From Favolaschia claudopus (Eukaryota > Basidiomycota > Agaricomycetes > Agaricales > Mycenaceae), in NCBI GenBank assembly GCA_037176885.1, contig JAWWNJ010000009.1, forward strand, positions 2,046,001 through 2,110,000: a DNA stretch of 64,000 nt, written 5' to 3'. Shown piece by piece: positions 1-64,000 of the stretch. Within the stretch, counting starts at the first letter, position 1, and each line of letters opens with the position of its first letter. Position numbers and translations under genes: made by a program. A model generated the notes under the pieces. The model was not told where the DNA came from and searched no databases. It saw nothing but the letters and a program-made list of their open reading frames with translations.

Positions 1-1478
1 CCTGGTCCTCGAAGAAGTCGTTGAACTGTTCCATGGCAAGGGAACGTTCGGCGCCGGAGATCGTCAGGGCAGTATCTTGAGCTTGCAAACGGAGATTGCT
101 ACAGGCGCGAGCGTGTGCGAAGCTGGTGAACTGCGCGTCCTCGTACGCCTGAACGAGACGTTGGAGCGCGGAGGCAATGGTGTGTGGCGCGACTGCCATG
201 AAGGGACGCATACACTCGACGAACCGTTTGAATGTGGCCGGGGTCCAGTTGAATGAACATTGATGTTTATAATGGGCACAGCGGACGCACACGGCGGAAC
301 GTCCACCGACGGGCCGGCATTCAGCGAAGTTGAGAATGCAATTGAGGCAGGGATAGGCAACTTTGGAAAGCAAAGGAGGGACCAACGAGCTCTGTACATA
401 GGAAGTGGGGATCTTCATGAGCGCGGGAGCAGGGAGACCTAAAGTTAAAGAGAAAGAGAGTTAGTAAAAAGTGAGAAAAGGTAGATAAAGAGAGAACGTA
501 CCAGTCTCTGGAATATCGAAGAACATCTGTAGGAGCTCCGCGCGAGTGGAAATAGGAATGGACGGGTCGGCTGGTGTGACGGACCGTTCAGACACGCGCT
601 CTGGAGATGGTGTGCGGGCCTGGCGCTGCCGTTTAGCTGGTGGTTCGTCGGCGGCGGAATCTTCGCTGTCGGAAAACATAGCAGCGGGAGCGGTGCGCTT
701 GGGCACAGCGACAATGCAAGGGATGCAGAAATCGCCCCCAAAATGTTTCGCGTGTGGGTCCGCGGCGATGATGGCGTCTTGGATTTCTGGAGCGGGACGA
801 AGATCGCGATAAAGGGCGATGACTTCGGCGGCAGCGGCCGGAGGAAGCACTTTGGCGATATGACGCATAACGTTAGAAAGAGCCCAAAGGAAGGCTTCGA
901 CGTTGAGTGGCAGGTTGGGATTGTTCTGACGATAAGGTGCCTAGGGAAGGTGGATTGTTAGTCAGAACATAAAAAGACAGGAAGTTAAGGAGACGTACGA
1001 GGGTGGGAGTCAACAAAGCAAGACTACGAACTTGGTCGGGCGTCGGAGGCGGCGGTTTATGAACAAAAAGCGGTACCAGATCGCGGGCGGACGCGTTGTC
1101 GAAGGGAGCCCAGAATGCGGCGGAAGGATCGTCCGAAGGGATTTTGGGAGGAGGAACAAACGGCAGGGGCCTGGCAGCACTGCTGGGGCCAGCGATAGGA
1201 TCCTCGACGACGGGCGTCACGGTCTTGGCTGGTTTAGGAAGCATTTTGGGTTTGGGTCTAGGCGGCGGAGACGGTGTATGAGATGGAGACGCTGGTTCCT
1301 CCGGCTCTGGAGTACCAGGCTCGACATCTTTGGGCAACACGACCGAATCGCGACCAGGACCAACTCTAGACTTGGTGACACGCTTGCGTTTTGCGGCGGA
1401 GGTGACGGTCGTACGGGTCGAACGACGGCGCGGAGGCATGTCGGAGGTTGGAGAATTGTCTTTGTTCGAAGGCATCAA
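1..1478 (-). CDS. Cysteine-cluster protein of unknown function, 3' end outside window
   Basis: Three exons read cleanly on the minus strand: about 1478-999, 940-502 and 438 to the window edge, with introns 998-941 (GTACGT...CTAG) and 501-439 (GTACGT...TTTAG). The protein starts with a basic, Ser/Pro-rich disordered segment, then an ordered stretch with FCIPC, then a second disordered segment (residues SDSEDSAADEPP), then a Cys cluster of the form PCLNC-x7-C-x8-CVRC-x6-C, which looks like a zinc-binding module, followed by a helical region. I do not recognise a named domain. A TGTNTTACA-type palindrome lies about 130 bp upstream of the ATG (1606-1616). The gene runs antisense towards a probable LTR that begins at 2303, so it is either a host gene beside a solo LTR or an antisense ORF inside a retrotransposon. 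The splice structure is strong; the function is unknown. Confidence 0.7.
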
Positions 1479-1605
1479 CCGGCGACGAGCACCAGCGAGG
1501 ATAAGGCGAGAAGTGAAGAGAATCCAAGCAGAGGGCTACTCGGCGACGTAGGCGTCGAGGAGCGCGTCGAAGGGCCAGAGGAATAACCAAGAAGATAGCC
1601 ACAGG

Positions 1606-1616
1606 GTGTAAAACAC
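1606..1616. promoter_or_regulatory. TGTNTTACA-type palindrome upstream of the cysteine-cluster gene
   Basis: GTGTAAAACAC sits in a longer imperfect dyad (ACAG...CTGT). It is the same motif class that recurs upstream of genes from 29 to 62 kb, and here it lies upstream of the minus-strand ATG at about 1475. Confidence 0.45.
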
Positions 1617-1619
1617 TGT

Positions 1620-2302
1620 GTGTGGTGGTGGTGGAAGGAAGGCAGAAGTGGGCGCTAAGAGACGCACCCACTCAAACTATAAGTCAGCGCGGACTTAGAG
1701 AAAATTTCTCTAAGTCTCCACGCCTTCAAGGAACTGAATTGAGCAATCAATGACTCACCTAGAAGGAAGCACAGAAGATGAAAGTTAATCTAGGGCGCAG
1801 CCGCAGTAATTAGAAGCCAGTATTAAGGTTTGATGAAAACCTAGGGCTGATTGCCAGGGCAGAGGAGGCCGCGGCGAAAGATAAGCCGGAAGTAGAGATT
1901 AGATAAAGCGGAAGTGCAGACGCACTTAGGATTAGGGTTGGTGGAGTCCAGGACGGCGAAAATTTGAACGAGTCGAAAAATATAAGGAAAAGAGGTGCAG
2001 AACCCCTGTCCGAATATTTCAGACAGAAAGTGTCAATGACGTCATATGCCGTAATGATTGGCGTCCGCGGAAGCAGCTGTCAAAATCAAAGACGGAACGT
2101 CTTAGCGAGTAGTGCATGAGGACTTGACGAAAAACAAGTCGCTCGAGGAAAAAGGGACAGTGAAGTAGTTTGCAGTTGGTCTAAAAATAGACGTCCGCGG
2201 GAGTTGTCATCCTTGCGGTCCACTAAATTTGAAGCCAAAAATAAGCACGGATTTTGGTGCTGGCTATAGACCGGGGACGGTCTAGATTTAGTGAAGGGGA
2301 GA
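1620..2302. other. Non-coding stretch ending in a polypurine tract
   Basis: I see no credible coding sequence here. The last bases, GAAGGGGAGA immediately before TGTAACG at 2303, look like the polypurine tract of a plus-strand LTR retrotransposon, so this stretch may be the 3' end of its internal region. No pol domain is visible in the window. Confidence 0.4.
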
Positions 2303-3498
2303 TGTAACGACTGGCCATTTTTGCGCGTTATATCTGGCTATTTTAAGTCAAGTGCGGCCCTAAACACCCCAACTACCCGCCACGACTATAGTCTTACTCG
2401 ACTATCAATAGGAAGTCAGTACCTCTGTTGGTGACACTAAGGAGGGTCAAAGTGAGCTCCGAGCTGTTGACCGTAAAACCCATTACAGGAGAAAGGCATT
2501 ATATTAATAAAGCCTACTGCAGTACTATGGATCTGTTCTATAACAGAACCCTCGGAGAGAGTGACGAAGAGTCAAGTACCTGGTGTACTACAGACTTAGA
2601 CGAAGGTCTATCAGGATGTAGAAGGCGCCGCGGCGGCTAATCAGTCAATGGACAGATGCCGCGGGCTGCCGACTATAAATAAACGGCTGGAACAGCGGAA
2701 AGGGATCTCATACAGGAGATGCCGGTGCTAGGATCAGAAGGCAGAGTTATGGCAAGACATGAGGTCTTTTGACAGGAGTGATGATGTGTGATGCTGAAGC
2801 CGGACAAGTGCGGCAACTTCATTAGAAATCTATTTCTATATTGGAGTCAGCGCGGATGACTTGGTGGCTTGATAAATTGGACAACAGACGAGCCTGTGAT
2901 ATTGCGAGTGAATAGGAATGTCCCAAGAATAGTCTTAGGAGTTATTAGAGGCGTTGATGGCACCACCGGAAGGGTTGCCGCCAGTGACGGATTGACGAGA
3001 TCATCAATGATGGCGTTCCGCGGGCTTCCGCAATTCAGTGATTCAACCGTGGGAGTCATAATGGCTGACTTTCTACCGTTGGATCGACAAGCCAAGAGGC
3101 TGCCGAAGGTCCGCCGGGACACCCAAATACCAATATACCATCTCTCTACTCAATTGGATCGACATTGCTTACTCTGTACTATTTATGTGATGTATTTCTT
3201 GGCATTAGTATAAAAGGACCTGTATTTCTCGTTGAGCTGGAGGACATCGCGCTCAGTCTATTGGACAGCGTTGGTGAACTCAGGCAGCAACGTAGAGGCA
3301 TATATAAAGATATTGTCTACTCGTTTGTCTTAATAGAAATTGTGTTGAAGTTCAGTTCAAGTGTGAATCTAAGCATCGTTTCGAGAGTGTTCACCCGCGG
3401 AGGCTTTGCTTTCGAGTAGCTTTGTCGTGGCCTTAGTGTGTAAGGAACTGCCTGCCTCTACTGCCCGCGGACTGCCTATCTCATTGTGAAGGAGCTCT
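2303..3498 (+). repeat. Probable LTR (3' or solo), interrupted or truncated at its right end
   Basis: It starts TGTAACGACTGG directly after a polypurine tract, contains a TATA-like TATAAAAGG at about 3211-3219, and has no convincing gene; the 70-114 aa ORFs inside have no recognisable domain. A matching TGTTACA end is present only at 25951-25957, on the far side of the palindromic transposon. The LTR may therefore have been interrupted near its end (total about 1.2 kb) or its end may be lost. The right-hand flank also resembles the host promoter modules, so the second reading stays open. Confidence 0.45.
3491..3498. repeat. Left target-site duplication candidate (8 bp)
   Basis: GGAGCTCT directly abuts the outer terminus CCCTGTAG at 3499. 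The right side of the palindrome is followed by AGAGCTCT, 7 of 8 identical. As far as I recall, 8-bp duplications fit KDZ/Zisupton-type elements. Because AGAGCTCT is itself a palindrome, the inverted repeat appears to run a few bases into it. Confidence 0.5.
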
Positions 3499-3500
3499 CC

Positions 3501-3625
3501 CTGTAGACGTATTACAACGTGCCCCGAGCTCCCCAGTGGTGCACATTACAACGCGCCCTATGTGTTCCTGAGCGTCGGTGCGCATTATAATGCGCATCAG
3601 GGCGCATTATAACGCGCACCCCGCC
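3501..3625. repeat. Outer subterminal repeats, left arm
   Basis: Four related dyads with cores ATTACAA or ATTATAA flanked by GCGC/GTGC bases: CGTATTACAACG, GTGCACATTACAACGCGC, GTGCGCATTATAATGCGC and GGCGCATTATAACGCGC. Variants of the same dyad occur at the inner ends, so they are probably transposase-binding subterminal repeats. Confidence 0.7.
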
Positions 3626-4094
3626 TAGGTTTCTCGGCCTAGGGCGGGCACTTCGGCATCAACGGCAGACCGTTAAAATAGCCGAAACTCATCATTTTTC
3701 ATTGGAATCACCCTCCCCGGACAATACCGTGATTTATTTGGCTTGCCACACTCTTGCCGGCCCCGCATCACAGTATTGACACTGCAACGGGGATTCCCGG
3801 GATTTCGTTACCATCAATCATTGATCTTATACCATATTTGGACACTTGCGGCTTTTCGTCTCTTCAGAATAATGTACAGAATATTGACTAAGGACGTCTC
3901 GTCAACAACCACTCACTATAATACATTGTTTATCTCAACTTGCGGAAAAAACACTGTATTTTGTGACATAAGAAAAGGCATATATTGAAAGACAAAAAAC
4001 ACGGTAGCAAGCGCGCGGACAGACAGACACAGGGCAGATTGCAGACAAGGCACAGGGATATTACGGGAATGAAAGTAAGATACAGTCCATTCAA

Positions 4095-7022
4095 CTAGTC
4101 CTCATCGCTCACTTCGTCCTCCTCTGCTTCTTCATCATTAGCGTCGGGATCAAGTATAGCCTCCAACTCCTCAGCAGTGTACCCCGTATCCATCGCAAAC
4201 GGGTCGAAATCCAGCATATTGTAGTCGCGAGAGATATTCAGAGGTTCCGGTGCGGCAATGTCGACGTCCATTTCGTGGGTGGGAGAAGATGCACGCTCCG
4301 CGGGTGTTACGGCGTTGGCGAGCGGCGGTGGGACAGCTGTGATGACAGGTGGCACTTCGAGTGCCACGGCGGACTGAGGAGCTGAAGGTGCTATAGAGGG
4401 AGGGCTTTCTCGCTCTTCAGCCGTCTCTTCGTCGATCGCCTCCCCCGTAATGGCAGACAGGCCACCCGACCCCGCCGTAGCCTGTTGTGGGTCATCTGCG
4501 GGGGCTTGATTTGCTGATTCACTGGCCCCCGCACCACCGTTCCCTCTTGGCCTATTCGTCATTCTCAGCGCGAGCTCGAATAAATGCAAGAAGACTTTGA
4601 GAAGACTTGCTTACTTTCTCACCGGCCGCGGTTTCGGTCGTTCAGACGCTACTGCTCCTCTTTCTACTCGCTTGCTTGCGCGCGAGTCATCTTCCAACCC
4701 TCGCTTCCTGAAAATATCCACAAAGTTAGCTATTTCTATCGACGATTCGTTCTGGAAGCGGGAAATACGTACCTCTTCTTCGGCCCTGGTTCTTCCGCCA
4801 CCGCCTTCTTTCCACCCCGTTTCCCCTTGGGCGCCTTCTTTGCAGCCACTCGCTCTTGCTCAGCCTCCTCAGCCTCCCTCGCTTTCTCCGCTTCCGCCAG
4901 CTCCATCGTTGCCCGACTCTGCGTCAAGACGTCCGTCAATACCCAGCACACATCATCAGCCAACAGATTCCAGAGCTCGTTCTTCTCCAACGCAGTCTTT
5001 TCAGCTCCAAGTCCGTCTCCAGCGGCGGCGTTACAAATCGATTGTCCCCACCACGCGAGTCCGAGAAGCAGCAAAACAGGGCCGTTTCGCCCTCGCTTGT
5101 GCAGCTTACACCAGTCAAGAACCCAGAAAGCTCGAGCTATGCGGCTGGGTGTCTCCATTTTATCCGCGCTCGTCTCCACCTTGTCCCATCGCGTCCCCGG
5201 CCCAAGGTACTTCCACCACGCTAGTAATTCCTCCCCAAAGTTCGCACTGACAGGATAATCGTCATAGACGCGATGCTCCTTAAACCAATTTGCAAATTCC
5301 TGGGGCCGGACTGCCCCCTTCGGTAGGTTTCCATCGTCCTCGGGGTGCCTGAACGACCACTCATGCTGCACCAGCGCGTCGAGCAGCTTCGTCCAACGCG
5401 GACCCCAATCCTTCCCTGAGAGGTAGGCGTGCGCAAGCACCAAACTCTTTGACCACTCTGACCGATCTACCCCGTCGGCAGCAGGAGGCGTATCCGTAGA
5501 CGGCGCATCAACAGCCGACGCGTTGGCGGGAGGAGGTGCGGAGACGATTGGAGTCGCGGGCGGCGCGCTGGAGCCGGGAGGAGGTGCGTTTGGGACAGTG
5601 GACGTGTTTGGAGTCGCGGGCGGCGCGCTGGAGCCGGGAGGAGGTGCGTTTGGGACGGTGGACGTGTTTGGAGTCGCGGGCGGCGCGCTGGAGCCGGGAG
5701 GAGGTGCGTTTGGGACGGTGGACGTGTTTGGAGTCGCGGGCGGCGCGCTGGAGCCGGGAGGAGGTGCGTTTGGGACGGTGGACGCGTTAGGAGCTGCGGG
5801 CGGCGCGCTGGAGCCGGATCCCGGCAGCGCCTCGTCTTCTATCTGCAACAAGTTATCCAACTCCACCGGCGGCCACGCACGCGCCTCGCATTCCGCTTTG
5901 CCTGATACACGTGTCAGTTTTTCATCCCCTTGTCCACACAAATGGCACTTACTAAATGCAGCTCGACCGTACCGCGTAATCGAATTCTCCATCGCTGTAA
6001 ATCCCTTGTGGTCGAACTGGGCCCATGTCCGCGATGTCTGGAGATTGCTGGTGTCAGAAAACACGCTATCATCTACTGTTAGTCCTAGCTCACGGCATAA
6101 AGAAGTGGACGTACGTGCGCAAGCATACTTCACCTTTCTCTGACCCCACTGGGCCTACAACCAAGATTACGACATGCGATCCAAGACGCTCAGCGAGCGC
6201 GTCGGCCATGGGTATTCCGACTTCAGTCAATGTCTCCATAGCACTAAATTCCAGTCCGTTAATTTGATGTAGATTGTTCTCGCGAAATCGAGACGTACTT
6301 GTGATATTCTTCGGCACTGCCCTCAGGTACCTTCCTCGCTGCCTTCCAATCCGCCATCGCCTGCTCATACATCTCTTCTCCCTTCTTCACAACAGAAGCT
6401 TTGAAGTCGTCACTCTCCGCCTCCCAAGAACTGCGCACAAAGTCCTGAGACATTGAGAACCGGTCACCAGCTGGTACGTTGTCTTTTGCCTTGGCCCAGA
6501 GCTCATCGAATTTCGGTTTGATGCGCTCGGCGTAATGAAGCTTGGAGTAGACGGCAATCGCCGGCTTGCGACGAGGGCGCGCAGATGGGCCGCTCATTGT
6601 TTGCATGGTGCCCAAGATACTCTGAATAGCGCCAGTGTGTACCTTCTTGCCGCGCCAACGGTTCCGAAAATAATTGGATAATTTCTGCTCACCTATGTCA
6701 GCGTACGAATCTATCTGAGTGTAAAAATATGGCTCACCGCACGTAGCTTCTTCTGTATCCCATCACGACGGGTTTTCTCTACCTTGTCGGGGTTTGGTGA
6801 AATATTCGGCGGGTTATCTTCAGGTTTGCCGTCGACATTCTGCGTGAATGGCAAATCGTAACCATAGCGAAGAAGAAACGCGTTTGTCGCGTCGTCGTAG
6901 ACGGTGCCGGGGTCGTCGGCGGCGTCCCGTAGCTGGTCGCGGAACTGCTCCAGCCAATCTTGTTTCTCCCCCACGAAGGCCGACTTTCGTCCTGGAGGTA
7001 TGTTCTTCTTAGCGCGAGCCAT
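4095..7022 (-). CDS. KDZ-element accessory protein F (left arm)
   Basis: This multi-exon gene starts MARAKKNIPPGRKSAFV at 7022 and ends in an acidic tail (EEAEEDEVSDED) at 4095. Visible parts in order are an N-terminal basic segment and helical region; an RNRWRG-type basic motif; a central segment ending YGRAAF-GKAECEARAWPP; a low-complexity Pro/Ala/Ser segment built from a 60-bp tandem repeat; a Trp-rich ordered domain (LAWWKYLGPGTRWDKVE, NGPVLLLLGLAWWGQ); a Lys/Glu/Ala coiled coil with KGKRGGKK; and a disordered acidic C-terminus. I recall this family as a frequent companion of KDZ transposases in agaricomycetes; its function is unknown. Its start is only 80 bp from that of the divergent gene E, so they probably share a promoter. 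Exon joints inside were inferred from GT/AG and frame continuity. Confidence 0.7.
5540..5815. repeat. 60-bp tandem repeat in gene F (left arm)
   Basis: About four and a half units of 60 bp encode a repeating SAPPATPNTSTVPNAPPPGS segment. Copy number and the minor unit differences are the same as in the right arm. Confidence 0.9.
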
Positions 7023-7102
7023 GGTGAGTGGGCGATCGTGGTGAGTGCACAATATATGTTCTTGTTTTTTTTGGGGGCTGTTGACCGTTTCCTCTTTTGA
7101 CC

Positions 7103-7675
7103 ATGTGCAAACGCGAGTTTTGTAAGTGAATTTCAAGACGTATTATCTCCTTTCTTACACCTTTTCTAGCTACTCTCCTTACCGCTGGGAGTAATCGACG
7201 CCCCCGCCGTGTCCGCCGCCATCAGCACTGGCCGAGATACCAACGTGCCTGGCAAAAAGGCGCCAAGATATGCCTTACATATCGTGAGTTTCTGCTTTCA
7301 AGTTCTTTCTGTATATGAGTGAGTCTCAAACAAATCTCAGACGAAGCGGCGGACGACGCTCAAGCCTGGGACGTGATTACCCGGGAGCAGAGCACCTGGG
7401 GTATTGGCGCGTGGGGTACGCCGTGGAAAATTGAAGACGATGACGGCGGATGGAGTGTAGTGTCGACGGCGTGGGCGGAGGCGGAGGACAACGACCCAGG
7501 GAAAGTGTGGGGCGACGGCTGGGAGGAACGTGAGGGCGGGTGGGGAGTGGTAGCGGACAAAGATGGAGGGAAGGTGTGGGGCAACGGTCGGACGCAGCGA
7601 CCCGATGCGGGGGCTGGCAACGGCGACGCGGGGGCTGACAACGCCCACAACGCGAACGGCGCTTCCTCGAAATAA
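7103..7675 (+). CDS. Trp/Gly-rich small protein E of the KDZ element (left arm)
   Basis: Three exons (7103-7121, 7170-7283, 7341-7675) join in frame to 155 residues. The N-terminal half is basic (RRPRRVRRHQHWPRYQRAWQ). The C-terminal half has about ten Trp residues next to Gly, Ser or acidic residues (STWGIGAWGTPW, GGWSVV, KVWGDGW, GGWGVV, KVWGNG), ending in a Gly/Asn/Ala tail. GW/WG-rich disordered segments like this are the hallmark of Argonaute-hook proteins. That is a resemblance only, and the repeats could equally serve protein assembly. The start chosen gives a fully spliced frame and divergence from gene F with an 80-bp gap. It converges with gene D (110 bp between stops). Confidence 0.65.
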
Positions 7676-7784
7676 CTTACTTCGCTTGCGCTCCCTCAGA
7701 TTTTCAATGCATCACGCGTTCTCTGTCTTTGTTTTTGAGGGGAATCATTTGAAAACAAGCAAATTCATCGCAATAAAGCAAAAT

Positions 7785-8361
7785 CTATTTTACGGGCTCG
7801 ACGACACGCTGGAGGCATTGGGCAATGAGACAACAGTAAGCATAAGACCACCCCACACACCTTTTTCACCACCCGCGCTGTGCCTTCGCCTTCCAGTGCA
7901 CGTTTTTTGACGTTCGACCTTCCTCGCCGCAAACGGGCCAGAAGTGCGGCATCCGCATCTATCGCCTTCTGAAGACTCGTATGAATGGAGGGTGAGATCT
8001 TTCATTCAAAACGGCTTCTCACCTGCTGCAGAGCTCGGTTTTTAGCCTGACGCTGTGCCGCTTCCAGCCGACACCTTTTTTTCTGCCGCTCAGCTTCCTT
8101 CTCCGCCTGACGGCGCATCTCCAATGAGCGCGAGGTTGAGGGTCCCGAAATAGGGAGCAGTCTCCCCCCAGAATGCTGTATGCTGACGAATGGTTGCGAG
8201 TGTCCTGGGGCAAACGTGAAGACCTGGGCGCCATCACAAAGCGACGGGGTGGATTCTTCTTCTCCAGCCTCGCGCGCCTCACGCGCGGCCTTGGCTTCCT
8301 TGGCTCGACGGCGGACATCTTGCCAGTATTGGCCGGAGCGCAAGATTTCGGGACGACTCAT
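7785..8361 (-). CDS. Small basic coiled-coil protein D of the KDZ element (left arm)
   Basis: Three exons start MSRPEILRSGQYWQDVRRRA at 8361. The protein has an N-terminal Arg/Ala/Glu-rich helix, a short central segment with a single Cys, then a strongly basic helical region (MRRQAEKEAERQKKRCRLE) followed by ARLRRGRSNVKKRA. In this arm it ends RVVEPVK; a one-base difference gives RVVEP in the right arm. I know no named domain; the composition suggests DNA or RNA binding. Confidence 0.6.
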
Positions 8362-9022
8362 AATGCAGTCAACGGGGAGAAGCGAGAGGTCGTGAAGAGG
8401 AGTGATGGTCAGTCGTCACACCAAATCCATGATGGTGCACTCCCCACGGTCATGATGGTGCACTCACCATTCTGAATCTGAAAACACAGTCTTGCGACCG
8501 CAATACTGCTACCTATACACAGATTTTGTCAATAGTAAGTACCTAGATGCTCGTAGAATGTCTCGTACCTTTATGTAGGCGGAATACGCGGGTATACGGC
8601 AAGAAAGTGAGAAATATAACTTTTCAGAAAATATTCCGTTGAGAACGAAAGATTGAGAATCCAGCCGCAAGAAAAATCAGAAATTGCGCAGAAAGTGTAT
8701 TTGATTCGATTTTGTGATTCTTGTGCAGGTTTGGATCTGTTGGTAAAAGGAAAGCTGAAAGTCGACGAAGACACTCAGACTCACAAGGCAGTTTTGAATG
8801 CGCAACCCAGTTGCATGAGTGAAAAGCTCAAGAAAATCACTAAATTATGCCAATGGCACAGAAAAATCAGAAATAAATCGGAGATTATGCTTTCAAAATC
8901 TCAGACGTCAGCGTCAAGAGGAATTAATTTGCGAGTCAGAACTTTGTGCGTTGAACAATATTTCACTTCGTCTTGGCAATGTTTTGACAGCGGTAAGATT
9001 TGTTCCGGACTACGATTTACAT

Positions 9023-12000
9023 CTACTCGTCGTCGTCATCGACATCCAAGTCCATGTCCTCCTCCTCATCCAGCTCAACCTCCAAAGGCACCAGTTCAGA
9101 TACATCCACCACATGATCCCGCATCACGATCTTGGATCGCTCCCGCACCGCCGCCCATTTCTCCCGCCATGCCAACTCCCACGCATGTTCCCGGGCAGCC
9201 TGTGCTAGAGCATATGCCCGCAGTCCCTCCTGCAACTCCGCTGTAACCGTCGGTGCCCTGAGTTCAGTCCGATCTTCCCACCAGCGCGCTTTCCATGAGC
9301 TAAACTCAAGGACCCGCCGCATTTCTTCGTCCAAGAGAATCAGCTCCTCCCGCCAACGGTCCGCGCGAGCACGCGCTTTAGTCCATTCGACGCGGATATC
9401 TGTTTCAATGTCAATATGTAGGCTTTAATATCAGTTGACGATTATACCTTCATGGAGAGAGCCATCCCCGTTGACGTCAGATGCTCGAACTCCGCCAGAA
9501 TACCAGATCCAGGAAAGTTGCCTGCGCCCCTCACCGGTTTCCAGGCTGAATAGGGTGGTGAGTTCAGCAGGCTCCCCGTATTCATCCACGTCATCCCCGC
9601 TCGCGTCTTCGGGCAATCCCGCCAACAACCGCGCCTTGCGGTTCTCCTCCTTCTCCTGCTCATTCAGCAACCGTTCGTTCATTCCGCGGACATCTTCCTT
9701 CTTGAGCTCCTGAAGTTCCTCCTCCCACGCGCCGGAACCCCGTAAATTAACCAAAGCCTCACGCGCCGCTCGATACCGCGCGCTCGCGGACCGGATGCGC
9801 CGTTCAATTCCATCAAGAAGCTCGCGGGATTTTGTGTACGCACCTTGCCCGGCAATATGTTTGCGCTTGAATTGATGCGCGAATGTTCGGGTGCGTAGGT
9901 TGGAGCGGAGAGAGTGGAGGGCCTCAAGAGCCTGTGCATAGCGCAGCGCGTCTTCTTGTTCAACGAGTGAGGGTGCACAAACGATGGCGCGTGCGCCCGG
10001 AGGTAACGAAGACGGAAGATAGATGGGGATGGTTTCAGGCTGGGCATTGTTGCCGGTTGGCAGGGCGGGTGATTGTTGGGAGAGCCACGTTTTGAGACCA
10101 GGCATATATTTTGCTTGTTCGTCGTGTAAAATCTTCACCTTTGCTAATAGCAAGGTTCTTGAACGCTGAAGTGCGGTGGCTTGGATTGTAGTACGGTTGG
10201 GACGCTTGACTTCGAGTTGTAGCGTTGCTCTGTCAAGGATGAGTGATGGTCGTGTAGGAGAAATATATCACGTACTGCGTTTGTTGAATCTCGATGCCCT
10301 CAATCAAAAAAGGACCCGGTTTGACCGTGAGGGCGGGCGCACCGTCCCGAACCACCGCGGCATGCTCCTCGGCAGCGATGCGGGCCAAAACATCGGTCAT
10401 TGTTTTGGCTATATGGCTGTTAGTGAAGACTTTGAATCAGATATAAGCTTTACTCACCTTCAACCTCGGCATAGTCGTATGGATTTGGGTTTTCATGATC
10501 GATCTCCCAGTCCCGTATCATCTTTTCCCATCGCTCCAAGTCGTGTTCATGGCCGTCACGTAAACCGTTGGTGAAAGATTGGAAGGCGCGGCTGTGAATC
10601 ATAGCTTGAGGGATTGCCAAGACCATCTTTCGTAGTAGCGAATTCCCTGTGCTGGGGTTAGATAACAATGAGATCAAGTGGATTGAATACTTACCCAGAT
10701 CTACTGTCTTTTTCCAATTAAAAAAAGCACACAAGTCGTCGATGGTATCCTCGCGCGCTCCCGGCCCCATAACGGAAATGGAGCGAGCTGCCAAATTCAA
10801 CCATGACCAATTACGTTCGACCCCTTCACCATCGGTCCGTCCGACACCCTTCGTGAAGTTGAATGAGAACGGGCCGTGACATTTCTTGACATGCGGGGGA
10901 AGGTGAAATTTTGGGACTTTGAAAATGACTTGAACCCAGTCGGGGAGTTGAAGGTCGTCCGGCATTTCCTTGGCGCGCTTCCAGAAATTTCGGCACCACT
11001 GACAAGCGATGTCATAGCTTGCGACGATCGTCAGCAAGGTGATACCGAGGAGACTTGAAAACCAGAGAAAATCCATGTTAGAATACCTAGGAATGAACCA
11101 ACAAAGATCAGATATTGTTGACTTGAATGATAAATGTACACACTTTTCTCCCTTTTGCAAGTCACCAGTACCAAGTGGGCGGAACATTTCGTGACGCGAG
11201 CAACTGACAGATCCTATCCCCGTTGCACGTAAGCCCTTGGAGCGTTTGTTGTTGGCTGACCAAAGTGCGGCGAAGGAAACACAGTGACTGATCTGTCAAA
11301 TAGGTGAGTCTCGACCGCTCAAATCAATAGAGGCAAATTACCTCGTCCTCGTCGATGTGCTCAGCCAAAAATTTGAGATACCTGTCGCTCGCAACCATGT
11401 ATGCCCATCCCGGGCCCAAAGTTGGATCTTTTTCACGGGAGGACTGAGCTCGACCCTTCATCTTGAAGTTGGCGTCCTCGGAAACAAACTGACGGTAGAT
11501 CCAGCTAAAAGACGGATCAGCGCCCACATATGGGTTTATGAGATCCGCAACGTACGCGACTTCGGGTGGAGCGTCGTCCCAGCCATCCGGCAGATTGATG
11601 CCTGGATGAGGACACGCACGGCACGGCATAGCCAATTCACCGGGTTTGGTTTCTGCAATGCCGCCGGGGTCATGTCCACGCCCTGCCCGAATACACATTT
11701 GCAGATGCCGATACTCCCGAACCATATTCATGAATTGCTGTAAACGATCCTAAGGATGATGAGCCCAAGACAATAAAGATAATGAAATAAACATACTGGA
11801 ACTTTCTCAAGTCCCGCCGCATTTGTTAATAGAACCAGTGTGTTGTAAAAGTCGTAGCCGGGTACTCGAGCTTGTAAGTTGAGTTTGTGGAAGCGTCGGA
11901 GCAGAGTGAGGGTTGCAGCCGTCGACGGATCTTGATGCGTAGCAGGGAACCAGCCGATATTCAGCAATTGGGTGATTTCAGACGGCGCGCCGGAACAACG

Positions 12001-12739
12001 ACAGAAGTCAACGTTAAGCGAGTGGATGCCGTTGTTGTCAAGCACGACGAAAGGCCGAGAAGTCCCAGAATAGTTGAAGGGGCAATCTTCCCCAGCTGGA
12101 TGTCCGATTTGGTATCGTAAATCGAGGTCTTGCGAGGTCCGCCGCTTGAAATATCCTTCGTCCCATTCCTGCGCAGTAGCGAGTCTTGGTGAGTTGAGGT
12201 GAAATGATTTTAGATAAATCTCGTACCTGGAGGACATGCAAAGGTTGATCACGATGTCTTTCAGTGACACATGCGCGGCAGAGAAGGCGATTGCCGAAGC
12301 AATCTTCACAACGCCAAGTTGGGTCAGAGTAACCGCAGACGACACAACCTTTACACCACCAAGGCCCCCGACCTTTGAGTTGTAAGAGTCCGTCCTTGTA
12401 TTCATCTCGCATTGGGATCCAGGTCTTGACGGGATGATCCTACTCTAAATTACTATCATTGAATATGTACAATTGAAAAGAACGTACCGAATTCTCATAA
12501 CGTTTAGCCTTGACTTTGATTTTGAGTGCGGCGGGACCCTCAGGAAGAACAAGTGGCTGGTCATCGTCTGCAAATCCCATCAAGTGATCATAAATGTCGT
12601 GCTGGGGTTGTTTTTCGGGGGAACGCGGGGGGGCGGGGTGATGTTCTACGCGAACGCGGCGCTTTGATGCACTGGCGGCACTTGATTCATGTTCTGTTGA
12701 GGAATGCTTGTAGACCACTCGCTTTCGTTTCCGGTCCAT
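9023..12739 (-). CDS. CxC2-KDZ family transposase, intact copy (left arm)
   Basis: Ten exons, mirrored in the right arm at 16687-16938, 16987-17199, 17258-17629, 17677-18084, 18134-18282, 18340-18731, 18780-18969, 19019-19151, 19198-19979 and 20028-20410, give about 1088 residues. Order: a disordered basic N-terminus with KRKRVV; the CxC2 cysteine cluster (WWCKGCVVCG, WRCEDCFGNRLLC, ACVTERH, then HPLHV-like QPLHVLQ); a second pair of Cys-containing segments (DFCRCSGAP, PCRACPHPG); then the KDZ RNase H-fold core. I read its acidic residues as D of EDANFK, D of SYDIACQW and E of DGEGVERNW, with GTGDLQKGEKYSNMD, PKFHLPPHV, FTKGVGRTDG and MGPGAREDTIDD as family signatures. The C-terminus is a coiled coil ending in poly-Asp. 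It would catalyse cut-and-paste transposition of the element. All three acidic residues and the frame are kept here. Confidence 0.93.
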
Positions 12740-12861
12740 TGTGAGGTAGGGTAGAGGGGGGTAAAAATTGAAACAAATCACTCGGGGAGTACCGCATGTT
12801 AAAAACAATTTATTGGAAACGAAAAGATCAACAATGTGCGCATATATTCGCCCCTCCATAT

Positions 12862-13646
12862 TCACCCGCGGTCGCGGCGGCGACCGGTCCGCGCAGTCAC
12901 ATTTGGTAACTCCGAGTAAGCGGGCGGATCGTCGTGATCACTGGGTGGGGGGGACGACGGAGGCGGAGATGCGGGCGTGGGCGGACGGAGGATGGGAGAC
13001 GGGGTGCGGGAGAGACTATCTATCCTGAATGTCAAGACGGGGCTGGGGTTGCGAGTCCTTGTGCGGGATTGGCGAGATGGCGTTGACGGTTGGGAACTAC
13101 CTGACAACGCAGCCGTAACGCTTGGCTGCGTGCGACGCCGAGCAGAAGGGGATGAGGAACTAGCGGGGTGGGGCTGAGATCGAGACGGAGTAGGGCTGGT
13201 GACGAGACGAGGCAAGGGAGCGGGTGAATCAGCATCGCGTGGGCGTCGAGGCGAACGCGGAGATGAGGCAAGGGAAGGCGACGACGTGGACGGAGGTGAC
13301 GAGGGAGGTGACGAGGCAGAAACAACGGACGGCGAAGAAGTAGACGGTGTGGGGAGTGGGTGCGGGTGCTCGCCGCGATAACACCCCGCGTGCCAAGCAG
13401 CGAGGAGCTGGGTATAATCCCAGAACTTCTTCACACTGGCTCGTGAGATCCCTGCGACCCGCGCGTTGGCAGACGGCCTGTATCCCGATTCAGACGAAAA
13501 TGGAGGGAGGAAGAAATTGCGCACCAAGACGTATAGATTCCAGGATGTGTCACATAGACCCCACTAACCAGGTACATCGCCTTTCCAGCCAATGTTCTGT
13601 CCGTTTCCCCGGGGTCCCAGTAAACGGGAGGATTGCAACGATTCAT
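12862..13646 (-). CDS. Cauli_VI / RNase H1-N-like protein B of the KDZ element (left arm)
   Basis: Two exons. Residues about 25-75 read AMYLVSGVYVTHPGIYTSW then NARVAGISRASVKKFWDY, the GIYxxW...V.G...xxKxF pattern of the caulimovirus VI / RNase H1 N-terminal fold, which in RNase H1 binds RNA-DNA hybrids and dsRNA. The rest is Ser/Pro-rich and disordered, ending in RTGRRRDRG. It may bind the element's nucleic acids or transcripts. Such small domains are common in agaricomycete transposon-linked ORFs. Confidence 0.75.
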
Positions 13647-13786
13647 GGGCGATGGCGGATGATAAGGAAGAGATCCAATGTTTTGATTTGTTGTCGCAGC
13701 CTTTAAGATGAGAGGATTCACGATTAATATTGCTCGAGATACAGGATGATATGCTTTACTTGAAGATACACGAGAAACAAAAAAGA

Positions 13787-14231
13787 TTACGCAGAAGCAA
13801 GTGCCGCTGCTATCCGCTGTCGGCGCTTCTGGCGTTCCGCTTGGTGTCGGGCCTGGGTGCGGGCTGCCCAGGCCTTGATGGCCAAAAGCTCCCGGTTTCT
13901 GAGTTGATCAGCTGCTGAGTACATACAAGAAATGATAGAAACTTTACTTTTCACGATAACGACGCGCAGAGTCCGCTTTTGCGACCTGCCGAGCTGCCTG
14001 AACGAGGAGGGGGTCGTTCTTCTGCTTTTCCCGAAGAGCCGCCATCCGTTCCCGCTTTTTCGCATTGCGGATTTCTCTGTTACTGATCAATCATCAAAGA
14101 ATAAGCGACGAAGGGTGAGGGGTGAAATGGAGCACATACCGCTCATTATACGCGCGGGAGGCACACCATCTCTTGTACCGGCGAACAGAGTCGGGATTGC
14201 TTTCGTCGACGGCGAATGTCGGTGTGTACAT
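13787..14231 (-). CDS. Small basic helical protein A of the KDZ element (left arm)
   Basis: Three short exons join to about 115 residues: MYTPTFAVDESNPDSVRRYK, then NREIRNAKKRERMAALREKQ, then ADSARRYREKNRELL. Repeated xxRYRxxNRxxxNAKxRERMAxLR blocks predict a long basic helix. I know no named domain; nucleic-acid binding is likely. It is the gene nearest the centre. Confidence 0.65.
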
Positions 14232-14595
14232 TGAGGAATGAGGGTGGGAGAAACGTAGCCGAGAACGAGAGAATGAAGTGCTAGCCGAGGTTGATTGATG
14301 GGCCGGCCCATCATCGAGGAAACCATAAAGAAAGGCTGGAAAGTACGCCCCCCGACGTTGTATCATTGAAGGGCAGGATGGATACCGGAGTACAGCCCCC
14401 CGACGTGGATCATCGAGGGGCGGGAGGAGGGCGGGAGGAGAGAGGTGTGACGTTGTCACATCATCTAACACAATGATATGACGTTGTTGAAAGCGGCAGA
14501 TTTGCCGCAGTTGATTGATAGCGGGGATCACCTTTTCGGGCTTATCCGAAGCTGGATCAGTTGCCGAAGTGCCGTCAACCGGCACTGCGAACAAC

Positions 14596-14828
14596 TCCGA
14601 GGGGCACATTATAATGCGCGATGGTGCACATTATAATGTGCACCGTGGCTCGAGGAGGCCTAGGGCGCATTGTAACGTGCACCCTCTGAGGGGGTCGCAG
14701 TACAGGTACGCACATTATAATGGGCCTCGACCCCCTCAGAGGGTGCACGTTACAATGCGCCCTAGGCCTCCTCGAGCCACGGTGCACATTATAATGTGCA
14801 CCATCGCGCATTATAATGTGCCCCTCGG
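14596..14828. repeat. Inner subterminal repeats of both copies around the centre
   Basis: Matched dyads on either side of the loop include GTGCACATTATAATGTGCAC, GCGCATTATAATGTGC and GTGCACGTTACAATGCGCC, plus one unpaired CACATTATAATGGGCC inside the loop. They share the core of the outer-end repeats, which identifies the centre as a junction of two transposon ends. Confidence 0.75.
14698..14727. other. Single-copy loop of the palindrome
   Basis: Thirty bases lie between GGGGTCG (ending 14697) and CGACCCC (starting 14728). The loop is not self-symmetrical. It starts CAGTACAGGTACGC and carries one ATTATAAT dyad, so it looks like a true transposon terminus kept in one copy only. Confidence 0.8.
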
Positions 14829-15194
14829 AGTTGTTCGCAGTGCCGGTTGACGGCACTTCGGCAACTGATCCAGCTTCGGATAAGCCCGAAAAGGTGATCC
14901 CCGCTATCAATCAACTGCGGCAAATCTGCCGCTTTCAACAACGTCATATCATTGTGTTAGATGATGTGACAACGTCACACCTCTCTCCTCCCGCCCTCCT
15001 CCCGCCCCTCGATGATCCACGTCGGGGGGCTGTACTCCGGTATCCATCCTGCCCTTCAATGATACAACGTCGGGGGGGCGTACTTTCCAGCCTTTCTTTA
15101 TGGTTTCCTCGATGATGGGCCGGCCCATCAATCAACCTCGGCTAGCACTTCATTCTCTCGTTCTCGGCTACGTTTCTCCCACCCTCATTCCTCA

Positions 15195-15639
15195 ATGTAC
15201 ACACCGACATTCGCCGTCGACGAAAGCAATCCCGACTCTGTTCGCCGGTACAAGAGATGGTGTGCCTCCCGCGCGTATAATGAGCGGTATGTGCTCCATT
15301 TCACCCCTCACCCTTCGTCGCTTATTCTTTGATGATTGATCAGTAACAGAGAAATCCGCAATGCGAAAAAGCGGGAACGGATGGCGGCTCTTCGGGAAAA
15401 GCAGAAGAACGACCCCCTCCTCGTTCAGGCAGCTCGGCAGGTCGCAAAAGCGGACTCTGCGCGTCGTTATCGTGAAAAGTAAAGTTTCTATCATTTCTTG
15501 TATGTACTCAGCAGCTGATCAACTCAGAAACCGGGAGCTTTTGGCCATCAAGGCCTGGGCAGCCCGCACCCAGGCCCGACACCAAGCGGAACGCCAGAAG
15601 CGCCGACAGCGGATAGCAGCGGCACTTGCTTCTGCGTAA
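15195..15639 (+). CDS. Small basic helical protein A of the KDZ element (right arm)
   Basis: Identical in sequence to the left-arm copy at 13787-14231. The first intron is GTATGT...GATCAG and the second GTAAAG...CTCAG. The ATG at 15195 is preceded by about 370 bp of non-coding terminal sequence. All exons stay in frame to TAA at 15637. Confidence 0.65.
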
Positions 15640-15779
15640 TCTTTTTTGTTTCTCGTGTATCTTCAAGTAAAGCATATCATCCTGTATCTCGAGCAATATT
15701 AATCGTGAATCCTCTCATCTTAAAGGCTGCGACAACAAATCAAAACATTGGATCTCTTCCTTATCATCCGCCATCGCCC

Positions 15780-16564
15780 ATGAATCGTTGCAATCCTCCC
15801 GTTTACTGGGACCCCGGGGAAACGGACAGAACATTGGCTGGAAAGGCGATGTACCTGGTTAGTGGGGTCTATGTGACACATCCTGGAATCTATACGTCTT
15901 GGTGCGCAATTTCTTCCTCCCTCCATTTTCGTCTGAATCGGGATACAGGCCGTCTGCCAACGCGCGGGTCGCAGGGATCTCACGAGCCAGTGTGAAGAAG
16001 TTCTGGGATTATACCCAGCTCCTCGCTGCTTGGCACGCGGGGTGTTATCGCGGCGAGCACCCGCACCCACTCCCCACACCGTCTACTTCTTCGCCGTCCG
16101 TTGTTTCTGCCTCGTCACCTCCCTCGTCACCTCCGTCCACGTCGTCGCCTTCCCTTGCCTCATCTCCGCGTTCGCCTCGACGCCCACGCGATGCTGATTC
16201 ACCCGCTCCCTTGCCTCGTCTCGTCACCAGCCCTACTCCGTCTCGATCTCAGCCCCACCCCGCTAGTTCCTCATCCCCTTCTGCTCGGCGTCGCACGCAG
16301 CCAAGCGTTACGGCTGCGTTGTCAGGTAGTTCCCAACCGTCAACGCCATCTCGCCAATCCCGCACAAGGACTCGCAACCCCAGCCCCGTCTTGACATTCA
16401 GGATAGATAGTCTCTCCCGCACCCCGTCTCCCATCCTCCGTCCGCCCACGCCCGCATCTCCGCCTCCGTCGTCCCCCCCACCCAGTGATCACGACGATCC
16501 GCCCGCTTACTCGGAGTTACCAAATGTGACTGCGCGGACCGGTCGCCGCCGCGACCGCGGGTGA
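15780..16564 (+). CDS. Cauli_VI / RNase H1-N-like protein B of the KDZ element (right arm)
   Basis: Identical to the left-arm copy. Exon 1 begins MNRCNPPVYWDPGETDRTLA and ends in the split Trp codon of YTSW; the intron is GTGCGC...TACAG. Downstream is a long Ser/Pro-rich tail. The A-B-C genes run in one direction, separated by 120-140 bp. Confidence 0.75.
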
Positions 16565-16686
16565 ATATGGAGGGGCGAATATATGCGCACATTGTTGATC
16601 TTTTCGTTTCCAATAAATTGTTTTTAACATGCGGTACTCCCCGAGTGATTTGTTTCAATTTTTACCCCCCTCTACCCTACCTCACA

Positions 16687-19600
16687 ATGGACCGGAAACG
16701 AAAGCGAGTGGTCTACAAGCATTCCTCAACAGAACATGAATCAAGTGCCGCCAGTGCATCAAAGCGCCGCGTTCGCGTAGAACATCACCCCGCCCCCCCG
16801 CGTTCCCCCGAAAAACAACCCCAGCACGACATTTATGATCACTTGATGGGATTTGCAGACGATGACCAGCCACTTGTTCTTCCTGAGGGTCCCGCCGCAC
16901 TCAAAATCAAAGTCAAGGCTAAACGTTATGAGAATTCGGTACGTTCTTTTCAATTGTACATATTCAATGATAGTAATTTAGAGTAGGATCATCCCGTCAA
17001 GACCTGGATCCCAATGCGAGATGAATACAAGGACGGACTCTTACAACTCAAAGGTCGGGGGCCTTGGTGGTGTAAAGGTTGTGTCGTCTGCGGTTACTCT
17101 GACCCAACTTGGCGTTGTGAAGATTGCTTCGGCAATCGCCTTCTCTGCCGCGCATGTGTCACTGAAAGACATCGTGATCAACCTTTGCATGTCCTCCAGG
17201 TACGAGATTTATCTAAAATCATTTCACCTCAACTCACCAAGACTCGCTACTGCGCAGGAATGGGACGAAGGATATTTCAAGCGGCGGACCTCGCAAGACC
17301 TCGATTTACGATACCAAATCGGACATCCAGCTGGGGAAGATTGCCCCTTCAACTATTCTGGGACTTCTCGGCCTTTCGTCGTGCTTGACAACAACGGCAT
17401 CCACTCGCTTAACGTTGACTTCTGTCGTTGTTCCGGCGCGCCGTCTGAAATCACCCAATTGCTGAATATCGGCTGGTTCCCTGCTACGCATCAAGATCCG
17501 TCGACGGCTGCAACCCTCACTCTGCTCCGACGCTTCCACAAACTCAACTTACAAGCTCGAGTACCCGGCTACGACTTTTACAACACACTGGTTCTATTAA
17601 CAAATGCGGCGGGACTTGAGAAAGTTCCAGTATGTTTATTTCATTATCTTTATTGTCTTGGGCTCATCATCCTTAGGATCGTTTACAGCAATTCATGAAT
17701 ATGGTTCGGGAGTATCGGCATCTGCAAATGTGTATTCGGGCAGGGCGTGGACATGACCCCGGCGGCATTGCAGAAACCAAACCCGGTGAATTGGCTATGC
17801 CGTGCCGTGCGTGTCCTCATCCAGGCATCAATCTGCCGGATGGCTGGGACGACGCTCCACCCGAAGTCGCGTACGTTGCGGATCTCATAAACCCATATGT
17901 GGGCGCTGATCCGTCTTTTAGCTGGATCTACCGTCAGTTTGTTTCCGAGGACGCCAACTTCAAGATGAAGGGTCGAGCTCAGTCCTCCCGTGAAAAAGAT
18001 CCAACTTTGGGCCCGGGATGGGCATACATGGTTGCGAGCGACAGGTATCTCAAATTTTTGGCTGAGCACATCGACGAGGACGAGGTAATTTGCCTCTATT
18101 GATTTGAGCGGTCGAGACTCACCTATTTGACAGATCAGTCACTGTGTTTCCTTCGCCGCACTTTGGTCAGCCAACAACAAACGCTCCAAGGGCTTACGTG
18201 CAACGGGGATAGGATCTGTCAGTTGCTCGCGTCACGAAATGTTCCGCCCACTTGGTACTGGTGACTTGCAAAAGGGAGAAAAGTGTGTACATTTATCATT
18301 CAAGTCAACAATATCTGATCTTTGTTGGTTCATTCCTAGGTATTCTAACATGGATTTTCTCTGGTTTTCAAGTCTCCTCGGTATCACCTTGCTGACGATC
18401 GTCGCAAGCTATGACATCGCTTGTCAGTGGTGCCGAAATTTCTGGAAGCGCGCCAAGGAAATGCCGGACGACCTTCAACTCCCCGACTGGGTTCAAGTCA
18501 TTTTCAAAGTCCCAAAATTTCACCTTCCCCCGCATGTCAAGAAATGTCACGGCCCGTTCTCATTCAACTTCACGAAGGGTGTCGGACGGACCGATGGTGA
18601 AGGGGTCGAACGTAATTGGTCATGGTTGAATTTGGCAGCTCGCTCCATTTCCGTTATGGGGCCGGGAGCGCGCGAGGATACCATCGACGACTTGTGTGCT
18701 TTTTTTAATTGGAAAAAGACAGTAGATCTGGGTAAGTATTCAATCCACTTGATCTCATTGTTATCTAACCCCAGCACAGGGAATTCGCTACTACGAAAGA
18801 TGGTCTTGGCAATCCCTCAAGCTATGATTCACAGCCGCGCCTTCCAATCTTTCACCAACGGTTTACGTGACGGCCATGAACACGACTTGGAGCGATGGGG
18901 AAAAGATGATACGGGACTGGGAGATCGATCATGAAAACCCAAATCCATACGACTATGCCGAGGTTGAAGGTGAGTAAAGCTTATATCTGATTCAAAGTCT
19001 TCACTAACAGCCATATAGCCAAAACAATGACCGATGTTTTGGCCCGCATCGCTGCCGAGGAGCATGCCGCGGTGGTTCGGGACGGTGCGCCCGCCCTCAC
19101 GGTCAAACCGGGTCCTTTTTTGATTGAGGGCATCGAGATTCAACAAACGCAGTACGTGATATATTTCTCCTACACGACCATCACTCATCCTTGACAGAGC
19201 AACGCTACAACTCGAAGTCAAGCGTCCCAACCGTACTACAATCCAAGCCACCGCACTTCAGCGTTCAAGAACCTTGCTATTAGCAAAGGTGAAGATTTTA
19301 CACGACGAACAAGCAAAATATATGCCTGGTCTCAAAACGTGGCTCTCCCAACAATCACCCGCCCTGCCAACCGGCAACAATGCCCAGCCTGAAACCATCC
19401 CCATCTATCTTCCGTCTTCGTTACCTCCGGGCGCACGCGCCATCGTTTGTGCACCCTCACTCGTTGAACAAGAAGACGCGCTGCGCTATGCACAGGCTCT
19501 TGAGGCCCTCCACTCTCTCCGCTCCAACCTACGCACCCGAACATTCGCGCATCAATTCAAGCGCAAACATATTGCCGGGCAAGGTGCGTACACAAAATCC

Positions 19601-20410
19601 CGCGAGCTTCTTGATGGAATTGAACGGCGCATCCGGTCCGCGAGCGCGCGGTATCGAGCGGCGCGTGAGGCTTTGGTTAATTTACGGGGTTCCGGCGCGT
19701 GGGAGGAGGAACTTCAGGAGCTCAAGAAGGAAGATGTCCGCGGAATGAACGAACGGTTGCTGAATGAGCAGGAGAAGGAGGAGAACCGCAAGGCGCGGTT
19801 GTTGGCGGGATTGCCCGAAGACGCGAGCGGGGATGACGTGGATGAATACGGGGAGCCTGCTGAACTCACCACCCTATTCAGCCTGGAAACCGGTGAGGGG
19901 CGCAGGCAACTTTCCTGGATCTGGTATTCTGGCGGAGTTCGAGCATCTGACGTCAACGGGGATGGCTCTCTCCATGAAGGTATAATCGTCAACTGATATT
20001 AAAGCCTACATATTGACATTGAAACAGATATCCGCGTCGAATGGACTAAAGCGCGTGCTCGCGCGGACCGTTGGCGGGAGGAGCTGATTCTCTTGGACGA
20101 AGAAATGCGGCGGGTCCTTGAGTTTAGCTCATGGAAAGCGCGCTGGTGGGAAGATCGGACTGAACTCAGGGCACCGACGGTTACAGCGGAGTTGCAGGAG
20201 GGACTGCGGGCATATGCTCTAGCACAGGCTGCCCGGGAACATGCGTGGGAGTTGGCATGGCGGGAGAAATGGGCGGCGGTGCGGGAGCGATCCAAGATCG
20301 TGATGCGGGATCATGTGGTGGATGTATCTGAACTGGTGCCTTTGGAGGTTGAGCTGGATGAGGAGGAGGACATGGACTTGGATGTCGATGACGATGACGA
20401 CGACGAGTAG
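16687..20410 (+). pseudogene. CxC2-KDZ transposase with a one-base frameshift (right arm)
   Basis: Same ten-exon structure as the left copy, and equally clear CxC2 and KDZ signatures. In exon 7 the run GATGGGGAAAAG near 18898 has one G more than the left arm, which shifts the frame and stops translation after ERWGKDDTGLGDRS. The break falls after the catalytic core (DANF, YDIACQW, GVERNW all upstream), so a C-terminally shortened protein of roughly 600 residues could still be made. A 6-bp GAC-type expansion lengthens the acidic tail near 20400. The indel is in a homopolymer, so a consensus error is possible. Confidence 0.8.
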
Positions 20411-21073
20411 ATGTAAATCGTAGTCCGGAACAAATCTTACCGCTGTCAAAACATTGCCAAGACGAAGTGAAATATTGTTCAACGCACAAAGTTCTGACTC
20501 GCAAATTAATTCCTCTTGACGCTGACGTCTGAGATTTTGAAAGCATAATCTCCGATTTATTTCTGATTTTTCTGTGCCATTGGCATAATTTAGTGATTTT
20601 CTTGAGCTTTTCACTCATGCAACTGGGTTGCGCATTCAAAACTGCCTTGTGAGTCTGAGTGTCTTCGTCGACTTTCAGCTTTCCTTTTACCAACAGATCC
20701 AAACCTGCACAAGAATCACAAAATCGAATCAAATACACTTTCTGCGCAATTTCTGATTTTTCTTGCGGCTGGATTCTCAATCTTTCGTTCTCAACGGAAT
20801 ATTTTCTGAAAAGTTATATTTCTCACTTTCTTGCCGTATACCCGCGTATTCCGCCTACATAAAGGTACGAGACATTCTACGAGCATCTAGGTACTTACTA
20901 TTGACAAAATCTGTGTATAGGTAGCAGTATTGCGGTCGCAAGACTGTGTTTTCAGATTCAGAATGGTGAGTGCACCATCATGACCGTGGGGAGTGCACCA
21001 TCATGGATTTGGTGTGTGACGACTGACCATCACTCCTCTTCACGACCTCTCGCTTCTCCCCGTTGACTGCATT

Positions 21074-21644
21074 ATGAGTCGTCCCGAAATCTTGCGCTCC
21101 GGCCAATACTGGCAAGATGTCCGCCGTCGAGCCAAGGAAGCCAAGGCCGCGCGTGAGGCGCGCGAGGCTGGAGAAGAAGAATCCACCCCGTCGCTTTGTG
21201 ATGGCGCCCAGGTCTTCACGTTTGCCCCAGGACACTCGCAACCATTCGTCAGCATACAGCATTCTGGGGGGAGACTGCTCCCTATTTCGGGACCCTCAAC
21301 CTCGCGCTCATTGGAGATGCGCCGTCAGGCGGAGAAGGAAGCTGAGCGGCAGAAAAAAAGGTGTCGGCTGGAAGCGGCACAGCGTCAGGCTAAAAACCGA
21401 GCTCTGCAGCAGGTGAGAAGCCGTTTTGAATGAAAGATCTCACCCTCCATTCATACGAGTCTTCAGAAGGCGATAGATGCGGATGCCGCACTTCTGGCCC
21501 GTTTGCGGCGAGGAAGGTCGAACGTCAAAAAACGTGCACTGGAAGGCGAAGGCACAGCGCGGGTGGTGAAAAAGGTGTGTGGGGTGGTCTTATGCTTACT
21601 GTTGTCTCATTGCCCAATGCCTCCAGCGTGTCGTCGAGCCGTAA
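21074..21644 (+). CDS. Small basic coiled-coil protein D of the KDZ element (right arm)
   Basis: Same as the left-arm gene through the last exon, where one base fewer (GAGCCGTAA) ends the protein RVVEP, two residues shorter than in the left arm. Exon 1 is 21074-21412; exon 2 begins AAGGCGATAGATGCG at 21467. Confidence 0.6.
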
Positions 21645-21758
21645 AATAGATTTTGCTTTATTGCGATGAATTTGCTTGTTTTCAAATGATTCCCCTCAAA
21701 AACAAAGACAGAGAACGCGTGATGCATTGAAAATCTGAGGGAGCGCAAGCGAAGTAAG

Positions 21759-22331
21759 TTATTTCGAGGAAGCGCCGTTCGCGTTGTGGGCGTTGTCAGC
21801 CCCCGCGTCGCCGTTGCCAGCCCCCGCATCGGGTCGCTGCGTCCGACCGTTGCCCCACACCTTCCCTCCATCTTTGTCCGCTACCACTCCCCACCCGCCC
21901 TCACGTTCCTCCCAGCCGTCGCCCCACACTTTCCCTGGGTCGTTGTCCTCCGCCTCCGCCCACGCCGTCGACACTACACTCCATCCGCCGTCATCGTCTT
22001 CAATTTTCCACGGCGTACCCCACGCGCCAATACCCCAGGTGCTCTGCTCCCGGGTAATCACGTCCCAGGCTTGAGCGTCGTCCGCCGCTTCGTCTGAGAT
22101 TTGTTTGAGACTCACTCATATACAGAAAGAACTTGAAAGCAGAAACTCACGATATGTAAGGCATATCTTGGCGCCTTTTTGCCAGGCACGTTGGTATCTC
22201 GGCCAGTGCTGATGGCGGCGGACACGGCGGGGGCGTCGATTACTCCCAGCGGTAAGGAGAGTAGCTAGAAAAGGTGTAAGAAAGGAGATAATACGTCTTG
22301 AAATTCACTTACAAAACTCGCGTTTGCACAT
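21759..22331 (-). CDS. Trp/Gly-rich small protein E of the KDZ element (right arm)
   Basis: Exact mirror of 7103-7675, with the same three exons and the same 155-residue product containing WG/GW repeats. Its ATG lies 80 bp from the ATG of gene F, back to back. Confidence 0.65.
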
Positions 22332-22411
22332 GGTCAAAAGAGGAAACGGTCAACAGCCCCCAAAAAAAACAAGAACATATATTGTGCACTCACCACGATC
22401 GCCCACTCACC

Positions 22412-25339
22412 ATGGCTCGCGCTAAGAAGAACATACCTCCAGGACGAAAGTCGGCCTTCGTGGGGGAGAAACAAGATTGGCTGGAGCAGTTCCGCGACCA
22501 GCTACGGGACGCCGCCGACGACCCCGGCACCGTCTACGACGACGCGACAAACGCGTTTCTTCTTCGCTATGGTTACGATTTGCCATTCACGCAGAATGTC
22601 GACGGCAAACCTGAAGATAACCCGCCGAATATTTCACCAAACCCCGACAAGGTAGAGAAAACCCGTCGTGATGGGATACAGAAGAAGCTACGTGCGGTGA
22701 GCCATATTTTTACACTCAGATAGATTCGTACGCTGACATAGGTGAGCAGAAATTATCCAATTATTTTCGGAACCGTTGGCGCGGCAAGAAGGTACACACT
22801 GGCGCTATTCAGAGTATCTTGGGCACCATGCAAACAATGAGCGGCCCATCTGCGCGCCCTCGTCGCAAGCCGGCGATTGCCGTCTACTCCAAGCTTCATT
22901 ACGCCGAGCGCATCAAACCGAAATTCGATGAGCTCTGGGCCAAGGCAAAAGACAACGTACCAGCTGGTGACCGGTTCTCAATGTCTCAGGACTTTGTGCG
23001 CAGTTCTTGGGAGGCGGAGAGTGACGACTTCAAAGCTTCTGTTGTGAAGAAGGGAGAAGAGATGTATGAGCAGGCGATGGCGGATTGGAAGGCAGCGAGG
23101 AAGGTACCTGAGGGCAGTGCCGAAGAATATCACAAGTACGTCTCGATTTCGCGAGAACAATCTACATCAAATTAACGGACTGGAATTTAGTGCTATGGAG
23201 ACATTGACTGAAGTCGGAATACCCATGGCCGACGCGCTCGCTGAGCGTCTTGGATCGCATGTCGTAATCTTGGTTGTAGGCCCAGTGGGGTCAGAGAAAG
23301 GTGAAGTATGCTTGCGCACGTACGTCCACTTCTTTATGCCGTGAGCTAGGACTAACAGTAGATGATAGCGTGTTTTCTGACACCAGCAATCTCCAGACAT
23401 CGCGGACATGGGCCCAGTTCGACCACAAGGGATTTACAGCGATGGAGAATTCGATTACGCGGTACGGTCGAGCTGCATTTAGTAAGTGCCATTTGTGTGG
23501 ACAAGGGGATGAAAAACTGACACGTGTATCAGGCAAAGCGGAATGCGAGGCGCGTGCGTGGCCGCCGGTGGAGTTGGATAACTTGTTGCAGATAGAAGAC
23601 GAGGCGCTGCCGGGATCCGGCTCCAGCGCGCCGCCCGCAGCTCCTAACGCGTCCACCGTCCCAAACGCACCTCCTCCCGGCTCCAGCGCGCCGCCCGCGA
23701 CTCCAAACACGTCCACCGTCCCAAACGCACCTCCTCCCGGCTCCAGCGCGCCGCCCGCGACTCCAAACACGTCCACCGTCCCAAACGCACCTCCTCCCGG
23801 CTCCAGCGCGCCGCCCGCGACTCCAAACACGTCCACTGTCCCAAACGCACCTCCTCCCGGCTCCAGCGCGCCGCCCGCGACTCCAATCGTCTCCGCACCT
23901 CCTCCCGCCAACGCGTCGGCTGTTGATGCGCCGTCTACGGATACGCCTCCTGCTGCCGACGGGGTAGATCGGTCAGAGTGGTCAAAGAGTTTGGTGCTTG
24001 CGCACGCCTACCTCTCAGGGAAGGATTGGGGTCCGCGTTGGACGAAGCTGCTAGACGCGCTGGTGCAGCATGAGTGGTCGTTCAGGCACCCCGAGGACGA
24101 TGGAAACCTACCGAAGGGGGCAGTCCGGCCCCAGGAATTTGCAAATTGGTTTAAGGAGCATCGCGTCTATGACGATTATCCTGTCAGTGCGAACTTTGGG
24201 GAGGAATTACTAGCGTGGTGGAAGTACCTTGGGCCGGGGACGCGATGGGACAAGGTGGAGACGAGCGCGGATAAAATGGAGACACCCAGCCGCATAGCTC
24301 GAGCTTTCTGGGTTCTTGACTGGTGTAAGCTGCACAAGCGAGGGCGAAACGGCCCTGTTTTGCTGCTTCTCGGACTCGCGTGGTGGGGACAATCGATTTG
24401 TAACGCCGCCGCTGGAGACGGACTTGGAGCTGAAAAGACTGCGTTGGAGAAGAACGAGCTCTGGAATCTGTTGGCTGATGATGTGTGCTGGGTATTGACG
24501 GACGTCTTGACGCAGAGTCGGGCAACGATGGAGCTGGCGGAAGCGGAGAAAGCGAGGGAGGCTGAGGAGGCTGAGCAAGAGCGAGTGGCTGCAAAGAAGG
24601 CGCCCAAGGGGAAACGGGGTGGAAAGAAGGCGGTGGCGGAAGAACCAGGGCCGAAGAAGAGGTACGTATTTCCCGCTTCCAGAACGAATCGTCGATAGAA
24701 ATAGCTAACTTTGTGGATATTTTCAGGAAGCGAGGGTTGGAAGATGACTCGCGCGCAAGCAAGCGAGTAGAAAGAGGAGCAGTAGCGTCTGAACGACCGA
24801 AACCGCGGCCGGTGAGAAAGTAAGCAAGTCTTCTCAAAGTCTTCTTGCATTTATTCGAGCTCGCGCTGAGAATGACGAATAGGCCAAGAGGGAACGGTGG
24901 TGCGGGGGCCAGTGAATCAGCAAATCAAGCCCCCGCAGATGACCCACAACAGGCTACGGCGGGGTCGGGTGGCCTGTCTGCCATTACGGGGGAGGCGATC
25001 GACGAAGAGACGGCTGAAGAGCGAGAAAGCCCTCCCTCTATAGCACCTTCAGCTCCTCAGTCCGCCGTGGCACTCGAAGTGCCACCTGTCATCACAGCTG
25101 TCCCACCGCCGCTCGCCAACGCCGTAACACCCGCGGAGCGTGCATCTTCTCCCACCCACGAAATGGACGTCGACATTGCCGCACCGGAACCTCTGAATAT
25201 CTCTCGCGACTACAATATGCTGGATTTCGACCCGTTTGCGATGGATACGGGGTACACTGCTGAGGAGTTGGAGGCTATACTTGATCCCGACGCTAATGAT
25301 GAAGAAGCAGAGGAGGACGAAGTGAGCGATGAGGACTAG
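22412..25339 (+). CDS. KDZ-element accessory protein F (right arm)
   Basis: Mirror of 4095-7022 with the same translation. The exon chain runs MARAKKNIPPG...KKLRA | KLSNYFRNRWRG... | AMETLTEVGIP... | VFSDTSNLQTS... | GKAECEARAWPP..., through the tandem repeat and Trp-rich domain to KKR | KRGLEDDSRAS..., and a last exon PRGNGGAGASES...DED. The last joint uses GTAAGC...GAATAG. It is the outermost gene of the element, 600 bp from its terminus. Confidence 0.7.
23620..23895. repeat. 60-bp tandem repeat in gene F (right arm)
   Basis: Same number of units and the same unit variants as 5540-5815 in the left arm. Minisatellites change copy number quickly, so this supports a recent origin of the second arm. 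Confidence 0.9.
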
Positions 25340-25809
25340 TTGAATGGACTGTATCTTACTTTCATTCCCGTAATATCCCTGTGCCTTGTCTGCAATCTGC
25401 CCTGTGTCTGTCTGTCCGCGCGCTTGCTACCGTGTTTTTTGTCTTTCAATATATGCCTTTTCTTATGTCACAAAATACAGTGTTTTTTCCGCAAGTTGAG
25501 ATAAACAATGTATTATAGTGAGTGGTTGTTGACGAGACGTCCTTAGTCAATATTCTGTACATTATTCTGAAGAGACGAAAAGCCGCAAGTGTCCAAATAT
25601 GGTATAAGATCAATGATTGATGGTAACGAAATCCCGGGAATCCCCGTTGCAGTGTCAATACTGTGATGCGGGGCCGGCAAGAGTGTGGCAAGCCAAATAA
25701 ATCACGGTATTGTCCGGGGAGGGTGATTCCAATGAAAAATGATGAGTTTCGGCTATTTTAACGGTCTGCCGTTGATGCCGAAGTGCCCGCCCTAGGCCGA
25801 GAAACCTAG

Positions 25810-25935
25810 GCGGGGTGCGCGTTATAATGCGCCCTGATGCGCATTATAATGCGCACCGACGCTCAGGAACACATAGGGCGCGTTGTAATGTGCACCACTG
25901 GGGAGCTCGGGGCACGTTGTAATACGTCTACAGGG
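25810..25935. repeat. Outer subterminal repeats, right arm
   Basis: Mirror of 3501-3625: GTGCGCGTTATAATGCGC, TGCGCATTATAATGCGCACC, GGCGCGTTGTAATGTGCACC and GGCACGTTGTAATACG. Confidence 0.7.
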
Positions 25936-25943
25936 AGAGCTCT
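25936..25943. repeat. Right target-site duplication candidate (8 bp)
   Basis: AGAGCTCT directly follows the terminus CTACAGGG; it matches GGAGCTCT at 3491-3498 in 7 of 8 positions. Confidence 0.5.
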
Positions 25944-26045
25944 TTCCGTGTGTTACATGAATCGTTGCTTTCTTCTCTTCACCCTTTCGACAAGCACTCC
26001 TCCAGCTCATCGCCTCTTTCACGTAGGCATCGTTCCTGAAGATCT
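25944..26045 (+). promoter_or_regulatory. Right flank: 3' part of a host promoter module or LTR end
   Basis: CTCTTTCCGTGTGTTACATG aligns well with the fourth palindrome of the modules (CTCTTTTGCGTGTATTACAT), and GTTCCTGAAGATC follows about 80 bp later as in the modules at 34902 and 48113. The same TGTTACA could instead be the end of the LTR begun at 2303. A gene of the clustered family starts at 26171. Confidence 0.5.
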
Positions 26046-26170
26046 CGCTAAATTTCCTCTTGTTCTGCTTTTGGATTGCCTTGTATTCCTCGAAATGCCT
26101 TCATTTTTATACTGTTTCGTTCCATACGACGGGTACGAACGCTTTCTCCATAGATTCTCCAACAGCGCCG

Positions 26171-26776
26171 ATGTCCTTGACATTTCTCCCTTCTGGCCAA
26201 GCGGCCCTGGTTGGTCCAGGTGTGAGTAGATATACTCAAGTCCATTTTCATGTTCACACTACCCTACAGGCTCAAACTGAGCTCCGACAGTTCAATGCTC
26301 GGTACTATGGTCTCACTAAGCCGCTCTTTGTTTCCGTGAACACCGTCTGCACAACTACCATCCCTTTAATCACGTACCCTTCCATCGACCCTCTATTGGT
26401 TTCGTCGAATATCCAACATTGGATTCACAATGCAAAAGCCTCCATTGATCATGTTCTCCCCTCTGGCGAGGTCGCGACCACAAGATTCGTTTGCTACTTC
26501 CAGCGTCACCGCAAACTTCGCCGTAACGGTACTCTCAACGTCAAAGGGGAAGTTGTCATTATGCGTGCCGAAGCGAATGGCTCGAGGCTTACCGATATGA
26601 ATGAACTTGAAGCTGGTCTGGCTGACCAGGTGGCAAAGGCGTAAGTCCCTCCCTCATCTTCGACTATACTTTGACACTGACGATAATACCGAAGGCTCGC
26701 CCCCGCTTTGCGGAAGTTTCAAGGGCGGCGGCGGATACGGTTTCAATCCATTGTCATCCCGGTAGCCGATGTTTAA
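26171..26776 (+). CDS. LPSGE/GEVxxMR family protein, single domain (copy 1)
   Basis: Three exons (26171-26221, 26271-26641, 26695-26776) encode about 167 residues. The first exon is MSLTFLPSGQAALVGPG. The main exon has the family pattern: a region around YPSIDPLL, then HVLPSGEVATTRFVCYFQRH, KLRRNGTLNVKGEVVIMRAE, then LADQVAKA. A conserved last intron leads into LAPALRKFQGRRR. I know no named domain. The pattern recurs eight times in this window and resembles a segment of larger agaricomycete orphan proteins. It is the gene closest to the right edge of the palindrome. Confidence 0.7.
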
Positions 26777-27896
26777 TATGTATTGTGCTTGAACATAGTA
26801 CTGTCTGCAATCAAATTTATCTCATCATCCTCAGTGGCCGTCAGCTTTGAGTTTCTCCAAACGATCGAGGACGCGCAAGGGCTCGAAGCTCTGGATGAAA
26901 TTGTGTAGTTTATAATTCAAGCACATCTTGGTAAATCGATGTTCATACGGGTACTTCGCGTAATGTAAGAGCGCCAGTTAAAAGCAGGCAAACAAGAAAC
27001 GGTAGGAGAAGATGAAGCCACCCGCCCTCCATGTTGATATCGATGATGAAAAATATGATCAGAACGACAGCGGGAACCACTGAAAGGACAATTTCTACCA
27101 GAATTTTTCAGTAAAATCCTGTGCTCGAGCAATTGCAAAAACCACGAACCTCGTCTGGACGGCCGGTATTTAAACCTCAGAGGCGAGCCGCACTGGTCAC
27201 AAAACATGGGTCGAATGCTATACACAGGAATGGGGGGGTAGCGTCCGGCAGGGACAGTCTAAAGACGGATGAGTGGGAGGGATAATACTTGGAGCAAGCC
27301 TACTTCTCAAATCCCAGTCGTTGTGCATGTTCACAGGATGATGGTTCTGTCGCAAGTTGTAATACCAGCATTTTAATATGTCCAGCTAGCCGAGCGTACC
27401 AGATGGGAACAAGGGTTTCCCAATACGAAATAAGGACACTTGTTCTCAGTTTGGATTTGAAACACGGAAGATTCAAGTGATATTGAACGACTTGCTGAGC
27501 ATGCATAGCGCAAAATGCATTGCATTGCTAGATTCGTCCATTAGGCTGCGCAAGTCCCAGGAGGGCTTATGAGCGGATGACTTCAAGACGTTAAGCGAGC
27601 TGATTCTCAATAATAGGGATTAAGCCGTTTGCCAATCGACCTTGTTCTCTGGCGCAGCTGTGATATTGAACGACGCTATTGCCATTCACAAATCGATCCC
27701 TTTCCCACTCGAAAGTCACATAATGACATCTTGAAATTCGTGTTTCGTTAATAGGTATGGGAGAGAACATAGTTTCATATCAAGGTCGTTACATGGAGAG
27801 AGACGAGTATATAATCTGCTGTGGAACATTGAAGCCAATGATGAGTCCGGAGAAGCTTGCGGGAAATTCACGCCGACTAAAGTCTGGTAAAAATCA
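26777..27896. other. Intergenic stretch without recognisable features
   Basis: Only short ORFs on both strands, with no family similarity and no palindrome of the common type that I can see. Confidence 0.5.
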
Positions 27897-28447
27897 TCAA
27901 GGGCTGGATAGCAAAGAGCATACCTCTTTCATGGTATTTGAACGAAGATTTCGACCATGACTACTCGTGTTCATGACAGTGTTGACAGCAGCATTCAAAG
28001 CGTTTTGCATACGCTTCTTACGATTTGCCGACACGCGGGCCTTCAGATGCGCTTGCAGGAGACGATTAGTGGCCCAGTTGTTACGATATCGAGTCACGAT
28101 GGGATATCTTTCAGCCACCTGCAGAATCGTCAGCAAACAGTTTCGGAAAGTCCCGAGACTCTGTCTCAACTTACAAGACTGCGGACCGTTCGACGGTTGG
28201 CCTCTGGTTGAAGGCTGTAACACTTAGTCGTGTCTAGGTGCTTACGCGCAACTTTCTTGATGAATTTCTGGTGCGCATAAATTTTTCTTCAGATGCAGGC
28301 ATATGAGGTGGAGTAACACAGACCTGCACTTCTTCCAATTCCTTCGAAGACCAGTCGTGGAATAGAACCGAAAGCTTGGTAGCGCTGGCTTTGGACGGAC
28401 GGGGTATCTTGTTGGAAGGTGAGATTGACTCGTCGTCGTCGTCGTCG

Positions 28448-28495
<48 letters not shown>

Positions 28496-28944
28496 TTCTC
28501 ATCCTCGTCGTTTCCCTGGTCTTCGTCCATCGTGCTCGGTGGACTCGGAGCAGAGTCACCGTGAACAGAATCGTGTGTGATTCCACGCTTGAGAGTAGGT
28601 TTTCCGGTTGTGACTACGTTCGCTGGCACGGCGATCGAAGCTTTCAGACCAGAAGGAACGCCACCATGACGCTTGGGCGTAAGCTTCTGGAGCTTGACAA
28701 GAGGTTGCTCAACCGTCATAGAGACGCCAGGGGGAACAGGAGCTTCGGCATGAAGCTCGGGGGTCGGCTTTGGGGACTTTACGGGAGGCGGTTCGGCGTT
28801 GAACTTGGGTGTTGGGTCATGAGCGGAGGCTGTCGGAAGTGGCGCATGATATGTGCTAGTTGCCCAGATAGAACGCACCACCGGTCCCGGCGGCAAAGAG
28901 CTGTCCGCAAACGTAGGCACAGGGACGATGTGATTAGCAGGCAT
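27897..28944 (-). CDS. Disordered acidic protein with C-terminal WAT-RL basic motif (paralog 1)
   Basis: Exon 1 (28944-28324) encodes about 200 disordered residues rich in Pro and Lys, a run of about 18 Asp from a GTC/GAC microsatellite (28428-28498), then FHDWSSKELEEVQ. The second exon carries NWATNRLLQAHLKARVSANR. Both ends match the gene at 38222 (FPDWSAEELRTKQ; NWATRRLIVAHLKSQVATHR), which establishes a two-member family. Middle and last exon limits are uncertain. Function unknown; the basic C-terminus with acidic IDR suggests a nuclear protein. It is divergent from the WD40 gene across a shared module. Confidence 0.55.
28428..28498. repeat. GTC/GAC trinucleotide microsatellite coding poly-Asp
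   Basis: About 23 near-perfect GTC triplets on the plus strand, read as Asp on the minus strand inside the disordered gene. Confidence 0.9.
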
Positions 28945-29094
28945 GGTTTAGAGGAACTTCTGGGTGGGGAGCTTTTGACCGTATTAAATCTACGCAAATA
29001 ACAGAGGGCAATTCCGTATCTGGAACAAGGGCGGTTTGTTCATGCTGTGAAATACAGCTGATTTGATATTTGTACAAAGACCGGAATGATACTA

Positions 29095-29623
29095 GTCAGG
29101 CACGCGATATCGAAAGCCACTGGAGACTGGCGGAGTAAAGGCGAGATAAAAAATTTGAGGCCATAAGGCGATAGGGAAGGGAGGCAGAGGCTGTATTGCA
29201 TGTAAGACACGCAAAAGAGCTAGAGAGAGTGAGCCAAAACTTGTTGCTTGTAAGACAAGCGACAAGCGACGGGCGGAGCGGACTCAGGGAGACTCAGAAC
29301 TCACTGTGATGACAAGACGACGCGACGATCCGCAGTGTTTGCATCCGCTTTTTGCTCCCGACTGATTGACAGCTCGGCTCCCGGCTACTTCTTAGTACCC
29401 GACTCATCTCTCGCTGCTACCAAGTCCTTCCTTGCTAAAATGTGAAGCTTCCCTGGTGTCTTACACCTCGGTCATGCCGTCGCAACTACTCAACTCTCTG
29501 CACTCCCGCCGTCGACCCCAACTCACTCCGCCAAAAATCTGCGAATATGATACGCGACTCGGAGTCCAAGCGACCTTGTTCTCAATCCGTATCGCCGCAT
29601 CCGTTCTCTCGGGTGATCTGCAT
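29095..29623 (+). promoter_or_regulatory. Divergent promoter module, inverted twin of 51579-52107
   Basis: About 529 bp nearly identical in inverted orientation to 51579-52107 (coordinates sum to 81202). It contains three palindromes: GCATGTAAGACACGC (29198), GCTTGTAAGACAAGC (29246) and GGTGTCTTACACC (29455). It lies between the minus-strand gene starting at 28944 and the plus-strand WD40 gene at 29813. Confidence 0.7.
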
Positions 29624-29812
29624 ATGCATAGAAACGTCAACCTCTGCCAGCACCAAGTCATAGGTTGAATTTTCGCTTCTCATCCATCGCCCTTGTTTCT
29701 GGAGTGAAATACAATGGATGCTCAAAGTACAATGAATGCCCTGCTGAAACAACACTTCGGCTTCTAGATCTTTTAAGGTGCGCAAGGGACTTCCTCCTTG
29801 CTCTTGTGCTCC

Positions 29813-31247
29813 ATGTTCACAACTACTACTTATCGCCAGCAAGGAAAACTCCGTGGACATTATGGTCCGTTGTATTGCATCGCTACGACCGATGATGGGA
29901 AATTTGTCGCTAGTGGAGGTAGCGTGTTTTCATTTGTCTTTGGAAACTACTTGGACTGTTGTATATCTATCTCTACTTTCAGGATACGACGGAACGAGAG
30001 TGTGGAATTTGAAAGACCTTGCCCAAATCTCTCCTCGCCCTGCGCCAGTCGGAATCCGAGGAGCAACCTCAGCGATTGCATGGACCAACCGTGAAGACGA
30101 CCCCGGAGAGCTGCTTTTCTACGGTACTGTTGGGGGCTATCTGGTATGCTGGCGGCAGCTGGCGGTGAGCATATCACACAATGTTCAGCCACCTCGCTCG
30201 CAGCTAATGATGCATCAGGGAGAATCCGGTTTTCATGAAGTATACAGCAATCGTCTATACAAGCATACCGAGATCCTGGGACTGGCCTTCGACCCCATGT
30301 CAAATCGTCTTGCAGCCTCTAATCGCGCAATGGTTCAGATTTTTGCTATTAGCTCATCTACGGAACCTCGGTCCCTCTACTCGGTCGCGATCGATCACTT
30401 CATTCCTAAATGCCTACAATTCAGTGGGCTGCCAGGAAAACAACGAGATCTCCTTGTCTTTGGTAACCACGACGGCAAGATGCGAGTCCATGTTTTGTCT
30501 CTTTGTGGAAGATTTTTGTTCTCACTTATGTCTTTTTTCATAGCCGGACTTTGACAGGATCTCTAGACGTCGACAAGCAACTGGAATGTTGGGGGGTCGG
30601 AGCTTGCATGTGAGATTCAAATGTCTGAATTCGATCTGCGATTTTTATGAAGTTTTCAATCGGGACCGACAGAGGCGACGCCGTTGTAGATAACCGCAGT
30701 GGTACCTTCTGCGTTGACGACCCTGACACTGGAGTCCTCATTTACCGCCTGGAAGACCGCCGACGAATGAAGGTCCTTAACGTACCCATTGAAAAAGAGA
30801 ATCGACCACGCCAGGTGCGTTTCGGTGACGATTATAGAGCCATCGTCGTGGGCAGCGACCATGGTATCATATACGTTTTCGATCGCCGCACCGGGGCAAT
30901 CATAGACCGATTGAAGTTCGAGGAGCAGGATTTTGTTCAGGCTATTGCAGTAAGGATACATTCCACTTTTTTTTCTTGCGCCGCTCACACTCTGCCAATT
31001 TTCATAGACTGTGGATTGCGATGGTACTGCCCTCATCTTCGCCGCAAGATCCGGCGATGCTGTAGAACAAAACGATATCATGATCTGGCGCAAAGCCGCT
31101 GGACGGCCTCAGTCAGGCCCTACCCTGCGCGAAGACATTGTCAATATCCTCCAATTGATCATTGTGCTTGCAGCAGTTGTTTATGTGTACCAGAATGGGC
31201 AGATGATGGGGGGATTCATAGAGCTGTTAACCCGCCGCAATGAATAA
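29813..31247 (+). CDS. WD40-repeat protein with C-terminal membrane anchor
   Basis: The ATG at 29813 gives MFTTTTYRQQGKLRGHYGPL, a first WD40 repeat (CIATTDDGKFVASGG | YDGTRVWNL). Further exons carry AIAWTNREDDPGELLFYGTV, ILGLAFDPMSNRLAASN, and VRFGDDYRAIVVGSDHGIIY with VFDRRTGAIIDRLKF. The last exon has a hydrophobic segment (ILQLIIVLAAVVYVY) and ends LLTRRNE. Clear introns are 29919-29982, 30165-30218 and the one before TVDCDGTALIF; joints between 30480 and 30715 are not fully resolved. WD40-TM proteins of this form are numerous in agaricomycetes and probably scaffold partners at a membrane; their role is not known. Confidence 0.7.
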
Positions 31248-31523
31248 AACTATTCACCATTCCTTTACTTTTTGACTGCGCTGTGAATTAAGTGGCTTAT
31301 TCTAGTCGTTTGGTGCATTATCAGTCTCTGGATTTTACAAGATAAGGTGTCCAGCGACCGGTTCTCGGAAATGTGGAGAAAGGAAAAGCACGGAAAGTGG
31401 ACATTGTGTAAAGAGCATTGATTGGCGTGACGCTCAAGAAACAGAAGGCGATATTAATGCACGACAATGAGATGGCATTTACTACCTTAGTGCGCTACGG
31501 GATAACATCGAATTCATACAAGT

Positions 31524-32315
31524 TTAAGGAGTGGGATGTACTCGAATAACTCCGTGAGGACAGCGAGAAGCAGTCTTTCGTTGAGCCCGCGCTGAGAATT
31601 TGGGGCCTGGTCTTATAACCCCGTGAGGACAGCGGAGAATGCTCTCTTTCGCTGAGTGACGGTGGCCGTCGCATTCTGTGCAGTCTAACGGTCGATCGAA
31701 GAACAAGATTTTTGGAAAAAGGGGCTCGTACGTTCTTTCGGTAGACACCATGGGGGCAGCGATCCTTCGGGAGTTTGCTCGCCGGCGTGGCGGGAGGTAT
31801 CGAATTCGTCTGCGAGTGGGGGTAAGGGCCACAAAGCGAGGATATGAAGAGAAGACACACATGATGATGTTTGCCGGCTTTTCCGTGCGGGCAACGAGGG
31901 GCTTTGGATTTGGCAGGCTTCTGTGGAAGCAAATGAGGGTTTCGTCCAGGGGCAAGGAATTATCAGTCGTGACTCACATTCGTCTCTCTAGAAACAGTCG
32001 CAGCATGGGAAGTAGAGGGATGGACGGGGCGTCTGGAGGCCGTAGCGGATGGTTGGATGGAGGGAGCTGTAGCGGCGACTGCAGACGAGCGAGCAGCGCT
32101 GGAAGAGGTAGACTGAGCAACGCGTGAGTCCCAGGGAAACATCAGAAGTGACCACACCGCACTGTGACAGGACGAGTAGTTGACCCAGCCTTGCATACGC
32201 GTCATGTATCAGTCCTAGAACTATATGGGCGAAGAGGAAGGGCACTGACATTGGAACGAGGGCGGGACGTCACGCTGGTTCGAGAGGCTCGCGAGCTTGA
32301 GCTCTGAACGGGCAT
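31524..32315 (-). CDS. CPHG-motif (putative zinc-binding) protein
   Basis: Reading from the minus-strand ATG at 32315: a Ser/Thr/Arg-rich start (MPVQSSSSRASRTSVTSRPR), an Ala/Ser-rich linker, then KSKAPRCPHGKAGKHHH, DRCPHGVYRKN, RCPHGVIRPG and SRCPHGVIRVHPTP. RCPHG-x-x-R repeats followed by Cys or His pairs are a recurring putative zinc-binding unit in fungi. Introns of GT-AG type separate most units. The joint after VYRKN does not close perfectly, so this may be a decaying gene. The 5' end may originally have extended beyond 32398, where a transposon now sits. Confidence 0.5.
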
Positions 32316-32390
32316 CAGCCGTGTCGAAGGAGATGAAGAAATCAGTGAGCATACCAAGGAGCTTCCCAGGGCTACGCCTTGGAATGCGGC

Positions 32391-32398
32391 GGTAACAG
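32391..32398. repeat. Left target-site duplication of the CTTAAGC element
   Basis: GGTAACAG before the element; TGTAACAG follows it at 33902-33909 (7 of 8, GTAACAG exact). Confidence 0.6.
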
Positions 32399-33902
32399 CT
32401 GTCACCCGCTTACGATTGCTTAAGTTTTTCGCATTAAAATGTGCGCAAAGCTTAAGCTGCTTAAGACTACCTAGTATTTAATACACTTTTGTGACTACTA
32501 CTACAACTATATACTGGCTTAAGCAAACTTAAACTACTCACTGCTTAAGCACTCCGAGCATACTATATCCTCGAGCTCGCTTAGACAGCTGAGATCAGCT
32601 TAAGCAAGCTTGAGACACTGAGCAAACGTGAGTCGCTTGAGCGAGCTCAAGTATCAGAATTGGCTTAAGCAAAAAGCAGCAAGTTTGACGTACCGTGGTA
32701 GACGAGCGGCTCACGAATCAGCCCACACACGGCAACTCGTTAGCATTATAATAAGAGCCTGAAACAATATCGGACATCTACTTGTCCAAATTCAGCGCTT
32801 GAAGTCAATGAAAGCGGCATTTGGCATTTGTGTTCAAAATCCAGGTTCCCAGCTGTGGCAACATTGATCATCTGCCCGAGGTAGCGCGTTCAACTTGTCG
32901 AGTCATCGAATCCGGAGGCAGGTGCCACTGAGTCGTACTTAGTTATAGCGCAAATGTGGTGGTTTGCCGTCTCGTTCAACTTGGGTAACAGTGGGCCAGG
33001 TGCAATGAGCGACTCGGAGATTGAGACAATGGTGGCGTGTGGCAAGATGCGTTGGTCACGCGTGACAAGCTACTTTGATGGCTTTGTTCCGTTTGAGCTC
33101 CGATCACGCCACCGTGACAGAGAGTGACGATTGCCTTTCTCTCTTTCTCCTTACCTCTGCTTGCTTGACACCATGGTCAGCTCATTGCAAGTATGCCACT
33201 GGGCCGGCTTACCCCCACAATGCATCAAGAGCTCATTGCCTATCGTCCCAAGTCCATGGTTATCCAGGCATCGGAGTCCGATTCAGACTCGACGCTCAGT
33301 GGCAAAATTCTTGACGTCTCTAATCTCAGCGCCGACATGTGGAAGTCTTGACTCGTCCTGCATCCAGGCCCATCCTAACTATAAGCGCCTTCGGATCTAT
33401 CACCTCCTTCCATTGCAATTGGTCCAGTCTAGCGGGTTTTCACCCATCTCGTTTCGAAGGTCAGTGGCCGAAAAGCTTCCGTAAAATAGGATGCCGACGC
33501 TTCCTTATCATAGCGCACGCTGCGCACCGTTTCGGCATTCTTCCGCCGCAGCTGTATCATGAATGGTTTGTTCTTTGCAAATCGCTTTCAATTTTCCCGC
33601 TGATACTGCTATTTGCTCGTTGGGCCGGCTTGGGCCGGCTTAAGCTGAGGCCGGCTTGAGTTGTGGCCGGCTTAAGCTGCCTACAGCTTAAGTTGGAGAA
33701 TTTGATCGATGGTCACTTTTGGATCTTCTCAAGCTGGCTTAAGCGGTGAGCAGCTTAAGCTGGTATATGTTCATAGCAGCAGTTAAGATGTGTATCGCAT
33801 ACTGTATATATGTCTCCTGGGCGAGTTTCAGCCGGCTTAAGCAGCTTAAGCATTGCGCACATTCTTATGTACAAATCTTAAGCATTCCTAACTGGGTTTT
33901 AT
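32399..33902. mobile_element. Non-autonomous DNA transposon with CTTAAGC subterminal repeats
   Basis: The ends are imperfect 26-bp inverted repeats (18 of 26 positions by hand), starting CTGTCACCCGCTTACG on the left and reading ATAAAACCCAGTTAGG inward from the right; both continue into TGCTTAAG. GTAACAG is duplicated outside. About seven CTTAAGC-type palindromes cluster in the first 270 bp and about eight in the last 260 bp, with none in the 950-bp interior. No transposase is encoded. This is the layout of a MITE-like or deletion-derived element mobilised in trans, possibly of the hAT or KDZ type given the 7-8 bp duplication. Confidence 0.7.
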
Positions 33903-33929
33903 GTAACAGAGGCTGTAGAGTCGTGCGCG

Positions 33930-34258
33930 CGGAGTGAAGTGTCGATACGTGAACGCTGGTAGTCCAATGAGCTGCGGTAGCAACGACGCAATATGAAGAT
34001 AAAGGAACGTACTTCAATATACTTGGTTTCTTTTCGTTTCCGCGCACGATCGTTCGAGTGCTGCAGGGCTGCTGTAGCTTTCACCATGTTGCACAGGGGT
34101 ACATGAAAACAATCAGGGGAGTGAAGATGGCGCCCAGAGTATGCGTGTTTGTAGGGGTCGTAACGAAGCGGACAAGAAACCAGCTGTATCGGGCTGCCGA
34201 GTGGTTCAAGAGTGGAGTGGGGCATCTTGCAAGCGGAGTTCGAGCGAGCAGCAGGCAT
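33930..34258 (-). CDS. Possible 5' exon separated from its gene by the transposon
   Basis: A minus-strand reading frame MPAARSNSACKMPHSTLEPL... ends near a GTACGT donor at about 34011, with an acceptor CTACAG just outside the transposon at about 33913. The downstream side of the element opens again in frame possibilities leading into the CPHG gene. It could be that gene's original first exon or a chance ORF. Confidence 0.25.
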
Positions 34259-34439
34259 CGAGGTGTGGTAAAGTCAAGGCGGATCTTTAAGGAAGATGCT
34301 TGTCTGCAGTGGCACCCACAAGAGGTTCGCTTGAGAAATGGTGTGCATTGTACTTCACTAGGCGAGGATGCGCGGGACTATTAGACAAGAACGTATTACC
34401 GTCAGATTATGAAAATCGAAAAACAAACGGAATACCAAA

Positions 34440-34915
34440 GGGCGGTAATGGATTGGGAACAAGGGCGGACGTCGACGCGACCAGACGACGGCCACCGCAG
34501 ATCATCAAAACCAAGTTACGAGAAAGTGAGTCAGGGGTGTAAGACACCGCTGAGCAGCCAGGAACACGAGTAGACTGAGGAGGTAAACGCGATGCCGGTG
34601 TAAAACACCGAGATAACTAGAAGTCTGCGCGAGGAGAAGGAGGAGGAAGGAGGAGAGGATGATGGTCGGCCGACGATGACGCACCGGACGATATCGGACT
34701 TGGAAGTCCGATTGGTTGCCGACGCATCTTGTCTCCGCCTTGTCGGCTGTTTTACAGTCGACTCGGAAGTTCAGAGCTCACTGGACTTCCAACTTCTTGC
34801 TCTTTTGCGTGTATTACATGCATTGGTCTATCTCTCTTTACTTCTGTTCGAAAATTGCCCTCGAAGAATTCTCGCTTCGCTGCCTTTTTTTCGGCCGTCC
34901 CTGAAGATCGCACCA
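34440..34915 (+). promoter_or_regulatory. Promoter module with four palindromes (module type 1)
   Basis: Starts at GATTGGGAACAAGGGCGG and ends at CCTGAAGATCG. Palindromes: GGTGTAAGACACC (34536), GGTGTAAAACACC (34597), GCTGTTTTACAG (34746) and GCGTGTATTACATGC (34807). The first pair reads TGTAA and the second TTACA, so the set is roughly symmetrical. Also contains CTTGGAAGTCCGATTGG. About 90% alike to 47690-48115. Confidence 0.65.
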
Positions 34916-35019
34916 TCTATATTCTCTTTATGTCGAGAGGTGCACAAGAGATACAAGAATTCCTTGTGCTACTTTGGGATATCTCGCTGCCCTAGTGCTC
35001 CACCGTACTTCCCCGCTTT

Positions 35020-35030
35020 ATATAAATGCC
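35020..35030 (+). promoter_or_regulatory. TATA box of the small membrane protein gene
   Basis: TTTATATAAATG about 70 bp before the ATG at 35094. Confidence 0.5.
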
Positions 35031-35093
35031 GCCGCCAAATCCCGCCGAACTCAACTCTCCGCCCCTCGAACACTTGCTCTCTGCGCTAATACG

Positions 35094-35504
35094 ATGAATT
35101 ACTTTCGGGCTCCTTCCGCCGCGTCAGGTCTGTGGTTCTTTCGATTCATATAGGTTGTTTGCTAATCCTTTCGCAGACGAAAGCGACCACAGTACCAGCA
35201 GCGATACCGGCGTGCATTTCTGTTCCAAGTGCGACGTGTGCCCGATGTGCGGTGCACCACCCTCTGCTCGTGAGGATGACGAATATCTACCCGTCCCCCA
35301 CGTCGATCGCGTCCCTTTCAGTCGAGGTTAGATTGCTTTTCCTTCGTTCATTCCTCTAAACTCATGGCCCTTCTAGAGCGTGTTTTGCCCGCCGTTCCCT
35401 TCGCTCTGCCATTCACCCTCTTTGTTCTAGAGGCATATCTGCAAGGCGGATGGGTTCACCTAACGATTCCCTACATACTTTGCATCTTGGCTTTCTATTT
35501 CTAG
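35094..35504 (+). CDS. Small Cys-knuckle protein with hydrophobic C-terminus (copy 1)
   Basis: Three exons give about 103 residues. MNYFRAPSAASDESD, then FCSKCDVCPMCGAPP (a CxxCxxCxxC cluster that could bind one metal ion), an acidic linker, then RERVLPAVPFALPFTLFVLE, AYLQGGWVHL, IPYILCILAFYF at the very end. The C-terminal 40 residues are hydrophobic and could form one or two membrane segments, giving a tail-anchored protein. Introns lie exactly as in the paralog at 50699. No signal peptide; no family known to me. Confidence 0.7.
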
Positions 35505-36158
35505 TCTCCAAACTGTAAAACAGAAAAATATGCCTGTATGAACATGTCTCATCATTCTCATCCATTCCTTCGTCCGACCTCTCGACGGCGGAGGTTGCCG
35601 CATCAACGCATAAGGAATTGACAGGGGCAGACGGTACCTGGCCACCGACCTCCACCGAACTATCGGAGAATTGGGGCCGTCGTGGCGCCCACAAAATGCC
35701 AATCAGCAGAGATGCACGCTCCGGTGTACGTTACCGCAGATCTTCGTGTGCTTGGTCCGTACGCGTTTTTGCATCCTTCCATTTCCCCCGCTTGTCCGCC
35801 TGTGATTGACAGACGGAGGCAGATCTCTGTCAATGCGGTTCTTATGCAGTACACGTCCACATACAGTATCCCTTTTGCCCTTGCTCCTCTCCTGCTCCTA
35901 CTCTCGCTCTGCTGCGTGTCTTACATGCAGCTCAGCCTCGATACCTCCCTCCGTCACAGTCATTCCTTACTTCCAGCTCTTCTTTTCGGTGCCGCATTCC
36001 TCTTCTTCTATACGTACATTGGCGCGTCGCCCTTGTTTCAAATTTGGAAATTTCTGTATTGCTAGCGAGCTGTTGATACATTCCTGGTATTTAATCCGCT
36101 ACGGCTGCTGCAATGCGCTCAATAACAACGTTCACAGACATCTCTCCTTGCTCTCAAT
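35505..36158 (+). promoter_or_regulatory. Upstream region of the double-domain gene, one palindrome
   Basis: Contains GCGTGTCTTACATGCAG at 35914, in a context like 51990 (both followed by CAGCC...CCTCCCT). A 127-codon hydrophobic ORF overlaps it but is not supported as a gene. Confidence 0.45.
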
Positions 36159-37401
36159 ATGGCATTTGTGATTCCAGAATGCCATCTCGTCGCCTTTCGG
36201 CGCGATGCAAGTGTTGAACTTACGTCGCCTCTCCAATGCTCACGATACTTTCAGAAAGAAGAAAATCCTGCATATACCAGTGGGTCCGAGATCGAGGAGT
36301 TTGACGCCTTGAAATTCGGACTGGCTGGGAACGTCTGGGTCAAGGTTCCCTCCATCTGCTGCCCTAGACTCTCCTTTCCTTGCATCGACCGCTGCTTTGA
36401 CATGGACCCTTGGAACTTCGACCCCAAAGTTGAGGGGCGTCCAACTCGTATCTCGCAAGTCTCGGTCGAAGAATATTGCCCATCAGGACACGTCAAAACG
36501 GGGAATTTCCTGTGCGTTTTCTGGCGCCACAAGGACCTACTTTACAACGAGCGGCTCGAGGTCTGGGGAGAGATCCTCGTCGCGCGTGCCCGGCCTTCAG
36601 ATGTATTGTCGATCACCAACATGGGTCGCTGGGAGACTGACCTTGCCGAGCAAGTGCTTGAACGGTGCATCCCCTGCCGCCTTCTCTTCTCGCACAAAGT
36701 TGCTCATTTTTCGTGCAGAATTCTTCCAGCTTTGCGGGCTTTTCAGCGGTTTGAGCATCACCGCATCGATCCAATTGTTTTCACTGTGCCTGGGGGAACT
36801 CTTCTCATACCTCGGGTGCGCATTTTCAAGCCGAACGTGAGTGCGATCCGCTGCTTCCCCTCGCAACACACGCTGACGATCTCTAGGATGACGACGAAAC
36901 TCGGTCGCTCACTGCACGCATTTATTCTTTTGATGGGCCGTCCTTCGTCTACATCCCGACCACCTGCGCAACCCCCTCTCCGACGACTGTATTTCCCCGC
37001 ATTCAAGCCGTCATAGAGCATCTCGCCGTCCCGCCCACGCGTCATATAGCTGCACATCTGCACCATCGACTTCCGTCGGGCGAGGACAAACGCACAGGTT
37101 TCTTTTGCTTATTCAGACGGCACACGAAACTTCCTCAGAATTTGAATCTCGACGTCCAGGGCGAGGTCGTGATTATGCGGGCAGGGGACGACGGTGAATC
37201 TGTCTGCGACATGCTTGAGGCGGAAGCCGACCTCGCCGACCTCGTCGCAAAAGCGTCAGTACTCATTTCTTTCGTCTCATCTCTCTCGTATATTGACTTC
37301 ATTTTCTTAGATTAGCCCCAGGATTGCGTGCCTTTCAGCGAGATAACCGTTGTCGGGTAATGGAAACTCTTGTGGTGTATGCGCCTGATGCTGACTTGTA
37401 A
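36159..37401 (+). CDS. LPSGE/GEVxxMR family protein with two tandem domains (copy 2)
   Basis: Domain 1: MAFVIPECHLVAF, intron, then VPSICCPRLSFPCIDRCFDM, EEYCPSGHVKTGNFLCVFWR, NERLEVWGEILVARA, LAEQVLER | ILPALRAFQRF. After an intron (GTGAGT...CTCTAG) domain 2 reads DDETRSLTARIYSFDGPS, HHRLPSGEDKRTGFFCLFRR, LNLDVQGEVVIMRAGDD, LADLVAKA | LAPGLRAFQRDN and ends PDADL. All introns keep frame. Each domain ends with the same intron position and xLxPxLRxFQ motif, showing an internal duplication or gene fusion. Function unknown. Confidence 0.7.
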
Positions 37402-38221
37402 AATGTCGTACACGTCGAATATATGCTATATGCTGCTATGCCTTGAAGCTCAGACTGGAAGGGAAAAATAAATGTATTGCAAGATATATTCTAAGGCAGC
37501 AATGGAGTGTTTCCTATCCATAGAATGGGCCGTAAAATGCATAGATAATTCCTCAGGGTGATCCGCTCGCGTAAATATTTGAAATCAATCATCGCCAAGG
37601 TGAGAGGCGAGGACTTGGAAAACAAAAGGAATGCCAAAGGGCGGTAATGGATTGGGAACAAGGCCGTGAAAGTTGACGCGACCAGACGACCGCCGCAGAT
37701 CGTCCGAGCCAAGCGACGGAGAAGTGAGTCAGAGGTGTAAAACACCGCCGAGTGACCACGACCAAGAGTAAACTAAGACTCTGAGGAGGAAGCCACGACT
37801 CGGTGTGAAACACCGAGCTAGGTCAAGGTCTGTGCGAGGAGACTGGGAGGAGGATGGTCGGCCGACTATGACGCGCCCGATATCGGACTTGCAAGTCCGA
37901 CCCATCTTATCGTCTACCTTGTCGCTTGTTTTACAGGCGATCTGCGTTGACGTTTTGGCTTCCGCTCTTCTGCATGTTTTACACGCATCATACTCTCAAC
38001 CATGTCCTCGTCCACTCCGCTTACGTTTTCCCTTTCTTGTTCGTTCCTGTCTGGCAGGCCAGGTCTCTCAGTCCGAATCAGAGTCCTTGACTTCATTTCT
38101 CGATTTGTACAAGGCATGCAGGGACCTCTTGTTCTGTTTATGGGGCTTCTTGTATCTCTACTCCACATTCCGCCGTCCCCAAGCACGTTAAAACCCGGGC
38201 AAGAGAAAGCTTGAATCGGCC
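37402..38221 (+). promoter_or_regulatory. Promoter module with four palindromes (module type 2)
   Basis: Starts near GGATTGGGAACAAGGCCG (37650). Palindromes: GGTGTAAAACACC (37734), GGTGTGAAACACC (37802), GCTTGTTTTACAGGC (37924) and GCATGTTTTACACGC (37972). Contains GGACTTGCAAGTCCGA, itself a dyad. The two-plus-two order and spacing match 34440-34915. Confidence 0.6.
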
Positions 38222-39552
38222 ATGATTCTCAATGATATCGTCGCCGTTCGCCCCTTTGACGAAACCTCGCCTTCGAAGCCCCCTACGGCGTCTCTTTGGG
38301 CGATCGATATTCCCGACCCTATGTTCCCCGTTCCCCTGGCTCATCGCGATGTCCCCAAATTTACGCCTCCGACTCCTCGTATGAAGACTCAGAAATCGAC
38401 ACCGAAATTCCGTATTTCTCTGCCCGAGTCTGTTGCTAAAACAGCCACTTTTGCAATCGGATTCTCTATGCAGCCATCTGCTTCGGGCGTGCGCTCGAAC
38501 GAAGCATCGACCACTGTGGCGGCAGCCCCAAGCCATGGCGAAGCCCAAGATACGGCTGCAGCCTCGGATCGTTTGGCATCCATAGATGGCGACGAGGCGA
38601 CACCCCCGAGTCCTTTCTCCATGGATGAAGTACAACATATGGGTGCAGCCTTGGATCGCTTGGCATCCATAGATGACGAGGCGACACCCCCGAGTCCTTT
38701 GACCTCCATAGATGACGATGATGCGACACCCCCGAGTCCTCTGACTTCCATGGACGAAGATGTGGCGACAGCCCCCAGTCCTTTGACTTCCATGGACAGC
38801 GACGAAGAAGAAGAAGAACCTATCAAGATCCCCCCTCCTTCCAATTACACTCGCCGCGCATTTGGTGATCTGTTTCCAGACTGGTCTGCAGAGGAGTTGC
38901 GCACCAAGCAGGTATGTGGAGGTCATCCAGACTGTATGCCTGTTTTGAAATCAATGCGAATAAGGAATACCTCGAAGAAATTGCACCCATATATCTAGAA
39001 GAGACTCGCTCCTATAGCTGCCAGGATCACTCGGATTTGATTCAAGTTTGTGAAACTGTGAGCCCTGAGAGTACGAGATTCGGAACATACTGCTCACAAC
39101 CGAAAAGATGGCGGCGACGTTCCCTTCGCTCAACAATTATTCCCATAATTGGGCAACTCGCCGTCTCATCGTGGCTCATCTCAAATCTCAAGTCGCAACT
39201 CATAGGAATCGGCGTAGAAAAAAAGCCCTGAACGTCTCTCAAGCGATTATCAATGCGGAGCCCTCCGGTCACGGCAAGGTACACCGTTCCAGTAACATGA
39301 AAAGAGTGAGTTCCGCACACTCGTCGTTTTTTGTCATGCTTTATGACTGCTTCACAACTCTAGCGAGCATCCAAAAAGGTGAGATTTTCCTCCATGCAAG
39401 GATCATTATGTAGTTCTCACGAACCTCCAGCGAAGTTCAAAATACTCAAGTTCATCGACGCCTGTTGCCTAATTCTTCCCATCGGCTACACGCACTTCTG
39501 GCTAACTGTTACGCGTTCACGCATTCACGACTTTTTACATCCTTCTGTTTAA
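38222..39552 (+). CDS. Disordered Asp/Pro-rich protein with WAT-RL basic motif (paralog 2)
   Basis: Exon 1 (38222-38911) encodes about 230 residues, mostly disordered, with an imperfect repeat of the form ASIDxxEATPPSPLTSMD (four to five units), EEEEEP, then FGDLFPDWSAEELRTKQ. A later exon reads IRNILLTTEKMAATFPSLNN, NWATRRLIVAHLKSQVATHR and a basic stretch RNRRRKKALN. Paralog of the minus-strand gene at 27897-28944. The joint between 38911 and about 39085 and the last exon are uncertain. No domain recognised. Confidence 0.55.
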
Positions 39553-40411
39553 TTACACGAATTTATTTGTAATCTTAGCGATCGAACCCGTGGTTCGTTG
39601 TATCGTGGCCGAGTGGGAATCTACGCCGATTTTTGTTTGAGAAAATGCTATGGGAGCGTTCAAAATCATTGCAAGAAGTAACACCTTCAAAGCCAGGAGC
39701 TTTGAATTCAGGTGGAGTGAATTATTCAAGGGTTAGAGAGCAAAGCAATCGCCCGCCGCAGACCCTCAGAACCAACTCAGCCATTGTCAGCCAAGCAACG
39801 GAAAAGTGAATTGGCAGAGATGTATAAAATGCGGCCGAGTTGCCGGAAACAAATGTACAGGAAAATTTCGAGGAGCAAGCAAGGAGCAAGGCGCGACCAT
39901 CGTGTAAAACACAGGGATGACACTGCCGTTTGCTTTGTTCTGTGCACAGGTGGATCTGCGGGGATCAATCGATCACGAACGGTCCCCGTGATCGCGCTAC
40001 TACTTGGCTTAGCTCTTCGAGTCTTCCGCCTCGTCGCTTGTTTTACACGCGACTCGGTTTGAAGCGCCTTGACTACTACTCCACTTAAGCTTACATCTTC
40101 CTACTCTGCGTGTATTACATTCTTCCTGACTTGCCTCTCAACTTTCCCCTAAAACGATCTTCACGTCGTCGCCATTTGTTCGGCAGTTCCTGAAGATCAT
40201 TGAAGATCTCGCTAGTTGCACCGTGCATGCGCCGGCCATTGTGCTGAACTAGGAATACAAGAAGTTTTACTCAGTTCAAGAAATCTAGCCGGCTCTTGTT
40301 TTCTATTTCGTTACTTCGGGATGTTCCTGCGACCATATAAAATGCTTTTTCGTCTAAAATTCATGGCCCCATTCGCTTTTGCTTCGCTACTGCACGACGC
40401 CACAATCTGTC
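39553..40411 (+). promoter_or_regulatory. Upstream region with two or three palindromes (degraded module)
   Basis: CGTGTAAAACACAGG (39901), GCTTGTTTTACACGCGACTC (40036) and GCGTGTATTACAT (40108), then GTTCCTGAAGATC at about 40187. Order as in the other modules, with the first palindrome missing or eroded. Confidence 0.5.
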
Positions 40412-41019
40412 ATGTCCCTTCCGAGTCAATCCACCGTCTCTGTTTCTCCCGTTCTCAGCACTCAGGTCAGTGTATATCAGTTTATCTTCCATCTCTGACT
40501 TGCGGCACAGAATGATTTTGAGTTTGTCCACCTCCTCTTCACTGCTCGTTTGTACTGCATCTCTGGGCGGCAGTTTACCTCCATCCACACTATCTGTGCA
40601 CCCGATTTCTCCACGACCTACCCTTGTGTGGAGGCATCCATGATATACACCTTCGACCAGCGCTGGATCCACCGTGTCAATGCATGGATTAACCACCGGC
40701 TTCCGTCAGGCGAAGATGTGACGGCTGCCTTTGTTTGTTTTTTCCAGCGGTCGAGAGCACTCCCTGAAAACGAGGATCTCGGCGTCAAAGGCGAGGTAAT
40801 CATAATGCGCGCGGAGGACGATGGGGTGACAGTGAAGAACATGTCCGTGTCAGAGGCCCACCTAGCTGATAGAATCGCAGAGGAGTATGCCCGCCCTCTT
40901 TCTTATGGTGAGAACTAAATGATTTGCTCAGACTCGCCCCAGCTTTACGCCAATTTCAAGGATCCAGACGCACACCTGTGCGCACTATAAATGTTGATGC
41001 CCGACTTCAGATGAATTAA
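40412..41019 (+). CDS. LPSGE/GEVxxMR family protein, single domain (copy 3)
   Basis: MSLPSQSTVSVSPVLSTQ, an intron (GTCAGT...CACAG), then TARLYCISGRQFTSIHTICA, NHRLPSGEDVTAAFVCFFQR, DLGVKGEVIIMRAEDDG, LADRIAEE | LAPALRQFQGSRRTPV, ending RLQMN. Closest in layout to copy 1 (26171). Confidence 0.7.
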
Positions 41020-41825
41020 TGGTGGTCCGTTTAATACTTTCAATATCGATTCAAAAGTAATTAAGCGGCGCGCGCAATACTTTTCTAGGGGGTGAAGGTC
41101 GACGCACATTCTCTGGTGACGCCTTTGAGCAGCACTACTTGACTTGTGCTGCGCTTGAAGCTTTCTCTCGCTTTCCATGGTTTGCGCGTCATACAAGATT
41201 CAATTTCAATATGGTCTCTCCATAGTTTACGAAATTAAAAATCATTAGAATATAATCTATGCAATATCGTTCCCGGCGCCATTTTCTTTCTATTCATTTT
41301 CGTTGTGGTATTTCCCAGCCTCTCGCTCTTCGACAACGGAACGTATTGGGGATTCTGTGGCCATACACTGCAGGGAGAGTCGAATGCGTATGACTTTGCA
41401 CAATGAATTGGATAGAGGAGTGAGTCGGATTAATAACAAGTGTGGAGGAATAAGTTGTGCTTTTAGCCTTTTACGCCGCTGCGCGCGACGTAGCGCCTCG
41501 CCCGAGCTGTCCATCAGTCGGTAGCAAACGGCGGTAACTCGTTGTATCCTCATCCGGCTCATCGCTTGTCTGACAAGCAGATTGGTCTCTTGCTCTCTTA
41601 ATGGTTTCCGCTCTGCTACGTGTCTGACCCGCAATCTCTTTCAGCCGTAAGTTTGCGGTTGCCGGTAGGCCTTTGCATATGTGTCAGCATGAGCACAGTA
41701 GACCGTTCAGACTGCTGTAGCGTATGTGACAAGCGAGGCTTGACCATTGCAAAAGTGAGACAACAGAGATGGTGGTGGTATGCCAAGATCAAGTTTTTTG
41801 ACGTGGCGCAATCACTATGTATTGC
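41020..41825. other. Intergenic region with one palindrome
   Basis: Contains GCTTGTCTGACAAGC (41564-41578), a perfect-armed variant with CTG in the centre. No gene recognised; short ORFs only. Confidence 0.4.
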
Positions 41826-43240
41826 CTAGACTTGCGGATAGACTATGTTAGGATACATGGGCCGATGGTATAGTAGCCACTTGTGTTGAAGGGCATCAGT
41901 CAGAGTGTGTCGAAGATTGGGATCAGGGTTAAGAAGTTTTTGGAGAATATCGAAGCCTAGAATCGCAAAGACGAATCAGTCTCAGTTAATCGAAAAAAAT
42001 GATCGGCCCACCGCTTTCATCGAGCCGCCCTTTATCACGAAGATCGTCCCATCGGAAACCGGGAGTTTCAGTTTCAGGGAAAGTGCGCCCCACGACGTAA
42101 GCGTTTTCCAAGAGAAGCCTGTCAGAGTGGGAAGGAGACTGAGTCGGTGGCATCGATATTTTGACGAGGCACACACATTTCGATGAGAATGACCGCTGCA
42201 CTCCAGCTGTCCGTCCGGCAATCATAGCCGGGTGGGGGCTCCCGCAACATTTCGGGCGACATGTAGTCGAGTGAGCCGCGCAGCTCCTGAAAAACTGGTA
42301 CGATAGGACCGTGCAGTGTGAAGACTGAGAGACGCACGGTTAAACAGCCCTGACAATCGTCCGGAAGCCGAGTGGCGAGTCCGAAGCCAGCGACCTTCAC
42401 GAGGGGGAAATTGTCGTCGGACAGGAATATATTCTGTTAGAGATGAGTTGGTGGTCTGGGTGGAGGGATAACGCGCATGCGCCACACCTCAAGCTTCAAA
42501 TTCCGGTGTACGATTCGTTGACTATGAATGTACGCCATGGCTTGACAGAGTTGGTAGAATGTATCGCGGCAACGAATTTCCGCTAGAAAGTGAGACATGT
42601 TCATGAATACTGGGCTGCAGGTGCGTGCGTTTCGCTTACAAAGACCTCGAACAGAGCCAGCGTCGCGCTGCGTGTCGTACTCATTCTGCAGACGATCTAA
42701 CAGCGTGCCACCCGCCATATACTCTGTGAATATGCCTGACGGTGATGAGCCACGTGTTTGTTGAATTAGGGGAGCGAACTCACTCGTAGTTCGGAAGGTG
42801 CCACCCCGGAAGATCGACACAATTTCGAGGACGTGGGGATGCTTGAGGGCCTGTAGGATTGAAAACTGCCACTATATTAGAACATGGAGCACGCGAGAGA
42901 TGCAGAAAGCACATCTTTAGGTCCACCGCCAATATCAGAGGTATAAGTGTTAGTGGCATTGCCCTCTGCATCTTGCTTAACGGCGATTTGAATCAGCGGC
43001 ATGTATCATGGGTGTCTACACGAGACTTACGACGCTTCGAACGACTTTGAGGGCTAACGTTCGATTGAATCTGGTGTGGTGCACTCGGTAAACAATTCCA
43101 TAGGCATTTTCACTGAGAAGATGAAAGTTCGTGCATCCTGGGTCGATTTCCCCCAGAACAAGAAGCATTGCCTTGGCCTCGGCGGCAGTAGGTTTCACCG
43201 GGGGTGGCATTTCAAATTGGGGGATAGAGGTCAGATCCAT
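41826..43240 (-). CDS. CHK2/Rad53-like protein kinase fold with lost catalytic residues (pseudokinase)
   Basis: The start MDLTSIPQFEMPPPVKPTA at 43240 is followed by LLSENAYGIVYRV in place of a glycine loop, the ATP-anchoring Lys in LALKVV, HPHVLEIVSIF, FTEYMAGGTLLDRL, QAMAYIHSQRIVHRNLKLE | NIFLSDDN, KVAGFGLA, RGSLDYMSPEML, RTDSWSAAVILIEM, and a last exon LNPDPNLRHTLTDALQHKWL to the stop at 41826. The fold order is that of CHK2-type Ser/Thr kinases, but the catalytic Asp of HRD is Asn and the Asp of DFG is Gly, so phosphotransfer is unlikely. At least six introns. No FHA domain seen. It shares a divergent module with the gene to its right. Confidence 0.75.
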
Positions 43241-43389
43241 GGCAGAGGGAGGTGGTGGTACGAATGCAATGTGAAGAAAGCGACGCATTTATTTTGATTT
43301 TTGCAGACATACAAGCACGGATAAAATTCAAATCAATTGTAGCCTGGGTGAAATGGTGAAGGTTTGAAGAACAAACAGATTGCCAAAAG

Positions 43390-43765
43390 GGCAAGGATGG
43401 ATTGGGAACAAGGTCGCGACGCGAGGAGGCGACAACATCCGCACTGCGCAGATCGTCAAAAGTCAGAGACGTAAGACACCGCTGAGTAGCTGGTTCAAGA
43501 GCGAGAATAGAGCAGTAGGGTCGAGGAGAATGCGACCCCGGTGTAAAACACCAGGATGGCTCAATCTGGTGGCCGGTGCAACTCGAGACGATCAGAGCTG
43601 GCGATGCCGTCAGATGCTCGGACCGGACTCGATCCGGCATCTTGACTTGTCGTCTTCCTTGTCGCTTGTATCACAAGCGGCTCGGGTAACGTGTTTAAGC
43701 CTCTTACTTCCAGCTTGAATTTGTTGCCCTTCTGCGTGTCTTACGCGTAGGATGATCTCCATTGG
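43390..43765. promoter_or_regulatory. Divergent promoter module with four palindromes (module type 3)
   Basis: GGATTGGGAACAAGG (about 43400), GACGTAAGACACC (43468), GGTGTAAAACACC (43540), GCTTGTATCACAAGC (43664) and GCGTGTCTTACGCG (43734). Lies between the pseudokinase (start 43240, minus) and the coiled-coil membrane protein on the plus strand. Confidence 0.6.
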
Positions 43766-44368
43766 AACTAACCAACAGAATCTCTCTTTCCAAGTCACTT
43801 CTTCTAGCCGACTTGATTCTTCCAACGGACAGGGCAACGCCGCAACGCTACTCGCAAAGAGGCACTAATTCCCTCGCCTCTACCCATGAATTGAATGGGG
43901 GGACCGGTACACTGTGTGCTTGTGCTGCTTGGGGAAGCCTCTGCTGTCCTCATATTCGTCGTCTCCCGCCGCCTGATATAGTGCCTCATCCTTGATCGGT
44001 GTCTGGTCGACTTGTCATCTTACCTCATCGTTTGCGGCGTTACAGGCAACCGGGTTCTGAGCTGTCTTGAGCCTAACAGGGCCCTGCTTTCACTTTCTCG
44101 CCCTTTTACGCGGCCTACACGCATCATGGTCTCTTTCTGGAGCTGCTGCCCAGCGAAGACTCTCTCTGACGCCTTCCACATCGACGTCTCGTTGGGGGAT
44201 AATGACCCCTACATTTCAAAACAACATCACCACCAAACCCGCGCTAAGCCTAAAATGACAAAGATGACCATCTTGAGAACAAGGGAGGTTTTGAATAAAA
44301 CCCGCGGGCTAAGACATTCTTCGCATAACCCCTCGACACTGTGCTGCCACCTCCACCAATCGTCGAAA

Positions 44369-45121
44369 TGCCCTACGAGGAATCTGCAGAGGCTTGCGAG
44401 GAACTTCCAGACCAGGTTGGCATTTTTGGATTCCCGATGTGGGAGGCAGTATCACCGCACTCTCAGCCTACGGAGCAAAACGATGGACCGCTTCTCAAGC
44501 GTCAGACTTTGCAAGCACGCAGCCCAGAGCGCGAGAAGATTGCCGAAGTGCGTACGAAATTATAGACACACGAATATCCGCTGACCCCGACAATAGCTGA
44601 CCCACGACGTTCTCTATTATAAAGAGGTTGGTGCAAGGGCAAGGAAAGAAGTTCGCCACTTGAAAGGTGTTGCCCGGGATCAGATTGAGCAAATTGCTCA
44701 AGTTAACGAAACTCTGGCGTCGCAAAGCCAAACGCTGACGCAGATGAGATTGGATTATCAGGGCATGGTATGGCCTTCGGTTTCGCAAGAACCAGTACTG
44801 ACCTGCGGCCAGAGGAACTTGAACGAACAGCTCGTCCATATGCTTCAGAAAGTAACTGCCGAACTGAACTTAAAATCGAATCTTCAAATTCAATACGATC
44901 AAGTTTTGCCCGTCCCACGCGCCGGTTCCGTTACATCCACTAGAGGTTTCTCGTTCTCCATCGTGCCGTCCAACAAACTAACCGTCCTCTCAGAACGCAT
45001 TTTACCCGCCGTTCCTTTCGCCCTTCCATTCACCTTCTTTGTTCTCCATGCTGGAATGCAAGGCGGATGGGCTGTTCTTGTTGTTCCCTACCTACTTTGC
45101 GTCGCCGCATTCTATCTATAA
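44369..45121 (+). CDS. Coiled-coil protein with the shared PFALPF hydrophobic C-terminus
   Basis: From MPYEESAEACEELPDQVG the frame runs through RSPEREKIAE | LTHDVLYYKEVGARARKEV, a helical coiled coil of about 90 residues (IEQIAQVNETLASQSQTLTQ, LNEQLVHMLQKVTAELN), then RERILPAVPFALPFTFFVLH, AGMQGGWAVLVVPYLLC and AAFYL. The last exon matches the end of the genes at 35094 and 50699, but the Cys knuckle is replaced by a coiled coil, so the membrane exon has been joined to a different front. Upstream exons may add residues; the start used is the first ATG in the proven frame. Confidence 0.55.
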
Positions 45122-46116
45122 ATTCCACGAATTATGAATATGCCTTCCTTCTCCTTCTCGTTCGTTCCTTGAGTGGGCATGGGCGGTGAACTAACAATGT
45201 GAGAATTATTCGGTGGAAATCGGTTCGACAATCAGCGAAGAAGCACCGGAACGCAGATCCTGTCAGTCTTGTGCTTCTTTTCCTCTTGCTTCTCTCGCTT
45301 GGACAGGGGACGTAAACCGTCGTGAAAGTCTAGCTCTAGCTCATTTTTCGGAACTCCCTTCTTCAGGGCGTCGGAAGGAAGGGGCTTTGTCTCATAACAG
45401 AATTTACCTGGTCAGACAGGGTCAGACCCGCTCTTCCCTTGTTTGCTCAATCGCATCAGAAATTGCGAAACATTCCTGCCGAGCATTCCAATCAAATTTT
45501 CAGCGTTGCCAGGGAAGATCGATTGCCGAGGTCCTACGAATGTCAGTAGAGAGATTCTGAACATTGTCAGAACAATTGAGGAAAATATTCACTTAGGATT
45601 CGAAGACAAAGGTGCTCCGACTAGTGCAAGCAGGAGTTCCTGCGATACTAATCGTCGCAGACGAGCCCAGAGTCTAGGCGATCTCTACGAGTATGTAGCA
45701 AGTATGTAGTCATACTTAGCCGAGTGATCGACACAAGTGACAACGTTAACGGAAACAAATTGCGCAATTCCCACTCTCGGCCATGTTGTTCCTGCTCTAC
45801 TCCTGCTCTACTTCAGGCATTGCATCTCATTGCATGCACTATACCTCCGCGATCTACCCGCCGAAAACCGTCTGTATGCTAGCCAGGTTCAACCTGTTAT
45901 TTACCTCTCTTTCAAAGTGCGTTCCTGACCATTCCTCTCGCTCCATTCGACATACTTGGAAGGCCCTTGTTATTGATTATGGAAAGCCTTGTATTGCTAG
46001 CGGTCCTTGTGCACATTCTCAATATATAATCTGCTCTGCTTCTGCTTCTGCTTCACCGCTGCTCACCCACAAGTTTCGCAAATATCTTCTTGGACTCGTC
46101 TCATTCCGCCCGCAAT
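45122..46116. other. Stretch without a recognised gene
   Basis: Two overlapping ORFs near 45213-45709 have no family resemblance. A degraded copy of module sequence (GGCATTGCATCTCATTGCAT) lies near 45815. Confidence 0.35.
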
Positions 46117-47554
46117 ATGGTACTCCTCATTCCACAATGTGTTTTCGCCAATTTCCAACTCACTGTTCGTACGCATTGTGGGCCCACGTTCCCGTCCTAA
46201 CAATACGTGCAGAGAAATAATCATCCTGACCTCGGAATGAAGGAATTTACAGCCTTACAATATCCAACAGCAGGAGATGCGCAGTGGGTCAATATTCCCA
46301 CCATCTGTGACACCATCGCTTTCTCTACCCCTTGCGTCGATTCCTGCTTTACCCACCTGGATATCGAGCTTTGGACGCCGACCAGAAACCCGTTCAACCA
46401 GTATCCACTTCACACCACCCTAGTCTCGATTGACGAGATTTTCCCGTCTGGAGAGGTGAAGACAACCAAATTTGTGTGCATTTTTCTGCGTCATAAGAAT
46501 CTGCCTCGTAACGAACGCCTCAATGTCCGTGGCGACATTATCGTCATGCGTACAGAGGCTGATGGACGTATGGTCGCTCACCTGAATAAGTGGGAGAGCG
46601 AACTTGCTAATCAAGCGATTGAACGGTACAATGTTTCGCCGCAGGTTCTTGGTCGTATGTTGCAGTTAACATCATTCGCAGGTTGCTCCCGGCGCTGAGG
46701 GTGTTTCAGGAATCCAACGTATCTTGCATCGAACCAATCGTCTTCAGTATCAATCGCTACCCGCTGGTTGCCTCTGAGTGGCACCCGCTGACTGCCTCTG
46801 AGTGGCGAATTGCAACAAAACTAGGGGGAGGTAGGACCAACGGCGACAACCTCGATGATTCCGAGCTGGGGAGAGCACGAGACAGGCGGGGATCCAAGCC
46901 CGCTCTTCTCCCGGTTCCCCGATTTCGCGAGCTTGCCTCCAAGGTCGGCGTTGACTCTTCAGCTTTGCATCTCTTGTGTTGATAAAACTTTGTCAATCGT
47001 CAGGTCGATGGCGAGTTAGCAGATGCAGGCTGGTTGACCTCAGGCCCGATCATTGGGCGACTTTATGGGCAGGATGACGTTCCCCGCCTTGTTCTCGTTG
47101 ACACCGTCACGCCCAACTCGCATTACCGTCGCAGATATCCCATCCTCGACCCTCATATGACTCCGCTTGAGCATAGGCATGAAGTGATTGATATACTTGT
47201 CCTTGTTACCCACAGCGACCAGGGCGGCTCTGCGACGAGGACAGACTTTCGCTGCTATTTTAGGTGCTGCAGCAGTCTTCCGCTCAGTCCTTATCTGCGC
47301 GTGAGGGGCGAGGTTATCATCATGCGCATGGCGCATGATCGCGTTTTTGAACTCGATGACCTTCGATTGGCAGACTACAAGCTCGCAGATCACGTAGCTA
47401 ATGTGTGAGTGTACCGATCAATCTCTTTGCTGAGAGCTTTATTCACGGAATACTGTCTAGCTTGGCGCCAAAGCTGCGCGAATATCAAGAGCAGGGTACC
47501 CTTATTCTACCATTTAGTACCGTATTTCCGGGCACCTTGGAGGTCGTGGAATAA
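46117..47554 (+). CDS. LPSGE/GEVxxMR family protein with two tandem domains (copy 4)
   Basis: MVLLIPQCVFANFQLT, intron (GTTCGT...GTGCAG), then IPTICDTIAFSTPCVDSCFT, DEIFPSGEVKTTKFVCIFLR, NERLNVRGDIIVMRTEADG, LANQAIER | LLPALRVFQESN, a longer linker ending LASK, intron, then VDGELADAGWLTSGPIIG, YPILDPHMTPLEHRH, FRCYFRCCSSLPLSPYLRVR, GEVIIMRMAHD, DDLRLADYKLADHVAN | LAPKLREYQEQ and STVFPGTLEVVE at the end. Same fused layout as 36159. The second domain has the FRCYFRCC subtype seen again at 48183. Confidence 0.7.
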
Positions 47555-47639
47555 CTCGATGTACACTCGCATTGAACAGAATAGATAGTTCGGTGAACAA
47601 GAATGAGCTGCCCTGTGAAATTCTCGGATGCATGGTACT

Positions 47640-48125
47640 GCGGAACACACGAACTGCGAAAGGGTGGTCGCGACAATGAACCAGGAACAAGGGCGGCGAT
47701 AACAAGCGCCAACACCACCAGACGGTCACCGCACATCATCAGAGCCAGGCGACGGAGAAGTGAGTCAGGGGTGTAAGACACTGTTGAGCAGCCAGGAACA
47801 CGAGTGGACCGAGACTCTGAGGAGGTAAACGCGATCCCGGTGTAAAACACCGAGATCACTTGAAGTCCGCGCGAGGAGGAGGAGGAGAGGATGATCGGCC
47901 GACGATGACGCGCCCGACGATATCGGACTTGGAAGTCCGATTGGGCATCTTGTCGTCTGCCTTGTCGGCTGTTTTACAGTCGACTCGGTTTAGAGCTCAC
48001 TTGACTTCCAACTTCTTGCTCTTTTGCGTGTATTACATGCATTGGTCTATTTCTCTTCTGTTCGAAAATTGCCCTCGAAGAATTCTCGCTTGGCCGCCTT
48101 TTTTTCTGCGTCGTTCCTGAAGATC
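47640..48125 (+). promoter_or_regulatory. Promoter module with four palindromes (twin of 34440-34915)
   Basis: GGTGTAAGACACTG (47770), GGTGTAAAACACC (47839), GCTGTTTTACAGTCGAC (47968) and GCGTGTATTACATGC (48026), then GTTCCTGAAGATC at about 48113. The sequence between sites is almost that of the module at 34 kb, as a direct repeat 13 kb apart. Confidence 0.65.
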
Positions 48126-48182
48126 AAATCAGCCAGTACTTGTTCTCCGGTTGAAGCACCTTAAGTCTTTTTCTACCCAGTC

Positions 48183-48835
48183 ATGATGCGCAGTACACGC
48201 CCGTACCTCAACCCCCACAGGTCTATGGTCAGTATATCATCAGCTTATCCCCTCGCCTTCCTCCACTGATTGTTTCCTACTAGTATCCCGGCCTCGTTAT
48301 AGCACGCGTTTACGCCGTGCATAGCGAACCCCGCTTTGCCCTCGTTTATACTCTTTGCTTCAACTCTCGTTCTTCCCGCGACTATCCCATCATTGAGCCC
48401 CATATGACTTCCATTCAGCACAATCATCAAGTACACGACATTCATGCTCGAGTTAAGCACCGCGACGGAAGCGGTCGGGTCACGACAACGTATTTTCGTT
48501 GCTATTTCAGATGCTGCAGCGACCTTCCCCCGAACTGCTCTCTCCATGTTCGAGGCGAAATTGTGATTGCGCGCATGGCACCCGACGACATTCTACAAGT
48601 TGACGATTTCCGGCCGACAGACCACGTCCTCGCCGATCACGTTGCAAATGTGTGAGTACTATTTCTTCTTGTTGCCTATCTTCATATACTCAATGACCCC
48701 AGCTTAGCGCCACAACTTGCAGAATATCAGAAGCATCGCACTCCAGTGCGCTCATTTGGTACCGTCTTTCCTGGTACTTTCAAGTGGCGAAGATCAAATA
48801 TTGGCTCCACCATCGGTAGATACAACGAACAATGA
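48183..48835 (+). CDS. LPSGE/GEVxxMR family protein, FRCC subtype (copy 5)
   Basis: MMRSTRPYLNPHRSM, intron (GTCAGT...TACTAG), YPGLVIARVYAVHSEPRF, YPIIEPHMTSIQHNHQVH, HRDGSGRVTTTYFRCYFRCC, LHVRGEIVIARMAPDD, LADHVANV | LAPQLAEYQKHRTPV, ending RYNEQ. In this subtype the LPSGE turn is replaced by HRDGSG. Nearly the same as domain 2 of the gene at 46117, so a tandem duplication is likely. Confidence 0.7.
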
Positions 48836-49058
48836 CGATATATATATATGGCATTTCTCTCCGCTGTAGCGGTATGAACAAGGGTCGCGTTCTTTTAGAC
48901 ATCAAAATCGATGTTGGGGCACAATTGTTCTACTTTTGGAATTCCTTGTTCTTGCGCTTGGGCAGCTCCTCTATAAATAGGACGCTTCCTGGCCACAGAA
49001 CCCTCCCTCTCCAAATCAATAACGCCTGCGCTACCTGTTTCCTTTTCTCGAACACGCG
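48836..49058 (+). promoter_or_regulatory. Short upstream region of copy 6
   Basis: A TATA-like CTCTATAAATAGG at about 48968, roughly 90 bp before the ATG. No full module. Confidence 0.4.
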
Positions 49059-49653
49059 ATGCCTGACTCCCGTGCTTACGTGTCTCGGTATATACCTACA
49101 GTGAGCGCATTCGTTTTAGCTTTTCTACACGACCATTGATAAGGCTATCTAGTCCCCGACCTTCGTACGAGCCCGTCTCTACCCTCTTCATGGCGCACCG
49201 CGGCTCATCAACGTGCCTACCCTTCGTAAACCCGATGGCCGCCTTTACCCAATCGTCGAGCCGTATATGAGCCTCCTCCACATCCAGCCCATCATACACG
49301 ATAAACACTTAACGATCATGCACCGCAACGAGCTTGGTGAACTAACGATAACCACCTTCCGCTGCCATTTCAGGCGTCACAAAAAGCTTCGACACAACCA
49401 TTTGATACGGGTTCAGGGCGAAGTGATAATAACTCGAATGGTGGGCATGCATCAAGTGGCCGACTTGCGACCGTCGGACCACAAGCTTGTCGACTATTTA
49501 GCGCGTCTGTGAGCGACCCGCCCTCTCTCCATACTGTGCTCGCCGACTTACTGACTGGAGGGCTTCAGCGTGGCGCCGAGGTTGAGGGATTTCCAAAAAC
49601 GACGGACTCCTGTTCCCAGTCTGGGCATCGTGAAGTTTCCGGGCACATTCTAA
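49059..49653 (+). CDS. LPSGE/GEVxxMR family protein (copy 6)
   Basis: MPDSRAYVSRYIPT, intron (GTGAGC...ATCTAG), SPTFVRARLYPLHGAPRLIN, YPIVEPYMSLLHIQP, HRNELGELTITTFRCHFRRH, LIRVQGEVIITRMVGMH, KLVDYLARL | VAPRLRDFQKRRTPVP and IVKFPGTF at the end. All joints keep frame. Confidence 0.7.
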
Positions 49654-50698
49654 ACTGATGAGACCGAACAGTCTTGCGAAAGGGTGTCACGACAAGATTC
49701 GCTATGTATTCCCCAACTACTAGGTATCAAATGCAAACGATTTTACATAAAGATGTTACGCGTACTTGGTTGCTACAGCTTCAGATGAACGGTAGGTATG
49801 AAGTCAGATAAACAAAGGCATTGCCAATGGGTGAAAATGAATTAGGAACAAGCCTGGCGGGGTGGCACAAAGCCAAGCGATAAGGAAGTGCGTCAGGGGT
49901 GTAAACCGCTGCTGACTAGCCAGCAGCAAATAGAAGAGGAGGAAGACGCGACCGCGGCGTAGAACCAGCTGAAGTTTGCACTCACTGGCAGGCTGGTCTA
50001 CAAAGGAGGATGACCGCGCCCCGATGATGGCGGAATTTGACACCCGATGGAACGCTGACGCGTCTTGCCGTCTGCCCTGCAACCACCCTGTCGTCTGGTT
50101 TACAAGCGACTTACTCTGAGGCTCATTTCACTTCCAACCCTTGTTTTGTGGTCTATCTCTTTGCACGTCTTCGAAAAGACGCTCCGAAAGGATCTTCGAT
50201 TCTCGCTTCGTTGCCTTTTTCCGCCGTTCCTGAAGATCGCCATCTATGTATCCTCTCGTTATCTCGAAAATTCAAGGCATACAAGGCGTCTTTTGTGCCG
50301 TTTCTGGGCTACCTTGTCCTCATTATGTTCCTATGGCGATTTCTCTTGTCGACTGCCACCGCTGGTGTTTTTACAGGCGACTCGGGTCGAAGCCAATTGA
50401 ACGCACTCTAGTAGTACTCTTAACTGTAGCTTAACTGCTTGCTATTGTGTGTGTCCACTCTTGCTCGGCTTTTGCACTAACGGAGTTTCTCTTGAGCCCT
50501 CTGAATTCGTCGCCCCTTTCCCCGTTGTTCTGTAAGATCTCAGGCTATTGTTCCGAAACTTGAACTAGGGATACAAGGCTTCCTTGTTTTACCCAAATGT
50601 GATTCCTCTTGTCATCTTCTACCCCCTCCGTATAAAACCGCCGCCGGTCTGTTCTCCAGTATCTGATTTTGCCATCTTGTTTAATCCATACCGCTCCG
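49654..50698 (+). promoter_or_regulatory. Promoter module, more diverged
   Basis: GAATTAGGAACAAGCC (about 49833), GTCAGGGGTGTAAACCGC (eroded first site), TCGTCTGGTTTACAAGCGAC (50088), CCTGAAGATCG (50230), GTTTTTACAGGCGACTCGG (about 50370), and a TATA-like CGTATAAAACCG 65 bp before the next ATG. Confidence 0.5.
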
Positions 50699-51098
50699 AT
50701 GAATAACTTTCGCGCCTCATCCGTGTCCTCAGGCATGTGCTTTCTTCACATCTTTCCGTCAAATAATCAAGTTTCTCCAGGTGGAAGTGATCGCAGCTCG
50801 GAGAGCAACGATGTTGACTGCCCCGTCGACTTCTGTCCTATCTGCGATACCTGTCCCATGTGCGGTGCATTACCTGAGCCTTGCGATGGTTGCGAAACCG
50901 AGCAGATCCCTGTTTCTTCTCGCCGAGGTTCGTTTCATTTTCGTTGCATCCTCCAACTTACCCTCCCCAGAACGCATTCTACCAACAGTTCCCTTTGCGC
51001 TGCCGTTCAGTTTGTTCGTCCTGCAAGCATACTTCCAGGGTGGATGGGTTCATCTCATCGTCCCATACACCCTCTGCTTCATTGCATTCTATTTGTGA
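50699..51098 (+). CDS. Small Cys-knuckle protein with hydrophobic C-terminus (copy 2)
   Basis: MNNFRASSVSSG, then GSDRSSESNDVDCPVDFCPI, CDTCPMCGALPEPCDGC, a linker, RERILPTVPFALPFSLFVLQ, AYFQGGWVHLIVPY and FIAFYL. Paralog of 35094 with the same exon limits. The first intron must start with GC (TCAGgcatgt) to keep the frame, where the paralog has GT; a GC-AG intron or a damaged donor. Extra Cys residues (DCPVDFCPIC, CDGC) could bind a second metal ion. Confidence 0.65.
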
Positions 51099-51578
51099 TA
51101 AGATTCATTGATGACTTTGAGAATTCATGCTGCCAGTGCAAGTTATGACAACAAATTATGCCTCTATTGTAATCGTGTTACTACATATGTATCCTCTAGT
51201 CCGGGTTCGAGAAAAAATCTGCTCTGTGGTCAAAGTGGGTAAACACAACAGCCAGCCAGCCAGCGATTGTTAGATGAGATTTGGTCATTGCTGTACAGAG
51301 AGCACATTTTCAGAACACGTACTACTGCAATTACCAGGATTTTGAGGATAGAGAAAATCGGCGCGGCGCGAGCAGAAGAAGCCAATAGTGAGGTGGATAG
51401 AATAGAGCATAAATGTAAGCCCCTCGACGCCGTTATCGTAAAGCGCAAATCTGAGGCTCAATTGGTAAAATCCTAAGAAAAAGCGCAGTCGTAAACAGCA
51501 TTGCGTTATAATCTTGAATGCTTGAGCTACACAGCAACGAAGGGCTTGAGAGGCTTGAGTCAGAACGACGCGGAGGTC
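51099..51578. other. Intergenic stretch without recognised features
   Basis: No gene or palindrome recognised. Confidence 0.4.
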
Positions 51579-52107
51579 ATGCAGATCACCCGAGAGAACG
51601 GATGCGGCGATACGGATTGAGAACAAGGTCGCTTGGACTCCGAGTCGCGTATCATATTCGCAGATTTTTGGCGGAGTGAGTTGGGGTCGACGGCGGGAGT
51701 GCAGAGAGTTGAGTAGTTGCGACGGCATGACCGAGGTGTAAGACACCAGGGAAGCTTCACATTTTAGCAAGGAAGGACTTGGTAGCAGCGAGAGATGAGT
51801 CGGGTACTAAGAAGTAGCCGGGAGCCGAGCTGTCAATCAGTCGGGAGCAAAAAGCGGATGCAAACACTGCGGATCGTCGCGTCGTCTTGTCATCACAGTG
51901 AGTTCTGAGTCTCCCTGAGTCCGCTCCGCCCGTCGCTTGTCGCTTGTCTTACAAGCAACAAGTTTTGGCTCACTCTCTCTAGCTCTTTTGCGTGTCTTAC
52001 ATGCAATACAGCCTATGCCTCCCTTCCCTATCGCCTTATGGCCTCAAATTTTTTATCTCGCCTCCACTCCGCCAGTCTCCAGTGGCTTTCGATATCGCGT
52101 GCCTGAC
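51579..52107 (-). promoter_or_regulatory. Promoter module, inverted twin of 29095-29623
   Basis: Contains GGTGTAAGACACC (51735), GCTTGTCTTACAAGC (51942) and GCGTGTCTTACATGC (51990). Near-identity to the 29-kb copy stops abruptly at both ends (GTGATCTGCAT on one side, GTCAGGCACGCG on the other). It leads into the gene at 52272. Confidence 0.7.
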
Positions 52108-52271
52108 CGTTCCGCTAGTCCAATTCAGGGTCGATGTCAAATCATGGATATCCTTGCTGTCCCTTGTATTCTGCTTTGCCGTACACTTTTTATTCTCCAT
52201 CGTACCAAGCGTATGTCCCACCTTACACTTGCCTCCATCCCGCCGCGTTACCTATCCTACTCCTCCGACCC

Positions 52272-52895
52272 ATGCCCGCTCATCGCAAACGTCATGACTT
52301 CAGTCGCTACACACCCCTGGTCGGTACACAGTTTTTTTTTTTTCGCGTTCATACGTTCACACGTCCTCAGGCTCCTCCAGGCACTTTCCTCGGACGACTC
52401 TATCCCCTCGACGGCCCATCCCGCTTCATTCCTATCCACGCCCTTCGTGCTGCCAAGAGAGCTTATCCCAAGACAGCTTATCCGATCATCGAGCCTTATT
52501 TAAGTCAACTCAATGTACAGCCCATGGTGCTTTCTGTAGTGGCAGAGGTTCTGCACCGTGATGGGGCCGGTGGTTTCACATTCTCATCCTTTTGTTGCTT
52601 CTTTCGTTGCCACAAGAAGCTCCTTTACAATCGCGACCTCAAGGTTCAAGGAGAACTCGTGGTTATGCGTACGGTGGCTAGAGGCGATTTGGTTGATTTG
52701 CGGTTATCCGACGGTGACTTGGTTGACCATGTAGTACATGAGTACGTTTCTCGTTTCAATGCTCTAGGCTTCCCGATTAATCGCAACGGCAGGCTGGCTC
52801 CGATGTTGCGCGACTTTCAACTCCAGCGCACTCCTTTCGATCCGAAGAATTTACGTTCCATTATTCTACCTGGCACATTCGCGTCCCGCCGGTGA
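52272..52895 (+). CDS. LPSGE/GEVxxMR family protein (copy 7)
   Basis: MPAHRKRHDFSRYTPL, intron (GTCGGT...CCTCAG), APPGTFLGRLYPLDGPSRF, YPIIEPYLSQLNVQPM, HRDGAGGFTFSSFCCFFRCH, LKVQGELVVMRTVARGD, LVDHVVHE | LAPMLRDFQLQRTPFDP and ending LPGTFASRR. Same intron positions as the other copies. Confidence 0.7.
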   Translation: MPAHRKRHDFSRYTPLVGTQFFFFRVHTFTRPQAPPGTFLGRLYPLDGPSRFIPIHALRAAKRAYPKTAYPIIEPYLSQLNVQPMVLSVVAEVLHRDGAGGFTFSSFCCFFRCHKKLLYNRDLKVQGELVVMRTVARGDLVDLRLSDGDLVDHVVHEYVSRFNALGFPINRNGRLAPMLRDFQLQRTPFDPKNLRSIILPGTFASRR

Positions 52896-53236
52896 TTAAA
52901 GGGAGATTGTTTTCAGACTACCGATACCGAGATCCTAGGCGTGAATGCTACGTTGACTCTCTCTTGTGGATATAATTATTATACTAGTAATTGCCAGTGA
53001 ATGTCATTTGGCGCTCAACATTTCTCGAGATGATGTACGGTCAAAATCAAAGCAGAACGGACAAAGCTACAGTCTCTTAGGCGTCAACTATGCGGGATCG
53101 CAGCTTCACGCAATTCCGTCATTATCCCCGATCGAAAACAAAGCTCAAGGGAACAAAGCTGACTTTGACCCTATTCTGGCACAACGCAGACCATTTTCGG
53201 AACAAGCGACACTTCTATACTTCTATAAATTCCAGG
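52896..53236 (+). promoter_or_regulatory. Upstream region of the coiled-coil gene
   Basis: A TATA-like TTCTATAAAT lies directly before the ATG at 53237. No palindrome of the common type seen here. Confidence 0.35.
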
Positions 53237-55515
53237 ATGGCGTCGATTGCCCACCAGTTCTCCTCATCTTCCATCCCTCTGTATACAAAGTCTCACATTC
53301 CCGCACTCTCGAGACTCGACGTTGAATATAGCATGTCTTCTCGCCCCGGCCGAGATGAAGACGAAGATATGCCACACCATGGCACCGAAATAAACGAAGA
53401 TACCAGCTCTGGCGCTAATGGTGTGCCTCTCCCGATGGAAGGCGAACCTGCTCCAAACCCTGTTGTTGTGAGCTATTTTCCGATGTTCAATTCTCGATTT
53501 GACCCTTTGTTAGCGACGTTGTGACGATGAGGAGGATCAGTGGAGGCCACAGAAACGCCAAGCAGTATCTGGGCCGGAGCAGGACGAGCTGGACAAAGTG
53601 AGCCTGACCTCCTATTTTACTAGACGACAACTGAAGGCTGGAGGCAGCTGCGCAAGGAAGCCCAATACCAAAAAGATTTGGCGGATTATTATCAACAACA
53701 AGGAATGGAAAAGCGGAAAGAGGCTCAAAGAGGCCGCGCCGAAGCTGAACGTTTAAGGGCTGAATTGGTCGCTCAAGAGAACCGCACAGTAGCTCAGGCC
53801 CAGCAATTCGTTGAGATGCAGGGGCAATTCCAGAAAGAACACACTGACCAGGTTTGAAGGATTCATCTATTCGCAAGTCATCTACTTACCTAGTCACCGT
53901 TTAGATCACCGTCTTGATGCATGAAATCCAAAAAAGCAACGAACAACGTAGTCAAGACATGGGGACTTTTCGACTATACCTCGAGAAACAGGTGAGCTTA
54001 CCTTCAAGTTTACCGAATTGCGAAAAAAAACAAACGAGGCATGGTTAGACCGCTACCACTCAAGCAATCGAAGAGGAGCTGAACCGCAGTCGGGCGCACA
54101 ACGCTGTTTTGGAAAAGACCCAGAACGACCTGCTTCAAGCGCGCCAGAGTGAGAAGGCGGAACTTGAAATGAAGGCCCAGCAATATCAGCGTTCCGCCGT
54201 GAGCTTTTTTCTTCGGCCGCTGCTAAAAAGGCTCATGTCGCACAGATCGAGAGGGAGAATGAAGCCGCAGCCCTTCGAGCGAAACTAGAAAACCAGGCTG
54301 CCGGTATGACTCCTCGAAGTCGAAGACGAAAGTTGGGCGCCATGGACTTGCATAACATTAGCAAAACAATTCCGACTCTCGATTTGGTTCCTGCTCCTAT
54401 TCCAGACGCTCCCGAGCCCGAGACCGCTCCGGAACTTATTAAAGCAGTACGACAGATGTGGGGCCCTCATACGACTATCCACGTCGAGAAGAGTAAGCCG
54501 CAGGCGCCATCGGATGCTGGAAAATGGCTGGTATGCGCGCTGCACTCGCCAGACTTGATTATGATTCTGACGGGGACATAGAAAGCGTTGAAAGCCGTGA
54601 GGGATAACAAGCATAACGTCGGAAAATACGCAGATTACATCTTCTGTGCACCGCCGCCGTCCGAAGAAGAAGTTCGCCAATGCGAACGTGGCGCTCTCGT
54701 ACCAGATGCTCACGACTACCGGTTCGATTTCTGCGACGGCTATCGCAAATCAAGATGGAACAAAATCATGGTGGAAAGGCTTTTGAACGCCGTAGAACAG
54801 GAGCTTGGCCAATCCGATTCTCCCCGAGAATGGCTCAGGGTCACACTCAACGAACAACTGAATAGGATTCGAGAGACTTGGTACTTGGCGCAGCCCAAGG
54901 GCAATGAGACGTTGGGTGAAGCGATAGCACGCTATAATCAACGGCACGAAGATGCACTCGAACGCGCTGGAAACAACTCGAGGATGGGGCGTGTGAGTGC
55001 AAATTTCCCAACTCCGCTAGTGTTACTAAAGAAACGCGAAGAAATTAAAGGACCGCGTCGTGTTTGTGAAGATGGTAATTGGCATCAAAGAGTCGACGAA
55101 AGCTAAAGACCTCGAATCCTGGAAGCGACTGTTGAAGATGCTCTTATACTTGGGGAATGCAGGGATGTCTTCGGAAGAAGTGGTCGAGGAAAGGGAAGCC
55201 AACGGGTACAAGACGTACTTTGTGGTCAAGGTCTGTGTGTGGCGAGCGGATGACGTGACAGAGTATCTGGAAATGGTGGACAGGGTGGCAGAGAAGGCGA
55301 AGGCGAAAGCAGGGCGTGGGGGGGCTCGGAAGACTGAACGCAAGCGACACTCCGCGGTGAGCACATCTCCCGCTCCCAAAGGGCTGCCGAAATGTCTCTA
55401 TAACGCCAAATGGTTGGAGGACGAGTCGAAGAAGAGTCCCGTCTTCTACGAGGATTTGGAGGTGTCGGAAGCGTCCTTCGCGTTACTGCAAAAGGCGGCT
55501 GAGATGGTGGCATAG
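53237..55515 (+). CDS. Coiled-coil orphan-family protein with GMSSEE C-terminal domain
   Basis: About eight exons keep frame. The N-terminus is disordered and acidic (RPGRDEDEDMPHHGTE), then a long coiled coil over several exons (GWRQLRKEAQYQKDLADYYQ, RGRAEAERLRAELVAQENR, AIEEELNRSRAHNAVLEK), then PDAPEPETAPELIKAVRQMW, a segment with FCAPPPSEEEVRQCERGA, DAHDYRFDFCDGYRKSRWNK, and a C-terminal domain LESWKRLLKMLLYLGNAG-MSSEEVVEER with VWRADDVTEYLEM. From memory this layout (SxEEVxxYE...WN...LGxxGMSSDE) is a much-expanded agaricomycete family of unknown function. Exon 1 could start instead at MSSRPGRDEDED (53332). The joint near 55050 is uncertain. Confidence 0.65.
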
Positions 55516-56070
55516 GTACAGGTGCAGGACTGGGAGCGTGGCGGTGGACTCAAATTACATATGTATGCGGAATGCGTTTATGCCAGTTTATATAAGTAAC
55601 TTGAACAACACGGACGATTCACGATTTTACGATTCACGATTTTATACAAGCTAAAGCTCGAGAAGTTGCGTGTAAGACACCCAACATATAATAAGTAATA
55701 ACCGCTCAGTGCTCACTGTACTCAAGCGAGCTTTAAGTGTGTCCGGTCGGCTGTAGTGGGATCCACGATCAGTGGCTGTACATGTGATGCGCACGGGCCA
55801 TCTTCGAGGTTTTCGAGTCCCAATCGGGTCCTCTCATCCTCTCCTCTCATTCACTCTTTTCTTGGTGTTTTACACCGATTCTTGAGTCTCCCCTGCCAAG
55901 CTTCATTTCCATAATCCAGTCTCCTTCCTTGGCGTTTGCATCAAGTCTCATATTTGTGGTGTCAGACTCGCTACACTTGGACGCGCCTTGGTGGTGTGTT
56001 ATGCTTCCATCCGGTACATTACAGTGCAACTAATCTTGCGTTCGAGCTTTATTGCTGTTTGATTTGCGAC
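55516..56070 (+). promoter_or_regulatory. Upstream region of the large orphan gene with two palindromes
   Basis: GCGTGTAAGACACC (55669) and GGTGTTTTACACC (55864), about 200 bp before the ATG at 56071: one in each orientation, as in the modules. Confidence 0.5.
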
Positions 56071-59000
56071 ATGGCCTTGTTCGATCTCCCTCCCACTTTC
56101 CCGGTTAGTTGCGAGCGACTGGGAAGAGATTTTTCTAACATATCAGCATCAGGCTTCGTCCACATTCACCGGGCACGTTCGGTTAGGTGATTCCATATTA
56201 GGGTCGTTAGATGGCGATCCGAAGCTCTTAATGAAACTACCGAGTCGCGAGATGGCGCCTACTATTGCTTTCAACGCTTGGGACGCCAATTTTGTCCAAA
56301 CAACGTGGATATCACCTGAAACGCCTTACTTCGTGTTTGTCCCACTCCACAATCCCTTTCATGGCCCCCTTTTTGAATGTTTGCGTACCCCTCGCGACGG
56401 ATTCCCTCTTATCACGGACGGGACAGGGTGGATGCTAGATCTTCCACTCCAAGAGTCATGGGGGAAATTGGAATCGGGGCTTCGACATCTGCTTCGCGCC
56501 ATGTATAAAGTGTTTGGAAGCAATCCATCTGTTGGAATGATTGATTTTCTGCCGCGTTACTTTGCTTGGCCCAAACGATTTGGGTATGCACAGACCTACC
56601 GTAACCGCGAGTCAGCAAAAATTGTTGCGGAGCGCACGCGCAACTCGTTTTTACCTCTCATGTCTACCATCACCATGATGTTCCTCATTTTTGAAGGACA
56701 AGGGTGGTCAAGTTGGCGTGATCGAGTTCTTGAGACTTCGGGTTTACACTCTGCGTGGTTCGCAGAAGTGGAGAGTTCCGCGGTCGGAGACCTTAAGCTT
56801 CCCAGAGTCGGAGGTATTCTCGATTTCTCGAATCCTGACGATAAGTCAAACTTTGCTCGTGATAGCGGACGACACAAGCTGGAGTGGCTTGTGAATCTCG
56901 TGTGTTCACTCAACCTCTCTATACCTCTATATTTCTACTGGGGCAAGATCACAAACGAGCCCGAATACTGCATGCCTTCGTACTTGCGCGACAAGTGTTT
57001 TTATCCTGATACAACCGAAATCAGTCATCTCAAGAGCCTGCCCGGCCAGGTGACTTACAGTCCGTGGTCTTGTAGTCGTGGCCCAGATTCGAGCGTAAGA
57101 ATTTGGCAGCCCGACCACAAGACTCACCCATCCAGTTTACCGACTACTCAGCGAATCGTCTCGGATTCCGCACCTCATCCCGCTTCTTTCACCGCCGACA
57201 CGATGCCCCAGCAACAGAATATCGCTCGCACGGAAGCTCCCGCACATACTTCGCATGCTTCTGCAGAGACGCAATCCTACCCCCAGCCAGAAAAGAATAG
57301 TGGCCAACTATACGGCGAGGACATACACCGTTTTCTCGCACGACAAAAAGCGCACAATGCGCAGATAGAAGCCAAAGAGAAGCCCAAATCAAAGCAGGAA
57401 CGCTTGCAACGGGAGGCGCACGCGGCGAAAGGGTCACCTCCCGGAAAGAAAGGAGCACGGGTGTTTGTCTGGGAGGCAGAGGATAACTACTTGATTCGCC
57501 GAGCCATTAACCGCGTCGACGCTGCCGATCGCTGGGACGAGTTCACGGACAACCAGCGGTTCTATAACTCGTTCCGCAATGAATGGGATTTATGCGCCGC
57601 TTTGGCCCCCAACGAAGAGCCTGAGGGCTATGATTCTGATGAGGATGACAGAGGCCCGGGCTTAGAAGCCCCTCTCCTTCCTGGTGTGCCCGACGATTTC
57701 ATGCCGGAAGAAGAAATTGGCGATCTGCCAACCGCCAGCGACATTCTGCGTCCTCGTACCCCAGAACAACGCCCTCACGCTGATCCCCGCACTCATCCTC
57801 AGCGCCAAGCTCTGCAGGACAGCCCTATTGGTCCGATTCCGGAGCGCGACGACGCGGAGTGCGGTGAAGTGGATGACGACTTTGAGCCCGGAGAAGTCGA
57901 CGACTGGACCCCGCCCTTGTATGACCCCTATCATGATATGTCAGTAATTCCCAGCATGCGGTTCGGTTTTACGAGCTCCGTATCTCCCCCGAATCACCCA
58001 AAGGCTTTCAACAATAAGCTTTGTCTCAAGACGCTCGGTGACGAACAATGGCCAGATCTGCAGAAAAGTCAATATAATGGACTACCCTCGTTTTTCGCTT
58101 ACTTGCAAGCTGCAAAATCCTTGAACGACCTTCCAGCCGACCTCCTAGATCTTCGGCAAGCGATCTCAGACATCTCCAATTTGTCCAATTGGGCTATTGC
58201 TGTCAGTCAAGAACGTCTGAATGGCGAACTATTCTACATTCTGAGACCAAAGGACCTCCACACCCGAGATCATGTCGATCATATTGTGCTGCTGAAGAGT
58301 GCCGCCGCAACGCTTCAGGTTTTGCGCATGGGATGGGGTCCAGATCCCGAGGACATCATCCTCAATTTGCTTTCCTACGGTATCGAGTTCCGAATTTGCG
58401 TTCGCCGTTGGGCATCGCCTCACCACCAGCCGTGGTGGATGGGTCGATATGGCCACCAACATACCGGTTTAGGCTATCGTCGAGTTGGTTACCGGCCCAC
58501 AGCACTTGACTATCAGAAATACGAGGAGCTCTGCAACGACTTTTTGTTGTCGCCTCGTGGTCGAGCTGCGTTGTTTGCTGGCGGGATTGTGGGGCGTCTG
58601 GCTAGGGAGTCCTTCGTCGTGGTCAAAGAGGCATGTCGTGGACCGAGCTCGGAAATTTCATACACTGGTCTGCAATTATGGGATGGGAAAAGCGCGACGT
58701 CTTACTGGGACGATGCTCTTACGGAAGAGGATGTTGATCTCATTTGCGGTGTCTATGAGATTGGGACGGGTGTGTATTCCGGCGAATTTAAATCATTGAT
58801 GCGTACTCATGTCAATTTAGGTCGATTCAGCAAGAGGACCGAGGAGATGCAGACCACAAAACTCTCCTGGTGGCCGAAACCTCTGGCGTTCAGTCACTCC
58901 GGATTGAATGTCGGCTGGTGGTCCCCAGACTGTGAGCATTGGTATCAGCAGCGCCTCGCCGTGATTCAAAGTGGAACAGCCAAACTTCATACGCAGGCGG

Positions 59001-59098
59001 AATGGAAGAACATTATCAGATATTATCAGAAGAGTCGGGAGATTGGAACAAAGAACGAGCTGGTCGCAGCTGAATTCCTTTCAGTGAACTTGACATGA
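56071..59098 (+). CDS. Large agaricomycete orphan-family protein (~994 aa)
   Basis: Exon 1 is MALFDLPPTFP (56071-56103). A 43-nt intron (GTTAGT...TATCAG) leads to HQASSTFTGHVRLGDSILGS, in frame with a 984-codon exon to 59098. Parts: an ordered N-terminal domain of about 300 residues (PYFVFVPLHNPFHGPLFECL, FLPRYFAWPKRFGYAQTYRN, FLPLMSTITMMFLIFEGQG); a disordered linker; a conserved mid-region (RVFVWEAEDNYLIRRAINRV, RFYNSFRNEWDLCAALAPNE); acidic repeats GEVDDDFEPGEVDD; and a C-terminal domain (GWGPDPEDIILNLLSYGIEF, SPRGRAALFAGGIVGRLARE). I recall this architecture from many agaricomycete genomes, often amplified, function unknown. No transposase or nuclease motif is visible. The frame is intact, so the gene is probably functional or recently so. 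Confidence 0.8.
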
Positions 59099-59179
59099 TG
59101 TAAAATTGTACGATAAACTACGCGATCTGTATATAAAACGTATCTGTAGCTATAGCCGAATAGAATTTCTAAAGACATC

Positions 59180-60700
59180 GCAACCTCGTGTAGCTAGTAA
59201 GACGCTCAGCCATCTACACCCTGCTGAAACCTGCTTAAGCAATGACTCAAGGAGTCCGAAGCCAAAAACGGGACATTACGTGATCTCCGCTGTCATCTTC
59301 TTTTGCGTCCGACGACCATCCTCTTGTAGGCGTTTTACGCCTGCGACAGTGTTCTGCTGGATCCTGAGTGCCTCGAGCCATCAAATAACTCACCGACGTA
59401 TACACTGGCGACTTCTATGCTACTCTCTGTCGCTGCGTGCACCTGGAGCCGCCAAACATCCAACTTCAATCTGGGTCCGTACTTCTCGACACAGTGGACA
59501 GCTAGAGTCCTCTTCGTTACTGTTTGGCATGCTCGGGGATGTAAACGTACTCTGGAATTCATCCTAGACCGACCGAGGCCCATGATTTGTCTTCCTCAGC
59601 TTTTCGTTGCTGACGCAGCTATTCATGAAGGCTAATTGCCCCTCCAATCTCCCGCAAGCCAGTCTGAATACCGAGTTTGCTACCGTAATGGGTACGTTTT
59701 GCGTCTGTTCGCCAATTATAGTGCTCATCTCATCTCATGCCAGCTCTCAAAACGCGATGGTGCGACATCCACGACGTTCGTACGCTCGAATATTTTTCTG
59801 CATCATGGCTTTCGCACATCTCAAGGCTACCGATCTGTCTCTCTGAGTGCAACAGTCGACTACAGTAGCATGCTCCCTGACGCCCATCGCCCATCTGGCG
59901 CCGCATCCTCCTTTCGTTTCCGTCTCCGTTTCCGCCATTGCTCCTCAATCTAATCCTCGGAGGACCATTCCCCTTCCTTCGAGCTATACTCTCACTCACT
60001 CTCGTGCTCCCCTTTTGCGCACAACACCTTCGCCAGACGAACTTTGCGCCTACCAGGCGCAGCACAGCCACAGCCACATCCAATCCTCGTTCTCGACCGT
60101 GGTCACAGATGGGGGTCAGCGGCGTCGGGAGGAGTTGGATGGATATTGCAAGCATTGACTCCCCCATTCCTATCGCGTTTCACTCCGTTTCTGTCTTGCA
60201 GGGTCGTTGGGAGCGTACATAGGCTCTTTTGGTGCGAGTTGGTGCAACAGAATTCCCCGGCTATCATCCCCACGTACTACTCTATCTCAATCCAGCAACA
60301 TTTAATCCGATATTATCGCCCTTGGCACTTCTTGCCCATTTTGTGGCCGATCACTTGTGGTCATCCGCCAAGCATCGTCTCATCGTCTTCAGTCGAAGAG
60401 GCGTCTGGATCCGCCAATCTTCCTCTGCGGCATCATTGAATTCCTACTTTCTATGAACCGCATGCTTCCCACTGTCTCTGATTCAGCCTGGACAAACCAT
60501 CCTTATATCTTCCATCTGGTCTGCCTTGACATGACTCGTTCCCAGCCGTGTTCGGGGGCTGGGTTTTGCCGGCTTGAGGGAAGCTGAAGAGACATAGTCG
60601 GCGCCAGCTTCCTCTGCTTCGTTGTTGTGCGCAAATCTGAAGGGCATACGTCGTCGGGAGGGTGTGCTTCATCCCGACCACGACCTAGATTCATTCAGAG
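59180..60700. repeat. First copy of a decayed ~1.8-kb direct duplication
   Basis: Shared markers: TACGTGATC...CCATCCTCTTGTAGGCGTTTTACGCC (matches 61012-61070), GTATACACTGGCGAC at about 59399 (61117) and CCCATCGCCCATCTGGCGCC at 59882 (61778). Many differences; no intact gene. Contains palindrome GGCGTTTTACGCC (59329). Confidence 0.55.
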
Positions 60701-60899
60701 GAGTTGACACCAGGTTTTTCATACTTCAAAGTAAGCAGTACCCTCATTTGTAGCATGACCTCAATACTAATGGCACTCACGGCAATGCTTCAGACTGCAG
60801 TCGATACTCTAGATATATCATTTTACTGAGTAATGTTAGGCTTGTACAAGAACTTGATGTAAATTTGCATGAAATGATACAAAAAATGGGATTGTGGTC

Positions 60900-62370
60900 A
60901 TTAGTGAATCCTGTAAGACGCTCAGAAGAACCTCCACTGCCTTAGAAACAGTGAGATTTAAATGAGCGGATGAGCGGATGCCCCGAAAAGGGAAAAAGTA
61001 AAAGAAGCTTACGTGATCCGCCGCCCGTCTCTTCTGTCGTCCGGTCATCCTCTTGTGGGTGTTTTACACCTGCAACCCGCTACTAGCTACGCATGGGCTT
61101 AAAAATTCACTGGTGTATACACTGGCGACCTACTTCCTCTATCCATCGGCTATATCGCTCAGATGAAAAGATAGACCAACATCTGGTGCTCCGTCGTCTT
61201 CCGAGTCTCCCAGTTATACGCCTTGCCGCAACTCCCTCAGCGGGTTCGAAATTGCCACCCTGTTTTCAAAGTCGTCTCAGCAACAATTTGGGTCAGTAGC
61301 TACTCAAAACATCAAATTCTCGCTTCTGATACCCAGTTCGGGAGTAGATTCCCCGCAAGTCTATTGTGGTTCTTCAATACTGCATTCGACCCAGCCATAG
61401 CCTATGAGCTGGTTAGTAAGAGCCAATGCAGCATACCAGTCAATATTATCATGTCGAAAAGGTCTTGCTGGAAACACCGAGGTCCGTGATGCCTCTTATC
61501 ACTAATTTCTTGACTTCTGACCCAGGTTTCATGCAGATGGAGGCTATAAACTCACTACGGATCTCTCGCCAGCTAGCATGATTATTGCTGAAATCTTCCG
61601 AGGTACGCGCTGTCTCTTCTCATCTCCTGTATGTGCTCATTTCATGCCAGCTTGTGAAAATCGATGATCTGGGTCTACGACTTCAACACTCTCCTCGTCT
61701 GGACCCATACGCGGGCTAGAGCACATATATCGGCTTGTTCAATTGCTTGGTGGTTCTGTGCACGACGCCTCAGACACCCATCGCCCATCTGGCGCCGCAT
61801 CGTCTCTTGTCGTCTTTTCAGAATTTCCCCCTCCCATTTTAGAAGCCCTCTCCCACAATGAACCGTACGATCTACTTCCCAATCTACGTCTCTTTCCCCT
61901 TTCGTTGCCCAAACCATCGTCGCCAAATGGTCTTCACCAGACCGCACAGCCACATCCGCTACCCTTACTGTCCTCATCCTCGACTGCGGTCGCAGCTGGA
62001 GCTTAGCAGCGCCAGGGCAAGTTGAATGGATACCGCAGGCCTCAGCACCCTACGTTTCATGATGTTTCATGTCAATTCAATCTGGCGTCGTCTCCGGGAA
62101 GGATCGGCTGTGTCTCACTCGCTGCACAAATCGGTTAAGACTCCCGTCTTGCGGCCGATTCACGGGCATTGGGATCTGCAAGGGCTTTCAAAATCTCGCA
62201 CTCGATTGGGAGTCAGCCTCCCCGACAGCAACATTACATTGTCGCAAGAAAAACAACCACAGAACGGGGTGAACTACATACAGACAACAATAGCAAGAGC
62301 AACAGCAAGGTATGATACCAGACAACAGAGCAAAAGTGTTCGAACTCCAAGCCTTCCAGATTCCCGATAC
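60900..62370. repeat. Second copy of the decayed ~1.8-kb direct duplication
   Basis: Same markers as the first copy, about 1.73 to 1.88 kb downstream, so the copies have gained or lost sequence. Contains palindrome GGTGTTTTACACC (61058). ORFs are short and broken. Confidence 0.55.
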
Positions 62371-62376
62371 CGCTCG

Positions 62377-62906
62377 TCACTTCGAATCTACTATCTTCCC
62401 GATGAGGCGCGTCACTTTGATCGCTTTCTCGACGCCTCCAATGCGCTCAACTTCGAATTCCTCGCGATGTTTGACGCGGCATGACTGGCATGCACACGGC
62501 TGCTTCCAGACGTCTGCGGTTTTCAAGAATCGGTGGAGAGCTCGTTCTGCAGCAGGCGTTCGAGAAAACACGAGAACAGAAGAAAATGAAAACGCACCGA
62601 GTTTTTTAGCATAACGTGTGGGAGTTTCGTGGACAAGCTTGATACGAGAACGGCGGCATTGGCGGCGCCATTCGCGAAGGCGGCGGCGCGAGTCGTTCGT
62701 CCTGCCCGCCTTCCACTCCACAGAGCCGTCGGGGCTGGTCTTCTTCAGCCAATAAACGACACCAGGGGCGTCAGAGGCGGACGGCGGGGCACGGATCGCG
62801 GCTTTGACACCGCGTCTTGAGTAGGTCGTTCGGTATCGGGACGACTGGTCTGGGGTCATTGCATAGAGTTCCTCTACAGATCTCAATGAGTTTTGAAGGA
62901 ATGGAG
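62377..62906 (-). CDS. T5orf172 / GIY-YIG-like protein
   Basis: Minus-strand ORF. Within it: SDAPGVVYWLKKTSPDGSVE, WKAGRTNDSRRRLREWRRQC (the VYW...KAGRTNDxxRRLxxW motif), then AERALHRFL with WKQPCACQSCRVKHREEFEV. This is the signature of the T5orf172 (MUG113-like) branch of the GIY-YIG superfamily, including the Cys pairs and HREEF near the end that many fungal members have. It is common and amplified in agaricomycetes; nuclease activity is unproven. The start may lie in an upstream exon: the frame is open to about 63015, and I used a conservative start at MKVNELTTPFLQ. Confidence 0.75.
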
Positions 62907-63015
62907 TGGTCAATTCATTCACCTTCATCGGATGAGAGCCTATCCATTGGGAAGAGGGGACGAACTGCAAGATGATCAAGAGCGGAGAAGAGACGACGAG
63001 TGGACAAGCGCCCAA

Positions 63016-64000
63016 TCGCGTTTGGGTTTATGGGTGTGTGTGCAGCGCGACGTGACAGGACACGACGCGATCAAGGGAGCGGCTTGGACTCTAAAATCAG
63101 GGAATATCGCTCAAAGTCTTCGAAGAACCCCGTTGCACGGCCCAGTTCTCTAAGCAAGAGATCGTCGGCTGCGGATCCAAATGAATGCAGCACTACGGAA
63201 GCGTCACCCACCAAGACGCCAGAAAGAACGAGCTCGTATTTGCTGCTGCAGCTGGGCTGAGCGGCAGCTCGGAATCTCAGACAAGGAATGAGCTAGCGCA
63301 ATCGAGTGGTCTGTTTACTGTAAAGCCAGGTCAATTTATCGTTTGTTTTCGTTGACATGTTTCTCAAAGCTGGCACATAGGAAACTGACGAATTTGTGCA
63401 CGCACCAACCGTAGCCACCCTTTGGACGATGCAGAGGTCTCCGATCTCTTCGTCGTACCCATTATCGTTACGAGATAGGTGTCTGAAACAATCCACAACG
63501 TGGCGAGCGACAGCTTCTCGGGGATTGGAATAGCAGTAGTCTTTCGCCGTCGAGAAGACAAGGGCAGGGAGGGTTGGTGCGGATGCAGGTGGGTATGCGA
63601 GTGTTAGTGGTTAGTCTGCTTGTGTTCTGCGTTTTTATTTACCTCGTTTTCGCTGTTTATACTTTCTTTGTGCATTTCGACGTCTGGCGCTCCTCTTCTG
63701 TTTCCTGTTTCATTTTGTACTCGCACCCCTGGTCCTACTTCCACTGCTTCTTCTACTCACTCTTCTTTCCTTCTCCCTCACCGCTAACCTCCCCTTTCCC
63801 CCTCCACAGACATTCCAGTAACCTCTATTCCTCCACCTCGTCAACGAGAAAGAGGCGGTGGCCGCTCGGCGGGATGGAGGTATGATACAGCTCCATCGCC
63901 GCCCCGAGACTCTCCCCCTCACATGTGCAGGCCGTGACCAAACGCTAAACGCAGGCGACGACGAGCGCTGCTTGATCACGATTGGCGGCACGATACCACC
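63016..64000. other. Right edge with no firmly recognised gene
   Basis: A minus-strand frame near 63300-63540 (REAVARHVVDCFRHL, GYDEEIGDLCIVQRVAT) could be an exon of a gene extending out of the window. A plus-strand Ser/Thr-rich ORF at 63000-63260 has no support. Confidence 0.25.

Follow-up and report, generated by a model that had tools for sequence, protein, structure and literature searches.

How two near-identical KDZ transposons of 11.2 kb came to lie tail to tail as a 22.4-kb palindrome in one contig of Favolaschia claudopus, and whether the pair is one mobile unit, the scar of a rearrangement or an error of assembly, is the question raised by this locus. We analysed a window of 64,000 nucleotides (C9:2046001-2110000) within an assembly of 264.6 Mb and 460 contigs. 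C9 is the contig of the window, while C10, C26, C37, C48, C62, C97, C159 and similar labels are other contigs of the same assembly; positions given without a contig are those of the window. Because similarity searches of the genome score the best candidates only (one of them missed a copy on C48 that was later found by a 30-mer pattern), the absence of further copies or junctions is not to be taken as proof.

Comparison of the window with itself returned a single inverted match from 3488 to 25946 at 99.8% identity, with the arms forming one chain (I1 to I6) and the innermost arms lying 30 nt apart. The two copies, A (3492 to 14697, plus strand) and B (14698 to 25942, minus strand), pair across 11.2 kb with one substitution (5381/24053) and five indels of 1, 2, 6, 1 and 1 bp, 11 bp in total. 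An earlier, sequence-only reading had described a large inverted repeat with a 30-bp loop and paired coordinates summing to 29425-29434; our analysis recovered the same repeat and the same sums, from 29434 (3492+25942) down to 29425 (14697+14728). Chance is ruled out for 11.2-kb arms of such identity, and the palindrome is confirmed as a real feature of the assembly.

The true ends of the element were set from relatives on C26 and C159, found by similarity search, and on C48, found by searching for the 30-mers of the element's ends. All three relatives start with GAGCTC, finish with CTGTACTGTTG and are bounded by exact 7-bp target duplications, namely GTCGTAT on C26, TGACAAT on C48 and CCCCGGC on C159. 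The outer edges of the palindrome do coincide with transposon termini, as had been claimed, though at 3492 and 25942 and not at 3499 and 25935: the earlier edges were 7 bp too far in because GAGCTC is element sequence in each of the three relatives. Both left termini are intact (GAGCTCTCCC in A; at 25942 in B). Next to them, the slot for the target duplication of A is TGTGAAG (3485 to 3491, plus strand), inside a long terminal repeat (LTR), and that of B, read toward B, is ACGGAAA (25943 to 25949, minus strand). These slots are equal at 3 of 7 positions, and no matching duplication surrounds the pair. With different 7-mers beside the outer termini, a single insertion of the whole 22.4 kb is improbable. 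The proposal of a single transposon with 11-kb terminal repeats is not supported by the same comparison, given the exact duplications of all three relatives; its outer edges are indeed termini, but the terminal inverted repeats (TIRs) belong to each element and are short: in a self-comparison, the TIR-like stretch measures about 100 bp, is 78% identical and starts about 20 bp inward of the left terminus.

According to the domain searches, A, of which B is the mirror, carries the KDZ and CxC2/CxC1 domains of fungal KDZ (Kyakuja-Dileera-Zisupton) transposons. On the minus strand of A, an ORF at 10450-11187, with codon-phase bias, encodes the C-terminal part of the KDZ transposase domain (PF18758, 8.4e-34, exceeding the curated cut-off); its counterpart in B, a near-identical mirror, lies at 18239-18977. 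On the same strand, the ORF at 11324-11731 matches the N-terminal part of the domain at 4.9e-4, under the curated cut-off, and the ORF at 11728-12405 encodes the CxC2 (6.5e-35) and CxC1 (1e-6) cysteine clusters that accompany KDZ transposases. Apart from these, a Pfam scan of 14 of the 31 listed ORFs gave a single B-box-like match, below the cut-off, and no TET/JBP. As a partial check on the six genes per element counted earlier, strong codon-phase bias was seen in 13 of 38 segments of 300 bp when the element was compared with the 77%-identical copy on C48. In a protein search with one KDZ ORF, the best organism-named match among the best 120 of 301 was from Mycena olivaceomarginata, at 66% identity, which suggests a Mycena-like host. 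One ORF of the element contains a tandem repeat of 60 bp (5548-5817 and 23617-23886) that encodes a proline/alanine-rich repeat.

The transposase domain, the cysteine cluster, the TIR-like ends and, in the relatives, the 7-bp duplications are all features of KDZ elements. The length of about 11 kb, the TIRs and the short target duplications are shared with KDZ1 of Cryptococcus, as the consulted parts of PMC12810828 describe it. Two Kyakuja families of Laccaria, in the consulted parts of PMC12730594, are reported to have 7-bp duplications, like the three relatives here, and 5'-CA..TG-3' termini without TIRs; the present ends, in contrast, read GAGCTC..GTTG (GA..TG), with about 100 bp of inverted similarity at 78%. 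What sets the locus apart from fungal KDZ transposons is that two copies are joined through their right ends, and among the papers listed by our literature searches, no title or abstract opening contained a description of a KDZ palindrome.

Exact matches to the left-end 30-mer number four, of which two lie in the window, one on C26 and one on C48; a fifth site, on C97, has 3 mismatches. The right-end 30-mer is exact in the centre of the window only, and the sole other sites found, on C26 and C48, each differ from it by 2 mismatches; the same pattern revealed no other right-hand neighbour of A or B in the assembly. The elements on C26 and C48 are 99.75% identical to one another and 77% identical to B, and the pieces on C97 are 74-79% identical to B, with one 35-bp piece at 89%. 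Judged by these comparisons, A and B are the only members of their subfamily found, and one of them was probably derived from the other, because the copies on C26/C48 (77%) and C97 (74-79%) are distant and no others were found. The copy at C26:359747-378076, 99.75% identical to that on C48, holds an insertion of about 7 kb and has a target duplication of its own. A stretch at 7091-7690 of A, with its mirror in B, matches the copies on C26 and C48 at 87-97% identity, although the element averages 77%; it shows 48-76% identity to C159 and no codon-phase bias. Either non-coding sequence is conserved in this stretch or an exchange took place recently.

Read against the complete ends of the relatives, the right ends of A and B meet at 14697/14698, a join with neither microhomology nor filler. 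A lacks the last 33 bp of its right end and B the last 3 bp (CAA in plus-strand reading). The unpaired centre (14698 to 14727, minus strand) corresponds to the terminal 30 bp of B, the equivalent part of A being absent, and shares 28 of 30 bases with the right tips of the relatives on C26 and C48; by this match, the apparent 30-bp loop is the right tip of B itself. The description of two complete transposons consequently gives way to two elements with trimmed right ends. What stands of it are the KDZ domains, the inverted orientation, the 30-bp centre and the edges at termini; the completeness of the elements and the single unit do not.

On the left, A interrupts a retrotransposon within its 3' LTR; the first LTR of this retrotransposon begins at C9:2032109. 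The LTR is 1,790 bp long, as determined by comparison with the copy on C10, and A cuts it after its first 1,189 bp (2303 to 3491, plus strand). A natural end of the LTR at 3491 was ruled out: all ten other copies that were examined as loci, and the 3' LTR on C10, run on past the point of interruption (nine of the ten came from 45 listed matches and one was added; one is the element's own 5' LTR). The remaining 601 bp were not found in the right flank up to C9:2120000. A pattern search for a KDZ right end followed by the LTR remainder gave three places with 2 mismatches, none genuine, two being ordinary LTR variants and one an unrelated stretch. Because the slots are unequal and the LTR remainder is absent from the right side, the sequences that now border the palindrome at left and at right were, as far as can be told from them, probably not adjacent earlier.

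To explain this arrangement, we lean towards a fusion in which two KDZ elements, either sister copies or local copies, were cut at their right ends and then joined there, with loss of the intervening DNA. A recently active KDZ transposon would have been present as two near-identical copies of opposite orientation, which arose either on the sister chromatids from a single element or by a short-distance hop; from either origin, the near identity of A and B would follow with no extra assumption. Both right ends would have been cut at or beside the transposon tips by transposase, and cellular end joining would have fused right end to right end, losing 33 bp and 3 bp and deleting all the DNA that formerly lay between them. 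The product would be a tail-to-tail dimer, with the LTR retrotransposon still next to one of its outer left ends, on the left, and single-copy sequence next to the other, on the right. We infer transposase cuts and end joining because the joins lie 3 and 33 bp from the right tips and lack microhomology; in an element of 11.2 kb, a random join would rarely fall as near as 33 bp to the right terminus. Its termini, its trimmed right ends, its unequal slots, the LTR remainder missing at right and the failure to find another right end of A or B type give the sequence the look of a scar, left by a transposition that broke and was rejoined, and not that of one giant mobile unit.

Three observations go against the fusion. 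The loss of 33 bp from A is unlike a clean transposase cut, our search for a reciprocal product or an empty site found none, and the differences between A and B are mostly indels in short repeats, which sequencing or polishing can also make. When 25943-29443 was sought elsewhere, it returned only its last 349 bp, as part of an inverted repeat in the window, and short weak matches. That repeat is 529 bp long and 99.4% identical, lies in the right flank (29095-29623 and 51579-52107), and its part at 29095-29443 has matches elsewhere of at most 82 bits.

A precedent comes from maize Ac/Ds, where, in the consulted parts of PMC3744419 and PMC4270019, cut termini of neighbouring or sister elements give inverted duplications and deletions, and internal junctions are end-joined with or without microhomology. 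The present locus resembles these alternative transpositions (sister-chromatid, reversed-ends and Composite Insertions) in its breakpoints at transposon ends, its inverted duplication, its presumed deletion and its presumably end-joined internal junction. It differs from them, as far as these parts of the two papers go, in that the maize events involve one 5' and one 3' end whereas two right ends are fused here, and in that the maize breakpoints carry 8-bp target duplications whereas the outer slots differ here. Compared with an Ac/Ds-type Composite Insertion, the blunt internal junction is present and the outer duplication is absent. The copy-number changes of Candida albicans likewise concern long repeats in a fungal genome, "inverted repeat" being a frequent term of the paper (PMC7371428); here, unlike there, two DNA transposons make up the arms.

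We consider it unlikely, though a serious alternative, that a fold-back read or a join between haplotypes linked two loci, each with a normal KDZ insertion. The assembly seems to contain about three haplotypes: the 22 matches to the RNA polymerase largest-subunit domain form, in our own grouping, four sets with three places apiece, the fourth of them weaker, which suggests about three haplotypes as far as these genes can tell. The stretches that we took as allelic are 92-98% identical in five comparisons, and the inverted homology of the flanks, at 77-96%, partly overlaps this range. Two right-flank pieces align in plus orientation on C37 and a left-flank piece in minus orientation, as for a fold-back, but a third right-flank piece is also in minus orientation there, and the orientations on C62 are mixed. 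Against an artefact, moreover, the join lies 3 and 33 bp from transposon ends, which is not a random position, and the 30-mer pattern search found no displaced A- or B-type right end elsewhere. A single-molecule fold-back would also mirror the adjacent flanks, and these are unlike except for one 180-bp match at 66%; the near-perfect mirror stops at the left termini and does not run into the flank.

The wider flanks bear on the same alternative. The statement that they are not mirrored is correct for the left LTR element and, apart from the 180-bp match, for the nearest 8.5 kb on the right, but further out there are inverted blocks at 77-96%. Comparison of C9:2016001-2032108 with C9:2071943-2120000 gave 31 matches, 29 of them inverted, and the larger blocks showed 86%, 92-96% and 77-90% identity. 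One block, at 34413-37900, is the inverted homologue of C9:2024013-2027578 in the left flank (86%), and another, at 59252-62500, that of C9:2015422-2019325 (92-96%). Among the best 39 of 76 candidates, no contig except C9 matched C9:2016001-2026000 above 77%. The inverted blocks could represent alleles that ended up in a single contig, or else a local inverted duplication of greater age. Four outer marker pieces each have one main place on C9, C37 and C62 (among the best 39 of 366 candidates), as if C9 were one haplotype, which argues against a join; a 153-bp part of the left marker piece has a second match on each of the three contigs, at 76-78%. The marker pieces lie within about 13 kb on C37 and about 17 kb on C62, and on C9 over 100 kb separates the left one from the rest. 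About 100 kb of C9, from 2011752 to about 2112461 and including the whole window, seems to be absent from C37 and C62, as judged from the parts of this region that were searched.

Some further features of the right flank were observed. Gene-like blocks at 34413-37900 and 47717-48125 are repeated locally, and related clusters lie on C10/C101 and C45/C77/C83. The ORFs at 36159-37016 and 52134-52895 had no match in the Pfam scan. The ORF at 62377-63015 carries T5orf172 and MUG113 domains, which we take to be GIY-YIG-like.

It is improbable that snap-back replication from a broken right end copied the element into its own mirror image. This would account for the near-identical arms and the short unpaired centre, but copying should have continued into the left flank, whereas the mirror ends at the left terminus, apart from 3 agreeing bases among the 4 that follow, and 14697/14698 offers no microhomology for priming. 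More improbable still is a palindromic dimer that arose beforehand and entered the site whole, as a 22.4-kb transposon with a left end on either side: the two outer ends, being intact left termini, could in principle be mobilised, and GAGCTCT stands in direct orientation at the edges first proposed (3492-3498 and 25937-25943), but its GAGCTC belongs to the element in each of the three relatives, which rules it out as the duplication of such a unit, the true slots TGTGAAG and ACGGAAA mismatch, and the far side lacks the LTR remainder. An insertion of B within the right end of A was ruled out, the 33 bp missing from A not being found beyond 25942.

The locus illustrates how the target duplication, as learned from relatives, can tell a giant transposon from the scar of a rearrangement. 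If real, the locus would be a young, base-level case of a KDZ pair joining to itself and deleting the DNA between, and a palindrome with 11-kb arms should be a hot spot of breakage. We propose, only tentatively, that KDZ transposase may pair and cut two like right ends of sister or neighbouring copies, giving rise to tail-to-tail fusions, deletions and palindromes in fungal chromosomes. If this is true, a dimer with two intact, outward-facing left ends would be a macrotransposon that breaks chromosomes or can move.
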